Positions 1-56,289 of a stretch of DNA of 56,289 nucleotides are shown here, piece by piece (the stretch's first letter is position 1; each line of letters begins with the position of its first letter). Origin of the DNA: Planosporangium thailandense. GTDB taxonomy: Bacteria > Actinomycetota > Actinomycetes > Mycobacteriales > Micromonosporaceae. The DNA lies in NCBI RefSeq assembly GCF_011947195.1, contig NZ_JAATVY010000034.1:1-56289 (forward strand), written 5' to 3'. The position numbers and the translations under genes were made by a program. The notes under the pieces were generated by a model. It ran no database searches. It was given only the letters and a program-made list of their open reading frames with translations, and had not been told where the DNA came from.

Positions 1-147
1 CGCGGCGGCCTCGGCCGGCGTGTACAGCAACTGGCCGTCCTCCCCGGTCGATGACGGCGCGGCCAGTGCGGAAGCGTCGAGAGGCTGCCGCTGGGCCGCC
101 GGTCGGGGGCAGACGGCGGTGCTGATCGGAATGAGCGGTAGACACAA
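1..147 (-). CDS. N-terminus of a helix-turn-helix DNA-binding protein (partial, runs off left edge)
   Basis: The minus strand opens with TTG at 147, four bases after AAGGAG, and stays open to the window edge (49 codons seen). The last visible residues, LLYTPAEAAA, match the first helix of MerR/excisionase-like helix-turn-helix domains, where a Y-T-P-x-E-A-A segment starts the recognition fold. Everything after it is outside the window, so excisionase, regulator or helix-turn-helix toxin partner cannot be separated. The start is uncertain because the frame stays open upstream; the ribosome-binding site is the reason for choosing TTG 147. Confidence 0.5.
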   Translation of the reverse strand, partial: MCLPLIPISTAVCPRPAAQRQPLDASALAAPSSTGEDGQLLYTPAEAAA

Positions 148-203
148 GGGACTCCTTGACGAAGGTCCGGCCGTGCGCGGCCGGAAATGGTTGGAAACAA
201 ACG

Positions 204-234
204 TGCCCGGCACCGCCAGAAGCGGTGCCGGGCA
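204..234. terminator. Perfect 13-bp hairpin
   Basis: TGCCCGGCACCGC (204-216) pairs exactly with 222-234 around a 5-base loop. No T-tract follows on either strand, so it is a strong stem without classical terminator features. It lies just upstream of the minus-strand gene at the left edge and could end transcription arriving from either side. Confidence 0.5.
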
Positions 235-379
235 TAAGAACCGACTACAAATATCGAACAGGCGAGCTTTCGTTGACGGCTGTCATCAGCCGAACGCCAA
301 CATAGACAGCAGATGGCGCAGGATGCCGAGCGTGCAGCACGTTCACCCGTTGTCTGCTCGTGCTACCAACGGCCGGCGG

Positions 380-560
380 AAGATCGCAGCCTCGACTTCC
401 GCGTCGAACTGACCGAACTGCTGCTCACGGCTCCTGAGGCGGAAAAGCGCAGCGGGTGCACCGCCACCGAACTCGACCACGCCCGCGCGCTGCTCGCCCT
501 CGCCGGCGGCGGCCGCGCCCGCCGCACCGAGATCGACCTGCTACAGACCACCGTCGACCG
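380..560 (+). other. Coding-like fragment on the plus strand, unidentified
   Basis: From about 380 to 560 the plus strand reads as a plausible acidic helical segment with strongly GC-rich third positions (for example ELTELLLTAPEAEKR). It has no clear start and its right side meets the broken end of the permease on the other strand. I do not recognise the family. It may be a gene scrap left at a recombination junction, or chance openness in GC-rich DNA. Confidence 0.25.
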
Positions 561-1077
561 GCACGCGGGTCAGCAGCACGGTCTTGGTCACGCCGCGGTA
601 GTTGAGCGCGGCCAGGGCCACCACGCATGCCACCGCCATGGCGCGTTGCGCCCACCATGGGCCGGGTACCGCATAGGAGGCGAACGTGAGCGCCATTGCC
701 GCGCACGAAGCGGTCTTGCCCACCACGAAGCCCCAGCCGGCCGTGAAGCGCCACCAATGCCCGAGGCGCTCGCGCCCGTAGATGTACGTGCCGCCGGAGG
801 TCGGGTACACCGCCGCCAGCTGCGCGGAGGCCACCGCGTTGCAGTAGGCGATCACCGTCGCGATCAGCAGGCCGCTACCGGCCGTGCGAGCCGCCGGACC
901 GAACGCGGCGAATACGCCAGCTCCGATCATCGATCCCAGCCCGATCAGCACCGCGTCGGCGGTGCCCCAACCGCCGGGCCAGGTGGCCCGTGGCGGCCGA
1001 TGCGGCCCGGTCCGGGGCCGGTATGTCGCGGGGCTGCCGCTCGGACTCAATTGCCCGCCTCCGCACCACTCAGCCAT
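541..1077 (-). pseudogene. Truncated APC-family amino-acid permease
   Basis: Reading left from 1077, the product has about 178 residues and begins like an APC-superfamily permease: the first-helix motif GLGSMIGAGVFAAFGP is diagnostic, followed by the second helix and the PTSGGTYIYGRERLG loop. Full members have 10-12 membrane helices and over 400 residues; this frame stops after about four, at 541. Neither of the other frames downstream resumes a permease. It is divergent from the ArsR-ArsC gene, and both starts sit in a 60-bp gap containing a likely ArsR operator. The truncation makes transport activity unlikely. Confidence 0.75.
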
Positions 1078-1080
1078 TCC

Positions 1081-1119
1081 ATCAAATCAGCTTGATGCAT
1101 CATCTCCGTTTGATGTATC
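1081..1119. promoter_or_regulatory. Candidate ArsR operator
   Basis: ATCAA-N6-TTGAT at 1081-1096 is an inverted repeat of the kind ArsR/SmtB repressors bind. TTGATGCATC (1092-1101) recurs as TTGATGTATC at 1110-1119, nine of ten bases matching. The site lies between the divergent permease and the arsR-arsC start, which fits autoregulation. Its presence argues for the start at 1134 rather than the in-frame ATGs at 1095 and 1113 that would sit inside the operator. Confidence 0.5.
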
Positions 1120-1133
1120 TTCCGAGTGTGGTG

Positions 1134-1904
1134 ATGTCGAGTCAAGCCGCCCCGGCGTTCGTGCGCTTGGCCGCCCATCCGCTGCGGTGGCGGCTGCTAA
1201 GCGAACTCGCAGTCGGCGACTACCGGGTCCGGGAGCTGGTGACGCTGGTGGGTGAGCCGCAGAACCTGGTCTCCTATCACCTGCGGCTGCTGCGTGACGG
1301 CGGGCTGGTCACCGCTGTGCGCAGCAGCTTTGACGGCCGCGACAGCTACTACCACCTGGACCTGGATCGCTGCGCGGACGCGCTGGCCGAAACCGGCGCC
1401 GCGCTGCACCCGGCGCTGCGCCGGGAACCCGCTGCGCCGCCCGTACCCCCGGTGGACCTGTGGCGCTCACCCCGCCTCGGCGTGCTGTTCGTCTGTACCG
1501 GTAACAGCGCCCGCTCACCCATCGCCGAGGCCCTGCTTCGTCACCGCGCCAACGGCCAGGTCGAGGTTGCAAGCGCCGGCAGCCGGCCCAAGCCCCACCT
1601 GCACCCCAATGCGATACGGGTGCTGAACGACGAGTTCAGCCTCGACATCACCGCCCAGCGCCCCCGGCACTGGGACACGATGACCGGTCGCCGGTTCGAC
1701 TACGTGATCAGCCTGTGCGACAAGGCCCGCGAGGTCTGCCCCGACTTCCCGGACCAGCCGCGGCGGGTGCACTGGAGCATCCCCGATCCCGCCGCGGCCG
1801 GCGACACCGACCGGGCCAGCTATCCCGCCTTCCAGCACGTCGCAGCCGACATCAACGCCCGCATCAGGCAGCTGCTGCCCGTTCTCAGCGCCACCCGATC
1901 CTGA
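1134..1904 (+). CDS. ArsR repressor fused to arsenate reductase (LMW-PTP type)
   Basis: A 256-residue two-domain protein. Residues 1-100 are an ArsR-type winged helix (HPLRWRLLSELA, then a recognition segment around NLVSYHLRLLRDGGLV). Residues about 113-250 are a low-molecular-weight phosphatase fold with the phosphate-binding loop CTGNSARS (121-128; Cys121 is the nucleophile) and a late D-P acid (SIPDP). Such domains reduce arsenate to arsenite with thiols, probably mycothiol/mycoredoxin in actinomycetes. The fusion should sense arsenite and detoxify arsenate with one chain. ATG 1134 is chosen because earlier ATGs fall in the operator. No arsenite efflux gene is present nearby; a VOC gene follows 15 bases on. 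Confidence 0.85.
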   Translation: MSSQAAPAFVRLAAHPLRWRLLSELAVGDYRVRELVTLVGEPQNLVSYHLRLLRDGGLVTAVRSSFDGRDSYYHLDLDRCADALAETGAALHPALRREPAAPPVPPVDLWRSPRLGVLFVCTGNSARSPIAEALLRHRANGQVEVASAGSRPKPHLHPNAIRVLNDEFSLDITAQRPRHWDTMTGRRFDYVISLCDKAREVCPDFPDQPRRVHWSIPDPAAAGDTDRASYPAFQHVAADINARIRQLLPVLSATRS

Positions 1905-1919
1905 AGGAGAGAGTCAGCC

Positions 1920-2315
1920 ATGACTGCGCCCGACCAGTACGCCAGTGTTCGCTACCTCGTTGATGACGTCCAAGCGGCTATCGACTTCTACACCATCCAT
2001 CTCGGCTTCACCCTGAACACGAGCGCCGCGCCCGCCTTCGCCGACGTCGTACGCGGCCCGCTACGGCTACTGCTGTCCGGACCAGCCAGCTCCGGCGCCC
2101 GCGCCACCCCCAGCGACGCCGCCACCCCCGGCCGCAACCGGATCCACCTCACCGTCGACGACCTCGACGCCGAGATCAGCCAGCTGCGCGGCGCCGGGTT
2201 GTCGTTTCGCAGCGACGTGGTCGCCGGCCCCGGTGGACGCCAAATCCTGCTGACCGACCCGGCCGGCAACCTCATCGAACTGTTCCAGTCCGCTCATCGG
2301 GCGGCCGCACCCTGA
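1920..2315 (+). CDS. VOC-superfamily (glyoxalase/bleomycin-resistance fold) protein
   Basis: 131 residues with the paired beta-alpha-beta-beta-beta modules of the VOC fold: RYLVDDVQAAIDFYTIHLGF at the start, then HLTVDDLDAEI and the closing LLTDPAGNLIELFQ. An AGGAGA ribosome-binding site precedes ATG 1920. It follows arsR-arsC by 15 bases and is probably in the same transcript. The arsenic context suggests the organoarsenical lyase ArsI, but the paired cysteines of that enzyme are absent, so a small-molecule-binding or resistance role is safer. Confidence 0.75.
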   Translation: MTAPDQYASVRYLVDDVQAAIDFYTIHLGFTLNTSAAPAFADVVRGPLRLLLSGPASSGARATPSDAATPGRNRIHLTVDDLDAEISQLRGAGLSFRSDVVAGPGGRQILLTDPAGNLIELFQSAHRAAAP

Positions 2316-2435
2316 CCAGGATCCCCACCACGAGCGGCATCGGCTTCGGAGCGGCCCGATGACGGCGCTCGGCCGAGTACCACACCAAGTCTGCCAGCTC
2401 GCCGGCCGCGAGCCCTGTGGGTGCCAGATAGTCAG

Positions 2436-3512
2436 TCACATCAGGCGACCTGCGAATACTCGCCGATCAGACCGCCGAGACGATCGCGCCGCACGACCCG
2501 CCGGCCAGCTACGGCCGTCGGTGGTGACGCTGGTTCGAGCGGCGGTGCCTGTGCCAACGAAACGGTGTGGGCGGTGCGAGTTGTAATGATCGACGTATTC
2601 GATCAGCACCGACTGCAGGTGGCGACGCCCGACGACGAGCATCCGGTCGAGCAGCTCACGACGTGCGGTCCCGATCCAGCGCTCGGCGTACGCGTTGGCG
2701 CGTGGCGCCCGCACCGGTGTGGTGAGGACGTCGATCCCCGCGGCGGCGAAGACCGCGTCGAACGCGGCGGTGAACTTCGTGTCACGGTCCCGGATCACGA
2801 ACCGGAACCGCTCAGCTTGCTCACCAAGGTCAATGAGCAGGTTACGGACCTGCTGGGTCACCCACTCCCCCACTGAATGTGGGGTGACGCCGAGCAGATG
2901 GACCCGCCGGCTACCCATCTCGATCATGAACAGGACATACAGCCGGCGCAGCACCACGGTAACGACGCTGAAGAAGTCCACCGCCAGGACACCCTGTGCC
3001 TGGGCCCGCAGGAGCTGCCGCCAGGTCACCGCCGACCGGGTCGGCGCCGAGTCGACTCCGGACCGCTTCAGGATGGCCCAGACGGTACTGGCCCCGACCC
3101 GGTAGCCCAGCCGGCGCAGTTCGCCGTGGATCCTCCGGTAACCCCAGGTCGAGTTCTCCCGCGCCAGCCGCAACACCAGGCTGCGGATCTCGGCTGCCAC
3201 CGGTGGCCGGCCGCGTCGACTCGGATACGTCCACCGCCTGCGAACCAGGTCGCAATGCCAGCGCAGCAGCGTGGCCGGCCGCACGAACAACCCGCCCCGC
3301 AGCCGATCGGGCAGCAGCCGCGCCAGGCCCGCCAGTATCGCCCGATCGGCCCAATCCGCTCGCGGCCGCGCCACCTGTCGCCGCAGCACCGTCACCTCGT
3401 GTCGCAGTGACCCGACCGGACGGGGCCGGGCCAAGTGGGCGGTGCGCTGGAAGCCCGCCCTCAACGCCTTCGCGATCACCTTCGAAGGCCGTATCGTTCC
3501 GAGTACCACCAA
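2436..3512 (-). pseudogene. rve-type (integrase-core) DDE transposase, C-terminus frameshifted
   Basis: About 358 residues. An N-terminal helix-turn-helix-like part is followed by ENSTWGYRRIHGELRRLGY and an integrase core with D (LAVDFFSV), D (VIRDRDTKF) and E (NAYAERWIG). After HRPHR the frame departs from the family. Reading one base differently from an AAA run at 2561-2563 restores SLAQAPPLEP and the usual ending RRDRLGGLIGEYSQVA with a stop at 2441-2443. A single inserted base therefore separates this copy from an intact gene. All catalytic residues lie before the shift, so partial activity is not excluded. A second, deleted copy of the same element lies at 29.5-30.1 kb. Confidence 0.8.
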
Positions 3513-3627
3513 TTGAGAGCGCCGGATTAGTTACACCGAAGATCGGACAGTCCCCATCGACATGCTTGTCTCGGCCCTCCGGGACGCCGGCTCACACCAT
3601 CTGCGAACAGTTCTAGTGCGGTACAAG

Positions 3628-5157
3628 TCAGGCGACAGTGACCTCGACGTTGTGCCAGCCGGTCGCACCGTCCGGCGCCGGCGACGCTTCGTCCTCAGGC
3701 TGGGTCTGGCCCCCGTTGTCCGTCGCGCGTACCCACAGCCGGTGCCTGCCGGGCTTGGCGTCCCATTGCCAGTTCCATTGCCGCCAGGTGTCGATCGACG
3801 GCACCGCACCGAGGGACGCCTCCCGCCAGGGGCCGTCGTCGACCCGCACCTCGACCTTGCCGACACCACGGTGCTGCGCCCACGCTACCCCGGCGACGAC
3901 CACCGGCCCCGGCTTGCGGGTCGCGCCGTCCAGCGGGGTGTCGATGCGGGACTCGGTCTTGATGGGTGCCTGCCGCGCCCAGCCACGCCGCACCCAGTAC
4001 GCGTCGAAGTCCTTGAAGCTACTCAGTTCCCACTCGGCCAGCCACTTCGTGGCCGAGACGTATCCGTAGAGCCCGGGCACCACCATCCGGACCGGGAAAC
4101 CGTGCGCCACCGGTAGCGGCTGGCCGTTCATACCCACCGCGAGCATGGCGTCCCGGCCGTCGCGCAGAAGCGCCGTCGGCGTGCCCGCGGTGAAGCCGTC
4201 CACGGAGCGGCTGACCAACTGGTCCGCCCCGTCGAGCGGCTCCACCTCGTCGAGCAGATCCTTGATCGGTACGCCCAGCCAGCGCGCGTTGCTGATCAGG
4301 TTGCCGCCGACCTCGTTGGAGACGCAGGCCAGCGTGATGTACCGCTCGATCATCGGTCGCGCGAGCAACTGCTGGTACGTGAGGGTCAACGGGTTGCGCA
4401 CCCGGCCGTGGATACGCAACCGCCAGCTAGCCGGGTCGACCTCCGGCGCGCTCAGAGCAGTATCGATCCGGTAGAAGTCACGCACGTCGGTAACGAACGG
4501 GGCGAGGTCCCTGACCCGAAAATCGACCGCGGCCGGCAGCGCCACCGCGGGGCTCGCCGGGACCGGCAGGGTCACCGCCGCCCGCGCCACCGAGAGGTTA
4601 CGGCGGGCGGCCAGCCACCGACCGCCGACGCCGGCGACCAGGCCGACGCCGAGCGCGCCGCCGGCGAACTGAAGAAATCTCCGCCGCCCCGCCGGGTCGT
4701 CGGCCGCCGTGGCGCCGACCCGCCCGGCACCGGCAACGAGCCGGCCGCGCAGCACCGTGAGCACCCCCATGCCGGCCAGCGCGCCGATCACCGAAGGCAG
4801 GGCGTAGACCCAGGAGGCACCGTGCCGGGTCACCGCCGCGACGGCGCCGACCACGCCGAGCAGCGCCACGCCGGCCAGCCCGTAGCGCAGCCGCCGCACC
4901 ACGAGGATCCCCACGACGGCGGCGAACACAGCGACCAGCAGACCGGTGCCGACCAGGAGCGCGAGCTTGTCATGGGTGTAGAAGGCGCGTACCGCGAACT
5001 CCTTGACCGATGCAGGCACGGTGTCGACGACCACACCACCGACGGCGACCAGCGGCGCTGAGCGGGCCCCGGTCAGGACCGCGAGCGGTTCGGCCACTCC
5101 GAGCGCGACGGCGGCCGCCGCCAGACCGGCCAGGGCTCCGTACCGACGTGTTTTCAC
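3628..5157 (-). CDS. Membrane-anchored molybdopterin-dependent oxidoreductase (sulfite-oxidase family)
   Basis: 509 residues with a GTG start at 5157. Residues 1-190 hold five hydrophobic segments, the last after a G-R-R-R-F-L motif like a Tat-type membrane anchor. The rest is a sulfite-oxidase/YedY-like Mo domain, with the cysteine that would ligate molybdenum in ITLACVSNEVGG and the substrate loop GLYGYVSATKWL, followed by a C-terminal immunoglobulin-like dimerisation domain (GVAWAQHRGVGKVEVRVDDGPW). Such enzymes act outside the membrane, in some species on sulfite or oxidised methionine; the substrate here cannot be read. No haem subunit is adjacent. No clear ribosome-binding site is seen, so it may be leaderless. 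Confidence 0.88.
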   Translation of the reverse strand: MKTRRYGALAGLAAAAVALGVAEPLAVLTGARSAPLVAVGGVVVDTVPASVKEFAVRAFYTHDKLALLVGTGLLVAVFAAVVGILVVRRLRYGLAGVALLGVVGAVAAVTRHGASWVYALPSVIGALAGMGVLTVLRGRLVAGAGRVGATAADDPAGRRRFLQFAGGALGVGLVAGVGGRWLAARRNLSVARAAVTLPVPASPAVALPAAVDFRVRDLAPFVTDVRDFYRIDTALSAPEVDPASWRLRIHGRVRNPLTLTYQQLLARPMIERYITLACVSNEVGGNLISNARWLGVPIKDLLDEVEPLDGADQLVSRSVDGFTAGTPTALLRDGRDAMLAVGMNGQPLPVAHGFPVRMVVPGLYGYVSATKWLAEWELSSFKDFDAYWVRRGWARQAPIKTESRIDTPLDGATRKPGPVVVAGVAWAQHRGVGKVEVRVDDGPWREASLGAVPSIDTWRQWNWQWDAKPGRHRLWVRATDNGGQTQPEDEASPAPDGATGWHNVEVTVA

Positions 5158-5490
5158 AAAACAAGTGTGGTCAGTCCGTCGCCGGCGAGAAAGCTCGGTA
5201 ATAGATCCTTAATATCTGCGGGCGGAACCCGGTCAGCAACCGGGGCCGTACTGGTGGCCGTGGCTCCATGGCACGCCTACTCGGTGGCAGCGGCTACGTG
5301 ACCGGTAGCTCGCGTGACAGGACAGCAAGTGTGGGGTAATGGTTCGTGTCGCCCCTCCCACTCGGACCCCCAGGTGAAGCGTCACTGCCGAGCCGCCGGC
5401 ATGGCTCTCCGGCAGATCCGCCAGCCCCCGCCCAACCACTCGAATGATCTTCAACTGCCGGAGTTCCTAGGTTTACTCACGCCGCCGTGG
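5158..5490. other. Intergenic region without a recognised gene
   Basis: Between the start of the Mo-enzyme gene and the IS110 remnant I see no conserved protein. The 80 bases next to the Mo-enzyme start are more AT-rich than the surroundings (for example AATAGATCCTTAATATC near 5199-5215) and are the natural place for its promoter. Confidence 0.4.
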
Positions 5491-5491
5491 C

Positions 5492-5790
5492 CTAATCCGA
5501 TCGTGACCGTTTGGGCTGGTAGGACTGGTTGTCGCGGATGCAGGCCCAGAGCACGTCGACGCGGCGTCTGGACAGGGCCGCGGCGGCCTGGCGGTGGGTC
5601 TTGCCTTGGGCGCGTTTTCGGTCGTAGTAGGCCCGGGAGGTTGGGCAGGCGCGCAGGCCGACGGCCGCGCACCAGGAGCCCGCCGGGTAGGCACCGGCCA
5701 GCAGCGAGACCGCCGTCGCCTTGACCGCCACCAGGCACACATCGACCGGCCTGGCAAGCCGCGGCGCTGCCCGTGCGGGTACGTGGAACT
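5492..5790 (-). mobile_element. IS110-family transposase, C-terminal remnant
   Basis: The minus strand encodes TSRAYYDRKRAQGKTH, then alanine/leucine-rich helices with RRRVDVLWA and a terminal SYQP. This is the conserved end of the IS110/IS116/IS902 transposase domain. Only about 80-100 residues remain; the N-terminal DEDD catalytic part and most of the C-terminal domain are missing. It adjoins the bL36 gene on the same strand. Confidence 0.6.
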
Positions 5791-5881
5791 CGCCGAACTG
5801 CGCGCTACGCACACTGAGTCCACCCGAGTTCAACGCCACCGCAGCCTCAAGCCTGCGCCCTCCCGCTGTCACGCGGCGATG

Positions 5882-6004
5882 TCAGCCTTGGCGGCTATTC
5901 CAGCGCGGGTTGGCGCGGTTGACCACACGCATCCGGCCACGGCGACGCACCACCACCGAACCCGGCTTGCGCTTCAACGCTCGTAGCGAGCTGCGAACCT
6001 TCAT
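5882..6004 (-). CDS. rpmJ: Ribosomal protein bL36, second (zinc-free) type
   Basis: A 40-residue basic protein starting [11 protein letters not shown] and ending NPRWNSRQG, recognisably bL36 of the large ribosomal subunit. It lacks the CXXC...C/H zinc ligands of the main form, so it belongs to the C-minus paralogue type (rpmJ2/ykgO) that many actinomycetes use when zinc is scarce. ATG 6004 follows GAGG by five bases. It stands alone among insertion-sequence scraps instead of beside other alternative ribosomal proteins, and I see no obvious Zur box upstream. The middle ([12 protein letters not shown]) is more divergent than the usual form. Confidence 0.88.
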
Positions 6005-6129
6005 CACTGCCTCTTTCCGGTTCGACGTCTGGCCTCCCAGCCGTCGCGGCATCGACAACGCTGCGGACCCCGCCATGATTCCCCAGACGACGAGCCTCTC
6101 TGACATCCCCGACAACGCGCCCGCCGCGG

Positions 6130-6345
6130 TCCAGCCGTCGGGCGCGGGAACTGTCCGGGCTCGATCCCGCGTTCGAGCAGCAGTTCCTCGACGTCTCGGT
6201 AGAACAGGCCGTAGGGCAGGTGCCACCGGACCGCGGCGACGATCACTTCGGCCGGGAACCGGAACCTGGTGAACGCCGACTTCGGCGGCAGCCAGGGACG
6301 TGGCCGGGTCGACAGCTTCACCGGTCAAGCCTGCCGCGATCTTGC
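6130..6345 (-). mobile_element. IS6-family transposase, N-terminal remnant
   Basis: The minus strand reads [20 protein letters not shown] followed by [14 protein letters not shown], the N-terminal helix-turn-helix of IS6-type transposases, then loses the frame. No DDE domain follows. A sister fragment with the same opening lies at 32.9-33.25 kb, and the DNA just upstream is similar in both (CACCGGTCAAGCCTGCC at 6319 and 33249). Confidence 0.7.
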
Positions 6346-6546
6346 AAACGCTCAGTGCAACAGTGCCTGTCTGCCTCAGCTGAGGTAAGACGGCGCAGGT
6401 TGTCGGCACTAACAGGGCATGACACTTCTTTCACCGGGCGACCCGTTCCCGAGCCTTGAGCTGAACCTTGTCGGTGGTGGCACGCTGACCGTGCCCGACG
6501 CTCTGCAGGACCGCGGCGGGTCCCGTACTCGCCTAGACTCCGCCGG

Positions 6547-6969
6547 ATGATCGTGCGGATTGCTGGCGCGGCGGATGTGGCGGCGCTCGCGGAGCTGCGG
6601 GGCATCGAACCGGACAAGCTCGCGGCGTACGCCGACTGGGTGGCCGCCCATGTGGGAACGCACCTGCCGTTCGTCGCCGAGGTCGACGGGTACGTGGTCG
6701 GCTCCGCCTGGCTGCTCGTCGCGGAACGGGTGCCCGGCAACGAGTCGCTGGACCGGCGGTACGGCGACGTCCAGTCGGTCATGGTCCGCGAGGAGTACCG
6801 CAACCAGGGCATCGGCGCCGCGCTGATGGCCGCGATCCTGGCCGAGGCCCGTACCCGGGACCTGTTGCACGTGACCGTCCACTCCGGCCGCCGCGCGGTC
6901 GACTTCTACCTGCGCAACGGCTTCAGCCACCACCGCCAGCTCCTGCTCTGGGAACCGGCCGCTCCCTGA
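6547..6969 (+). CDS. GNAT-family N-acetyltransferase
   Basis: 140 residues with the GNAT core: an N-terminal beta-alpha element (VRIAGAADVAALAELRG), the acetyl-CoA loop motif REEYRNQGIGAALM (about residues 80-93), and a C-terminal segment (AVDFYLRNGFSHHRQLL). It would transfer an acetyl group from acetyl-CoA to an amine, possibly a protein or antibiotic; the acceptor cannot be read. It stands alone, with no partner gene on its strand within 300 bases. Confidence 0.85.
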   Translation: MIVRIAGAADVAALAELRGIEPDKLAAYADWVAAHVGTHLPFVAEVDGYVVGSAWLLVAERVPGNESLDRRYGDVQSVMVREEYRNQGIGAALMAAILAEARTRDLLHVTVHSGRRAVDFYLRNGFSHHRQLLLWEPAAP

Positions 6970-6991
6970 TCGAACCGGTCGATCGAGTGGC

Positions 6992-7130
6992 CCGCCGTCG
7001 TTCTTCCAGCTACAGCAGGTGCGCCGGGCCCGCGCGGCCGGCACCCCGATACACCTGATCGCGCACGAAGACGTCCTCGTGTTCGTCAAGGACCCGAAGT
7101 CCGTGAGTTCCTGCGAGCTCAAGTGTTCTC
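6992..7130 (+). other. Coding-like fragment in a 350-base gap
   Basis: Between the GNAT gene and the mycothiol-dependent enzyme the plus strand reads SFFQLQQVRRARAAGTPIHL then IAHEDVLVFVKDP. The I-H-L-I-A-H-E-D-V-L-V-F pattern resembles the end of some DNA methyltransferases, but the stretch is too short for assignment and has no start. It is probably a degraded gene end. I see nothing else in 6970-7320. Confidence 0.3.
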
Positions 7131-7319
7131 ACGCTGAACTGCAGTCCTGTGCGCCCTCATCCTCGTATACGGACGCGTCGGTTCATGGGAAAACCGAGGG
7201 TCGAGCGGCATGAGTGCTGGGCACGGGTATACGCGGACCACCCTGCGCTCCGGAGAGCCAGACTGGCGCGGATCCGTACCGGGTAGCGCGACGTGATCTT
7301 TCTATGTTTATGTACTGGC

Positions 7320-8078
7320 GTGGATACGTCGCGGCTACTCGACTGCTTGGCTGCTGAGGCTGTCCGACTCCGCACCGCCGCGGCCCGAGGCCTGACCTCG
7401 CCAGTGCCGACTTGCCCCGGCTGGACGGTCGAGGACCTGGTCCGCCACGTTGCGAACCTCTACCTGAACGTCGTTGTACGGCGGCTACGAATGCCAGCGG
7501 ACACGCCGAAACAGGATCTCGCGGAGGAAGATCCACTGGCGGCGTTTGACCGCGGCTACGCCGCGATGATGGACGAGTTCTCCGCCCGCCGTCCCGAAGA
7601 TCACGTAGGTCAGCTACCGCACGAGACGGTGCGGTACTGGGTGCGGCGAATGGTGCACGAGACCGCCATCCACCGGTTGGATGCCGAACTGGCCTTCACT
7701 GAAGCGGTCTCGCCCATACCGTCGGATCAAGCCATCGACGGCGTTGACGAGATGCTGACGGGTTTTCTCGGTGAGCTCACCCGCCTGTTCCCCGAAGAGT
7801 TTGCGGCCGACCTCAGTGACTGGGCGGATCGCTGGGCGCTGGTGTCGGCCGGCGACGCGGCCTGGCGGATCACGGTGCGACCGGATAGCGCCGAGGTCAC
7901 GAGGATCGAGGGTCACGGTGTCGACGGCGGTGCTGCCGCGCGCATCTCGGGGAAGCCGGCGGCGATGCTGCGTTCGCTGTACAACCGGGGCGGTGCAGGC
8001 GAGGTGACCACCGACGGCAACGGTGCGCTCATCGCTCAGTTGAGACGCTTGCTGACCGCCGTCACAAACACGACCTGA
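7320..8078 (+). CDS. Mycothiol-dependent maleylpyruvate-isomerase-family enzyme (DinB-like)
   Basis: 252 residues from GTG 7320 (an in-frame ATG lies 27 bases earlier; no ribosome-binding site decides). The start LLDCLAAEAVRLRTAA and the cap CPGWTVEDLVRHVANLYL are typical of actinobacterial DinB/MDMPI proteins. VHETAIHRLDAE carries the histidines and acid that bind the divalent metal in this fold. The C-terminal third is the small MDMPI_C-like domain. Such enzymes use mycothiol as nucleophile or cofactor for isomerisation or detoxification. The family is diagnostic of Actinomycetota. Confidence 0.82.
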   Translation: MDTSRLLDCLAAEAVRLRTAAARGLTSPVPTCPGWTVEDLVRHVANLYLNVVVRRLRMPADTPKQDLAEEDPLAAFDRGYAAMMDEFSARRPEDHVGQLPHETVRYWVRRMVHETAIHRLDAELAFTEAVSPIPSDQAIDGVDEMLTGFLGELTRLFPEEFAADLSDWADRWALVSAGDAAWRITVRPDSAEVTRIEGHGVDGGAAARISGKPAAMLRSLYNRGGAGEVTTDGNGALIAQLRRLLTAVTNTT

Positions 8079-8180
8079 CAGGTTCGATACTCAGAAACCG
8101 CTCCGGGAGCGGGAGTGCGGTCGTCACCGGTCGGGGTGGGGGAACCACAGAGCGGGCGGCGACAACGGGAAGGGGATCCG

Positions 8181-9854
8181 ATGACCGAACTCACCGCGCT
8201 CAGTGACGACCTGCTCGAGGCGCAGTGGGAGGCCCACCCGATCTGGGCCACGCTGATGGGGATCCGCGGGCATGACCATGAGATGCCCGACTACAGCGAG
8301 GCCGGCGACGAGCGGCGCCGCGCCCGGATGGGCGGGATTGCTGCCCGGGCGGCCGCGCTGGACCCGGCCGGGCAGGACCCGCAGGAGCGGATCACCCGGG
8401 CGGTGCTGCTGCGTGCGATCCAGGACGAGCGTTCCGACGTCGAGGTGCGGGCGGTGGAGTACACCGTGGTCGACTCCTTCATCGCCCCGGTCGCCCAGCT
8501 ACTGATCAGGATGTCCCGTATCGCCCTCACCGACCGCGCCGTCGTCGAGGGCTACCTGGCCCGGCTGGCCGCGATCCCGGCCGTGCTGGAGGCGCTCGCG
8601 CAGCGGCATCGGGCTGGCATCATCGCCGGCCGACTTCCGGTCCGCTCGCTGGTCGACGACACCGTGGCGTTCATCGACCGGTACCTGGCCCACCCCGAGC
8701 GCGATCCGCTGCGCCAACCGGCACCGACCCCGGAGTCGGGGGTGGACGTCGCCGGGTTCGACGCCGAGCGGGAGCGGCTGCTGGCCGAACGGGTCCACCC
8801 GGCGTACGCCCGGTACCGCGAGGCGCTGGTCGGTGAGGTGGCGCCCCGGTCGCGCCCCGACGACCGGCCGGGGCTGTGCTGGCTGCCGGGCGGGGAGGAG
8901 TTCTACGCCGCGCTGTGCCGGCGGCACACCACCACCGACCGGAACACCGACGACCTGCACCACACCGGGCTGGACCTGATTGCCCGACTGGACCGGGAGT
9001 ACGCCGAGATCGGCGCCCGTGCCCTCGGCGAGCGCGACCCGGCGCTGGTGCGTCGCCTGCTGCGCGAGGACCCGGCGCTGCGCTGGAAGGACGCCGACGC
9101 GCTACTGGCGCACGCCCGGTCCACCATCGCCCGGGCCGAGGCGGCGGCACCGGGCTGGTTCGGCCGGCTGCCCAGCCGCGGCTGTCAGGTGCGGCCGGTC
9201 CCGGACGACGAGGCTCCCGGCGCGGCCGGCGCGTACTACATGCCCCCGGCGCTGGACGGCAGCCGGTCCGGCGTCTACTACGCCAACACCTACGGCGTCG
9301 GCGAGCGTCACCGGTACGTCAGCGAGGCGACCGCGTTCCACGAGGCGGTCCCCGGCCACCACTTCCAGCTGACGATCGCCCAGGAGCTGACCGGACTGCC
9401 GCTGCTGCGCCGGATGTACCAGTCGACCGCGTACTGCGAGGGCTGGGGCCTCTACACCGAGCGGCTGGCCGACGAGATGGGCCTGTACTCCGACGACCTG
9501 TCCCGGCTGGGCATGCTGACGCTGGACTCGATGCGGGCGGCCCGGCTGGTGGTCGACACCGGGCTGCACGCGTACGGCTGGAGCCGCGAGCGCGCGGCGG
9601 CCTACCTACGCGAGAACACGGTGATGGCGGAGGTCGACATCGAGTCGGAAACCGACCGGTACATCGCCGCCCCGGGGCAGGCTCCGGCGTACATGGTGGG
9701 CCGGCTGGAGATCCAGCGGCTGCGGACGGAGGCGACGGCACGGCTCGGTGACCGGTTCGACATCCGGGCCTTCCACGACACGGTACTGGGCAACGGTGCG
9801 CTCCCGCTGGACGTGCTGGCCGATGTGGTGACCTCCTGGGTCGAGGCTGGGTGA
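8181..9854 (+). CDS. DUF885 family protein (zinc-peptidase-like)
   Basis: 557 residues; ATG 8181 is preceded by AAGGGGATCC, so the in-frame upstream extension is rejected. The protein carries the DUF885 signature HEAVPGHHFQL (about residues 385-395), an H-E-x3-G-H-H motif resembling zinc metallopeptidases, and the downstream conserved CEGWGLYTERLADEMG and YIAAPGQAPAYMVG. No signal peptide is visible, so a cytosolic protein is expected. Substrate and activity are unknown for most members. It forms a single-gene unit, followed by a gap and convergent small genes. Confidence 0.88.
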   Translation: MTELTALSDDLLEAQWEAHPIWATLMGIRGHDHEMPDYSEAGDERRRARMGGIAARAAALDPAGQDPQERITRAVLLRAIQDERSDVEVRAVEYTVVDSFIAPVAQLLIRMSRIALTDRAVVEGYLARLAAIPAVLEALAQRHRAGIIAGRLPVRSLVDDTVAFIDRYLAHPERDPLRQPAPTPESGVDVAGFDAERERLLAERVHPAYARYREALVGEVAPRSRPDDRPGLCWLPGGEEFYAALCRRHTTTDRNTDDLHHTGLDLIARLDREYAEIGARALGERDPALVRRLLREDPALRWKDADALLAHARSTIARAEAAAPGWFGRLPSRGCQVRPVPDDEAPGAAGAYYMPPALDGSRSGVYYANTYGVGERHRYVSEATAFHEAVPGHHFQLTIAQELTGLPLLRRMYQSTAYCEGWGLYTERLADEMGLYSDDLSRLGMLTLDSMRAARLVVDTGLHAYGWSRERAAAYLRENTVMAEVDIESETDRYIAAPGQAPAYMVGRLEIQRLRTEATARLGDRFDIRAFHDTVLGNGALPLDVLADVVTSWVEAG

Positions 9855-9938
9855 ACGGCGGCGGCATGGCCGCTCCGCTGGCGCCACAGGCTGACCAGCC
9901 ACGTGATCACTTCCGTTTGCGGCGGGTGGCTTGCCTTC

Positions 9939-10256
9939 TCAAAGGCCACGAGTCTTCGCCATCTCCTCGACCGCGTCCTTGGCTTCCTTGAGACTGGCAC
10001 CGGTCAGATCACGGTAGGCCTTGATGGCCTGGATCTTTTCCCCCCGATCGAGACGACTTTCCACCTCGGGCATGTTCGCCTCGGCCTCGACAACACCGAG
10101 GTGATCCATCACCGCCTGCAGCTTGCGTTCGATCTTCGCTAGACGCGCGGACATGTCCGCTTGCTTCGTGGAACGCGAGGTTGACACCCCCAGCATCACC
10201 AGCGCAGCGAACAGCACAATCGTCAACACATAGCCCATACCAACATTGAAACGCAT
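9939..10256 (-). CDS. Membrane-anchored protein with ribosomal L7/L12-like C-terminal domain
   Basis: 105 residues from ATG 10256; the frame stays open upstream but there only mirrors the neighbouring gene. Residues 6-24 are one hydrophobic helix (GYVLTIVLFAALVMLGV). A charged helix follows (SARLAKIERKLQAVMDHLG), then KIQAIKAYRDLTGASLKEAK, which matches the L7/L12 C-terminal domain, the part of the ribosomal stalk that binds translation factors. Such hybrids occur in actinomycetes with unknown role; a membrane tether for a GTPase-like partner is only an inference. It ends 13 bases after the PH-like gene upstream. Confidence 0.75.
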   Translation of the reverse strand: MRFNVGMGYVLTIVLFAALVMLGVSTSRSTKQADMSARLAKIERKLQAVMDHLGVVEAEANMPEVESRLDRGEKIQAIKAYRDLTGASLKEAKDAVEEMAKTRGL

Positions 10257-10269
10257 CGACGCTATGAGC

Positions 10270-10575
10270 TCACGCGGTCTCCGGTCGGGAACTGTAGGCC
10301 AGCCGGATGATCTCGAGTTCGGCGGCGACGTGGTCGACCCAGGTGTTCGTGTGGTGACGGCTGCTGCGCGCGCTGAGGTCGTAGCAGGATGCCTGCCTGA
10401 CCTTGAACCGCCGGCCGTCGGTGAGGACCAGCACCGGGGCACGCACCGGGATCAGGCCGAAGTCGGTCTCCGTGTCGTCACCGACCACCTTAGAGATCCG
10501 CTCCCATCGCACGATCGCGGTCCACAACAGTCCATTCAAGATCAGTCCCTCCGGGGTGGCGACCGCCCTCATCAC
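10270..10575 (-). CDS. Small PH-domain-like protein
   Basis: 101 residues from ATG 10575 (a GTG precedes it directly). The pattern GLILNGLLWTAIVRWERISKV followed by TDGRRFKVRQ resembles bacterial PH-like domains, where W-x-x-I in the second strand is typical. In the same frame upstream lies another hydrophobic segment (TVGFGLFALLTLYVC) with no start codon, behind a stop at 10681; the gene may have lost an N-terminal membrane helix or use a non-standard start. It is placed 13 bases before the L7/L12-like gene, probably in one transcript. Confidence 0.55.
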   Translation of the reverse strand: MMRAVATPEGLILNGLLWTAIVRWERISKVVGDDTETDFGLIPVRAPVLVLTDGRRFKVRQASCYDLSARSSRHHTNTWVDHVAAELEIIRLAYSSRPETA

Positions 10576-10680
10576 CGCTACGCGGATGCAGACGTACAGC
10601 GTCAGCAGTGCGAACAGCCCGAACCCGACCGTCGCCCCGGTCGATGCCGTCGCCCCGACGCCCGGTGAGGAGACCGGTGC

Positions 10681-10908
10681 TCAGCCCTCGAGACCGGCCT
10701 CGCACCTGCGCTGCCATTGCTGCTCCTGCCGGGCTGCGAGCAGCCACGGCCCGAGGAGCGCAACCCCGGCAAGACAGACCAGCGCCAACCCGACGCCGAG
10801 CACTCCCAGCAGGATCAACCAACCGCGGCGCCCGTCGCCTCGGACATCGGTGGTCTGGTCCGGCACATCGCAGACACTACCGGCCCAGCGAGTCAGTCCG
10901 GCCACCAC
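10681..10908 (-). CDS. Small membrane protein, unidentified
   Basis: Up to 75 residues with one or two hydrophobic helices (GWLILLGVLGVGLALV then AGVALLGPWLLAARQ) and a charged tail rich in Q and R. It is in the same frame as the following PH-like gene and separated from it by a single in-frame stop plus about 105 bases. Together the two could be one ancestral membrane-PH protein split by a stop. No family was recognised. Confidence 0.4.
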   Translation of the reverse strand: MVAGLTRWAGSVCDVPDQTTDVRGDGRRGWLILLGVLGVGLALVCLAGVALLGPWLLAARQEQQWQRRCEAGLEG

Positions 10909-11043
10909 GGTGTTCTTCGATGGCCTACCGCATATCTCTATGCGGCGAGCCGTCCTGCCCCTCGTACGGGTTGGGTGGCCGCAGATAATCGGTCGCCCTA
11001 CACGGCCCGCGGGTATTGGCCGGCATCACGCCCGAGGGTCGGA

Positions 11044-11550
11044 TCATCGGTGGCGTTGATGGGCCTTCCAGCGGCGCCGCATGTCCTCGTAGGCCGCCTC
11101 AGCGGCCCGCGGAGCGCCCGAGGGAAGCCCGAACAGAGCGCGTACCTGCCAGGGCGAGACGGAACCGTACAGTTGCAGGCATGGGATCGTCTCGAACGTC
11201 CGTTCCCCACAGTGGATACGCACGTACCAGCGCCTCACAGACCGAACCAGTTCCATCGCGGTCACCTCGGACCACTGCATGCGGTACTGGCGCAGGATCC
11301 AGTACTGCGTCACCCCGGCATCGTCGACCACGGTGCGCATCCGCCAGCTGAGCACGACGAAAGCCTGCGCGCCACCGAAGAACGCCAGCGCCACCAGTAC
11401 CGCCATCAGTGACCGGTAGCTCGGGTGCGTCACCGCATGGACGAGCACGACCCCGACGAAGGACAGCAGGACGGGACTGACCACGACCGTGAAGGCCAGC
11501 CAGGGTCGATGTCGATAGCTACGCGATGCCCTCTGATCACCTTCGGCCAC
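11044..11550 (-). CDS. Two-helix membrane protein with PH-like domain
   Basis: 168 residues from GTG 11550 (GTG 11577 is an alternative). Two hydrophobic helices come early (LAFTVVVSPVLLSFVGVVLV and LMAVLVALAFFGGAQAFVVL). A beta-rich domain follows, with VDDAGVTQYWILRQYRMQWS and W-S-E-V-T-A-M-E, the pattern of PH-like domains of the DUF304/PH_6 type. It ends in a basic helix. It lies upstream of the other small membrane genes on the same strand, so 11.5-9.9 kb may form a small membrane-protein cluster. The function is unknown. Confidence 0.6.
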   Translation of the reverse strand: MAEGDQRASRSYRHRPWLAFTVVVSPVLLSFVGVVLVHAVTHPSYRSLMAVLVALAFFGGAQAFVVLSWRMRTVVDDAGVTQYWILRQYRMQWSEVTAMELVRSVRRWYVRIHCGERTFETIPCLQLYGSVSPWQVRALFGLPSGAPRAAEAAYEDMRRRWKAHQRHR

Positions 11551-11710
11551 GACCCCATGATCCCGTACGGCGGCCACCAAGATCGGACCGATCCGGTCGC
11601 ACCATGGCCCGAACACCAGCCCTCCCCAGAACCTTGGGGCCAGCCATCGGCCGTGGACGCAGGTTGACCGGCACCCACCGGATCTGGAGTTATGACACGG
11701 ATGACTACCC

Positions 11711-13348
11711 CTACAGCGTCCTAGGATATTCATGCGGGTGGTCCAACACGGCGGGCTGGGCGAGCCCACACGACATCACGCTCATCGTGTGAGTACTCCC
11801 CGGTGCCCGGCCGCGCACCAGATCGGCGGCCTTTTCAGCGATCATGATCGTCGGGGCGTTGGTGTTGCCGCGCACCACCGTCGGCATGACCGAGGCGTCC
11901 ACCACCCGCAGGCCGGCCACCCCGTGCACCCGAAGCTCGGCGTCCACGACCGGTCCGATGGCGCAGGTGCCTGCCGGATGGTAGAGGGTGTGTGCGGTAC
12001 GCCGGATGTGGTGAATGATGTCATCCTCGCGGTCCGATGCCGGGGCGCGCAGCGGTTCGCCCCGATGCGGCGCCAGCGCCGGCTGCCCGGCGATGTCCAG
12101 GAGCGTCCGTACCGCGCGGACCATCGTCACGAGGTCCTCGGCGGTGGTCAGGTAGTTGTGCAGGATGCGCGGCTTGGCTGTCGGCAACGCCGAGCGAAGC
12201 GACACTCGCCCGCGGCTGGTGGGGCGCAGTTGGCAGGCACCGGCGATGAAGGCGTCCTCGTCGGCCGCTGCCAGCCCATCGTCGAGGAAGGCCACCGGCG
12301 TGGCGTGGACCTGGAAGTCGGGTGCGGACAGGTCGTCCTGGCTTCGGAAGAAGCCACCGGCCTCGCCGATGTTGGAGGTGAGCGGCCCGCGTCCCTCGCG
12401 GATGAACAGTTCCAGGTTCTCGGCGCTCTCGGCCGTCCGTAGCGTGGGCGTGCCGGTGCGGTAGGCCAGCGGCACGTGGACGTGGTCCTGCAGGTTCTCC
12501 CCTACCGGCAGGTCGATACGGGGTGCGATGCCGTGGCGGCGCAGTTCGTCGGCCGGTCCGATGCCGGACAGCATCAGAAGCTGCGGGGAGTTGTAGGCCC
12601 CGGCCGATACCAGCACTTCCCGGGCGGCCCGAAGTTCCGACCGCGCTCCGCCGCGCTCCACCTCGACGCCGACCGCCCGGTCGCCGTCGAACAGAAGCCG
12701 GGTCGCCACCGCGTCGGTGATGACCCATAGGTTGGGTCGGCTCAGCGCCGGGCGCAGGTACGCGTCCGCTGTGCTCCAGCGCCGCCCGTCGCGCTGGGTG
12801 AGCTGGTAGAAACCGACGCCGTCCTGGGCGGGGCCGTTGAAGTCGTCGGTGTGCGGGTGGCCGGCCTGTTCGGCCGCGGCGACCCAGGCCTGCATGATCG
12901 GGTGCTGCGAGCGGCCGTCGCTGACGCGCAGTGGACCGCCGGTGGCGTGCCAGGCGTTCGCCCCGCGCTCGTTGTCCTCAGCACGGAGGAAGTACGGCAG
13001 CACGTCCTCCCAACCCCAGCCGACCGCGCCGAGCGCACGCCACTCCTCGTAGTCGGCGGCATTACCTCGAATGTAGATCATGGCGTTCACCGACGAGCAG
13101 CCACCAAGCATCCGGCCCCGGGGCAGGTACTTGCGCCGCTCGTCGAGGCCGGGCTCGGGCTCGCTCAGGTACGCCCAGTCCCACGACGTCTGCATCAGCT
13201 TGCCGAACGCGGCCGGGATGTGGATCTCCTCGGCGGAGTCCGGCGGCCCCGCCTCGATCAGCGCCACCCGTACCTCCGGGTCCTCGCTGAGCCGGGCGGC
13301 GAGCACGCAGCCGGCCGAACCGGCACCGATGATCACGTAGTCGTACAT
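11711..13348 (-). CDS. GMC-family flavin oxidoreductase (choline-dehydrogenase-like)
   Basis: 545 residues. ATG 13348 follows AGGAGGTG by a proper spacing, which settles the start. [20 protein letters not shown] is the FAD-binding motif, followed by the GMC signature [20 protein letters not shown]. The C-terminal part has the active-site histidine region ([14 protein letters not shown]) and the second GMC motif with the catalytic asparagine ([20 protein letters not shown]). Members oxidise alcohols such as choline, alkanols or polyethylene glycol. It lies 100 bases downstream of an APC permease on the same strand, as an uptake-oxidation pair, and near the quaternary-amine operon, which favours an amino-alcohol substrate by inference only. 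Confidence 0.9.
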
Positions 13349-13448
13349 GGAACACCTCCTGGGAACGACGGCGGACGGATCGGCCACGGTGGACGGTGCG
13401 AGGCCGGGATGCGCGATGGCCGGCCGCAGTGGCTGTCGGCCATGCTCA

Positions 13449-14930
13449 TCAGGCCTCCTGGTGTGCTGTGGACGCCGGGGTGACGGCATCATTGCGAGAA
13501 CCTATGCCGAGCTCCGCGGTCAGCATCGTGCCAATGCGCCGGGCAAGCCCGGGCGCGGCGAACACGATAACCAGGCCCGCCGCACACCAGGCGAACGCGA
13601 CGAACGGTGAGGCGAGCAGGCTGTTCTGGCCTTTGACGTTGTAGTAGAAGACAGCGACGATGACGCCGATGCCCAACAGCGGCACCACGGTCTCGTAGCG
13701 CGGAATGGTGACCCGGCCGGTCGCGATGAAGCGGATGACGCCAACCTGGACCAGAAGATAAGCGAACATCAGGCAGACCGCGCCGCTGACAGCGAAGTAG
13801 AAGTACGAGTCCAAAGCGGCGCTCCCGGTTCCGATCCGTGGCCGCCCGGTCGCCCACGACACGATGTCGACGACGGCGGTGACAGCGAGCACCGCCCACA
13901 GGGCGTTACGCGGGCTGTCGTGCCGTGGATCCAGCTCCGCCAACCGCTTCGGCCCAAACCCGTCGCGGGCCAAGGCGTAGATCATCCGGCTCGCGGTCGC
14001 GGCGGCGGACAGGTGCGACGCGAACGCCGACATCACGGAGGTGAACAGGATCACCAGCGCGAACCACAGACCCACGTACCGGCCGCCGAGCGTGCCCAGG
14101 GTGTTGCCCGAGTTCTTGAACGCCTCTAGGCCGTTGCCGTCGGTGCCGAAACCGATGGTCTGGACGAACATGACGCCGACGAACAACGCCGACGTCAGCA
14201 GTACCGCTCCGCCCAGCGCCCGCGGAATGTTACGGCGTGGGTCGTCGGTCTCCTCACCGAGAACCGCGCATGCCTCGAATCCTGCCCAGGACAGGAACGC
14301 CGCGACCACGGCACCCATGACGGCCTGCAAGCTCGTACCGGACACCGTGAACGCCGAGAAGTCGATGCCCGTGGAGGGTGCGCCGCCGGTGCCGAGGATG
14401 ACGAAGGCGAGCACGACCATGAAGACGACGCCGATGCCTTCGATCGCCAGCAGAACACGGGCGACGATCTTCGTGTCGCGGGTGTTGAGAACGCCCGACA
14501 GCACGAGACCGACGACGACAGTCACTCCCCAGGAGAGCTGGAAGGGTTGCGCGCTATGCGGCTGGGCGGCGGCCAGCAGGGCGTTGGTGAAGGCGCCGAG
14601 GGCCGCGAGTGTGCAGACGGAAAAGAACAGGTACGTACCCAACAACGCGAAGCCGGCGAAGAACCCGGCACGCGGACCGACGGTCGCACCGACAAGCGCG
14701 TATGCGCTGCCCGAGTGGTTGTAGTAACGGGTGAGCCGGACGAACCCGTAGGCAACGAGGGCCACGCCGACGCAGCCGAGCACGAACACCAGCGGAACGG
14801 CCTTGCCGACCGCGTCGATCACGCCCTGGCCGTTGCCGGCCATGGCGAGCGTCGGGCCCATCAGCCCCAGAGAGAGCGCAAGCGCTTCCCAGAGCCGCAG
14901 CGTGCGACGATGCTTGGAGACTGCGGTCAC
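13449..14930 (-). CDS. APC-superfamily amino-acid/amine permease
   Basis: 493 residues from GTG 14930, with GGAG seven bases upstream. About twelve hydrophobic segments are visible. LALSLGLMGPTLAMAGNGQG is the first-helix substrate loop and FLSWAGFEACAVLGEETDDPRRNIPRA is the conserved APC helix-6 to loop region. It should import an amino acid or amine by proton or sodium symport. The gene reads toward the GMC oxidoreductase, so the pair is likely co-transcribed and the substrate of the permease is probably that of the flavoenzyme. Confidence 0.88.
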   Translation of the reverse strand: MTAVSKHRRTLRLWEALALSLGLMGPTLAMAGNGQGVIDAVGKAVPLVFVLGCVGVALVAYGFVRLTRYYNHSGSAYALVGATVGPRAGFFAGFALLGTYLFFSVCTLAALGAFTNALLAAAQPHSAQPFQLSWGVTVVVGLVLSGVLNTRDTKIVARVLLAIEGIGVVFMVVLAFVILGTGGAPSTGIDFSAFTVSGTSLQAVMGAVVAAFLSWAGFEACAVLGEETDDPRRNIPRALGGAVLLTSALFVGVMFVQTIGFGTDGNGLEAFKNSGNTLGTLGGRYVGLWFALVILFTSVMSAFASHLSAAATASRMIYALARDGFGPKRLAELDPRHDSPRNALWAVLAVTAVVDIVSWATGRPRIGTGSAALDSYFYFAVSGAVCLMFAYLLVQVGVIRFIATGRVTIPRYETVVPLLGIGVIVAVFYYNVKGQNSLLASPFVAFAWCAAGLVIVFAAPGLARRIGTMLTAELGIGSRNDAVTPASTAHQEA

Positions 14931-15188
14931 GACTCGCTCCTAGCGGGGTCACCAGGGTCAGCGGCGGTCATACCGACCGGACGAAGCGCAGACGCAGCTC
15001 ATCACCGCGATGCGACGGGACCGCAAGTAGTAGGTGCCGGATCCTCACCGCTCACCCTCCACACCGCTGGCAATACCAATCGATGCGCCGACAGCAGGGT
15101 AACGAATCCCCGCGCCACCATCGAGCTGTCAGGACACCCAGACGTCATCCGGGGCAGTGAATGAACGTACTCACGCCGGCGACTCACC
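14931..15188. other. Intergenic region upstream of the APC permease
   Basis: About 260 bases without a convincing gene. It must hold the promoter of the permease-GMC pair. I could not identify a clear -35/-10 pair or operator. Confidence 0.35.
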
Positions 15189-15330
15189 TCACGGCGCGAT
15201 CACGGTGATCGCGTATTCCGGTGAAGCCCGCGCCTGCTCGTACCGCCTGAGAGCCCGGTTGTTGCCGCGCTCCACCTGGAGATATCTGATCGGTCTGATG
15301 AACTCCGGCCCCACCGTGTGATGCCGCGGA
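15189..15330 (-). other. Coding-like gene end, unidentified
   Basis: The minus strand reads VGPEFIRPIRYLQVERGNN then RALRRYEQARASPEYAITVI and stops at 15189. The composition is plausible for the C-terminus of a real protein and the frame remains open upstream, but there is no ribosome-binding site or recognisable family. It is probably a degraded remnant beside transposase debris. Confidence 0.3.
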
Positions 15331-15494
15331 GCTGGCAATAATGTGGTGTCGCCGTCAGCGCGACCGACTCCGCTTCTTGCCTGATTGTGCAGCGCCGGCC
15401 TGTTGCGTGCCGTCGAACCCGGCCAACGCCCTGCCTGTACCGCACCAAATATCGATGCTGTGCCCTGACCTCGAGTCTCGTGGATCAGGTCAGG

Positions 15495-15690
15495 CCGCCC
15501 TGCGGTACTCGTTGATCACGCGCCGAGGACCCGCCGTCACCGTACCGGGGCATCGGTCGGGACGACGATGACCGGTTCACCGTTCGGTGGGCGTTGGGCG
15601 AGACTCTGGTGCGGACGGTGTCCATTGAAGTGGGCCGCGTATTCGTCAAGGACCGCTTGGGCGTGCCGCTCGTTGTAGACCAGAATCCGG
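15495..15690 (-). mobile_element. rve-type transposase, C-terminal remnant
   Basis: The minus strand reads [20 protein letters not shown] followed by [12 protein letters not shown], the conserved end of integrase-core transposases, then an interrupted tail where the usual G-G-L-I-N-E-Y ending is broken by stops. The remnant abuts a short tandem repeat and lies between the IclR gene and the permease promoter region, so an element once inserted inside this locus. Confidence 0.65.
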
Positions 15691-15691
15691 T

Positions 15692-15731
15692 CGGTGCACT
15701 CGGTGCACTCGGTGCACTCGGTGCACTCGGT
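15692..15731. repeat. Four tandem copies of a 9-bp unit
   Basis: CGGTGCACT is repeated exactly four times at 15692-15727, followed by a partial fifth copy (CGGTGC...). It sits at the broken edge of the transposase remnant and about 70 bases past the end of the IclR gene. Slipped-strand expansion is the simplest explanation. Confidence 0.9.
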
Positions 15732-15801
15732 GCGGACGCTGCGGACGAACCGGATCGTGAGGCGGGAGAGGCGGATCTTGACGCGAGAGAGGTGCGGATC
15801 G

Positions 15802-16626
15802 TCAGGCCATCAGGCGGACGTGACCGAACTCGGCGGCCAACTCCCGGGCGACGCTCAACGTGAGCCGGCCCGCCTCGTCCAGCCGCTTGCCGAGCCGGCC
15901 CTTCGGCGCGGACACGTTGATCGCCGCGACGATCTGACCACGGAAGTCGCGTACCGGCGCGGAGACCCCGACGACGCCGTCCTCGAACTCCTCGTCGACG
16001 GCCGCGTAACCGCGCTTGCGGATCCCGGCGACCTCGCGGAGCAGGTCGTCGGCCGTGTGCACCCGCGGACGCGGGCCGGGGTGCAGGTCGGCCGGTTCGG
16101 CGAGCAGGCTGCGGAGCGCCTCGGGCGGCCAGTCCGAGACGAGGACCCGGCCGGCCGAGGTCAGGGGCGCCGGGACGCTGACGCCTTCCCAGCCCAGGGC
16201 GCGGAACGCGTGCGACGGTGACACCGACAGCAGGGTCAGGACGGCCGAGCCGCGCAGCACGCACAGGTGTGTGGTCTCGTTGAGCACGGCGACCAGCCGG
16301 CGCAGGTAGGGCACAGCCGCCCGGACCAGGTGCGCCTCGACCGTACGGGCGGCCAGGGCGTAGACGCGCCAGCCCAGCCGGTACTCGAGCGTGTCCGGAT
16401 CCCGCTCGACCATGCCTTCGGCCTCCAGCGCGCGCAGTGCCCGCGACATCTGGCTCTTCTCCCGGCCGAGTGACTCCGCGATCCGGCTGACCCCGAGACC
16501 CGGCGCGCCCTGTGCGGTCGCCAGCAATTCGAGGATCTCCATGTCTCGGCGCAGGCCGGCCGACGGGGCCGAAGATCGCGATGTCGTTGCAGCTGCCGCA
16601 ACAGGTGTTGCATCCATGCAGATCAT
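15802..16626 (-). CDS. IclR-family transcriptional regulator
   Basis: 274 residues from ATG 16626 (MDATPV at 16617 is an alternative). An N-terminal winged helix ([11 protein letters not shown], then [20 protein letters not shown], about residues 28-70) is followed by the IclR effector domain with [20 protein letters not shown] and [10 protein letters not shown]. It is divergent from the ABC-importer operon with only 42 bases between starts, so it almost certainly controls that operon and itself. IclR proteins usually respond to a pathway intermediate. Confidence 0.9.
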
Positions 16627-16668
16627 CGTCCTACGGTTCCGTCATTCCTTCAACAGGCGAGGTCAACG
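16627..16668. promoter_or_regulatory. Divergent control region iclR / ABC-importer operon
   Basis: Only 42 bases separate the two starts. ACGG-TT-CCGT at 16633-16642 is a short inverted repeat that could be an IclR half-site pair. The ribosome-binding GAGG for the permease lies at 16659-16662. Promoters must overlap the beginning of iclR, or its true start is further inside the gene. Confidence 0.3.
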
Positions 16669-17316
16669 ATGTCGCTCACCGAGTACATCCAGACGCGCTG
16701 GGACCTTCTGTCACAGGCGGCCATGAACCACGTACTGGTCGTCGCCCTGTCGGTCGGCATCGCCACGGTGATCGGCGTCGGCGTCGGGGTGCTCACGTAC
16801 AACCGGCCGCGCCTGTCCGGTATCGCCATCGGCGCGTCCAGCGGGTTCCTGACGATCCCGTCGTTCGCTTTGCTGGGCCTGTTCATCCCGATTCTGGGTC
16901 TCGGGTGGACGTCCACGGTGGTCGCGCTGGTCGGGTACTCGATGTTGCCCATCGTCCGGAACACCGTGGTGGGCCTGCGCGGCGTGGACGCCGCGATGGT
17001 CGAGGCCGGGCGCGGCATCGGGATGAGCGCTGCCGGCGTGATGCTGCGCATCCAGCTTCCGCTGGCCTGGCCGGTGATCCTCACCGGCATCCGGGTCTCC
17101 ACCCAGATGATCATCGGTATCGCGGCCATCGCCGCATACGTCGCCGGGCCCGGGCTGGGCAACCAGATCTTCGACGGGCTGGCGCGACTCGGTTCGGTCA
17201 ACGCGTTGAACGCCGCTCTCGCCGGCACCCTCGGCGTGGTCGTCCTCGCGCTGCTCTTCGACCTCTTCTATCTCGTGATCCGTCACCTCACCACGTCGAG
17301 GGGGCTCCGTGTCTGA
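16669..17316 (+). CDS. OpuC-type ABC importer permease (first)
   Basis: 215 residues with six hydrophobic segments, of the OpuCB/OpuCD (ProW) type. The EAA-like cytoplasmic loop is VEAGRGIGMSAAGVMLRIQL (about residues 110-129), followed by P-L-A-W-P-V-I-L-T-G-I-R. In this family two different permeases pair with one ATPase and one binding lipoprotein to import glycine betaine, choline, carnitine or related osmolytes. ATG 16669 follows GAGG. Its end overlaps the ATPase start by eight bases. Confidence 0.88.
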   Translation: MSLTEYIQTRWDLLSQAAMNHVLVVALSVGIATVIGVGVGVLTYNRPRLSGIAIGASSGFLTIPSFALLGLFIPILGLGWTSTVVALVGYSMLPIVRNTVVGLRGVDAAMVEAGRGIGMSAAGVMLRIQLPLAWPVILTGIRVSTQMIIGIAAIAAYVAGPGLGNQIFDGLARLGSVNALNAALAGTLGVVVLALLFDLFYLVIRHLTTSRGLRV

Positions 17317-18328
17317 CGACAACGCTGACGACCACGCCGACAGCAGCGGCACCACCGGCGAGCGCATCGAACTCGTCGGCCTCACCAAGCGGTACCCGGG
17401 CCAGGCCGAGCCGGCCGTGGAGAACGTGGACCTGGACGTGGCAGCCGGTGAGCTTGTCGTCTTCGTCGGACCGTCCGGCTGCGGCAAGACCACCACCATG
17501 AAGATGATCAACCGGTTGATCGAGCCCACTTCCGGCTCCATCCGCATCGACGGCCGCGACGTCCTGGCCATGCAGCCCGACCAGCTACGCCGGCACATCG
17601 GGTACGTCATCCAGCAGATCGGCCTGTTTCCGCACATGACGATCGCCCAGAACATCGGCATTGTGCCGAACCTGCTCAAGTGGCCGAAGAAGAAGGTCGC
17701 CGAGCGGGTCGACCACCTGCTTCACCTCGTCGGGCTGGACCCGACCGTGCACGCCCGCCGGTACCCGCGCCAACTGTCCGGTGGACAGCAGCAGCGCATC
17801 GGCGTCGCCCGGGCCCTCGCAGCCGACCCGCCGGTGATGCTGATGGACGAGCCGTTCGGCGCCACCGACCCGATCACCCGGCTCCGCCTGCAGGACGAGT
17901 TCCTGCGCCTGCAGCGGGAGCTACGCAAGACGATCATCTTCGTCACGCACGACTTCGAGGAAGCGATCAAACTCGGCGACCGGATCGCGGTGCTGCGGGA
18001 ACGCTCGCACATCGCCCAGTACGACACCCCCGCCAACATCCTCGCCCGGCCTGCGGACGAGTACGTGGCGAGCTTCGTGGGCGGCGACGCGACGCTCAAG
18101 CGGCTCGCGCTGCACACCGTCGGCGAAATCGACGGCGAACCCGGCGCACCGGCGGACCTCCCGGGCGTGGCACCGACGGCGACGCTACGCGAAGCACTCG
18201 ACGTCATGGTCGCCCGCGGCAGCGACCGGATCTCGGTCGACGGCACCGTCGTCACGTTCGCCCAGTTGTCGGCCGCCGTGCGCGCCGCCGACGCGGTCGA
18301 CCGGCAGCAGACCACTGCGGGGCACTGA
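17309..18328 (+). CDS. OpuC-type ABC importer ATPase
   Basis: 339 residues, GTG start overlapping the upstream permease. Walker A GPSGCGKTT (54-62), the Q-loop in YVIQQIGLFPHMTI, the signature LSGGQQQR, Walker B MLMDEPF and the H-loop FVTHDF are all present. It closely follows OpuCA, which energises quaternary-amine uptake. The C-terminal 80 residues replace the two CBS domains of many OpuCA proteins with a short tail, so the usual ionic-strength sensor is reduced or absent; this fits a catabolic rather than osmoregulatory importer. The D-loop reads FGATD where FGALD is usual. Confidence 0.9.
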   Translation: MSDDNADDHADSSGTTGERIELVGLTKRYPGQAEPAVENVDLDVAAGELVVFVGPSGCGKTTTMKMINRLIEPTSGSIRIDGRDVLAMQPDQLRRHIGYVIQQIGLFPHMTIAQNIGIVPNLLKWPKKKVAERVDHLLHLVGLDPTVHARRYPRQLSGGQQQRIGVARALAADPPVMLMDEPFGATDPITRLRLQDEFLRLQRELRKTIIFVTHDFEEAIKLGDRIAVLRERSHIAQYDTPANILARPADEYVASFVGGDATLKRLALHTVGEIDGEPGAPADLPGVAPTATLREALDVMVARGSDRISVDGTVVTFAQLSAAVRAADAVDRQQTTAGH

Positions 18329-19107
18329 TGGCCACCGACACCTTCACCAGCGCCTTTCCCACCGTCGCCCGGCGGCGCGCCGGCGCGCCCCGGATCTTCC
18401 GCCACGTCGGGCTGCCACTCGGCGTGGCGGTGACGCTGCTCCTGCTGTACCTGTGGGTGTCCAGCCGCACGCTGGACAGCATCGAACGCCGCACCCTCAA
18501 CGCGGAGTACCTGCGCTCCCGTACCCTCGAACACCTCACGCTGACCGGGTTCGCGACGCTGCTCGTCGTCGTGATCGCCATCCCGCTCGGGATCCTGCTG
18601 TCCCGGCCGCGGGCCCGGTGGGTCAGCCCGGCCGTGCTGGGCCTGGCGAACCTCGGGCAGGCCACGCCCGCGATCGGGCTGCTGGTGCTGCTGACCATCA
18701 AGCTCGGCGTCGGATTCCGGGTCGCGATGATCGGCCTGGTCGCGTACGCCGTCCTGCCGGTGCTGCGCAACACCCTCGTCGGCATCCAGCAGGTCGATCC
18801 GGCGCTGATCGAGGCCGCGCGCGGTATGGGGATGACCCGCTGGCAGGTGCTGCGCCGGATCGAACTCAAGCTCGCCGTGCCGGTCATCCTGGCCGGCCTG
18901 CGCACCGCGCTGGTGCTGTCGGTCGGGGTCGCGACGCTCGCGACGTTCGTCAACGCCGGCGGCCTCGGCGACATCATCGTCAACGGAATCAAGCTCCAGC
19001 GCACGCCCGTCCTCGTGACGGGAAGCGTGCTCACCGCCTGCATCGCCTTCATCGTCGACTGGATCGGCAGCCTCGCCGAGGACGTCCTGCGGCCACGCGG
19101 CGTCTGA
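18328..19107 (+). CDS. OpuC-type ABC importer permease (second)
   Basis: 259 residues from ATG 18328, which shares one base with the stop of the ATPase gene (TGATG). A long first hydrophobic helix (VAVTLLLLYLWVSS) is followed by five more. The EAA loop is IEAARGMGMTRWQVLRRIEL. It is paralogous to the first permease, as in OpuCB/OpuCD pairs. The frame is open far upstream but that part only overlaps the ATPase gene. Confidence 0.88.
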   Translation: MATDTFTSAFPTVARRRAGAPRIFRHVGLPLGVAVTLLLLYLWVSSRTLDSIERRTLNAEYLRSRTLEHLTLTGFATLLVVVIAIPLGILLSRPRARWVSPAVLGLANLGQATPAIGLLVLLTIKLGVGFRVAMIGLVAYAVLPVLRNTLVGIQQVDPALIEAARGMGMTRWQVLRRIELKLAVPVILAGLRTALVLSVGVATLATFVNAGGLGDIIVNGIKLQRTPVLVTGSVLTACIAFIVDWIGSLAEDVLRPRGV

Positions 19108-19139
19108 CCCTCACCGCACTATCCAGAAAGGACATACGG

Positions 19140-20114
19140 ATGCGCTTATCAGCCGCGTCACGCGCCACCCGAGCCGCGGTGTCCGGCGCCGCGACCATCG
19201 CGGCCGTCGCCGCCCTCGCCGCGTGCGGCAACGACAGCACGCAGGCCAACCAGGGCAGCCTCGGGCAGGAGCTCAAGGGCGCCAAGTTCACCGTCGGCTC
19301 CAAGGACTTCTCCGAGTCGATCATCCTCGGCCAGATCACCATGCAGCTTCTGTCCGGGCACGGAGCGACGGTCATCGACAAGACCAACATCAAGGGCTCC
19401 ACGAACACGCGTACCGCCCTGATGTCCGGCGACATCGACATGTACTGGGAGTACACCGGCACCGGATGGATCACCTATCTCAAGAAGACCACCCCGATCC
19501 CGGACCCGAAGCAGCAGTACGACGCGGTGGCCAAGGAGGACCTGTCTGCCAACAAGGTGGTCTGGGGCGCCCCGGCGCCGCTCAACAACACGTACGCCTT
19601 CGCCATCCGCAAGGAGAAGGCCTCCGAACTGGGGGTCAAGACCCTCTCCGACCTGAAGCAGTTGGTGAGCAGCAAGCCTGACCAGGCGACGTTCTGCATC
19701 GAGAGCGAGTTCTCCACCCGCGACGACGGCTGGCCCGGACTGCAGAAGGCCTACGGCATCGACGTACCGAAGAACAACGTCAAGCTGCTCGACACCGGCG
19801 TCATCTACACCGAGACCAAGAAGGGCCAGACGTGCAACTTCGGGGAGGTCTTCGCGACCGACGGGCGGATCGCCTCGCTCGGCCTGACCGTCCTCGACGA
19901 TGACAAGAAGTTCTTCCCGGTCTACAACGCGGCACTGACCCTGCGCCAGGACACCGACCAGAAGTACCAGGACATCCGCAAAATCATCGACCCGGTCGCG
20001 GCGAAGCTGACCAACGAGGTCATGCAGCAGCTCAACGCGAAGGTGGACGCCGACGGGCAGGAGCCGTCCAAGGTCGCCAAGGATTGGCTGACCTCCCAGG
20101 GGTTCCTCAAGTGA
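19140..20114 (+). CDS. Quaternary-amine-binding lipoprotein (OpuCC/OsmF-like)
   Basis: 324 residues from ATG 19140 after AGAAAGGAC. A lipoprotein signal ends in LAAC (Cys29). The mature part begins with KFTVGSKDFSESIILGQI, typical of OpuAC-type binding proteins, and has DIDMYWEYTGTGWITYL in the first lobe. Such proteins bind trimethylammonium groups in a box of aromatic side chains; the W and Y residues in this segment are candidates. It is anchored outside the membrane and delivers substrate to the two permeases. It overlaps the next gene by four bases. Confidence 0.9.
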   Translation: MRLSAASRATRAAVSGAATIAAVAALAACGNDSTQANQGSLGQELKGAKFTVGSKDFSESIILGQITMQLLSGHGATVIDKTNIKGSTNTRTALMSGDIDMYWEYTGTGWITYLKKTTPIPDPKQQYDAVAKEDLSANKVVWGAPAPLNNTYAFAIRKEKASELGVKTLSDLKQLVSSKPDQATFCIESEFSTRDDGWPGLQKAYGIDVPKNNVKLLDTGVIYTETKKGQTCNFGEVFATDGRIASLGLTVLDDDKKFFPVYNAALTLRQDTDQKYQDIRKIIDPVAAKLTNEVMQQLNAKVDADGQEPSKVAKDWLTSQGFLK

Positions 20115-20626
20115 CCATGCAGATCGGCGAGAGCTTCATCGGTACGGGGCCGTCGGCGGCGCACGTCAACACCGTGCTCGGCGACCGCTCCGGCCCGGCG
20201 GGGGCGGCGTGGGCAACCGCCCTCGCCACCCCCACCGCCGGACACGCGCCGTTCGTCGCGGTCCTCCAGCCCGGCGTACCGACCCGGCCGCCGACCCTGT
20301 TCGTCAACAAGGCCACCGTCGCCGGAGCCGCACACGCCAACCTGACCTGGGGTCCGGCGCAGGCCGGCATCGCCGCCGGTGTCATGGACGCGGTCACCGC
20401 CGGCGTGATCGACCGCGAGCGGGTCGACGACCTCGTCGTGATCGCCGCGGTGTGGGTCGATCCGCAGGCCGGCCCGGACGACGCCGACGCCGTCTACCGC
20501 AACAACCGCCTCGCCACCGCCCGCGCGTTGCAGGCCGGCGCCCACGGTAGGCCCACGGTGGACGAGGCGCTGGCCGCCGCCGAGGAGCCCGCCAACCCGT
20601 TCTACACCGCGCCAGGGGGATCATGA
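20111..20626 (+). CDS. Formaldehyde-activating enzyme (Fae) homologue
   Basis: 171 residues from GTG 20111 (GTGA overlap with the binding-protein stop; ATG 20117 is the alternative). The length and whole-chain pattern match Fae, which condenses formaldehyde with tetrahydromethanopterin: QIGESFIGTGPSAAH with the histidine (His18) corresponding to the catalytic one, GHAPFVAVL, the TLFVNKATV strand, WGPAQAGIAAGVMDAVTAGV and the closing NPFYTA. Fae is best known from methylotrophic proteobacteria and methanogens. No methanopterin or other C1 genes are near, so the carrier may be different or the protein may only bind formaldehyde or a related aldehyde. It is embedded between the importer and the enolase-family gene. 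Confidence 0.85.
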   Translation: MTMQIGESFIGTGPSAAHVNTVLGDRSGPAGAAWATALATPTAGHAPFVAVLQPGVPTRPPTLFVNKATVAGAAHANLTWGPAQAGIAAGVMDAVTAGVIDRERVDDLVVIAAVWVDPQAGPDDADAVYRNNRLATARALQAGAHGRPTVDEALAAAEEPANPFYTAPGGS

Positions 20627-21732
20627 AAATCACCGGGATCGGCCTGGACCGGATGCGCCTTCCGCTGGACCCGGCGTTCAACGCCGCCTGGGACCCGGTG
20701 CCACGCACCTCCTTCGACGCGACGCTGGTCACCGTGCGGACCGACGAGGGTGTGGTCGGTTACGGGTCGGGCGACACGATGGACGGATTCGAGGCGTACG
20801 AGCACCTGTTCCTCGGCCGCGATCCGCTCGCGATCGTCAACCACGTCAAGACCCTGGAGACGGTCAACTTCCACGCCGGCCGGTACTGGCCCCTCGAAGC
20901 GGCCCTGTGGGACATCATCGGCAAGGTCTGCGGCCAGCCGGTCGCGACCCTGTTCGGCGGCGCCACCACCCGGCTGCCCGCGTACGCGTCCTTCGGCGAG
21001 CTGAAACCACCGCGGGCCCGGGCGGAGGCGGCGGTGGCCGCCCGGGAGGCCGGGTTCCGGGCGATGAAGATCCGCATCGCCCGGGAACGGCTCGACGAGG
21101 GGCTGGCGGCTGTGCGGGCGACCCGCGAGGCCGTCGGCGACGACGTCGACATCATGGTCGACCTCAACCAGCTGTGGCGGATGGCCGGCGACATCGACGC
21201 GGCGCTCGACCTCGTGTCGGTACGGAAACTGGCCGACAGTCTCGCCGAGCTCGGCGTGCTGTGGCTGGAGGAGCCGCTGCCGCAGCACGACGTCCCGGGC
21301 ATGCGGATGATCCGGGCGCACACCGGCATCCGGGTGGCCGGCGGCGAGATGGTACGCACGATGCCGGAACTGCTGCACCTCCTCGAGGGCGACGCGCTCG
21401 ACGTGTACCAGCCGGACGTGGTGCTCTCGGTGGGGATGCTGCGCGCCCGCACCATCGCCGAACTGGCCCTGGCCAAGCACCGCTGGTTCACGCCGCACAC
21501 CTGGAGCAACGGCCTCGGCATCCTGGCCAACCTGCATGTCGTCGCCGGCGTAGGCGGTGGTCCCTACGTCGAGTACCCGTACGACCCGCCCGGCTGGACC
21601 GCCCAGCGGCGCGACTTCTTCCTGGCCGAACCGGTCCAGGTGGACGCCGACGGCTACCTCGACGTTCCCCGGACTCCGGGCCTGGGCGCCGACATCGACC
21701 TCGACTCCGTTCGCACATTCGCTCTGACCTGA
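20623..21732 (+). CDS. Enolase-superfamily enzyme, mandelate-racemase subgroup
   Basis: 369 residues; ATGA overlap with the Fae stop and GGGGG upstream. The capping domain (1-120) is followed by the barrel: K149-I-R151 on the second strand, metal ligands D180 (MVDLNQ), E216 or E217 (WLEEP) and E242 (GGEM), and the D265/H292 dyad (YQPDVV, FTPHTW). K-x-R plus a His-Asp dyad is the arrangement of acid-sugar dehydratases and racemases. It abstracts the proton beside a carboxylate, then racemises, epimerises or dehydrates. Betaine epimerases also belong to this superfamily, which fits the quaternary-amine importer, but the substrate cannot be read. Confidence 0.88.
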   Translation: MKITGIGLDRMRLPLDPAFNAAWDPVPRTSFDATLVTVRTDEGVVGYGSGDTMDGFEAYEHLFLGRDPLAIVNHVKTLETVNFHAGRYWPLEAALWDIIGKVCGQPVATLFGGATTRLPAYASFGELKPPRARAEAAVAAREAGFRAMKIRIARERLDEGLAAVRATREAVGDDVDIMVDLNQLWRMAGDIDAALDLVSVRKLADSLAELGVLWLEEPLPQHDVPGMRMIRAHTGIRVAGGEMVRTMPELLHLLEGDALDVYQPDVVLSVGMLRARTIAELALAKHRWFTPHTWSNGLGILANLHVVAGVGGGPYVEYPYDPPGWTAQRRDFFLAEPVQVDADGYLDVPRTPGLGADIDLDSVRTFALT

Positions 21733-21746
21733 AAGGTTCGTCCACT

Positions 21747-23243
21747 GTGTCCAGCTACGAGCAGTGGCTGCAGCGCGCGGCCACGGTCGCGCCCAGTACC
21801 GGCCTCTACATCGACGGGTCGTTCGTCGACGCGGCGGACGGCGCGACGTTCGTGACGACCAGCCCGCGCGACGGCACCGACCTGGCGTGGGTCGCGGCCG
21901 CCGGCGAAGCTGACGTGGACCGCGCGGTACGGGCCGCGCGGACGGCGTTCGACGACGGGCGCTGGGCCGGTGCCAGCCCACGCCACCGCAAGAAGGTCCT
22001 GCTGCGGCTGGCCGACCTGATGCGCGAGCACCACGAGGAACTGGCGCTGCTGGAGACCCTCGACGCCGGGCACCCGATCGGCGAGTCCCTGCGGGTGGAC
22101 GTGCCCGGCGCCGCGAACTGCATCCAGTGGTACGCCGAGGCCGTCGACAAGCGGTACGACGAGATCGCTCCGACCGGTCCGGACGCGCTCGCCCTGGTCA
22201 CCTGCGAGCCGCTGGGCGTGGTCGGCGCGGTCGTACCGTGGAACTACCCGCTGATCATTACGTCGTGGAAGCTCGGCCCGGCCCTGGCGATGGGCAATTC
22301 CGTGGTCCTCAAGCCCGCCGAGCAGTCGTCGCTGTCCGCGCTACTGCTGGCCGAACTGGCAAGCGAGGCCGGGCTGCCCGACGGGGTGCTCAACGTGGTG
22401 CCCGGGCTGGGTCCCGTCGCCGGCGCGGCGCTGGGCCTGCACCCGGACGTCGACAAGATCGCCTTCACCGGCTCGGTCGAGGTCGGCCGGGCGTTCCTGG
22501 ACTACGCCGCCCGGTCCAACGGCAAGCAGATCGCGCTGGAACTCGGCGGCAAGTCGCCGCAGGTGGTGCTCGCCGACGCCCCCGACCTCACCGCGGCCGC
22601 CTCCGCCGTCGCCTGGGGCATCTTCTACAACGCCGGGCAGACCTGCAACGCCGGTTCGCGGTTGCTGGTCGACCGGCGCGTCGCCGACGACCTGCTCACC
22701 GAGGTGGTGAAGGTGGCCACGTCGATCCAGGTCGGCGACCCGCTCGACCCCGACACGCAGATGGGCCCGGTGGTCGACTCGGGCCAGCTCGACCGGGTGC
22801 TCGGCTACATCCAGCTCGGCCGCGACGAGGGTGCCGAGGTGCTCACCGGCGGCGGCCGGATCCGCGAGGACTCCGGCGGCACGTTCGTGGCGCCGACCGT
22901 ACTGTCTGAAGTAGACAACAAGGCGAGGGTGGCCCAGGAGGAGATCTTCGGTCCGGTCCTGACCTCCGTCACCGTGTCCGGCGAGCAGGAAGCGGTGCGG
23001 CTGGCCAACCAGACCCGGTATGGGCTGGCCGCCAGCGTCTGGACCCGTGACCTCGGCACCGCGCACCGGGTCTCCCGGGCACTGCGCGCGGGCACGGTCT
23101 GGGTCAACACCTTCGACGCCAGCGACGTGATCACGCCGTTCGGCGGGTTCAAGGACTCCGGCTCCGGCCGGGACAAGTCGCTGCACGCGCTGGACGCCTA
23201 CTCGGCGCTGAAGACCACGTGGATCAACCTGGAGCAGTCGTGA
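21747..23243 (+). CDS. NAD(P)-dependent aldehyde dehydrogenase (PuuC/betaine-aldehyde-dehydrogenase-like)
   Basis: 498 residues from GTG 21747, with GAAAGG about ten bases upstream. Catalytic Cys300 (NAGQTCNAGS), Glu265 (LELGGKSP) and Asn166 (PWNYP) are in place, as is Lys189 of the cofactor pocket. The end, GRDKSLHALDAYSALKTTWI, is like PuuC-type dehydrogenases that act on amino-aldehydes. It would oxidise an aldehyde made earlier in the pathway to the acid. It lies 14 bases after the enolase-family gene and overlaps the next gene by four bases. Confidence 0.9.
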   Translation: MSSYEQWLQRAATVAPSTGLYIDGSFVDAADGATFVTTSPRDGTDLAWVAAAGEADVDRAVRAARTAFDDGRWAGASPRHRKKVLLRLADLMREHHEELALLETLDAGHPIGESLRVDVPGAANCIQWYAEAVDKRYDEIAPTGPDALALVTCEPLGVVGAVVPWNYPLIITSWKLGPALAMGNSVVLKPAEQSSLSALLLAELASEAGLPDGVLNVVPGLGPVAGAALGLHPDVDKIAFTGSVEVGRAFLDYAARSNGKQIALELGGKSPQVVLADAPDLTAAASAVAWGIFYNAGQTCNAGSRLLVDRRVADDLLTEVVKVATSIQVGDPLDPDTQMGPVVDSGQLDRVLGYIQLGRDEGAEVLTGGGRIREDSGGTFVAPTVLSEVDNKARVAQEEIFGPVLTSVTVSGEQEAVRLANQTRYGLAASVWTRDLGTAHRVSRALRAGTVWVNTFDASDVITPFGGFKDSGSGRDKSLHALDAYSALKTTWINLEQS

Positions 23244-24154
23244 AGATCGGTTTCATCGGCCTGGGCAACATGGGCGGCCCCATGAGCCTCAACCTGCTCG
23301 CCGCCGGATACGACGTCGCCGTGCACGACGTACGGCGGGAGGCGGCCGCCGAGCACGAGCGGCGGGGCGCGGTCTGGGCGGCGACCCCGGCCGGCGCCGG
23401 GCACGGCCGGGACGCGGTCATCACGATGCTGCCCACGCCGCGCCACGTCGAGACGGTGCTCCTCGGCCCCGCTGGGCTGCTCGACGCACTGGCCCCCGGG
23501 TCGGTGTGGGTGGACATGTCCACGTCGGTACCGGAGGTGGCCGACCGGGTCCGGGCACGGGCTGCGGATCGAGGCGTGGAGGTGCTCGACGCTCCCGTCT
23601 CCGGCATGGCACACGGCGCCCGTACCGGCAGCCTGCAGATCTTCGTGGGCGGCGACGAGGCGACGTACCGGCGGGTGCGGCCGGTGTTCGAGGTCCTGGG
23701 CGACCCCGAGCGCATCATGCGGGTCGGCGGGCACGGTGCCGGGTACACCGTGAAGCTGATGATCAACCTGCTGTGGTTTTCGCACCTGGTCGCCACGACC
23801 GAGGTCCTCACCATCGGCACCCGGGCCGGCGTCGACCTCGCGGTGCTGCGCGCCGCGCTGCTGGCCAGCCCCGCCGCCAGCAACTTCCTCGACCGCGACG
23901 TCCTGTCGGTGCTGGCCCACGGCGACTATGACGACTCGTTCGCCATGGCGCTGGCCTGCAAGGATCTCGGGCTCGCGGTCGACCTCGCCGGCGCCGTCGG
24001 GGTGCCGGCCGAACTGTCCGCCCTCGTCGAGCAGGTGTACCGGCGGGCCCGCGCCGCGTACGGCGACCTCGCCGGCGAGATGAGCCCGGTACGTCTGTGG
24101 GAGGACCTCACCGGCACTCCCCTGCGCCTGCCCGTACCCGTTCTCCAGGAGTGA
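23240..24154 (+). CDS. NAD(P)-dependent beta-hydroxyacid dehydrogenase (3-hydroxyisobutyrate dehydrogenase family)
   Basis: 304 residues from GTG 23240 (GTGA overlap). Rossmann motif GFIGLGNMGGPM, substrate loop DAPVSGMAHGA (around 118-126) and catalytic Lys172 with Asn176 (YTVKLMINL) define the family, which interconverts 3-hydroxyacids and semialdehydes (3-hydroxyisobutyrate, tartronate semialdehyde, sulfolactaldehyde). In this operon it probably handles the product of the enolase-family enzyme or feeds the aldehyde dehydrogenase. The specificity is not readable. Confidence 0.88.
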   Translation: MKIGFIGLGNMGGPMSLNLLAAGYDVAVHDVRREAAAEHERRGAVWAATPAGAGHGRDAVITMLPTPRHVETVLLGPAGLLDALAPGSVWVDMSTSVPEVADRVRARAADRGVEVLDAPVSGMAHGARTGSLQIFVGGDEATYRRVRPVFEVLGDPERIMRVGGHGAGYTVKLMINLLWFSHLVATTEVLTIGTRAGVDLAVLRAALLASPAASNFLDRDVLSVLAHGDYDDSFAMALACKDLGLAVDLAGAVGVPAELSALVEQVYRRARAAYGDLAGEMSPVRLWEDLTGTPLRLPVPVLQE

Positions 24155-24156
24155 CC

Positions 24157-25326
24157 ATGCTGTCCACCAACGGCCTCACGCTGAGCCCGATGCCCGCCGC
24201 GCACCTCGCCGCCGGCGCGATCACCGGCCTGGGCGACCTGACCCGGTCCACCGGCGCCCGCCGCGCGGTGATCGTCACCGACCCCGGCATCGCCGCGACC
24301 CCGATCCTCTCCGCGGTCCTCGACGCCCTGGGAGATCTGCCTGCCGCTGTTTTCAGCGGCGTGCACGCCAACCCGACCACGGACGACATCGCTTTGGGTG
24401 CCGAGGTCGCCATCGACCACGGGGCGCAGGTGGTCGTAGCCGTCGGCGGCGGGTCGGCCATCGACGCCGCCAAGGGCATCGCCGTCGCCGCGGTCAACCC
24501 GCAGCGCGGCCGCGACCTCGACTACCGCAGCGGCTTCGCCAACCCGGCGCTGCCGCTCCTCGCGGTACCCACCACCGCCGGCACCGGCGCCGAGACCAAC
24601 GCGTTCGGCGTCGTGACCGATGTGGCGTCGCACCGCAAGTTCTACGTCGGGCACGCCAGCGCGCTGCCCCGGGCCGCGGTGCTCGACCCGGAGTTGACGG
24701 TCGGGCTGCCGCCCGGACAGACCGCGGCGACCGGGATGGACGCGCTCACCCACGCGCTGGAGTCCTACTCCTCCGTACGCGCCAACCCGTGGTCGGACGG
24801 GATCGCACTCCAGGTGATCCGGATCGTGTCGCGGCACCTGCCGCGCGCGTACCGGGACGGCAGCGATCTGGAGGCCCGGGCGCAGATGCTGCTCGCGGCC
24901 CACATGGCCGGCGTCGGGATGGCCGCGACCGGCCTCGGGATCTGCCACGGCATCGGCCACCCGCTCGGCGGCCGGTTCGACCTCGCGCACGGGGTCGCGC
25001 TGACCATGCTGCTGCCGCACGTGCTCCGCTTCAACCTGCCGGTACGGCTGGAGCGCACCGCCGACATCGCATTCGCGCTCGGCGTCGGGGAGACCGACAG
25101 GAGTGTCGAACGCAATGCGGAGGCGGCGATTGACGCCGTGGCCGCACTTGCCGGTGAGGTGGGGTTGACGGGCGGGCTCGGCGACCACGGGGTCGGCGCT
25201 GACGACTTCGACCTGCTGGCGGCCGACGCGCTCGCCGACGAGGTCATGGCCAACACGCCCCGCTTCCCCACCGCCGACGACGTACGCGCGATCCTGTCCG
25301 CGGCCGTTCATGGAGCCGGGAGGTAG
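24157..25326 (+). CDS. Iron-type (group III) alcohol dehydrogenase
   Basis: 389 residues from ATG 24157 with AGGAG directly upstream, two bases after the previous stop. GGGSAIDAAKG (98-107) binds the cofactor; PTTAGTGAE follows; metal ligands are D195, H199 (GMDALTHALE), H264 and H278 (CHGIGHPLGGRFDLAHG). It reduces or oxidises an aldehyde/alcohol with NAD(P) and a divalent metal. It is the last gene of the operon. Some relatives act on formaldehyde or lactaldehyde, which would match the Fae homologue, but that is inference. Confidence 0.9.
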   Translation: MLSTNGLTLSPMPAAHLAAGAITGLGDLTRSTGARRAVIVTDPGIAATPILSAVLDALGDLPAAVFSGVHANPTTDDIALGAEVAIDHGAQVVVAVGGGSAIDAAKGIAVAAVNPQRGRDLDYRSGFANPALPLLAVPTTAGTGAETNAFGVVTDVASHRKFYVGHASALPRAAVLDPELTVGLPPGQTAATGMDALTHALESYSSVRANPWSDGIALQVIRIVSRHLPRAYRDGSDLEARAQMLLAAHMAGVGMAATGLGICHGIGHPLGGRFDLAHGVALTMLLPHVLRFNLPVRLERTADIAFALGVGETDRSVERNAEAAIDAVAALAGEVGLTGGLGDHGVGADDFDLLAADALADEVMANTPRFPTADDVRAILSAAVHGAGR

Positions 25327-25344
25327 CGCACCCGGCACGGGTTC

Positions 25345-25440
25345 TACCACCGATCCCAGTGGATGACCTCCTCCGGCTCCGGACGGAGCGTTTCCTTGAA
25401 GGTGTCCCCGTGTAGTAGGCGACCGGGAAGAGGACCCGGT
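25345..25440 (-). other. Coding-like scrap downstream of the catabolic operon
   Basis: The minus strand reads VLFPVAYYTG and, one frame over, DTFKETLRPEPEEVIHWDRW followed by a stop. It looks like the end of a small enzyme interrupted by a frameshift. No start is present. It ends exactly where the duplicated LAL block begins (25441), so it may have been cut by that duplication. Confidence 0.3.
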
Positions 25441-28397
25441 CAGTCCTCCCAATGCAGTCATATGACCCATGCCCGGAGGCTGCTCGCCGTCGCACGATTC
25501 TTGTCGTGAACACGAGACCAATCCTCGTGGGGCGCACGGCCGAACTGGAACAGATCGACTCGCTGCTCGCCGGCCACCGCCCGATCGGGCCCGGTCTGCT
25601 GCTACGCGGCGACCCGGGGGTGGGAAAGACCGCGCTGCTGGACGCGGCAGCGGTCCGAGCCGAGGCGGCCGGTATGCGGGTGCTACGCGCCCCCGGCGCG
25701 GAGTTCGAGGCCGCCATCCGCTTCTCGGCGCTGCACCACCTGCTCGACCCGCTGCGCGAACGCGCCGACCGGCTCGCCTCCTGCCATCGCGACGTCCTCC
25801 ACCAGGTCTTCGACCTCACGCCGGGACCGGCGCCGGACCGGCTGGTCGTCTCGACGGCGGCGCTGGCCCTGCTGGGCCAGGTCGCCGCCGAACGCCCGTT
25901 ACTGCTGACCATCGACGACGTGCCATGGATCGACCACGCCAGCGCCACCGTGCTGGGGTTCGTCACCCGCCGCATCGGCAACGACCCCATCGCCTTCCTG
26001 ACCGCCGCCCGTACCGGGGTGGACAGCTTCTTCGACCAGGTCCGCCTGCCCGAACGGGAGATCAGCCCGCTCGGCGAGCAACCCGCGGCCACCCTGCTGG
26101 ACATCCTGCATCCGAACCTGGCACCACCCGTACGGCGGCGCCTGCTCGACGAGGCCGCGGGCAACCCGCTCGCGCTACGGGAACTACCTGGCTTGTTGAC
26201 CGAGCGGCAGCGCTGCGGCCAGGACCCGCTGCCCGCATTCCTATCCCTCAATGGGCGGCTGGAGGCGATCTTCGCCGCCGGGGTGCGGGCCCTACCCGCA
26301 CCGACCCATCAGACGCTGCTGCTGGCCGCGCTGGAGCCTGATGCGAGCCTGGCCACGATCCGGCCGGCGGCGCGGGGCCGTGCGGACGTCGACGACCTTG
26401 CCCCCGCGCAGCAGGCGAACCTCGTCCGCATCGATGCGGTCACCGGCCCCATGGTGTTTCGCCACCCGCTGATCCGCTCGGCGATCGTGCAGACATCGTT
26501 GCCGAGTGAACGCCGAGCGGCGCACCAGGCCCTGGCTGCCACCCTGGCCGGCGACCCGGGTCGCCGGGCGTGGCATCTGGCCGAAGCCGCGACCGGACCC
26601 GACGAGACGGTGGCCCGGGTGCTGGAGGAGGCGGCCCTTGCCGCCTGGCGGCGCGGCCGCGCGTCTGCCGCGGTAGCCGCGCTCGTGCGGGCCGGCGAAC
26701 TCAGCCCGCACCCGGCCGACCGGTCCCGCCGGCTGGCCGAGGCCGCCTACCTCGCCAACACATCCGGTCAACTCGACCAGGTGACCCGGCTGTTGGCCGA
26801 CGCCGGACAGGCACAGGACACACCGACCGGACTGATCTTCGCCGCCACGGCCCAACTCCTCGCGTATGGTGAGGGCGATATCGACGCCGCCCACCACGTG
26901 CTGGCCCGGGCGCTCGACGCTCGGGCGCTTAACGACGTCGCCGACACCGCCAAGACCAACAACGACTGGGACGGCTACGGGATCCTCGCGCTGCTGTTCG
27001 TGTGCGTCTACAGCAACCGACAAGAGCCGTGGGAACTCCTCAAGACCGCGCTGGCCCGGCTCGAACCAGAGGCGGTATCCCCCCTGCGGCTGTGCTACGA
27101 CGCGTACGCCGACCCCGCCCGAACGTCCCACCCCGTGCGGGAGGACCTCGCCCCCGCATTCGACGCCCTTCCCACCGACGCGGCACCCTGGCAGCTCATA
27201 CCCCTGGCCTACGCGGCCCTCCAGGTGGACACACTGTCGGACTATCGGTACCTGTGCCGGCGCATGATCGAACGAGAACGCGACGGCGGTGCGATCTACA
27301 TGGCCGTTGTCGGGTTGCTGATGCTCAGCGTCGATTCCTATGTCCACGGGCAGTGGGACGAGGCCGAGAACCTGGCGAGGGAGGGGCTGGACCTGGCAGT
27401 CGCCCACGGCTACCACCTTCTGCAGGGTCAGCTTCGGTGCAGGTTGGCACTCTTCGCCGCCGCCCGCGGGAACGTGGACCTCACCCGGGCCCTGGCCGAC
27501 GAGATCGCCACCTGGGCCGCGCCGCGCGGCGTCGAGCTGACGCAAGCACTGGCCTGGCACGCGCGCGCCATCGCGGCCCTGGGCCAGGGCGACTACGAAG
27601 ACTCCTACGTCCAGGCGTCCCGGGTCAACCCGCTCGGCACGCTCAGCCTTGGCATCCCGGGCCGGTGGTTGGTCCTGGACCTGGTCGAGGCGGCGGTCCG
27701 CACCGGACGCACCGACCAGGCCCGCGCCTACGTCGCCGCCGCCCAGCAGGCCGGCATCGCCCGGATCTCCCCGCGCGCCGCCCTCCTCATCGCCGGGGCC
27801 GCGGCCCTGGCCGCCGACGACGACCAAGCCGGCCTGCTGTTCGAGACCGCACTCTCACTGCCCGAGGTCGACCGGTGGCCGTTCGACCACGCGCGCATCC
27901 AGCTCGCCTACGGCGAATGGCTACGTCGCACCCGCGACACCACCCGCGCCCGCCTGCACCTACGCGCCGCCCTGGACACCCTCAACCGGCTCGGTGCCCG
28001 GCCATGGGCCGTACGGGCCCAGAACGAACTACGCGCCACCGGGATCGCCACCACCGCACGACCCGACACCCGCTCGGCCACACTGACCGCGCAGGAACGA
28101 CAGATCGCCACGCTGGCCGCCACCGGCCTGACCAACAAACAGATCGGCCAGAAGCTGTTCCTGTCCCACCGCACGGTGGGTGCCCACCTGCACCGGATCT
28201 TCCCCAAGCTCGGCATCACCTCACGCGCCGCCCTCCGCGACGCACTGGAAATGATCACATCCGACGCCGATGAGTACGCCCCACAGTTACCGCCCCCACC
28301 GACGACCAGGACGGCCCACCAGCCTAGCCGGCAACGCACTGAACACCGCTGAAACGCCTAATTCCGTGCTCAACACGCTGAACACCCGCACTCATCT
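25441..28397 (+). repeat. Duplicated block, copy 1 (LAL regulator with flanks)
   Basis: The sequence from CAGTCCTCCCAATGC at 25441 to about 28397 recurs at 33301-36430, including 70 bases before the regulator and about 40 after its stop (TCCGTGCTCAACACGCTGAAC). The two copies differ by scattered substitutions and two in-frame insertions in copy 2. Confidence 0.85.
25506..28352 (+). CDS. LAL-family (large ATP-binding LuxR-type) transcriptional regulator, copy 1
   Basis: 948 residues from GTG 25506 (VNTRPILVGRTAELEQI); ATG 25452 is in frame but would add residues encoded by the region conserved upstream. GDPGVGKTA is the Walker A loop (about 35-43) and LLLTIDDVPWID the Walker B region. The middle is TPR-like helical repeats. 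The last 70 residues carry a LuxR helix-turn-helix (LTAQERQIATLAATGLTNKQ, LSHRTVGAHLHRIF). Such regulators bind ATP and an inducer and activate nearby genes. GGAGG at 25474-25478 is 27 bases from GTG, too far to set the start. The protein is nearly identical in plan to the gene at 33.4 kb. Confidence 0.88.
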   Translation: MNTRPILVGRTAELEQIDSLLAGHRPIGPGLLLRGDPGVGKTALLDAAAVRAEAAGMRVLRAPGAEFEAAIRFSALHHLLDPLRERADRLASCHRDVLHQVFDLTPGPAPDRLVVSTAALALLGQVAAERPLLLTIDDVPWIDHASATVLGFVTRRIGNDPIAFLTAARTGVDSFFDQVRLPEREISPLGEQPAATLLDILHPNLAPPVRRRLLDEAAGNPLALRELPGLLTERQRCGQDPLPAFLSLNGRLEAIFAAGVRALPAPTHQTLLLAALEPDASLATIRPAARGRADVDDLAPAQQANLVRIDAVTGPMVFRHPLIRSAIVQTSLPSERRAAHQALAATLAGDPGRRAWHLAEAATGPDETVARVLEEAALAAWRRGRASAAVAALVRAGELSPHPADRSRRLAEAAYLANTSGQLDQVTRLLADAGQAQDTPTGLIFAATAQLLAYGEGDIDAAHHVLARALDARALNDVADTAKTNNDWDGYGILALLFVCVYSNRQEPWELLKTALARLEPEAVSPLRLCYDAYADPARTSHPVREDLAPAFDALPTDAAPWQLIPLAYAALQVDTLSDYRYLCRRMIERERDGGAIYMAVVGLLMLSVDSYVHGQWDEAENLAREGLDLAVAHGYHLLQGQLRCRLALFAAARGNVDLTRALADEIATWAAPRGVELTQALAWHARAIAALGQGDYEDSYVQASRVNPLGTLSLGIPGRWLVLDLVEAAVRTGRTDQARAYVAAAQQAGIARISPRAALLIAGAAALAADDDQAGLLFETALSLPEVDRWPFDHARIQLAYGEWLRRTRDTTRARLHLRAALDTLNRLGARPWAVRAQNELRATGIATTARPDTRSATLTAQERQIATLAATGLTNKQIGQKLFLSHRTVGAHLHRIFPKLGITSRAALRDALEMITSDADEYAPQLPPPPTTRTAHQPSRQRTEHR

Positions 28398-28544
28398 GGC
28401 ACCAGTAGATAAGAAGCCGCGATGAGCGCGGTCATGGTCGCCGAATTGCTGTGGGAACGGCGACTCGCCGTCTCGGCGGTTCGCTGAGATGGGCCGAGAC
28501 ACCCCGGTGGCTCGGCGATGGGAGGGCCTGGGTAGTTTCGGCCC

Positions 28545-28982
28545 ATGACTGACGACACCGGCCGCTCTGTGGACATCGAGCGCACTAGCGTCGGGCGATA
28601 CGTCGTGCGAAACGCCCGCGGTGGCTCGATCACGATGGGTACGGGTGAGGGGGACAGCTTCACCCCGGCGGAACTGCTCTTGGCGGCCATCGGGGGCTGC
28701 ACCGCGATCGACGTCGATTTGGTCATCAGTCGGCGCGCCGAGGCGAGCGAGTTCGTCGTGAAGGTGACAGGCAACAAGATCCGCGACGAGACCGGCGGGA
28801 ACCGAATGGACAACCTCAGGGTCGAGTTCACCGTTACGTTCCCGGATGGCGAGGCGGGCGACGCGGCACGGCAAGCGCTGCCGGGCTTGGTGCAGATGTC
28901 ACACGACCGGCTCTGCACCGTCTCTCGTACCGTCGAACTCGGCACCCCCGTGTCGACCGTCATCGTTCCCCACACGAGCTAG
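28545..28982 (+). CDS. OsmC-family protein
   Basis: 145 residues from ATG 28545. FTPAELLLAAIGGCTAIDVD holds the first reactive cysteine and SHDRLCTVSRTVELG the second, as in OsmC/Ohr thiol peroxidases, which reduce organic hydroperoxides; some relatives instead have non-peroxide functions. The spacing and the CTVSRT end suit the OsmC-like (YhfA-type) branch better than Ohr. No regulator of the OhrR type is adjacent. It sits just past the first LAL copy on the same strand. Confidence 0.82.
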   Translation: MTDDTGRSVDIERTSVGRYVVRNARGGSITMGTGEGDSFTPAELLLAAIGGCTAIDVDLVISRRAEASEFVVKVTGNKIRDETGGNRMDNLRVEFTVTFPDGEAGDAARQALPGLVQMSHDRLCTVSRTVELGTPVSTVIVPHTS

Positions 28983-29140
28983 CAGCGCGATGACGGCGAC
29001 GCGGCAGCATAGCCGCGCGGAGTTTCGGGTGATCAGGCCCGGAACGTGATCCGCGACCGGGCACCGCGGTGCGATCGACTCGGAGCGCCCGTACCGTCTC
29101 TACGCGGCCCCCATGATCACGCGATCACCCGCATCTAGCC

Positions 29141-29180
29141 GTGATGGGCGCGGTCATGCCGTGATAGGCGCGGTCATGCC
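29141..29180. repeat. Two tandem 20-bp units
   Basis: GTGATGGGCGCGGTCATGCC (29141-29160) is followed directly by GTGATAGGCGCGGTCATGCC (29161-29180), 19 of 20 bases equal. A related GATGAGCGCGGTCATGG occurs at 28421-28437. They may be ends of lost insertion elements. The 230-base gap 28983-29209 holds no recognisable gene. Confidence 0.75.
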
Positions 29181-29209
29181 GATGAAACCAGAAGCCAACG
29201 ATACGGCCG

Positions 29210-29497
29210 CTACGGCAGCTCATCGCTGCGCGATGGCCGTACCACGTCCCGGTAGCGTCGGTGACTGGCCCGGTAGATGGAGAAGTTGCGGCGAGCATCG
29301 CGCAGACTGACCTCCCCATTAGGACGACCGGTCACCGCGCCAGTGTCCGTATCCCTGTGCCCGCACCGGTTTAGAACACAGACCGGGCAGGTCGTGCACC
29401 CGGTTCGGTAGCCACAGCACGGACACCCGTTAAGGGGTTGCTGAATCACGGTGGCAAGCCTCCCACAGCAACCCTGTGGGTGCCGGAAAGTGGTCAC
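29210..29497 (-). CDS. CPCC-type cysteine-rich protein
   Basis: Up to 95 residues. GCPCCGYRTGCTTCPVC is the CPCC-family zinc-ribbon-like motif, and the end NGEVSLRDARRNFSIYRASH matches the family's conserved N-G-x-S-L-x-x-A-R-x-N-F tail. The typical W-x-D-D segment between the halves has changed to NRCGHRDTDTG. CPCC proteins are small, cytosolic and often lie in immunity or polymorphic-toxin neighbourhoods. The frame opens just beyond the end of a transposase remnant, so the first 20 residues may not be native. Confidence 0.65.
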   Translation of the reverse strand: MTTFRHPQGCCGRLATVIQQPLNGCPCCGYRTGCTTCPVCVLNRCGHRDTDTGAVTGRPNGEVSLRDARRNFSIYRASHRRYRDVVRPSRSDELP

Positions 29498-29498
29498 C

Positions 29499-30328
<830 letters not shown>

Positions 30329-30608
30329 TCAGATGGCGGATGCGGAATGGTCGGCGCCTGGTCATATGACACATGCACGGTGCGCACGAACCATCGCATG
30401 ATTTTCGCATGGCCATGAGGCCGATCCAAGTACCTGTTCCCTCTCTCTGGCAGCCTTCTTCTGATCGAGGAATCCAATGGTTTCGAAGACCGCTTTCGTA
30501 ACGGGCGTTGTCCAGCCCACGCGTCGACACACCGCACGTTCGCCCACGGATCCGGGAGTGGCAGCGGCGCGGAATGGATCCTGAAATCCCTTGAACTGGA
30601 GAAAAGGT

Positions 30609-30935
30609 ATGACAGCTGTCGTTCGTATGGACGAGCAGGGCACGCCGGCGGTATTGCGCTATGAGCAAGAAGCGATCAGCCATTCCATTGACAATCAAGT
30701 ACTGATTCGACAGGCGGCGATCGGCGTCCACTCCGCCAGCGTCCGCTACCGTCGCGGCTCCATTCACATCGTCAGACACCCGTTGGCCAACGGCCCCGAA
30801 CCCGTTGGAATGGTCGAATTGGTTGACCCCGGCATCCGGGGGATTCACCTGGGCGACCGGGGCTCTGATCAATTCGCAATGGTGCGGAAGGCGTCGGTCG
30901 TGGCACGGATCACCAGCGATCACATCCCCGAGTGA
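30609..30935 (+). CDS. Quinone-oxidoreductase N-terminal (GroES-like) domain, stand-alone
   Basis: 108 residues from ATG 30609 with GGAGAAAAGG upstream. TAVVRMDEQGTPAVLRYEQE and VLIRQAAIGVHSASVRYRRG follow the N-terminal GroES-like half of quinone oxidoreductase / zeta-crystallin; EPVGMVELVDPGIRGIHLGD matches its G-x-V-x-x-V-G-x-G-V segment. The frame then closes without the Rossmann cofactor domain, so no dehydrogenase activity is expected. Its own good ribosome-binding site and clean frame suggest it is expressed. Truncated relic or small binding domain are both possible. Confidence 0.6.
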   Translation: MTAVVRMDEQGTPAVLRYEQEAISHSIDNQVLIRQAAIGVHSASVRYRRGSIHIVRHPLANGPEPVGMVELVDPGIRGIHLGDRGSDQFAMVRKASVVARITSDHIPE

Positions 30936-31174
30936 GGCAGTCTCGACCGTTCGACCGCGGCTGCACACGCGGATCTGGGGCGACGGCGTTCCACCGGTCC
31001 TGTCGTTATCGCACCCGTGCCACATGAGGTGGGTGCTGTGACGGCCGACCACCGCGGTTGCGACCCGTCAGCGAGATCTTCGGAGTTGTGTCCGAGGCTC
31101 GAACCTGTGTGTGCCACCAATCTGACCGCGAGCAATCAATCCGGATAACCGCGATTTCCAGTGAGGAGTTCATC

Positions 31175-31732
31175 ATGTCGACCGCCATGCCGCGATCCGC
31201 GCCGACCCGGGCTCCTGCCCGCGTGCCTTTGTATTTCAGATCGAATGGTGACGTCACCCTTCTTGAGATTTCGGTGCTGGGCGCCGAGTTGCCAACCCAA
31301 CACGAGCAGGCGGTCGACCTCGCCGTCGCGGGCGAGATAGATATTCTGACCGCGGGGAGTCTGCGCGACACGCTCATCCAGGTGTTGCGCATGTACCGGC
31401 CGGCTCACATCGGCGTCGATCTGGCAGGCGTGACGTTCATGGACGCGTCCGGTGTCAGCGCCCTGCTGAAGTTCGCTATTGCGGCGCGCCAGCTCGATTG
31501 CGCCATTGCGATCACCAACCTGCAGCCCAATGTGTACAAGGTGTTGCAGTTGACCGGGCTGCTCGAAGAGCTCGGGTTGCGCACCGACCGCACCCGCCCT
31601 GTCAACACCGGCCCGAGCGCCGACAGCCGGTCAATGCCGATGCGCCGCGCTGGCGCTGTCGTCGACATTCGCGGTTACCTGCCACGACGGCGTACCGCCG
31701 GCCCGGTCACTGACCCGCTTGACGCCGCATGA
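31175..31732 (+). CDS. STAS-domain protein (anti-anti-sigma-factor-like)
   Basis: 185 residues from ATG 31175 with GAGGAG upstream. Residues about 40-140 form a STAS domain: AVAGEIDILTAGSLRDTLIQ, then VDLAGVTFMDASGVSALLKF, where the serine in D-A-S-G-V is the site phosphorylated in SpoIIAA/RsbV-type proteins. It would bind or release an anti-sigma kinase according to phosphorylation. No anti-sigma kinase or sigma factor gene is near. A 40-residue basic tail follows the domain. Confidence 0.82.
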   Translation: MSTAMPRSAPTRAPARVPLYFRSNGDVTLLEISVLGAELPTQHEQAVDLAVAGEIDILTAGSLRDTLIQVLRMYRPAHIGVDLAGVTFMDASGVSALLKFAIAARQLDCAIAITNLQPNVYKVLQLTGLLEELGLRTDRTRPVNTGPSADSRSMPMRRAGAVVDIRGYLPRRRTAGPVTDPLDAA

Positions 31733-31888
31733 CAGCGGCCAGGGGCGTCAGCCTGGGAGCCAAAGCCCGACCCGCCGGACGAATCGACGGCGTCGTGCGC
31801 GGATCCCGCGACCAGAGCGAGCGTCATCCGCCGGACCGACAACGACACACGAATCGTCGGCCAACTCTTCCAGCAAAGGACCACCACC

Positions 31889-32494
31889 ATGCGTACGACC
31901 AAGATCCGATCCATTCCGCAACCGGGCGCGCCCGCCGTAACCGGGGCTGCCCCGAAGGCCGCGTCGCTACCACGCGACACCTCCGTCTCGCGCCGAAAGT
32001 CCGCTGACCGAGTGCGTGCGGTCGACATCGCAGCCCTTGTCGACGTGCGGGATCTCACGGTCCCCGGCGGCCCGGTGGGCCAGACCTGGCTGCGCATCTT
32101 CCGGCCGGCCGATGCCGCCGAGCCGCTGGCCGTTGTCCTGTACGTCCACGGCGACAGGTCGGCGGTCGGCAACGCCCGCACCCGCCGCCTGGCCAGCAAA
32201 CTCGTGACCGACCTGCACGCCGCGGTGGTCGTCGTGGATTACAGCCTGTCGCCGACGGCCCGCTACCCGGTGGCAATCGAAGAGGCCTACACGGCCGCCG
32301 CGTGGATCGCCGAGCACGGCGACGAACACGGCCTCGACGGCGCCCGCATCGCCGTCGCGGCGGACTCCACCGGCTGCGACCTGGCCGACGAACTGATGCT
32401 GATGGCCGACGACCGTGGCGGCCCCAACCTGGCCGCACACGTGCTGCTGTCCCCCCGGGCGACATCAGTCCTACGCGCGGCCCTCGCCGCGTGA
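31889..32494 (+). CDS. Truncated alpha/beta-hydrolase (hormone-sensitive-lipase type), motifs altered
   Basis: 201 residues from ATG 31889 with AAAGGA upstream. VVLYVHGDRSAVGNARTRRL corresponds to the oxyanion H-G-G-G block, but only H-G-D remains. VVVVDYSLSPTARYPVAIEE is the usual D-Y-x-L-A-P-E-x-x-F-P-A block, and ARIAVAADSTGCDLA sits where G-D-S-A-G-G carries the nucleophile; the serine persists, the glycines do not. The frame ends shortly after, lacking the Asp and His of the triad, where relatives have about 310 residues. It is probably not a working esterase. Confidence 0.65.
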   Translation: MRTTKIRSIPQPGAPAVTGAAPKAASLPRDTSVSRRKSADRVRAVDIAALVDVRDLTVPGGPVGQTWLRIFRPADAAEPLAVVLYVHGDRSAVGNARTRRLASKLVTDLHAAVVVVDYSLSPTARYPVAIEEAYTAAAWIAEHGDEHGLDGARIAVAADSTGCDLADELMLMADDRGGPNLAAHVLLSPRATSVLRAALAA

Positions 32495-32499
32495 GTGCC

Positions 32500-32739
32500 G
32501 TGCCGGACGAGTCTGACTATCCATACCGCGACCGCGTACGACCTGCCGCGCCTCCTCATGGGCAAGCCACCCGGGATGCGCGGCAAGGCCAGGAGTCTCG
32601 CAGGATCTGCGATGACGACGTCGGCGATCAGGCCACCGTCGTCGAGCTTGTACGTCTCGTACCACGCATGTAAATAGACCGCGGGCGCGAGTCGAGAGTC
32701 CACAGATACGCCAGGGCCGACTTGTAGAAGCCGACGCAC
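32500..32739 (-). other. Coding-like minus-strand fragment
   Basis: The minus strand reads AVYLHAWYETYKLDDGGLIA then DVVIADPARLLALPRIPGGL in plausible codon usage from an ATG at 32739. It runs into the end of the hydrolase on the other strand. The family is not recognised and there is no ribosome-binding site. I see no better feature in 32495-32854. Confidence 0.3.
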
Positions 32740-32854
32740 GTCCTACCGAACGTCTTCGGACGCGCGACACCCGTTACGGCCCCGGCTTCGAGAAGGTCTG
32801 AATTAGTCATGAAAAACGGCCATGTCTGTACACAATGATGGGAACCGGAACGAG

Positions 32855-33249
32855 TTAACTACGAACTGTGAGGCCGCGAGCGGCGTGCCGGCGGGCCGAG
32901 ACGAGCGCGTCAATGCCCTGTCCATACTGGTCTATCGCCCGGTAGTCGTAGTGCCAGACACCGTTGGCCTTGACGTAGGTCTCATCGACGAACCACCTGT
33001 CACCTGGTACGCGGCGGCAGAATCGGGCGGCATCGGCCAGCAGCGTTGTGAACCGCTGCACCCACCGGTAGACGGTGACGTGGTCGACCTCGATGCCGCG
33101 TCCACCGACCGCTCCTCCGCGTCCCGATACGACAGGTTGTAACGCAGGTACCAGCGGACCGCGACCACGATCACCTCGGGCGGGAACCGGAACCCGGAGA
33201 GCGCCGACTTCGGCGGCAGCCAGGAGCGAGGACGGGTTGATGACTTCAC
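32855..33249 (-). mobile_element. IS6-family transposase remnant (second)
   Basis: From 33249 the minus strand reads KSALSGFRFPPEVIVVAVRW and YLRYNLSYRDAEE, shifts frame near 33105, then continues RGIEVDHVTVYRWVQRFTTL and the first catalytic aspartate in GDRWFVDETYVKANG, ending near 32855. The second D and the E of the DDE triad are gone. It is better preserved than the scrap at 6.2 kb but is clearly defunct. Confidence 0.8.
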
Positions 33250-33300
33250 CGGTCAAGCCTGCCTCGATCTTGCCAATGCTCAACGCAACGGAGCCGGCGC

Positions 33301-36300
33301 CAGTCCTCCCAATGCGGTCATATGACCCATGCCCGGAGGCTGCTCGCCGTCGCACGATTCTTGTTGTGAACACGTGAACACGAGACCGATCCTCGGACGG
33401 TGCCCGATGCTGACTTCTTCCCAGCCTATCCATCAGAGTCTTTCCGGCAGACATCATCAGACCGGACAGCCGGTGAGATCACGGCCGGTAGCCGACCTCG
33501 TGGGGCGCACGGCCGAACTGGAACAGATCGACTCGCTGCTCGCCGGCCACCGCCCGATCGGGCCCGGTCTGCTGCTACGCGGCGACCCGGGGGTGGGAAA
33601 GACCGCGCTGCTGGACGCGGCAGCGGCGCGGGCGCAGGCGGCTGAGATGCGGGTGCTGCGCGCATCCGGCGCGGAGTTCGAGGCCGACATCGGCTTCTCG
33701 GCGCTGCACCAACTGCTCTACCCGCTGCGCGAACGCGCCGACCGGCTCGCCTCCCGCCATCGCGACGTCCTCCATCAGGTGTTCGGCCTGGCGCCGGGAC
33801 CGGCGCCGGATCCGTTGGTCGTCTCGACGGCGGTGCTGGCCCTGCTGGGCCAGGTCGCCGCCGAGCGTCCGCTGTTGGTGCTGGTCGACGACGTGCCGTG
33901 GATCGACCACGCCAGCGCCACCGTGCTGGGGTTCGTCACTCGCCGCATCGGCAACGACCCCATCGCCTTCCTGGCCGCCGCCCGTACCGGGGTGGACAGC
34001 TTCTTCGACCAGGTCCGGCTGCCCGAACGGGAGATCAGCCCGCTCGGCGAGCAACCCGCGGCCACCCTGCTGGACATCCTGCATCCGAACCTGCCACCAC
34101 CCGTACGGCGGCGCCTGCTCGACGAGGCCGCCGGCAACCCGCTCGCCCTGCGCGAGCTACCGGCGTTGTTGACCGAGCGGCAGCGCTCCGGGCAGGACAC
34201 ACTGCCCGCATTCCTACCCCTCAATGGGCGGCTGGAGGCGATCTTCGCCGCCGGGGTGCGGGCCCTACCCGCACCGACCCAGCAGGCGCTGCTGCTGGCC
34301 GCGCTGGAGCCTGATGCGAGCCTGGCCACGATCCGATCGGCGGCGCACGGCCGTGCGGACGTCGACGACCTGGCCCCCGCGCAGCAGGCGGACCTCGTCC
34401 GCATCGATGCGGTCACCGGCCCCATGGTGTTTCGCCACCCGCTGATCCGCTCGGCGATCGTGCAGACATCCTCGCCGGCCGAGCGCCGGGCCGCACACCA
34501 GGCCCTGGCCGCCGCCCTGGCCGGCGACCCGGAGCGGCGAGCGTGGCATCTGGCCGAAGCCGCGACCGGACCCGACGAGACGGTGGCCCGGGCGCTGGAC
34601 GAGGCGGCCCTTGCCGCCTGGCGCCGCGGCGACCCGCCCGGCGCGGCGGCCCCGGCGGCGGACGAGGCGACCATCTCCGACCGCCGGCGTGGCGGTGCGT
34701 CCGCCGCGGTGGCCGCGCTCGTGCGGGCCGGCGAACTCAGCCCGCACCCGGCCGACCGGTCCCGCCGGCTGGTCGAGGCCGCCTACCTGGCCAACCTCAC
34801 CGGTCAACTCGACCAGGTGCCCCGACTGTTGGCCGACGCCGGACATGGACCGGACACCCCGACCGGACTGGTCTTCGCCGCCACCGCCTACCTCCTCACG
34901 CATGCTGAGGGCGAAATCGACGCCGCCCAGCGGCTGCTGGCCCGGGCGCTCGACGACATCGCCGACACCGCCAAGACCACCAACAACTGGGACTCCTACG
35001 GGATCCTGTACGCGCTGCTGGTTGTCAGCATCTTTGCCGCCCGACCGGAGCCGTGGCAACTTCTCAACACCGCGCTGGGCCGGTTCGATCCGGAGGCGGT
35101 AACCCCGTTTCGCCTGTGCTACGACGCGTACGTCGACCCCGTCCGCACCGCCGACACGGTGCGGGAGGGCATCGCCCACGCCTTCGCGGCACTGCCCGCC
35201 GATGCGGCACCCTGGCAGGTCATCCCGTTGGCCTGGGCGGCCGTCGGAGTGGACGCGCTGTCCGACTACCGCTACCTGGTCCGGCGCGTGATCGATCGGC
35301 AGCGCGACGGCGGTGCGATCACCATGGTCATCGCCGGATTGCGGATGCTCTGCATCGACTCCTATAGCCACGGGCAGTGGGACGAGGCCGAGACCATGGC
35401 GCGTGAGGGGCTGGACCTGACAGCAGTCTGCGGCTACCAGCTTCTTGAAGGGCAGCTTCGGTCCCACCTGGCATGCATCGCGGCCGCCCGCGGCAACGTG
35501 GACCGCGCCCGGGCCCTGACTGATGAGATCACCACCTGGGCAGCGTCCCACGGCATCGGGGTGACGCAGGCGTACGCCCTGCGGGCTCGCACCCTCGCGG
35601 CCCTGGGCCAGGGCGACTACGAGGAAGCCTATGTACAGGCGGCACGGGCCACCCCGCCCGGCGCCCCCAGTTCCGGTTTCCCCGACCGGTGGATGATCCT
35701 GGACCTGGTCGCAGCGGCGGTCCACACCGGGCGAAGGCAGGAGGCCCGCGCGCACGTCGCCGCCGTCCAACAGGCCGGCATCGCCCGGATCTCCCCGCGC
35801 ACCGCCCTCCTCATCGCCGGGGCCGCAGCACTCGCCGCCGACGACGACCAAGCCGGCCCGCTGTTCGAGACCGCACTCTCACTGCCCGAGACCGACCGGT
35901 GGCCGTTCGAACAGGCCCGCATCCACCTCTACTACGGACAATGGCTGCGCCGCACCCACGACACCACCCGCGCCCGCCTGCACCTACGCGCAGCCATCGA
36001 AACCTTCGACCGGTTGGGCGCCCGGCCATGGGCGGAGCGGGCCGGCAACGAGCTGCGTGCTACCGGCATCCCCACCACCGCCCGACCCGACACCCGCTCG
36101 GCCACACTGACCGCGCAGGAACGACAGATCGCCGCACTGGCCGCCACCGGCCTGACCAACAAACAGATCGGCCAACAGCTGTTCCTGTCCCACCGCACCG
36201 TGGGTGCCCACCTGCACCGGATCTTCCCCAAGCTCGGCATCACCTCACGCGCCGCCCTCCGTGACGCGCTGGAGACAATCACACCCGACGAGAACGACCA

Positions 36301-36430
36301 GGCCCCACAGTCAGCGTCCCCCAACGAAAATCAAGACGGCCAACGATCGCGATTTGCAATGCACCGCCGAAACAGCGCCGAATCGCATAACGCCGTGCTC
36401 AACGCGCTGAACATCCGCACCAATTTGGCT
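33301..36430 (+). repeat. Duplicated block, copy 2 (LAL regulator with flanks)
   Basis: This matches 25441-28397. The homology begins at CAGTCCTCCCAATGC (33301) and extends past the reading frame's conserved end (GCCGTGCTCAACGCGCTGAAC, about 36392-36412). On its left it joins the IS6 remnant and on its right an IS110/rve remnant. Confidence 0.85.
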
Positions 36431-36451
36431 CCTCTCTACGTCAAGCGCTGA
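33374..36451 (+). CDS. LAL-family (large ATP-binding LuxR-type) transcriptional regulator, copy 2
   Basis: 1025 residues from GTG 33374 (ATG 33407 is an alternative). It has the same architecture as copy 1: Walker A GDPGVGKTA (about 70-78), Walker B LLVLVDDVPWID, helical repeats and a C-terminal LuxR domain (LTAQERQIAALAATGLTNKQ; LSHRTVGAHLHRIF). Two insertions distinguish it: about 35 residues after V-N-T-R-P-I-L, and about 25 in the middle (DPPGAAAPAADEATISDRR). Its end is extended past the copy-1 stop. The recognition helices are identical in the two copies, so they should share DNA targets but may differ in inducer. Confidence 0.88.
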   Translation: MNTRPILGRCPMLTSSQPIHQSLSGRHHQTGQPVRSRPVADLVGRTAELEQIDSLLAGHRPIGPGLLLRGDPGVGKTALLDAAAARAQAAEMRVLRASGAEFEADIGFSALHQLLYPLRERADRLASRHRDVLHQVFGLAPGPAPDPLVVSTAVLALLGQVAAERPLLVLVDDVPWIDHASATVLGFVTRRIGNDPIAFLAAARTGVDSFFDQVRLPEREISPLGEQPAATLLDILHPNLPPPVRRRLLDEAAGNPLALRELPALLTERQRSGQDTLPAFLPLNGRLEAIFAAGVRALPAPTQQALLLAALEPDASLATIRSAAHGRADVDDLAPAQQADLVRIDAVTGPMVFRHPLIRSAIVQTSSPAERRAAHQALAAALAGDPERRAWHLAEAATGPDETVARALDEAALAAWRRGDPPGAAAPAADEATISDRRRGGASAAVAALVRAGELSPHPADRSRRLVEAAYLANLTGQLDQVPRLLADAGHGPDTPTGLVFAATAYLLTHAEGEIDAAQRLLARALDDIADTAKTTNNWDSYGILYALLVVSIFAARPEPWQLLNTALGRFDPEAVTPFRLCYDAYVDPVRTADTVREGIAHAFAALPADAAPWQVIPLAWAAVGVDALSDYRYLVRRVIDRQRDGGAITMVIAGLRMLCIDSYSHGQWDEAETMAREGLDLTAVCGYQLLEGQLRSHLACIAAARGNVDRARALTDEITTWAASHGIGVTQAYALRARTLAALGQGDYEEAYVQAARATPPGAPSSGFPDRWMILDLVAAAVHTGRRQEARAHVAAVQQAGIARISPRTALLIAGAAALAADDDQAGPLFETALSLPETDRWPFEQARIHLYYGQWLRRTHDTTRARLHLRAAIETFDRLGARPWAERAGNELRATGIPTTARPDTRSATLTAQERQIAALAATGLTNKQIGQQLFLSHRTVGAHLHRIFPKLGITSRAALRDALETITPDENDQAPQSASPNENQDGQRSRFAMHRRNSAESHNAVLNALNIRTNLAPLYVKR

Positions 36452-36590
36452 CGAGGAAGGGTGTTCTAGGGTGGCTGTCGGCGGGTCCGGGAAGTGACTG
36501 TTCCGAAGAGCTGGCCTCGGGGATTGGGTCAGCCGCGCTGGATTGCAGAGCCGCTCCCCGTTGTCCTCCCGGGCCCGTCCTCACCGCCTT

Positions 36591-36960
36591 TGCGTCTTTA
36601 ACCATCTGCTGTAGACCAGGTCGGACAGTCGCCGTTTCAGGGCTCGCATGGCCTCCATCGACGTCTTGCCGGCGGCGAGTTTGCGCCGGTAGTAGCGACG
36701 TCCTTCGGTGTCGTGGCGGAGTTGGACGACGGCCATGATGTGCAGGACCCGGTTGATGCGCCGGTTGCCGGCACGCGACAGTCGGTGCCGGGTGTGGTCG
36801 CCAGAGGAGGTGTCCAGCGGTGCGGTGCCGTTCCACGAGGCGAAGTGCCCGCGGCTGGCGAAGCGGGCGATGTCGACGATGTCACCGAGCGGCGCCGGAC
36901 GGGCCGATGCCGTGCAGCTGTTGCAGGCTGCTGCCGGCGGCGGCGGCGACCAGCTCGGTC
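36591..36960 (-). mobile_element. IS110-family transposase, C-terminal remnant (fused to rve remnant)
   Basis: The minus strand reads LTELVAAAAGSSLQQLHGIG with P-S-G-A-A-R, and after a frameshift near 36885 DIVDIARFASRGHFASWNGT, APLDTSSGDHTRHRLSRAGN, then RRINRVLHIMAVVQLRHDTE and YRRKLAAGKTSMEAMRALK, stopping at 36591. This is the IS116/IS110/IS902 C-terminal domain. Its N-terminal DEDD part is replaced by the integrase-core remnant to the right. Confidence 0.8.
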
Positions 36961-36961
36961 A

Positions 36962-37380
36962 GTTGCCGGTCGGCGTCGGCGGTGAATACCGCGTCGAAGA
37001 CCGCCGTGAACTCCGTGTCCCGGTCGCGGAGCAGGAATCGCAGGTCCTCTACCCGCTGGTCGAGGTCTACCAGCAGATTCCGCACCTGCTGGGCTATCCA
37101 GGCGCCGGTCGGATGCGCCGTCACCCCGACGACATGGACCCCCGCGGGTGGCGATCTCGACGAAGAACAGGATGTAGATCCGCTGGAGGAACACTGTGTC
37201 GACGGTGAAGAAGTCGCACGCCAGGATCGTGCGCGCTTGGGCGGTCATGAACTGTTTCCAGGTCGGCCCGGACCGCCTCGGAGCCGGGTCGACCCCGGCG
37301 TCGTGAAGGATCTTCCACACGGTGCCCGCCGCGATCCGGTAGCCGAGGCCGATCAGTTCACCCTGGACACGTGCGGACGA
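36962..37380 (-). mobile_element. rve-type transposase remnant
   Basis: The minus strand reads ELIGLGYRIAAGTVWKILHD, ILACDFFTVDTVFLQRIYIL, then after a frameshift HPTGAWIAQQVRNLLVDLDQ and RFLLRDRDTEFTAVFDAVF. Both aspartates of the integrase core are present. The sequence then passes directly into the IS110 C-terminus at about 36962, losing the catalytic Glu. It belongs to the same general family as the elements at 2.4, 15.5, 29.5 and 47.9 kb, but to a different subgroup. Confidence 0.75.
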
Positions 37381-37431
37381 GTGAGGGCGGCGCGCCGCTC
37401 AGCGTCGAGGGTGTCATCGCGGCGAGGCTCG

Positions 37432-38670
37432 TCATGCTCGCCCTTCGACCTGGCTGAGCGTGCCGGCGTTCGGGTTACGCGCAGCGATGGCAGTGAACAG
37501 GGTGGCGATCAGGGCAAGTACGCCGTATCCGAGCGCGATCTGCGGTAGCGAGAAGGTGCGGGAAAGCTGACCGGAGATGAGGCTGGGGAAGGTGGCACCG
37601 CTGTAGCTGAGGAGATAGACGACGGCGAAGATAGGTGCCCGGTCGGCCAGGGAGCTGCCATACAGTAGGCCGCGTGTGGCGGCACTGATGGCGATACCCT
37701 GCGCGGCCCCCGCGACGATAGTTGCGACGATGAACAACGGCAATGTACCGGTGGCGATCGCAGCGATGATACCGATCCATCCAACCAGGAAGGCGATCAT
37801 GCCGATACGCTGCGCGGCCGCGGGCGAGAGCCGACCGCCAAGTGGGGCGCCCAGCGCGCTGGGGCCCATGTAGGCGGCGAACACCAGTCCAAGAACGAGC
37901 GAGCTGTTGGTGTGAAGTTGATCTTCGACCAGGGCGGGCACGAAGGCCTGGTAGAAGGCCCCGGTCGCCCAGGTGCCTAGCAACACCGCGGCTGCGACGG
38001 GGAGCAGATGCCTGACTCGGACCGGCACGCGAACGCTAGGGCGCAATGACCGCCAACCGCCCGGCGAGGGGGTCGCGGTCTCCGGGCTGATGGCGACGAG
38101 TGCGGCGGACAGCAGGAGCAGGCCAATGACGACCAGGTAGATGAGGTCACGAGGCCACGGGCCGAACTGAACCAAGGCACCGGACGCGATGGCGCCCACA
38201 GCGAGACCGAGCATGACCGTTTGGCTGGAAGCGACCGACGCCAGCCAGGTCGGCCTGGACGGCGCGGCGTCGACAATGTAGGCGGTGAGACTACTGCTGG
38301 CGAGCCCGGCGCCGAGGCCCATCAGAAGTCGACCAGCGATCAGGATGCCTATGTCGTGCACGCTCAAGAGCAGCAGACAACCGAGTACGAGCAGTCCGAG
38401 GCTGGCGATCGCGGTAGGCCGTCGACCCACGTGATTGGACAGTCGCCCCAGCACCAGCAGTGTGCCGAGAGTAGCGGCGGAGTAGGCGACGACGGTCAGC
38501 GAGATGCCGGCGTTGGTGAACCCTTCCTGGGCCCGGTAGATGTTGAACAGCGGGATCGTTGAGCCCGCCGCGGCGAACACGGCGATCAGGGAGACCACCC
38601 CGGATATGAATGCCAGCCGGAGCGGTCTGCCCTGACGAACCTGATTGAGCGCTGGGGCCACGGTGTGCAT
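37432..38670 (-). CDS. Major-facilitator-superfamily transporter
   Basis: 412 residues from ATG 38670 with AGAAAGG upstream; the longer in-frame extension is rejected. About twelve hydrophobic helices; the loop between helices 2 and 3 is GRLSNHVGRRPTAIASLG, the MFS signature G-x-x-x-D/N-x-x-G-R-R. It resembles drug-efflux permeases of the 12-helix type. The NTF2-like gene 120 bases upstream is on the same strand and probably co-transcribed. Substrate unknown. Confidence 0.87.
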   Translation of the reverse strand: MHTVAPALNQVRQGRPLRLAFISGVVSLIAVFAAAGSTIPLFNIYRAQEGFTNAGISLTVVAYSAATLGTLLVLGRLSNHVGRRPTAIASLGLLVLGCLLLLSVHDIGILIAGRLLMGLGAGLASSSLTAYIVDAAPSRPTWLASVASSQTVMLGLAVGAIASGALVQFGPWPRDLIYLVVIGLLLLSAALVAISPETATPSPGGWRSLRPSVRVPVRVRHLLPVAAAVLLGTWATGAFYQAFVPALVEDQLHTNSSLVLGLVFAAYMGPSALGAPLGGRLSPAAAQRIGMIAFLVGWIGIIAAIATGTLPLFIVATIVAGAAQGIAISAATRGLLYGSSLADRAPIFAVVYLLSYSGATFPSLISGQLSRTFSLPQIALGYGVLALIATLFTAIAARNPNAGTLSQVEGRA

Positions 38671-38791
38671 CAAGCCGTGCCTTTCTCTTGTTCTGAACCA
38701 GGCCGGCGGCTCTGGAAGTTTCGAGGGGCGTGCGTCCACGTAGCCGCACACCGCATGGCCCTCGCATGTGTCTGACCGCGTTCTGGGGGCG

Positions 38792-39172
38792 TTAGGCGCC
38801 CGGAGCGATCGCACAGGCTGCGACGCAGAGCCACATGCCCCCACGCTTCTGGTACACGTCGGTGTACAAGGCTTCCTGCACCGAGCCATCGGCGATCATG
38901 GTGTAGCTGCCGCGACCGTGGATCAGCGCAACGTCGCCGAGGATCCGGATATTGACGTCGAGGAGGGTCAGATCCTTGAAGGGGCGCGGCTTTGCGATGT
39001 ACTCCAGGTACTCGTCGCGATTGCGGGTGACACCCGGAGTCTGCACGATGAAGTCTTCAGCGAGCAGCTCGCGGAACCGCTCGGCATCGCTGGCCTGGTC
39101 CGCCTGGTTGTAGGCGAGGTTGAGCTGCTTGAGGATCGCCAGATCTTCGGCGGACTGCTTGGTGTCGTTCAT
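38792..39172 (-). CDS. NTF2-like / SnoaL-like family protein
   Basis: 126 residues from ATG 39172 with AAGGAGGAA upstream. NLAYNQADQASDAERFRELL and AEDFIVQTPGVTRNRDEYLE, followed by a beta-sheet end (ALIHGRGSYTMI, DVYQKRGGMWLCVA), fit the cone-shaped NTF2-like fold used by ketosteroid-isomerase-like enzymes and polyketide cyclases. The product may be an enzyme or a binding protein. It heads the unit with the MFS transporter and is divergent from the oxidoreductase gene at 39.7 kb. Confidence 0.82.
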   Translation of the reverse strand: MNDTKQSAEDLAILKQLNLAYNQADQASDAERFRELLAEDFIVQTPGVTRNRDEYLEYIAKPRPFKDLTLLDVNIRILGDVALIHGRGSYTMIADGSVQEALYTDVYQKRGGMWLCVAACAIAPGA

Positions 39173-39671
39173 TTTCCTCCTTCGTCGCGCCGCACGTGCA
39201 ATTCGCGGGGTGCGCTGAACTTCTGTCGTGGGGGTTCAGCATCCGCGCAGACGCTCTGCGGCTGATGGCATCTGCGCGCTCCGTCCGCGAGGCGCGGGCG
39301 TGGTAATCCCATGAGCTCGGTCGATCCTTCAACCTTGACCAGATGGGACGATTTAGTCCAGCCTAGAATACTGCGTCACCGTTCAGCAAGCGTGCCGTCT
39401 TGGCCACGACCAGCCCGATGCTGCGATCCGATCGGACAAATGCTAGGTCAGTGTTGGTCTGATGACCTGACTCACTCGCGTGCGCGACCACCCGCAGCAG
39501 GCTTCGCCAGTGCAACCGAACTTGCATGACTGGACTGTAGCGTCCTGTTCTCGGGTAGAGTCTATCAGCGTCTCGAAGACTTCTTCGAGATCACGCGGTC
39601 CGCTAGGTCGTCCAGATTTGGCTGGGCGGTATACGCCGCGCAGGCAAGCACAGGACACAGGGAGATGCCCA
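39173..39671. promoter_or_regulatory. 500-base divergent intergenic region
   Basis: No protein is supported here. The region is less GC-rich than its surroundings and separates the NTF2/MFS unit from the oxidoreductase-GNAT unit, so promoters for both should lie here. TTGACC at 39335-39340 with TAGAAT at 39364-39369 is too widely spaced for a standard promoter. GGAC-N6-GTCC at 39346-39359 is a weak inverted repeat that a TetR-like protein might use. Confidence 0.35.
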
Positions 39672-40589
39672 ATGAAGGCCATTGTGGTGACGGATCAGGC
39701 TGCAGGAACGACCGGGATGACGCTGGTAGAGCGTCCGCAGCCGGAGGCTGCTAGTAACGATGTCCTCGTTGAGGTATATGCGTCGGGATTCACGCCCGGC
39801 GAGCTGACGTGGCCCGGGACCTGGGCCGATCGCGCCGGGCGGGACCGTACGCCGTCGATCCCTGGTCACGAGGTGGCGGGTGTGGTCAGCGCTCTCGGCT
39901 ATGGCACGCGCGGGCTGTCAGTAGGCCAGCGGGTGATCGGTCTCGCGGACTGGACGCGTGACGGCACGCTGGCGGAGTACGTGGCCGTGGAGGCGCGTAA
40001 CCTCGCACCTCTGCCGGGCGATATCGACTTCACGGTGGGCGCGAGCCTGCCGATCTCGGGCCTGACCGCGTGGCAAGGGCTGTTCGTTCACGGCCGCTTC
40101 CAGGCGGGGCAGAGTGTCCTCGTGCACGGCGCGGCTGGTGGCGTGGGCTCGATGGTGACGCAGCTCGCCCGTGAGGCCGGCGCCCACGTCATCGGAACCG
40201 GACGTGCCGCCGACCGGCAGGACGCGCTCGACTTCGACGCCCACGAGTTCGTCGACCTCGACAACGACTCGCTGGAAGACGCCGGCGGAGTCGACCTGGT
40301 ATTCGACGCGATCGGCGGCGACATCGGGAAGCGATCGGCGGCATTGGTCCGAGCTGGAGGGATGCTGGTGACCATCGCCGGGCCGCCCGAGGCGCAGCCG
40401 ACGGACGGTCTCGCCGTTGATTTCGTGGTCGAGGCCGATCGCACGCAGCTGGGTGAGATCGTCCAGCGCGTCCGGGATGGTCGGCTACGGACGAACATTG
40501 GCCAGGTCGCGGACCTCGACGACGCCGTTGCCGCATTCAACCCGACTGAGCGGGTCAAGGGGAAGACGATCATCCGCGTACGTCCGTGA
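39672..40589 (+). CDS. NADPH-quinone-oxidoreductase-type medium-chain dehydrogenase, copy 1
   Basis: 305 residues from ATG 39672. GroES-like N-terminus (MKAIVVTDQAAGTTGMTLVE), conserved IPGHEVAGVVSALG, cofactor loop VLVHGAAGGVGSMVTQLARE and the closing EGKTIIRV-like end (KGKTIIRVRP). No zinc-ligand cysteines are present, which puts it with zinc-free quinone oxidoreductases that use NADPH. It is closely similar to the gene at 41.6 kb, and two GNAT genes lie between them on the same strand. Confidence 0.87.
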   Translation: MKAIVVTDQAAGTTGMTLVERPQPEAASNDVLVEVYASGFTPGELTWPGTWADRAGRDRTPSIPGHEVAGVVSALGYGTRGLSVGQRVIGLADWTRDGTLAEYVAVEARNLAPLPGDIDFTVGASLPISGLTAWQGLFVHGRFQAGQSVLVHGAAGGVGSMVTQLAREAGAHVIGTGRAADRQDALDFDAHEFVDLDNDSLEDAGGVDLVFDAIGGDIGKRSAALVRAGGMLVTIAGPPEAQPTDGLAVDFVVEADRTQLGEIVQRVRDGRLRTNIGQVADLDDAVAAFNPTERVKGKTIIRVRP

Positions 40590-40637
40590 GGACAAAGAAC
40601 ACGCCCTGACGAACAATTTGCGAAGGAACTCACCCTG

Positions 40638-41096
40638 ATGACAGAACCCATCGAGCCGACCCGCTACGCCTTCGAGTACCCCGACGAGGCCGGATACCCG
40701 GACGGGACAGGCACGCTCAGTCAGGACCAGGCCATCCTCATCGACGAGGTGATCGATGATCCCCATGCCCCAGCGTTCGACTTCTATGTCGTCAACGATG
40801 AGGCGACCGGCATCTACGAGGCCATCGTCGGCGACACCCGGATTGCCGGCTTGCCCTACAACGTCGCCGGCGCTGATCGACTCGTGCTGCTGGCCACTTC
40901 CGTGCTCCCCGAGTTCCGCGGGCAGGGCGTCGCTACCGAGCTGATCCGACGTGTTCTCGATGACGTGCGCACACAAGGGAAGACGGTCACCGCCATGTGC
41001 CCGATTGTCCGGACCTTTATCGAACGCAACCCTGAGTACGTCGATCTCATCGACCCGGAGCACCCCGGCAGGACTAAGAGTTCGCACCGCGCCTGA
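40638..41096 (+). CDS. GNAT-like N-acetyltransferase (YjdJ type), copy 1
   Basis: 152 residues from ATG 40638 with GAAGGAAC upstream. The acetyl-CoA loop LPEFRGQGVATELIRRVLDD is followed by KTVTAMCPIVRTFIERNPEY, the C-terminal half of small YjdJ/Gtn-type GNATs. The N-terminal 50 residues lack clear family similarity. It is paralogous to the next gene. The acceptor is unknown; small GNATs of this class are often of unknown role. Confidence 0.8.
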   Translation: MTEPIEPTRYAFEYPDEAGYPDGTGTLSQDQAILIDEVIDDPHAPAFDFYVVNDEATGIYEAIVGDTRIAGLPYNVAGADRLVLLATSVLPEFRGQGVATELIRRVLDDVRTQGKTVTAMCPIVRTFIERNPEYVDLIDPEHPGRTKSSHRA

Positions 41097-41132
41097 ACCA
41101 ACCCTCCAGCTCCCCTACCAGAAGGTACGACA

Positions 41133-41609
41133 GTGACAACGACAGTCGAGGCCGAAGCGGCCAACCGTGAAGAGAGCAACGCCGAACTCATCGCTGCTCT
41201 GAATAAGGAGATCGCCAGCGAGGTGGCATCCAGCTGGGAGTTCGATGTCATCAACGATGCGGAGCGCGGCCGATGGATCGCCGCTCTTGGCGCAGAACCG
41301 ATCGGTGAACTCACCTATCGGTTCGTCGGAGGCCGTGTCGTTCTGCTCTCGACCTGGGTCAACCACGCCTACCGCAAGCAACAGGTAGCGACAGAACTCG
41401 TCGCTCGCGTACTGGATGAGATCCGCGCAACCGGGAAGAACATCACCATCATTTGCCCGGTCATCGGTGAGTTCATCGCCCGCAACCCGGAATACCTCGA
41501 TCTCATCGACAAAGTGCATCCAGGCTCCGGCGCGTATCCCCACCACGACTCGACGGTCGCCCAGCACGACGAGCATCAGATCGGCACCTTCGAGCACGAC
41601 CTGGCCTGA
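41133..41609 (+). CDS. GNAT-like N-acetyltransferase (YjdJ type), copy 2
   Basis: 158 residues from GTG 41133 with AGAAGG upstream. It shares the same plan with copy 1: LSTWVNHAYRKQQVATELVA and KNITIICPVIGEFIARNPEY. The R-G-Q-G of the acetyl-CoA loop has become R-K-Q-Q, so cofactor binding may be weakened. A 25-residue histidine/acid-rich tail follows. It lies 36 bases after copy 1 and 29 bases before the second oxidoreductase. Confidence 0.78.
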   Translation: MTTTVEAEAANREESNAELIAALNKEIASEVASSWEFDVINDAERGRWIAALGAEPIGELTYRFVGGRVVLLSTWVNHAYRKQQVATELVARVLDEIRATGKNITIICPVIGEFIARNPEYLDLIDKVHPGSGAYPHHDSTVAQHDEHQIGTFEHDLA

Positions 41610-41638
41610 AAGAGGAACTATTATAGAGAGGCATTCAG

Positions 41639-42583
41639 ATGAAAGCGATCGTGGTGACGGACCGGGCTGCCGGGACAGCCGGGATGAGGTTGGTGGAACG
41701 GCCCGACCCTGACACGGCGCGACTCGCAAGTCTTGAGGGCGCCAACTACGGCGATGTCGTCGTTGAAGTTCATGCATCGGGGTTCACCGGGGATGAGCTC
41801 GACTGGCCTTCGACCTGGGTCGATCGCCTCGGGCGTGACCGAACGCCGACGATTCCCGGCCACGAAGTGGCCGGTGTGGTCACCGCGCTCAGCTATGGCG
41901 CCGCTGGCTTGTCGGTGGGTCAGCGGGTGTTCGGCCTGACGGACTGGACCCGCGACGGCACTCTGGCGGAGTACACGGTGGTCGAGGCGCGCAACCTCGC
42001 GCCGTTGCCGGGAGACGTTGACTTCACGGTCGGCGCAGGCGTCGCGATGACAGGCCTGACGGCGTGGCAGGGGCTGTTCGAGCATGGTCACCTCCTCGCA
42101 GGACAGAGCGTCCTCGTGCACGGTGCGGCCGGAGGAGTCGGATCGATGGCGGCACAGCTCGCCCGCGAGGCCGGCGCCTACGTCATCGGTACTGGACGCG
42201 CCGCTCACCGTCAGACCGCGCTCGACTTCGGTGTGCAGGAGTTCGTCGATCTTGGGAACGACACGCTGGAAGACATCGGCGGCGTCGATCTGGTGTTCGA
42301 TGTCTTCGGCGGCGACATCGGAAGACGGTCCGCGGGTCTCGTCCGAGCAGGAGGAAAGCTGGTATCGGTCGCCGGCCCGCCCGAGGCACAGCCAAAGGGC
42401 GGCCTAGCGCTCGATTTCGTCGTCGTGTCCGATCGCGCGCAGCTCGGTGAGATCGCGCAACGGGTCCGTCACGGACAGCTGCGGACGCACATCGGCCAGG
42501 TCGCCAGCCTCAACGATGCCGTTGCTGCCCTCAACCCGGCCGAACCGATTAGCGGGAAGACCGTCATCCGCGTTCGTCCGTGA
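41639..42583 (+). CDS. NADPH-quinone-oxidoreductase-type medium-chain dehydrogenase, copy 2
   Basis: 314 residues from ATG 41639. Nearly colinear with the gene at 39.7 kb: MKAIVVTDRAAGTAGMRLVE, IPGHEVAGVVTALSYG, VLVHGAAGGVGSMAAQLARE and SGKTVIRVRP. A 9-residue insertion near residue 30 (ARLASLEGA) accounts for the length difference. Zinc-free type. It closes the four-gene unit and is followed by a 13-bp inverted repeat and IS4 debris. Confidence 0.87.
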   Translation: MKAIVVTDRAAGTAGMRLVERPDPDTARLASLEGANYGDVVVEVHASGFTGDELDWPSTWVDRLGRDRTPTIPGHEVAGVVTALSYGAAGLSVGQRVFGLTDWTRDGTLAEYTVVEARNLAPLPGDVDFTVGAGVAMTGLTAWQGLFEHGHLLAGQSVLVHGAAGGVGSMAAQLAREAGAYVIGTGRAAHRQTALDFGVQEFVDLGNDTLEDIGGVDLVFDVFGGDIGRRSAGLVRAGGKLVSVAGPPEAQPKGGLALDFVVVSDRAQLGEIAQRVRHGQLRTHIGQVASLNDAVAALNPAEPISGKTVIRVRP

Positions 42584-42607
42584 GAGACGAGAGATAACCA
42601 GCTCGCG

Positions 42608-42662
42608 CCGAGCCCATTTGTCCGACTGCTCCTTTGTTCCGCAGCCGTGCAAATGGGCTCGG
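42608..42662. repeat. 13-bp perfect inverted repeat
   Basis: CCGAGCCCATTTG (42608-42620) pairs exactly with CAAATGGGCTCGG (42650-42662) around a 29-base loop. It begins 25 bases after the oxidoreductase stop. It could terminate that transcript or be the end of the IS4-like element; CGAGCCCATTT also occurs at 44108, after the TetR gene. Confidence 0.75.
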
Positions 42663-42664
42663 AA

Positions 42665-43150
42665 TCCTGAAGGGTGCAGCTCGACGGATCGATGATGCGA
42701 ACCGCGGCTCCGGCGATGATCAGGCAGTACGAGCCGTCCCGGTAACGCCGCAAATGTCGGGGGCTTACGGTTGCTGCTCAGGCGTACCAGGAAGTGCGCG
42801 TCGGTACCTGCGAGGCCGGCGAGGAACGTGTTGCTGTCGAAGCCGCGATCAAGCAACACGATCACCCCGGCGTGCAGACTGCGCAGCAGCCGGCGGGCCC
42901 GGATCGTCTCACCCCGGCTCTTCGGCCCGAAGACCGCGTCGATGACCGCCCGGGACCGCAGGCGACCAGGGCCACCAGCCGGATCTGCGGGTATCCGGCC
43001 TGGCCGTGTTGGCTGCGGCCCCAACCCAGGCGCGCCACGGTGCCCGGACAGTCGGGCACGTCCAGCACGGTGGCATCGATCGCGGTCACCAGCAGGCCAC
43101 GCCACCACGCCCCGGCGGATTCCCTCTTGTTGTTTGATGGCCGCAGCCGG
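42665..43150 (-). mobile_element. IS4-family (DDE_Tnp_1) transposase remnant
   Basis: Three frames of the minus strand give consecutive parts: WWRGLLVTAIDATVLDVPDC with a first catalytic D, LGWGRSQHGQAGYPQIRLVA, then AVIDAVFGPKSRGETIRARR and VIVLLDRGFDSNTFLAGLAG with the second D, then DGSYCLIIAGAAVRIID. Two frameshifts interrupt it, and both the N-terminus and the final Glu region are missing. Confidence 0.75.
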
Positions 43151-43450
43151 GTTCAACTGCGGGTGATACGTGTGACGTGCAGACGCATGACAACGAGCGT
43201 TGACACACGTTGACCTCCGGCGCGCAGCTCACGACGCATCGCCGAGCAACCCCTGATTGCCACAGCGAGGACCAAATGGTCCCGGAAAGACTCGCCTATC
43301 GCTGATCTCGCGGACCTAGCACCCGTTGAATCAAGCTGGCGGCGCATGCGTTCGTCCTGCACCACCACGCGAATGCGACATAACGCCGGATGGACTCCAA
43401 GGCCCCATCCTCCGTGGATCATCTGGCGCACCGCTGGATACACTTGACCC

Positions 43451-44107
43451 ATGGCCGACGAGCAGGTGGCTGCGCCGTCGAAGCAGCGGAGGATCACTCA
43501 ACGGGGCATCGCGACGCGAGAGCGGATCCTCGAGGCGGCGAACCGGCTGATGTCCGTGCGCGGAGTGACCGCGACGACCCTTGACGACGTCCGCGAGGCA
43601 AGCCAGACGAGCAAGTCTCAGCTTTACCACCACTTCGCCGACAAGCAGGAGCTCGTGCGCGCGTTGGTCAAATATCGAGGCGCGCTTGTGCTTCAGCGCG
43701 AGCGCGGAGGGCTCGAACGACTGAGATCGTTCTCAGGGCTGGTCCGGTGGCGTAATGCGCTGGTCCAGGCCAACTCGCTGAACAACGGCAAATACGGGTG
43801 CGGCCTCGGGTCGATGGCTGTCGAGCTGTCCGATCACGATGAGCAGGCTCGATCGATGCTGTCGGAGACGTTTGCGGCATGGGAAAAGCTGATCAGTGAT
43901 GGTCTGCACCGGATGCGGGACAGCGGTGCACTGCGCAAGGACGCCGACCCGGAGAAGTTGGCCACGGGGTTGATGGCAGCTTTGCAAGGCGGCTACTTGC
44001 TGGCGAACGCCGCGCACAACGTCGCGCCCATGGAAGTTGCTCTGGACATGGCGCTGGAACACATCAAATCGTTCCTCGTGGAGTCGTCCGGCGAACCGAC
44101 CCGCTAA
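43451..44107 (+). CDS. TetR-family transcriptional regulator
   Basis: 218 residues from ATG 43451. The helix-turn-helix is RERILEAANRLMSVRGVTAT with TLDDVREASQTSKSQLYHHF. The C-terminal ligand domain (GCGLGSMAVELSDHDEQARS, then AALQGGYLLANA) is the TetR_C type often linked to oxidoreductases and reactive-electrophile stress. With IS4 debris as the only interruption, it may control the upstream oxidoreductase-GNAT unit. The gap 43157-43450 holds no recognisable gene. Confidence 0.85.
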   Translation: MADEQVAAPSKQRRITQRGIATRERILEAANRLMSVRGVTATTLDDVREASQTSKSQLYHHFADKQELVRALVKYRGALVLQRERGGLERLRSFSGLVRWRNALVQANSLNNGKYGCGLGSMAVELSDHDEQARSMLSETFAAWEKLISDGLHRMRDSGALRKDADPEKLATGLMAALQGGYLLANAAHNVAPMEVALDMALEHIKSFLVESSGEPTR

Positions 44108-44109
44108 TC

Positions 44110-44290
44110 GAGCCCATTTCATTGTGATCGGGCGGGTCACGGCGGGTGCGAACAGGCCTGAGATCGATGAGGGCGAGGCTCCAGGTGAGACAGTAGTCGA
44201 ACCAAGATCCGTCGGCCTTGAAGTCACCGGCGGTGATCGCCCGGAAGCCGTACCACGCCCCCACCGGAGGGCCACATAAGACCGCTACGG
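44110..44290 (-). other. Coding-like minus-strand fragment
   Basis: The minus strand reads AVLCGPPVGAWYGFRAITAG then DFKADGSWFDYCLTWSLALI. The codon usage looks real but there is no start, and the fragment runs into the end of the MocR gene upstream on the same strand. The family is not recognised. Confidence 0.3.
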
Positions 44291-44359
44291 CTGAGCTGAC
44301 CGGCACCGTTGCCGGCGTACAGGTACATGTTGCCGGAGAAGACGGCGGCGACGTCGGCC

Positions 44360-45787
44360 TCAGGGGCGGTCCGCACTGTCGAGCACCGCGCACAACCGCT
44401 CGAGCGCTCCTGCGAAGGCGTGCTCGGGCGGTGTGCCGTAACCGACGACGAGCGCCGGACCCGTGCCGCTGCCGAACAACGCCATCCCGGACAGCGCCAG
44501 CCCCTGTCGTTCCGCGCGGGCGACCAGCTCGGCCTCGCCCGGCCCGTCCGCGGGCAGTTCCAGGACCGCGTGCAGCCCGGCGGCGATCCCGGACACCCGC
44601 ACGCGCGGGGCACGCTGGGCCACCGCCGTGACCAGCCGGTCCCGGCGCCGCCGGTAGCGGGCGCGCATCCGCCGCACATGCCGGTCGTACGCACCCGAGA
44701 CGATCAGCTCGGCGAGGGTCAACTGGTCGAGGACGGGTGAATGGCGATCGGCGAGCTGCTTCTCGCGTACGACCGGTTCCAGCAGGCGGGGTGGCAGCAC
44801 CAGCCAGCCCAGCCGCAGTCCCGGCGCCAGGCTCTTGCTCGCAGTGCCCGCATAGACCACGTGGTTTGGAGCGAGGCCCTGTACCGCGCCCACCGGCTGC
44901 CGGTCGTAGCGGAACTCGCCGTCGTAGTCGTCCTCCACGATCACCGCGCCGTGCTCGCGGGCCCACATCACGGCGGCCGTGCGCCGCGCGGGCGGCATTG
45001 CCGTACCGGTCGGGAACTGGTGCGATGGCGTCAGCAGCAGCGCGTCCTCACCCGCCAGCCGGTCGACGCGGGCGCCGCCAGCGTCGAGCGGCAGTCGTAC
45101 GGTCTCCAGCCCGGCGTTGCGCAGGATCGTCCGGGTGTTGGGGAAACCGAGTGCTTCCACCGCGATCCGCCGCCCCCCGATCCCGTACAGTGCCCGCCCC
45201 AGCAGCCCGATGGCCTGGACGAATCCCGAGCACACCACGATCAGCCCCGGTTCGGTGCGCACCCCGCGCACCCGCGCCAGGTACTCGGCCAGCGCCTCGC
45301 GCAGCTCCGGCCGCCCGCGAGGATCGGTGTAGCCGAGGGCGTCGCGGGGCGCGACTGCCAGCGCCCGGCGGCTCGCGGCAAGCCAGGCGTCGATCGGGAA
45401 CGACGACAGATCCGGCGAGCCGGGCCGCAGGTCGTACGGGTAGCTCTGGCCGTAATCCGACTCCACGAGCCCCGTCGGTGCACTGACCACGGGAGCGGCC
45501 AAGGGGGGCGTCGGCTCGGCGAACGTCCCCCGCGCCACCCGGGTCCCCGACCCCTGACGCGCCGTCAACCAGCCTTCGGCGACCAGTTGCCCGTACGCGT
45601 CGGCGACCGTGTTCCGCGCGACCCCCAGATCCTGCGCGAGCACCCGCGACGACGGCAGCCGGGTGCCCGGTGCCAGCCGCCCGTCCCGTACCGCCTGGCG
45701 CAGCGCCTGTTCGAGACCGGCCCGTACGCCTCCACCCGAACCGAGGTCAAGGTGCAGATCTAGTCCGTGATTGGCCCACTGAGTCAC
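44360..45787 (-). CDS. MocR-type regulator (GntR helix-turn-helix fused to aminotransferase)
   Basis: 475 residues from GTG 45787. Residues 20-80 are a GntR winged helix (LAPGTRLPSSRVLAQDLGVA, RNTVADAYGQLVAEGWL). Residues 115-470 are a fold-type I aminotransferase with the PLP lysine in TASKSLAPGLRLG and the aspartate in IVEDDYDGEFRYDRQ. Members such as PdxR and GabR sense PLP or an amine. It is divergent from the oxidoreductase at 45.9 kb with 150 bases between starts, so that gene is its probable target. Confidence 0.9.
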   Translation of the reverse strand: MTQWANHGLDLHLDLGSGGGVRAGLEQALRQAVRDGRLAPGTRLPSSRVLAQDLGVARNTVADAYGQLVAEGWLTARQGSGTRVARGTFAEPTPPLAAPVVSAPTGLVESDYGQSYPYDLRPGSPDLSSFPIDAWLAASRRALAVAPRDALGYTDPRGRPELREALAEYLARVRGVRTEPGLIVVCSGFVQAIGLLGRALYGIGGRRIAVEALGFPNTRTILRNAGLETVRLPLDAGGARVDRLAGEDALLLTPSHQFPTGTAMPPARRTAAVMWAREHGAVIVEDDYDGEFRYDRQPVGAVQGLAPNHVVYAGTASKSLAPGLRLGWLVLPPRLLEPVVREKQLADRHSPVLDQLTLAELIVSGAYDRHVRRMRARYRRRRDRLVTAVAQRAPRVRVSGIAAGLHAVLELPADGPGEAELVARAERQGLALSGMALFGSGTGPALVVGYGTPPEHAFAGALERLCAVLDSADRP

Positions 45788-45938
45788 TCTTCAAGTGGAC
45801 CACATGTCCGGGCCACTGCCTGCATAGGCTCGACAGTGTGAAAGCTGAGACCACGAACGACGCCCTGTCGGCGTGCTCCCGGCGTCAGGGATTCCGGCCT
45901 GCACCTGCCGGTCGGCCGGACCGAGCGAAAGGGTAATC

Positions 45939-46850
45939 GTGAAAGCGTGCGGAGTGTCCGGGGCGGGTGGGGACGTCGTCCTGCTGGAGCTGCCCGACCC
46001 ACCGTCTCCCGGTCCCGGTCAGATCCTGGTGGCGGTCGAGGCGGCCGGGGTCGGACCGTGGGATCGGCTGCTCAACGGCGCCGGCTGGGACGTGGGGCTG
46101 CGCCCCCCGGCGGCGCTCGGTGTGGAGGGCGCGGGCCGGGTGCTGGCGGTCGGTGCCGATGTCGATGAGTTCGCTGTCGGCGACCGGGTCCTCGCGCACG
46201 AGGCCCCGCTGCCCGGTGGGAGCGGCTTCTGGGCCGAACGTGTCCTGCTCACCGCGGCGCATGCGGCGGCTTGCCCGCCCGGGCTGGATCCTGTGGACGC
46301 GGCGGCACTGCCGGTCAACGGCCTCACCGCGTGGCAGGCCCTGGAGATGCTGGGACTTGGTCCAGGGCAGCGGCTCCTGGTCACCAACGGAGGCGGGGCG
46401 ACCGGTTCCCTGGCCGTTCAACTCGCCGCGGCCGTGGGCGTCGAGGTGACCGCGACCGCGTCCGCTTCTGCCGCCGACCGCGTACGCGGCCTGGGAGCGG
46501 TGGAGGTCGTCGACTACCACGACCCGAACTGGCCGAATCAGGTACGCGGAGGGTTCGACGGTGCGCTGATCGCCGCCGTCGGGACGGCGGTGGCGGCCCT
46601 GCCCCTGGTGCGCGACGGCGGCCAGCTGTGCTCGCTGACCTCGGACGCGCCTCCGGAGGAGCGGGGCATCACCAGCACGGACCTGTACGTGCGGCCCGAT
46701 GCCGCGCAGCTGGCCCGGCTGGCGGAACAGCTCGGCGAAGGGACGCTGCGGCTGGCGCCGGAACCGCTGCCACTGCGCGAGGGGCCGGCCGCTTTCACCC
46801 GCGTGTCCGCCGGACGGGCCGGCGGCAGGAAGATCGTGCTCATCCCCTGA
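45939..46850 (+). CDS. Zinc-free medium-chain dehydrogenase (quinone oxidoreductase family)
   Basis: 303 residues from GTG 45939 with AAAGGG upstream. VVLLELPDPPSPGPGQILVA, ALGVEGAGRVLAVGADVDEF and a cofactor loop LLVTNGGGATGSLAVQLAAA (G-G-A-T-G in place of the commoner G-G-V-G) define the family. It is more distant from the two paralogues at 39.7 and 41.6 kb. It is divergent from the MocR regulator and ends before a very strong hairpin, so it forms a one-gene transcript. Confidence 0.87.
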   Translation: MKACGVSGAGGDVVLLELPDPPSPGPGQILVAVEAAGVGPWDRLLNGAGWDVGLRPPAALGVEGAGRVLAVGADVDEFAVGDRVLAHEAPLPGGSGFWAERVLLTAAHAAACPPGLDPVDAAALPVNGLTAWQALEMLGLGPGQRLLVTNGGGATGSLAVQLAAAVGVEVTATASASAADRVRGLGAVEVVDYHDPNWPNQVRGGFDGALIAAVGTAVAALPLVRDGGQLCSLTSDAPPEERGITSTDLYVRPDAAQLARLAEQLGEGTLRLAPEPLPLREGPAAFTRVSAGRAGGRKIVLIP

Positions 46851-46901
46851 GCGCGTCCGCGACCGGGCACCGTCCGATCCTGATGCTGGATCACGGGGCA
46901 C

Positions 46902-46955
46902 GCCGGACACGGACACGGGCACGGCCACGCGCCCGTGCCCGTGTCCGTGTCCGGC
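46902..46955. terminator. 23-bp perfect hairpin
   Basis: Bases 46902-46924 pair exactly with 46933-46955 around the 8-base loop CCACGCGC; the stem is built from repeated ACGGAC/CGGGCACGG-like steps. It starts 52 bases after the oxidoreductase stop. No T-run follows, as is common for actinomycete terminators. The rest of 46851-47282 contains no gene I can support. Confidence 0.8.
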
Positions 46956-47282
46956 GAGACGCAACAGGTGATTGCGCTGATTCGCGGCGGCACCGCACGC
47001 AGAACCGCGCGGGAGGGTGTCGACCCGGTGGCGGGGCTTGATTTCCGGAACGCGTTCCCGAAACCGGCCACCTGGACGGATGTGATCGATCACCGACCGC
47101 GGTGCCAGCAGATGAGGGTCATCCAACACGATCGAGAAGCCCGCCCAACGGCGCAGAGAGGCGGCAAGGCCTTCAGCGGATCCTGTCATCCGCTCGTCAT
47201 ACCGCGCATTCGAAACAGGCTGCGTCGTCACAGCTCAGGAGGCCGAGGGCACGCAGACACGGCATGGAAAGGCTGGCAAGCA

Positions 47283-47744
47283 ATGGGAATCATCACTCAG
47301 GACATGCGGGAGATCGTCGCCAGTGCCAAGCTGGCGTTCGTTGCGACGGTCTGCGAGGACGGTTCCCCGAACCTCTCTCCGAAAGGGTCCTTGCTCGTCT
47401 ACGACGACGATCACCTGGTGTTCATGAACATGGCCTCACCCACGACGGTGGCGAACCTGCGGCGCGTCCCCCGGCTTGAGGTGAATGTGGTCGATCTCGT
47501 CCGCAGGCGCGGCTACCGCTTCAAGGGAACCGCCGCGATCCGCGGCGCTGGCGACCCCGTGTACGAGTGGTCCCGCCGGTGGGTGCTGGATACCCACGGC
47601 CCCGACATTCCATGTCACGAGGCGGTGCTGATCCGGGTGGACCGGGCACTGCCGGTGGATTCTCCTGCCTACACGTTCGGGCACGCGAATGAGGAAGACC
47701 TGAAGCGGGCGTGGGCCGCCACCTACGGTTTGACAAACGCGTAG
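47283..47744 (+). CDS. Pyridoxamine-5'-phosphate-oxidase-like flavin-binding protein
   Basis: 153 residues from ATG 47283 with GAAAGG upstream. KLAFVATVCEDGSPNLSPKG and HLVFMNMASPTTVANLRRVP form the split-barrel FMN-binding fold; LEVNVVDLVRRRGYRFKGTA completes the core. Related small proteins bind FMN or F420 and reduce diverse compounds. The natural substrate is not readable. Its DNA end adjoins a transposase remnant. Confidence 0.82.
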   Translation: MGIITQDMREIVASAKLAFVATVCEDGSPNLSPKGSLLVYDDDHLVFMNMASPTTVANLRRVPRLEVNVVDLVRRRGYRFKGTAAIRGAGDPVYEWSRRWVLDTHGPDIPCHEAVLIRVDRALPVDSPAYTFGHANEEDLKRAWAATYGLTNA

Positions 47745-47908
47745 CGACAGCACCGGGCCGTCCCACGGCCTCCGCCGCACACGTCGACGCCACCGGCCCA
47801 GCCACCCGGAATCGTTGCACTTGCCGAAAACCACGTCCAGGAGCTATGACCTGCCGGTTCTCGGATACGGCTGAAGACTGCGAGCCGGGTCCGCCAGGAT
47901 GGTCGATC

Positions 47909-48300
47909 GTGCTGCTGCGACTGCCCAACCTGGCGCTCACGAACGCGTTCGCGCTCATCTGGCTGCTGCCGTTGCGCGATTCGGATAAGGACGTCGGGAT
48001 TCTGATGCTGCGTCACCAGCTCGCCCTCGTGCAGCGCCAGACCGACAAGCCCCGTCTCACCCCGCCCGACCGGGCATTCCTCGCCGCCCTGCTCCACCGA
48101 CTCCCCCGGCACGGCTGCGGCAACTGCACCTGATCGTCTCCCCCGACACCGTCCTGTGCTGGCATCGTCCTGCGCTGGCACCGTCCTGTGCTGGCATCGC
48201 GACCCGCTCCGCCGCCAGCACGCCAAGCTGTCCGCCCGAAACGGGCCGGTCGGCCGCCCACCGTTCGCGGCCGTCGCCGAGTGGCCGTCCGGGAAGCCGT
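47909..48300 (+). mobile_element. rve-type transposase, N-terminal remnant
   Basis: The plus strand reads LLRLPNLALTNAFALIWLLP, DKDVGILMLRHQLALVQRQT and LTPPDRAFLAALLHRLPR, the conserved N-terminus of integrase-core transposases. A frameshift near 48110 and a triplicated 16-bp unit disrupt the next segment (LRQLHLIVSPDTVLCWHR), which resumes as QHAKLSARNGPVGRPP before breaking off near 48300, beside the beta-helix gene end. Confidence 0.75.
48150..48197. repeat. Three tandem copies of a 16-bp unit
   Basis: CGTCCTGTGCTGGCAT (48150-48165), CGTCCTGCGCTGGCAC (48166-48181) and CGTCCTGTGCTGGCAT (48182-48197) lie head to tail in the transposase remnant at its conserved D-T-V-L-x-W-H codons. The two extra units add 32 bases and shift the frame. 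Confidence 0.9.
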
Positions 48301-48306
48301 GCGACA

Positions 48307-50133
48307 TCAGGATTGTTCGCCTGGGCATTTGTCGAGGCCGAGGTTGTGGTACCAGCAACCCCCGGAGGGCGCCGTGTCGAAGTGGGTGGCCGCGACGGCG
48401 TTGCCTTCCAGGTCGTTGTCGTGCACCCGTCCGGACTGGCAGGTGCCGGTTTGGGTGATCCGCAGGCCGTGGGTCTGGGTCTGGTGTGGCTGACTGTCAC
48501 AGATCAGATTGTCGTGGATGGTGGGACGGTGGGTGGCAGCGGCCAGCGTGATGCCGGCTCTGGCGGCTGGCGAGTCGGGCAGCCGGTAAGACGCGCCCGG
48601 CGGTGGGGTGCCTTCGGACCAGGCGGTCAGCGCGCCGGGGCGGCGCGGCGCAAAAGTGAGTTCGTTGGGCGTGTTTCCCATGACGATGGCCTGTTGCCCG
48701 CCGGCGGTGATCCACTTGCCGCGATGCCCATCCGGTGCCCACTCCGCGGCGGTGTCGATCAGGGTCCGTTCGGTATAGGAGACGGTTGCCCCACCGCCGG
48801 AACAGCCGGGCTCCATCCGCCGGCCGTTGTTGCGCACCCGGTTTCCCGCTACGACGGGGTCGGACAGCGCGGAATCGATGTAGATGCCGCAGACTGCGTT
48901 GTCCCAGAACTCGTTGCCGTCGATGATTATGTCAGCGGCAGGCTCCTGGTCGCCACCGGCGAGGTTGTGCTGCCAGTACCCGAAGCGGCCGTTGCGGCTG
49001 ATCCGGTTGCCGGAGACGGTGTAGGGGCCCGGGGTGTTCCCGATGCCGACCCCGTCCCAGATGTTCTCCTCGATGATGCAGCCGGTCAGGATGCCCCCGC
49101 GCCCAGCGACCGACGTGGTGCCCAGCGACGAGACGTCGTAGCCGGCCTGGTGGTTGCCGATGAGGGTGCAGCCGGCGACGACGAGCCCGTCAGTGCCCCA
49201 GTCGGAGATGCCGAACCGGTTGGCCTCTGAGTGGCAGCCGATGACACGGATGCCACGTGGCGGCGTCCAGTCCTGCTTCTGCAGCTCGAAGAAGATCCCG
49301 TTGGTGCCGTTGCGGTACGTGGTGCAGGCGGTGACCGTGCACCGCTCGACAGCTCCCCAGCCGCCGACACCGATACCGATGCCGGCGCCGCCCATCCACT
49401 CCCCGTTCTCCAGCCGCCCGCAGTGCACGATCAGCAGGTTGTCCACGAACGTGTCCTGGAGGAAGTCGCAGCCGAAGCCGGTGGCCGGGGTGTCGTGGAT
49501 GTACAGGTCGTGGAAGCGGCCCCGCAGCACGTACTGCAGCCCGAGCCCCTTGGCGAGCACATCGTAGGAGGGCACGATGACGCCGGAGCCGTCGATCTCG
49601 AAGTGCGCGAAGGTGCAGTCCGCAATGTGGTTTTCCCGGCCGGCGCCATGCTGCAGCGCTGTGAAGAAAGCCAGCGGCGTCGGGGACGTCTCATTTCCCG
49701 GGTTGGACAGGGCGAACCGGGTGGCGGCCGCGCCCGCCCCGATCAGCGAGACGCCGCTCCGCCACACTGTGCCCTCGTCCCGGATCGAGTACACCCCAGC
49801 CGGGCAGTAGATGGTTCGCGGCTGGCCGTCACGCGCGTAGGCCGCTCCCAGCTCGTCTACCAGCGCCTGCAGGGCGGGCTGGTCGTTGGTGATCCCATCA
49901 CCGGTAAGCCCATGGCCGCGGGCGTTGTAGACGAATGGGTCCGCCGCCGCGGCGCCGGCGACCACCGTCGCCTTGGCGTCCTGTCCCCGGTTGCTGCCAT
50001 AGGGTTCGGCAGCACCGGCAGCTGGTGCCTGGCGCGCGTCGACTGCGCGTGGGTTCGTAGTAGTGCGATCAGGTTCAGTCCCGGCCCGGGCATCCGGACG
50101 CATGTCTTCAGGCGGACACATGTGCTCTCCCAT
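48307..50133 (-). CDS. Right-handed parallel beta-helix repeat protein
   Basis: 608 residues from ATG 50133; ATG 50121 is the alternative with a better spaced GGGAGAG. After a disordered 80-residue start comes GHGLTGDGITNDQPALQALV, the opening of the pectate-lyase-3/polygalacturonase type, then many short coils of the form x-V-x-G-N-x-I-x-x-N (for example YTVSGNRISRNGRFGYWQHN, IIIDGNEFWDNAVCGIYID). Such solenoids bind or cleave polysaccharides. No signal peptide is visible, unusual for a carbohydrate-acting beta-helix. It stands alone on its strand. Confidence 0.82.
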   Translation of the reverse strand: MGEHMCPPEDMRPDARAGTEPDRTTTNPRAVDARQAPAAGAAEPYGSNRGQDAKATVVAGAAAADPFVYNARGHGLTGDGITNDQPALQALVDELGAAYARDGQPRTIYCPAGVYSIRDEGTVWRSGVSLIGAGAAATRFALSNPGNETSPTPLAFFTALQHGAGRENHIADCTFAHFEIDGSGVIVPSYDVLAKGLGLQYVLRGRFHDLYIHDTPATGFGCDFLQDTFVDNLLIVHCGRLENGEWMGGAGIGIGVGGWGAVERCTVTACTTYRNGTNGIFFELQKQDWTPPRGIRVIGCHSEANRFGISDWGTDGLVVAGCTLIGNHQAGYDVSSLGTTSVAGRGGILTGCIIEENIWDGVGIGNTPGPYTVSGNRISRNGRFGYWQHNLAGGDQEPAADIIIDGNEFWDNAVCGIYIDSALSDPVVAGNRVRNNGRRMEPGCSGGGATVSYTERTLIDTAAEWAPDGHRGKWITAGGQQAIVMGNTPNELTFAPRRPGALTAWSEGTPPPGASYRLPDSPAARAGITLAAATHRPTIHDNLICDSQPHQTQTHGLRITQTGTCQSGRVHDNDLEGNAVAATHFDTAPSGGCWYHNLGLDKCPGEQS

Positions 50134-50233
50134 CTGCGAAGCCGACTGGCGCTGGCGGCAGTCACGCCTGCTGAGGACAATGATCTTTGACGTAGGCGCG
50201 TGTCTACCGGGCGCTTCCGGCCCTGCATCCACC

Positions 50234-50736
50234 GCGAGGAGGTCGTGGGCTCCCGGATAGCACGTTCCGTCAGTCGAAACATTGGTGGGCGACTGCCATC
50301 GAAGCGCCGACCGACGGTGGACCAGTCGGCCTTTTGTATCTGGCTTCCCGTTGGGTAAGAGGGAAAACTGCTCTGACGCACGCGGTGGACCAGCTCGCCG
50401 GTTCCCGTATCCGGATTGCGTCAGAAGGACTGAGTGTGTGGCGTCGGTCGCGGCCGTTGGAGCGACCGCTCCGGCCGGGAGCGATCACCGTTAGCCCAGC
50501 GACGGTACTGCCGAAACAAGACTGACGACCATCCGGCCTGGCTGGCCGGGCTGGACGTGTGGTCGCGCTGGAACTGATTCAGCCGGCCTGGAGCGGGGCT
50601 AGCGCCGGCAACAGGTACGCCACGGTCGAAGCCGGTACCAAGGCGGGGCCCTCCACCGGTGCGCCATCGGTGTACGACCCGCAGCGCCGGGTAACGAACT
50701 CGGGTAGTGCCCAGACGGCTGGAGTGATCAGAGATC
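50234..50736. other. 500-base intergenic region upstream of zwf
   Basis: No gene is supported. Short open frames on both strands lack family signatures and start signals. The promoter for the glucose-6-phosphate dehydrogenase gene should lie in the last 200 bases; I could not pick a convincing -35/-10 pair. Confidence 0.4.
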
Positions 50737-52236
50737 ATGAGCGTACGGCCGGAAGCACGCAGCTCGGGGACCGGGACAGCCGCCACGCTGCAGCGCCCGG
50801 AGCGGCGCGAGAGCACAGTACCTGCCGAGGACCACGTGATCGTGCTGTTCGGCGCGACCGGGGATCTCGCCAAACGGATGTTGCTCCCCGGGCTGTTCCA
50901 TCTGGCAAGAGCGGGCCTGCTGCCGGCCAGGAACCGGATCGTCGGCGCGTCCCTGTCCGTGCTGACCGACGACGAGTTCCGCCGGCACGCAAAGGAAGCC
51001 GTGGCCGAGTTCGGGCTGGCGGAGCCGACCGGCGAGGCATGGCAGGAGTTCGCCAACTCGCTGTCCTACAGCCCCGTCACGCCGACAGACCCGCGACCAC
51101 TGGTCGACGCGGTGGCCGCGGCCGAGAAGACGCTCGGCGGTCGTCCACGGCGGCTGTACCACCTGGCTGTACCGCCAGCGGCCTTCACGCCCACGATCGA
51201 CATGCTCGCCGATACCGGTCTGGCCAGAGACGCCCACATCATCGTCGAAAAGCCGTTCGGCACGGATCTCACATCGGCCCGCGCGCTCAACGAGACCATC
51301 CATGCCGCCTTCGACGAGTCCCAGGTGTTCCGGATCGACCATTTCCTCGGCAAGGAGTCGGTCGACAACATCCTCGCCCTCCGGTTCGCGAACGGACTGT
51401 TCGAGCCGATCTGGAACCGGGACCACATCAGCCACGTACAGATCGACGTTCCGGAGACGATCGGGATCGAGGGCCGCGCCGCGTTCTTCGAACCGACCGG
51501 CACGTTCCGGGACATGATCGTCACGCATCTGTTCCAGGTGCTGGGTTTCGTGGCCATGGAGCCGCCCACCTCCCTGGCGGCGAAACACTTGCGGGACGAG
51601 AAGACCAAGGTCTTCGAGGCGATCCCGTCGCTGGACCCCACCCGCGTGGTTCGCGGCCAGTACCACGGGTACCGCGACGAGCCCGGCGTCGATCCTCAGT
51701 CGCAGACCGAGACGTTCATCGCCGCGCGCGTCGAGGTGGACAACTGGCGCTGGTCGGGGGTGCCGTTCTACCTGCGCTCCGGCAAATCGCTAGGGCAGAA
51801 GCGACGGGTGGTCACGCTCGGGTTCAAAGAGCCGTCCCTGCGGATGTTCGCGTTGGATCCGGATAACCCGACCGTGCAGCCCAGCAACAAGCTGGTGATC
51901 GACTTCGACGATCCGGGCTGGATCAGGGCTCACTTCCTGGCCAAGGAGCCCGGTGCCGCCATGCGTCTCGGCGAGGCGACGATGACGTTCCGGTACGCCG
52001 ACTCGTTCTGCGTCCAGCACCAGCTGGCAGGCTACGAACGGCTCATCCTCGACGCGATGTTGGGCGACCAGTCGCTGTTCACCCGCGCCGACGGTATCGA
52101 GCGGCTCTGGGAGGTCTCCACCCCGCTGCTGGAGGATCCGCCGCCGGTGGAGCAGTACACCCCCGGGTCGTGGGGTCCGGACTCCGTCGACCGACTCATC
52201 TCACCACACCATTGGTACCTGCCAGAAAGCCCATGA
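50737..52236 (+). CDS. zwf: Glucose-6-phosphate dehydrogenase
   Basis: 499 residues from ATG 50737. The cofactor motif GATGDLAKR is at 39-47, EKPFGTDLTSARALN at 171-185, and the active-site RIDHFLGKE at 199-207 with the phosphate-binding lysine and catalytic histidine. It oxidises glucose 6-phosphate to 6-phosphogluconolactone, opening the pentose phosphate pathway and making NADPH. The N-terminal 30 residues are an extra flexible part. A HAD gene begins with an ATGA overlap. No transaldolase, opcA or 6-phosphogluconolactonase gene is near, so this is probably a secondary copy. Confidence 0.95.
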   Translation: MSVRPEARSSGTGTAATLQRPERRESTVPAEDHVIVLFGATGDLAKRMLLPGLFHLARAGLLPARNRIVGASLSVLTDDEFRRHAKEAVAEFGLAEPTGEAWQEFANSLSYSPVTPTDPRPLVDAVAAAEKTLGGRPRRLYHLAVPPAAFTPTIDMLADTGLARDAHIIVEKPFGTDLTSARALNETIHAAFDESQVFRIDHFLGKESVDNILALRFANGLFEPIWNRDHISHVQIDVPETIGIEGRAAFFEPTGTFRDMIVTHLFQVLGFVAMEPPTSLAAKHLRDEKTKVFEAIPSLDPTRVVRGQYHGYRDEPGVDPQSQTETFIAARVEVDNWRWSGVPFYLRSGKSLGQKRRVVTLGFKEPSLRMFALDPDNPTVQPSNKLVIDFDDPGWIRAHFLAKEPGAAMRLGEATMTFRYADSFCVQHQLAGYERLILDAMLGDQSLFTRADGIERLWEVSTPLLEDPPPVEQYTPGSWGPDSVDRLISPHHWYLPESP

Positions 52237-52690
52237 CACCGCCCATCCGCCTGATGGTCGCCGACGTCGACGGGACACTGGTGACCCACGACAAGGTCCT
52301 CACCGACCGCGCCGTCGGGGCGGTACGCGCGTTGCACGCCGCCGACATCCTGTTCGCCATCACCAGCGGCCGGCCGCCGCGCGGCATGTCCATGCTGATC
52401 GAGCCGCTGCAACTCGGTACCCCGATCGCCGCGTTCAAACGGCGGCCCTTCGTCAACCCCGGCCTGTCCGTGATCGAGCAGCACACCATCCCGAGCCCGG
52501 TGGTCACCCCGGCGATCGCGCTGCTGGAGTCGTCGGACTGGACGTCTGGCTGTACCGCGGCGCCGGCTGGTTCGTCCGCGACCCGAACGGGCCGCACGTG
52601 GACCGCGAAGCGTGGACCGTACAGTTCCCACCGACGCTGGTGAAGGACTACGGCGATCTCACCTGGCCGGCCCCCTGCGGGCCGAGGTGA
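52233..52690 (+). pseudogene. Broken HAD-family (Cof-type) phosphatase
   Basis: From ATG 52233 the product begins RLMVADVDGTLVTHDKVLTD, with the HAD nucleophile motif D-V-D-G-T, then AITSGRPPRGMSMLI. Near 52535 the proper sequence leaves the frame; one frame over it continues GLDVWLYRGAGWFVRDPNGP and HVDREAWTVQFPPTL and stops at 52690. The lysine and C-terminal aspartate motifs are absent, because the gene is cut near 52670 where a flavoprotein-reductase fragment begins. The start overlaps the zwf stop by four bases. Confidence 0.8.
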
Positions 52691-53106
52691 CCACCCCGGA
52701 CGACGGCACCCGGACGCTACGTGCCCGGCACGCCGTTGTCGTCGCCACCGGCAGCGACCCCGCGATCCCCGGCGTGCCCGGACTGCGGGAGGCGCGCCCG
52801 TGGAGCAACCGGGAGGCCACCAGCGTCCAGCAGGTGCCCAAGCGGCTGGTCGTGATCGGCGCCGGGCCGGTGGCCTGCGAGATGTCCCAGGCACTGCACT
52901 CCCTCGGCGCTGCAGCGACGACGATGCTCGTGCGCCGCGACCGCCTGCTCAACCGGGTCGAGCCGTTCGCCGGCGAGATGGTAGCGGCGTCGTTCCAGCA
53001 GTCCGGCATCGACGTGCGCTTCGGTCGCCAGGCCGCGCGGGTCGAACGGGCGGTGCCCGGCGGCCGTGCGGCGTTTGTCGTGCGTTCGGATCGGGTAGCG
53101 CGGGCC
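52655..53106 (+). pseudogene. Fragment of a pyridine-nucleotide-disulfide oxidoreductase
   Basis: In the frame that also encodes the following membrane protein: ARHAVVVATGSDPAIPGVPG, then the second Rossmann motif VVIGAGPVACEMSQALHSLG and FAGEMVAASFQQSGIDVRFG. These are the middle FAD/NAD segments of mercuric-reductase/dihydrolipoamide-dehydrogenase-type proteins. The N-terminal FAD loop with the redox cysteines and the C-terminal dimerisation domain are missing. The left edge adjoins the HAD fragment and the right edge passes in frame into DUF421. Confidence 0.8.
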
Positions 53107-53616
53107 GTGTCAATTGTGTTCGGATCCCCGCACGACCTGTGGTGGGTCGTGGTCAAGACCCTGCTGCTTTACGCCACCGCCGTGATCTGCTTCCGCGTCG
53201 GTGAACGGCGTACCCTGGCCGAGATGTCGGCGTTCGACTTCATCGCGGCCGTAGCCGCCGGAGCCATCGTCGGTCGGGTGCCTAATGCGCATGATGCTGG
53301 CTACCTGGCCGGCGCGGCGACCCTGCTGACGGTCCTCCTCGCCCACCGGCTCACCGCCCGGCTGCGCTTCCGGCCGCTGTTCGCCCGACTGATCGACCAC
53401 CCGCCGCGACTGCTGGTCGCCGAGGGCAAGGTCCTCGACGGCGAGCTTCGCCGCAGCGGCCTGACCCGCCAGGACCTGTACGGCCTGCTGAGACAGCACG
53501 GCGTTGACGAGCTCTCCTCGGTGCGATTCGTGGTGTTCGAACAACGGGGCCAGGTATCGGTCGTGCGGCGCGGCGCCGTCACCACCGATACCGAGCTCCT
53601 GCGCGACCTTTTGTGA
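53107..53616 (+). CDS. DUF421 (YetF-like) membrane protein
   Basis: 169 residues if translation begins at GTG 53107; the frame is open further left through the reductase fragment. WWVVVKTLLLYATAVICFRV and FDFIAAVAAGAIVGRVPNAH, then TLLTVLLAHRLTAR, are the three membrane helices typical of DUF421. The cytosolic end DHPPRLLVAEGKVLDGELRR and VRFVVFEQRGQVSVVRRG form the small alpha/beta domain. The role of the family is unclear, though spore and membrane-stress links are known in Bacillus. It is probably intact at its 3' end. Confidence 0.82.
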   Translation: MSIVFGSPHDLWWVVVKTLLLYATAVICFRVGERRTLAEMSAFDFIAAVAAGAIVGRVPNAHDAGYLAGAATLLTVLLAHRLTARLRFRPLFARLIDHPPRLLVAEGKVLDGELRRSGLTRQDLYGLLRQHGVDELSSVRFVVFEQRGQVSVVRRGAVTTDTELLRDLL

Positions 53617-53716
53617 GTCCGCCGGGAGCACCAGGTCCGCCCTTGCCGAGCGGCGAATCACGACCCTGCCAACAGTTGAGCACTCTGCTGACCGTGACTC
53701 GGTTATCGCCGACGGA

Positions 53717-55693
53717 CTACGTCCGACCCGATCTCATTGGTGTGGGCACCGCGGCGGGCGCGCTGTGCCGGACGGTGGCCGGCAGCGACGTGCCATGGGC
53801 CCGGGGGCGTGGTGTCGTATCAACGTTCCACACGTGCCACGGTGCCTCGTCGGTCGGGATCGGATACGGGCGCTTGTCGACCGATCTGGCCGACAACGCT
53901 CCCATCACCATTCCCACGACGGCGGCGCCGTTGACCGCGATCCGGGCCCGTACGAACGCTCCGGTCCTGGGCCCGGGCAGTGCGAGGAGCGCGGCGGCGA
54001 CCGAACCACACAGCGCGATGAGGGCGCCACGGCGGGAGACGGCGCGGGCCATCTCCACCGAGTTCAGTACTCGACACGCGGGTTGGAGGCCGGGACCGCA
54101 CAGCAGGTCGGCGGCCCAGGGCACCGAACCGGTCTGGTACAGGACGCCGATCCCGGCGTCGGCTGCGGTCAGGGCGGCGCTTCCGGCGCGGGCCACCAGC
54201 GCGACCACCCGGCCCTGCTGCTGCATGGTGCGGATCTCGCCGGCCAGGCGGGTGCCGTTCGGCACCACCATGTCGGCGGAAAAACTCTCACCCAGTCCAC
54301 TGCCAACGCCGGCCACGACGAGGGCGCCGACCGAACGGGCCGACGCCACCAGGTCCGCCGCGTGCGGTGCGAGTTCGGGTACGGCGACGCCGACCGCGAC
54401 CAGGTTCCGGCCCCGGGTCAGGCCGAGTGTGACGCCTCCGGCGGTACGCAGTCGGTCCGCCACCGCTCTTACCGCCGGCTGGCGGCTTGACGCGACCTTG
54501 CTCAGCGGGCCGAGCGTCCAGCCGTTGCGGGCGGTGACTTTCTCCGGGTCACAAGCATCCATCAGCCCTGCCACGCGCGCCCGCAGGCTGCTTTTCTCCG
54601 CGGCCGGGAGGTTGGAGTCCACCCCGTCCACTCGGCCGATAGTGAAGCGGCCGGTGGTCAGGACACGGGAGTCGATGACGACGGTGTCGAGGCGGTCGAG
54701 CCGGCGCAGCACCGTGGCGTCGAGCGGGACGACGCGGCGGGCGCACAGTGCGCGTCCGAGCCGGGCGGCGAACACCTCCCGGCTCAGCCGCGCCGCCTTG
54801 GGGGTGGCGACGGCGAGGACGGTCCGTGCCAGGTGACGGTCTCTGACGAGCGCGGCCACGCCGGTCGCCGCAGCCAGAGCCAGGAAGGAGGCCCGGTCGG
54901 CGTAGCGCTCGACCGGACCGTGCGGCAGTGGTACGGGCCGTGGCGGCACATGAACCGGCTGCATGCACTCGCCGGTCCGGTTGGTGCACAGTTCGGGCTC
55001 CAGGTGCTGCCAGGCGGTCCGGCGGGCGCTGGTCTCGGAGACGAGTATGGCGTGGACGGCGGCGTCGGTCAGCAGACCGATCGGTAATCCGGGCGTCAGG
55101 CCCTGGGCGAGCGCGTGGGTCACGGCGAGCACGAGGTCGGTCGCGGCGCGGCCCAACCGTTGGCTCAGCTCGTGTCGCAACCGGGGCGTGGCCTCGACCA
55201 GGGCGAGGACGGACAGCAGGTCGGATGGCCACGTGCGGCGGCCGAGTGCCGGCCGCACCGCAGCCAGCGCCAGCGCGACCGTGTCGCCGACCAGGGTGAC
55301 CAGAAGCTGGCGCAGCGGCTCGACGTCGGCGGGGTGGTCGGGGCGGTCCCTCGGGAAGGCCTCAGCGTGCAGGTCGTGCGCCTCCTCCACGTCCTCGACC
55401 GCGTCGACCAGGTCGTCGAGGCCGACCTGACCGCTGTCGAAGGCCACCACCACCCGTCCGAGAACGGCATTGACCTCCGCGGCGTCGACGCCGACGATGC
55501 GTTCGAGGCGATTCTCCAGGCGTCTGGCGATGAACTCGCTGCCGGGCCGGTGGATGCCGCGCACCTCGATGTGGGCGCGGCCATTACCCACCCAGCTGCG
55601 CCGGGCCATCCGGCGACCCGGTGTCGGCAGCGACCGTGCAGCGGCGGCCGGCAGCCGGCCGAGCGTTGTCAGCAGCGTGTTCATGCCTGTCAT
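53717..55693 (-). CDS. Half-length CtpI-like P-type ATPase, catalytic half missing
   Basis: 658 residues from ATG 55693 (ATG 55684 also possible). An HMA-like ferredoxin fold without CXXC (about 35-110) opens the chain, followed by helical membrane segments and a pseudo-ATPase part: LDRLDTVVIDSRVLTTGRFT sits where active pumps have D-K-T-G-T-L-T, and VVALVARAGSAALTAADAGI with GAAVVGMVMGALSARSV resembles the hinge and following helices. Mycobacterial CtpI-type proteins carry this degenerate half before a full ATPase and exceed 1400 residues. Here the chain ends at APWHVWNVDTTPR, just where the second half should begin, so transport by itself is not expected. Confidence 0.75.
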   Translation of the reverse strand: MTGMNTLLTTLGRLPAAAARSLPTPGRRMARRSWVGNGRAHIEVRGIHRPGSEFIARRLENRLERIVGVDAAEVNAVLGRVVVAFDSGQVGLDDLVDAVEDVEEAHDLHAEAFPRDRPDHPADVEPLRQLLVTLVGDTVALALAAVRPALGRRTWPSDLLSVLALVEATPRLRHELSQRLGRAATDLVLAVTHALAQGLTPGLPIGLLTDAAVHAILVSETSARRTAWQHLEPELCTNRTGECMQPVHVPPRPVPLPHGPVERYADRASFLALAAATGVAALVRDRHLARTVLAVATPKAARLSREVFAARLGRALCARRVVPLDATVLRRLDRLDTVVIDSRVLTTGRFTIGRVDGVDSNLPAAEKSSLRARVAGLMDACDPEKVTARNGWTLGPLSKVASSRQPAVRAVADRLRTAGGVTLGLTRGRNLVAVGVAVPELAPHAADLVASARSVGALVVAGVGSGLGESFSADMVVPNGTRLAGEIRTMQQQGRVVALVARAGSAALTAADAGIGVLYQTGSVPWAADLLCGPGLQPACRVLNSVEMARAVSRRGALIALCGSVAAALLALPGPRTGAFVRARIAVNGAAVVGMVMGALSARSVDKRPYPIPTDEAPWHVWNVDTTPRPRAHGTSLPATVRHSAPAAVPTPMRSGRT

Positions 55694-55739
55694 CCGCCAG
55701 CGGCGTCCGTACGGTCCATATGCGGCGAGGGAGCGGATG

Positions 55740-56289
55740 CTACGCGGAGCCGGGCCGATGCCGGACCGGTTCGCGGCCTGGCGGTTGGCTCGGGCGTGGA
55801 CCGGGCTCGACCGGCGGGATCGGAAATGTCGCCGGCTGGCCGGCGGCCAGTGTGAAGGCCCGACCGTGGTGGGCCAGCTCGAGAGTCTTGCCGCTCTTCA
55901 GGCTGTACGTCGCCTCGGCGCGGGTGACGTTGACGCACAGCCGCTGTCCGTGGCACAGCACGCTGAACGTGAGGCGGGTCAAAGGTTCGGGCAGCCGCGG
56001 TGCGAACGTCAGCGATCCGCCGCTGTCGCGCATGCCGCCGAACGCGGCCACCAGCGCGATCCACGCGCCGGCCAGGGAGGCGATGTGCAATCCGTCGCCG
56101 GTGTTGTGTTCGAGGTCGTCGAGGTCCATCCGCGCCGCTTCGCCCAGGTAGTCGTATGCGAGGTCGAGCTGGCCGACCTCGGCGGCCATCACCGACTGGA
56201 CGCACGCCGACAGCGACGAGTCGCGTACGGTCAGCGGCTCGTAGTACGCGAAGTCCCGGGCTTTCTCGCCCGGCGTGAACGCGTCGCCG
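55740..56289 (-). CDS. GH65-family glycoside phosphorylase/hydrolase, C-terminal part (runs off right edge)
   Basis: The visible 183 codons begin beyond the window. AFTPGEKARDFAYYEPLTVR and DSSLSACVQSVMAAEVGQLD, then DYLGEAARMDLDDLEHNTGD and GLHIASLAGAWIALVAAFGG, are the end of the (alpha/alpha)6 barrel of GH65 enzymes (kojibiose, trehalose or maltose phosphorylases). A beta-sandwich domain (RLTFSVLCHGQRLCVNVTRA) closes the chain. It would phosphorolyse an alpha-linked glucose disaccharide, releasing beta-glucose 1-phosphate. It lies 46 bases upstream of the CtpI-like gene on the same strand. Confidence 0.85.
   Translation of the reverse strand, partial: GDAFTPGEKARDFAYYEPLTVRDSSLSACVQSVMAAEVGQLDLAYDYLGEAARMDLDDLEHNTGDGLHIASLAGAWIALVAAFGGMRDSGGSLTFAPRLPEPLTRLTFSVLCHGQRLCVNVTRAEATYSLKSGKTLELAHHGRAFTLAAGQPATFPIPPVEPGPRPSQPPGREPVRHRPGSA

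Follow-up and report, generated by a model that had tools for sequence, protein, structure and literature searches.

Fae, the formaldehyde-activating enzyme, is commonly taken to indicate one-carbon metabolism linked to methanopterin, and its occurrence inside an importer operon of the actinomycete Planosporangium thailandense raises the question of what it does there. The window analysed here (56,289 nucleotides, contig NZ_JAATVY010000034.1) carries nine genes on the plus strand at 16669-25326, and an IclR-family regulator gene lies divergent upstream on the minus strand (15802..16626; PF01614 E 2.3e-25, PF09339 1.3e-9). All nine open reading frames were found as originally placed, in one direction and with agreeing family matches, neighbours overlapping by 1-8 bases between stop and start or sitting at most 32 bases apart. 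The name FaeX is given here to Fae-family proteins outside the canonical H4MPT group, such as the product of the fifth gene (20111..20626, starting at GTG 20111 or ATG 20117).

According to sequence profiles and predicted fold, the fifth gene product is a true Fae-family protein. It scores 175.7 bits against PF08714 (E 9.2e-52; curated cut-off 27), its predicted model (pLDDT 96) has 1y5y/1y60 chains as its top five PDB matches (E 2e-17 to 7e-17), and superposition on these Fae structures gives TM 0.85-0.91 and rmsd 1.3-1.6 A at 34-35% identity. No other Fae match exists in this genome. The His of the AH(I/V)(D/N) motif, the proposed catalytic residue of Fae, is H16 in the window protein (ATG numbering) and is kept in 50 of 52 FaeX rows and in nine of nine canonical rows; Lys is found in 50 and Gln in all 52 FaeX rows, and these three are among ten residues that do not vary when 36 FaeX and three canonical rows are aligned. 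FaeX could conceivably be non-enzymatic here, an aldehyde-binding or regulatory subunit retained through linkage, as might be suggested by two paralogues without the His (L101 and L102) and by Methyloversatilis, where fae2 and fae3 deletions have no growth defect on C1 compounds (PMC5023235). However, the almost general conservation of the His, together with two genomes of 1.3-1.4 Mb that retain FaeX within the operon, makes this highly improbable.

The fold, the His, Lys and Gln residues and the matches to PF08714 and TIGR03126 are common to FaeX and to the Fae of Methylorubrum extorquens (1Y5Y/1Y60), whereas the low identity, the position outside the canonical branch, twelve switched positions and the occurrence in genomes without MCH set them apart. 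The TIGR03126 score, 156.2 bits for a formaldehyde-activating class model with a cut-off of 118.05, counts against an H4MPT-independent reading of FaeX. At the twelve positions, invariant in the nine canonical rows, another residue is found in at least 85% of FaeX (in 1y5y chain numbering D23N, N44P, F48H, V71A, Q78H, F83W, A93G, G116A, F118W, I119V, W121P and I129V, two of which are I to V only); the counts are 51/52 for D to N, 52/52 for N to P, 49/52 for F to H, 49/52 for F to W and 48/52 for W to P. On the Fae tree the nine canonical rows occupy their own branch (length 2.55, support 100/100), with the window FaeX outside; they are drawn next to types 2 and 1n, where support is weak (81/86 and 81/51), and the midpoint rooting used does not demonstrate FaeX as a single clade. 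Neighbourhood types cluster on this tree, with 15 changes against 43.5 when shuffled, a difference to which the canonical group, the Fae2/3-like group and near-copies contribute. The partners also differ, being H4MPT enzymes at the canonical loci L053-L055 and L058 and aldehyde and alcohol dehydrogenases at FaeX loci. Like FaeX, Fae2 and Fae3 of methylotrophs are Fae-family homologues without an assigned role; three rows, the second L052 copy, L060 and L062, which lack the His and group apart (100/98), we tentatively take to be Fae2/Fae3-like.

What the operon imports is suggested by its first four genes. They encode an OpuCB-type permease (16669..17316; PF00528 E 3e-18) whose top NCBIfam models, ProW and choline permease, score well under their cut-offs, a ProV/OpuCA-type ATPase (17309..18328; TIGR01186 327.3 bits, cut-off 326.6) with ABC_tran and AAA_21 but no CBS domain among its Pfam matches, a second OpuC-type permease (18328..19107; PF00528 E 2.6e-25) and an OsmF/ProX-type substrate-binding protein (19140..20114; PF04069 (OpuAC) E 4.3e-63), whose PDB relatives include OsmF, EgtUC, ProX and OpuCC. 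All four subunits of OpuC/ProX/OsmF/EgtU importers are present but, unlike in those systems, they lie within a catabolic gene set, with an IclR gene alongside and an ATPase without a listed CBS domain. When motifs and their spacing are compared with the EgtUC site described in PMC9732360, the residues predicted to bind a quaternary ammonium and a carboxylate are K55, Y105, T108, N150, Y152, R194, F238 and Y262, and the aromatic cage and the Lys/Thr/Arg for carboxylate that characterise cluster F-III are thereby recognised in the window protein. They are maintained in all seven binding proteins aligned, which come from seven of the ten importer loci, except for N150D in L007 and Y152F in L051. 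These predicted residues support the proposed uptake of an N-methylated compound, one of betaine or choline type.

The absence of methanopterin genes was also confirmed, as judged by the MCH marker: PF02289 matched none of the 20 actinobacterial genomes with Fae that were scanned, among them that of the window, and the control matched in three archaea. Of the 20, 17 have a completeness of at least 90% with contamination not above 5%. A second H4MPT marker, PF09176, matched nothing anywhere, hence carries no information. The original prediction had Fae capturing formaldehyde, and FaeX might indeed trap formaldehyde released when the imported N-methylated compound is demethylated, H4MPT being replaced by tetrahydrofolate, mycothiol or some other carrier. 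Family membership, the conserved His and the quaternary-ammonium importer are consistent with this; moreover, a 2-oxoglutarate oxygenase-like protein, of a class that could demethylate, adjoins FaeX in 17 of 57 loci, and the type 3 Zn-ADH upstream of FaeX in L045 is related to S-hydroxymethyl-mycothiol dehydrogenase (278.7 bits, cut-off 512.9), although NDMA-dependent ADH matches better (306.5 bits, cut-off 440). However, no recognised demethylase was found among the nine operon products by Pfam and NCBIfam profile matches, and the same genome holds a separate choline/betaine-type cluster with BetA, a BADH-like ALDH, ferredoxin reductase, a Rieske-type ferredoxin recognised by eye, S-hydroxymethyl-mycothiol dehydrogenase, PurU and serine hydroxymethyltransferase, in which there is no Fae. 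The residues switched in FaeX, and partners in types 2, 1b and 5 that are not one-carbon enzymes, speak against it as well. The Methyloversatilis data point both ways, since the distant homologue Fae3 rises about 10-fold on methylamine while the deletions leave growth unaffected (PMC5023235). Formaldehyde capture is thus not supported, and we regard it as unlikely.

The remaining operon genes encode one enolase-superfamily enzyme and three dehydrogenases. The former, of mandelate-racemase type (20623..21732; PF13378 (MR_MLE_C) E 2.3e-51), shares domains, K, D, E, E and H motifs and PDB relatives (best 5olc, 4.2e-32) with acid-sugar dehydratases such as galactonate dehydratase 5OLC, but it is far under all listed NCBIfam cut-offs (galactonate dehydratase, the best, 106.8 bits, cut-off 311) and is tied to FaeX. 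The motifs are conserved across 11 aligned relatives. The PuuC-like aldehyde dehydrogenase ALDH-A (21747..23243; PF00171 (Aldedh) E 2.9e-165; PuuC 622.2 bits, cut-off 850) belongs to a group of eight from FaeX loci, the window's included, with mutual identity of 52-95%. The beta-hydroxyacid dehydrogenase, bHAD (23240..24154; PF03446 (NAD_binding_2) E 2e-47, PF14833), was aligned with nine relatives and has as its best PDB match 3cky, 2-hydroxymethylglutarate dehydrogenase (8.9e-48), and for the iron-containing alcohol dehydrogenase (24157..25326; PF00465, PF25137; Fe-ADH E 2.2e-40) the best NCBIfam model is lactaldehyde reductase (295 bits, cut-off 523). Sister operons also hold an SSADH-like ALDH-B; of the five examined, L034 (652.5) and L049 (714.4) exceed the TIGR01780 cut-off of 646.35, and L003 (531.5), L010 (531.1) and L051 (527.1) fall under it. 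The window operon is without ALDH-B, its nearest homologue (59%) lying elsewhere in the genome within a GABA-type cluster, and this absence counts against our best explanation.

The operon was also found in other Actinomycetes. The order importer-FaeX-enolase-ALDH-A-bHAD is seen in the window, L003, L007, L125, L129 and L130, followed by the iron ADH in the window, L003, L007 and L125, while in L129 and L130 this gene is divergent, beyond IclR; a divergent IclR gene stands at the equivalent position in L002, L007, L009, L010, L125, L129 and L130. Because the gene order recurs in L002, L003, L007, L125, L129 and L130, we consider the operon more than a chance association, where L002 and L003 are two closely similar MAG contigs, each truncated at one side (L003 starts inside the importer and L002 stops in the enolase). 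In a search seeded with the enolase (E <=1e-60, with no more than five candidates per genome scored), the enzyme was present in 7 of 394 genomes and the FaeX gene lay immediately upstream in six of the seven, or in five of six without G128, the search centre, where Fae was already known. In L128 an enolase/ALDH-A cluster is found with glycerol kinase and without Fae, so FaeX is dispensable for part of the pathway, a point against our best explanation. Among the publications listed in literature searches, none describes this gene set, in line with the expectation that no pathway had been described for it.

Finding Fae-like genes without the importer and enolase partners had been named in advance as evidence against the link, and this is partly what we observed: 37 of 57 FaeX loci (26 of the 42 having 4.5 kb on both sides) have neither OpuC importer nor enolase, so FaeX is not specific to the operon's substrate, yet type 1 loci do combine importer, Fae, enolase and partners in a recurring set. 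Repeatedly found near FaeX are alcohol and (semi)aldehyde dehydrogenases, or else the 2-oxoglutarate oxygenase (ALDH-A or ALDH-B in 23 loci, bHAD in 14, iron ADH in 12). Adjoining FaeX in different lineages are bHAD, an aldo/keto reductase (L004, L049, L050, L052, L059) and Zn-ADH (four of five type 3 loci); type 2 has agmatinase-family, GABA transaminase and SSADH-like enzymes, types 1b and 5 an SSADH-like ALDH. The type 4 oxygenase-like partner keeps the HxD...H facial triad and Arg in all seven aligned of 17, and the HalD family PF23169 was matched in both of the two scanned.

The Streptomyces clavuligerus locus, as annotated, contains importer, FaeX (annotated fae), bHAD and SSADH-like ALDH but no enolase, which would make FaeX a candidate for catalysing the first step at that locus. 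This agrees with the idea of a FaeX no longer capable of Fae chemistry that works directly, as lyase, hydratase or isomerase, on the imported compound or the corresponding acid, in a DMSP-, beta-alanine-betaine- or homocholine-like route to 3-hydroxypropionate or 4-hydroxybutyrate and a semialdehyde, as do the ALDH-B scores above the SSADH cut-off and the apparent resemblance of the window set (iron ADH, ALDH, betaine-type importer and a nearby GMC oxidoreductase) to DMSP dddT-B-C-A sets. But in the S. clavuligerus gap that follows FaeX lies an 84-residue piece with 43% identity to the end of the window ALDH, so that this could be a type 1 set in decay rather than a minimal pathway, and the ten invariant residues argue for kept chemistry. 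We therefore consider such a role quite doubtful.

The explanation that we prefer, with a probability of roughly 0.45, is that FaeX is an H4MPT-independent Fae acting on an aldehyde/carbinolamine intermediate in the catabolism of betaine- or choline-type compounds, as sequence and models suggest. The operon would be a catabolic unit under substrate control, whose OpuC-type importer takes up a compound bearing a quaternary ammonium group, or a similar cation, and probably also a carboxylate. Iron ADH, ALDH-A and bHAD, with ALDH-B in sister operons, would serve alcohol to aldehyde to acid stages, a direction of flow that, like the class of the end product, we infer; the enolase-superfamily enzyme may abstract the proton adjacent to the carboxylate, leading to elimination or dehydration. 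Since the Fae fold and the His are kept, we propose that Fae-type chemistry is kept too: at the aldehyde stage FaeX would reversibly interconvert aldehyde plus amine (carbinolamine) and iminium by removing or adding water, its aldehyde and amine differing from formaldehyde and H4MPT. No operon enzyme obviously produces a carbinolamine, which counts against this explanation. A broader view, which we hold to be somewhat improbable, is that the Fae fold came into use away from methanopterin biochemistry, as a general carbinolamine/iminium enzyme for metabolic aldehydes, FaeX being the first such case and the missing step of an undescribed betaine- or choline-like route in Actinomycetota, with relatives in Pseudomonadota and small-genome lineages.

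If this broader view is true, the database name "formaldehyde-activating enzyme" would be wrong for FaeX. A Fae kind in organisms without the methanopterin marker also means that automatic naming may mislead reconstructions of methylotrophy. The operon gene set is small and directly testable, and it points to an enzyme activity and a betaine-type route that are both uncharacterised, in large-genome actinomycetes as well as in genomes of 1.3-1.4 Mb.

The nine-gene operon was borne out at the location originally predicted for it, 16669-25326, where neighbouring genes overlap by 1-8 bases or sit at most 32 bases apart, and a divergent IclR gene lies upstream. According to family scans the products are, in order, a permease, a ProV-type ATPase, a second permease, an OsmF/ProX-type binding protein, Fae, a mandelate-racemase-type enolase, a PuuC-like aldehyde dehydrogenase (ALDH-A), a beta-hydroxyacid dehydrogenase (bHAD) and an iron alcohol dehydrogenase (iron ADH). 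The ATPase scored 327.3 bits against TIGR01186 (cut-off 326.6), and the enolase had no match in the PDB at 1e-40. For the bHAD an imine reductase was considered and rejected, because the family scan found the 3-hydroxyisobutyrate dehydrogenase C-terminal domain NAD_binding_11 and the alignment showed the conserved Lys. Behind the IclR gene, at 11711-14930, lies a GMC oxidoreductase gene (601.4, just below the choline dehydrogenase subfamily cut-off of 605) overlapping that of an APC-type permease named by eye; the two may serve the same physiology as the operon. Also by eye, we noted two large LuxR-type regulators so alike that they look duplicated (25452-28352 and 33329-36451), and transposase-like ORFs or fragments flanking the operon on both sides (2436-3512, 29567-30316, 32855-33457 and 36637-37320).

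The Fae homologue is the single PF08714 match in the window's genome (7.0 Mb, 114 contigs), with an E-value of 9.2e-52, and it scores 156.2 bits against the NCBI equivalog TIGR03126 (cut-off 118.05). The five best PDB matches of its predicted structure (mean pLDDT 96, pTM 0.91) are chains of 1y5y and 1y60, with an rmsd of 1.3-1.6 A and an identity of 34-35%. A tree was built from 64 rows: nine canonical proteins (1Y5Y plus eight copies, of which two are identical, found on the plasmid records L053-L058 and L061), three Fae2/Fae3-like proteins and 52 members outside the canonical tetrahydromethanopterin (H4MPT) group, the window's included, which we call FaeX. Locus L104 (same place as L033) and the partial second canonical copy of L061 were left out of the tree and the residue counts; L033 and L087 encode identical Fae proteins. 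In this midpoint-rooted tree, which does not show FaeX as one clade, and in which many inner branches are weak and the bootstrap had not settled, a branch of length 2.55 (support 100/100) sets the canonical rows off from the rest, the three Fae2/Fae3-like rows, which lack the His, make up a separate side (100/98), and the window Fae groups among the 52 FaeX rows. Other FaeX rows are 33-69% identical to the window Fae; canonical copies at L053, L054, L055 and L058, unlike it, lie inside H4MPT gene clusters and share 29-36% identity with it. FaeX and canonical Fae have in common a His (50/52 FaeX rows), a Lys (50/52) and a Gln (52/52), but 85% or more of the FaeX rows differ at each of twelve positions identical in 9/9 canonical rows. 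That FaeX catalyses a wholly different reaction we regard as improbable. Two FaeX paralogues (L101, L102) lack the conserved His, and their flanks, as in L095 and L096, hold two unnamed ORFs resembling each other by eye.

It had also been stated that no methanopterin genes accompany this Fae, and the result extends beyond the window: the H4MPT-pathway marker MCH (PF02289) was absent from all 20 Fae-carrying genomes (17 of 396 in a phylum sample and 4 of 200 in an order sample, the window genome being in both), and the control matched in three archaea. PF09176 was uninformative as a marker, the controls being silent too. An ordinary H4MPT-dependent Fae was rejected on the missing MCH, the residue switches and the tree position. 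In the portion of PMC5023235 consulted, Methyloversatilis deletions of Fae2 and Fae3 left growth on C1 compounds unimpaired, while Fae3 was about 10-fold up on methylamine; an excerpt of PMC3728764 describes the fae2 and fae3 types as not responding to environmental conditions, and the part of PMC8879981 considered treats Fae together with H4MPT only. Our literature search, with subscription journals mostly outside its coverage, found no published description of a FaeX-kind Fae or its gene set.

The arrangement of the window (type 1: importer, FaeX, enolase, ALDH-A, bHAD, iron ADH) recurs at L003, L007, L125, L129 and L130 and, up to the contig end, at L002; L002 and L003 are closely similar MAG contigs, and L007, with the complete set, belongs to Catenulispora. 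At L129 and L130 the iron ADH is divergent, beyond IclR, and the entire operon is retained in genomes of 1.3-1.4 Mb with a local GC of 0.48-0.50. L030, L046, L126 and L127 have the same set without the importer. Type 1b combines FaeX, bHAD and an SSADH-like aldehyde dehydrogenase (ALDH-B), with importer at L009, L010 and L051 and without it at L005; downstream of ALDH-B, L005, L009 and L010 add a KduD-like SDR, a GlcD-like FAD oxidase and an FGGY kinase, which are reminiscent of the E. coli orphan set ygcW-ygcU-ygcE. The Streptomyces clavuligerus locus L051, whose FaeX is WP_003952931.1, looked at first sight like a minimal pathway, but between FaeX and bHAD (12532-13350) it contains an 84-residue stretch that matches residues 412-495 of the window ALDH at 43% identity, likely the remnant of a decayed ALDH. 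Type 2 (L032, L034) comprises an amino-acid permease, an agmatinase-family ureohydrolase, FaeX, enolase, ALDH-A, iron ADH, ALDH-B and GABA transaminase; L031 is of this type without enolase, ALDH-A and iron ADH. In type 3 FaeX accompanies the enolase (L042-L045), joined at L042, L044 and L045 by two Zn-ADHs and a binding protein of dipeptide type; L048 has a Zn-ADH and no enolase. Type 5, in Pseudomonadota, has an aldo/keto reductase and ALDH-B (L004, L049, L050, L052, L059), and L004 also has genes for a ProX-type binding protein, a permease and an ATPase. At the remaining loci the partners differ or none is recognised; L033, L086 and L089, for instance, have an SDR and, by eye, an acyl-CoA-dehydrogenase-like gene. 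At the 17 type 4 loci (L006, L008, L035-L041, L088, L092, L094, L097-L100, L103) FaeX stands beside a 2-oxoglutarate oxygenase-like gene, divergent at L092, whose product has the HxD triad (kept in the seven aligned) and is of hydroxylase type by motif; the two could form a module of their own. Neighbourhood type changes 15 times over the Fae tree, against a shuffled mean of 43.5, so the types cluster there.

Counted over 57 loci with identity thresholds of our choosing and a reach of 6.5 kb, the partners were enolase 17, ALDH-A 13, ALDH-B 17, bHAD 14, iron ADH 12, oxygenase 17 and importer 10 (three or more OpuC genes). The association of Fae with importer and enolase thus stands in part: the set recurs as type 1, but 37 of the 57 loci have neither, L004 being counted among these despite its ProX-type binding protein, permease and ATPase genes. 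These loci are a non-random set, since one order, chosen for searching as it held a match, supplied 18 (L086-L103) and the enolase search 5, and some have short flanks; L070, L077, L082 and L085 were left uncounted. Excluding the enolase-search loci, neither partner was found at 37/52, and at 19/34 when L086-L103 are excluded too; among the 42 loci with at least 4.5 kb on both sides the importer occurs at 8, the enolase at 13 and neither at 26. The test least open to selection is the enolase-seeded search (E 1e-60 or better): the enolase was found in 7 of 394 genomes, with a Fae gene directly upstream in 6, among them G128, the centre of the search, known beforehand to carry Fae. Recurrence and this test led us to reject chance assembly of the operon genes. 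The seventh genome (L128:1984-7268) has a glycerol kinase (subfamily 592.3 bits, cut-off 498; equivalog 585.5, just below 590.35), then enolase and ALDH-A, with a divergent iron ADH and no Fae.

Concerning the cargo, the portion of PMC9732360 used here gives the cluster F-III site of EgtUC as F293, N339, Y341, Y419 and Y443 for the cation and K242, T296 and R379 for the carboxylate. The putative counterparts in the window binding protein, paired by motif and by spacing that agrees with EgtUC (105-108, 150-152, 238-262), are Y105, N150, Y152, F238 and Y262, and K55, T108 and R194. Residue numbers of A. fulgidus ProX aided this pairing. Since these residues are kept in the seven binding proteins aligned from the ten importer loci (exceptions N150D in L007 and Y152F in L051), the likeliest cargo, judged from sequence, would be a quaternary-ammonium carboxylate or something closely resembling it. 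No CBS domain was found in the ATPase by the family scan, suggesting that uptake serves catabolism and is not gated osmotically. As possible substrates we considered, without preference, gamma-butyrobetaine, beta-alanine betaine, homocholine, DMSP, glyceryl-trimethylhomoserine and guanidino compounds.

The original prediction had Fae capturing formaldehyde released from an N-methylated compound. Both the SSADH-like partner and the GABA-type genes found in type 2 favour a carboxylate semialdehyde instead, although three of the five ALDH-B proteins scored fall below the SSADH cut-off, and capture of formaldehyde by FaeX with another carrier seems to us unlikely. Our preferred reading, with a probability of roughly 0.45, is that the operon breaks down a betaine- or choline-type compound brought in by the importer, and that the intermediate on which FaeX works is an aldehyde or a carbinolamine, with Fae chemistry kept but without H4MPT.

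Elsewhere in the window's genome, contig C28 carries a GABA-type cluster (12000-31999) with an agmatinase-family gene, a GABA transaminase (611, above the cut-off of 506.65) and, adjoining it, the nearest ALDH-B homologue (59%); by eye a permease, a Zn-ADH and a further ALDH are also present. A separate choline/betaine-type cluster on C28 (44000-63999) encodes BetA (859, cut-off 732.1), a BADH-like ALDH (609.6, below 668.6), a ProV-like ATPase (337.1, cut-off 326.6), PurU (316.6, cut-off 285.95), S-hydroxymethyl-mycothiol dehydrogenase (706.4, cut-off 512.9), SHMT, a ferredoxin reductase and, named by eye, a Rieske-type ferredoxin; Fae is absent from it, the genome's sole PF08714 match being the window's. 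This cluster would demethylate betaine and is likely an ordinary route for choline, betaine and formaldehyde in this bacterium, so the Fae operon looks like something else.
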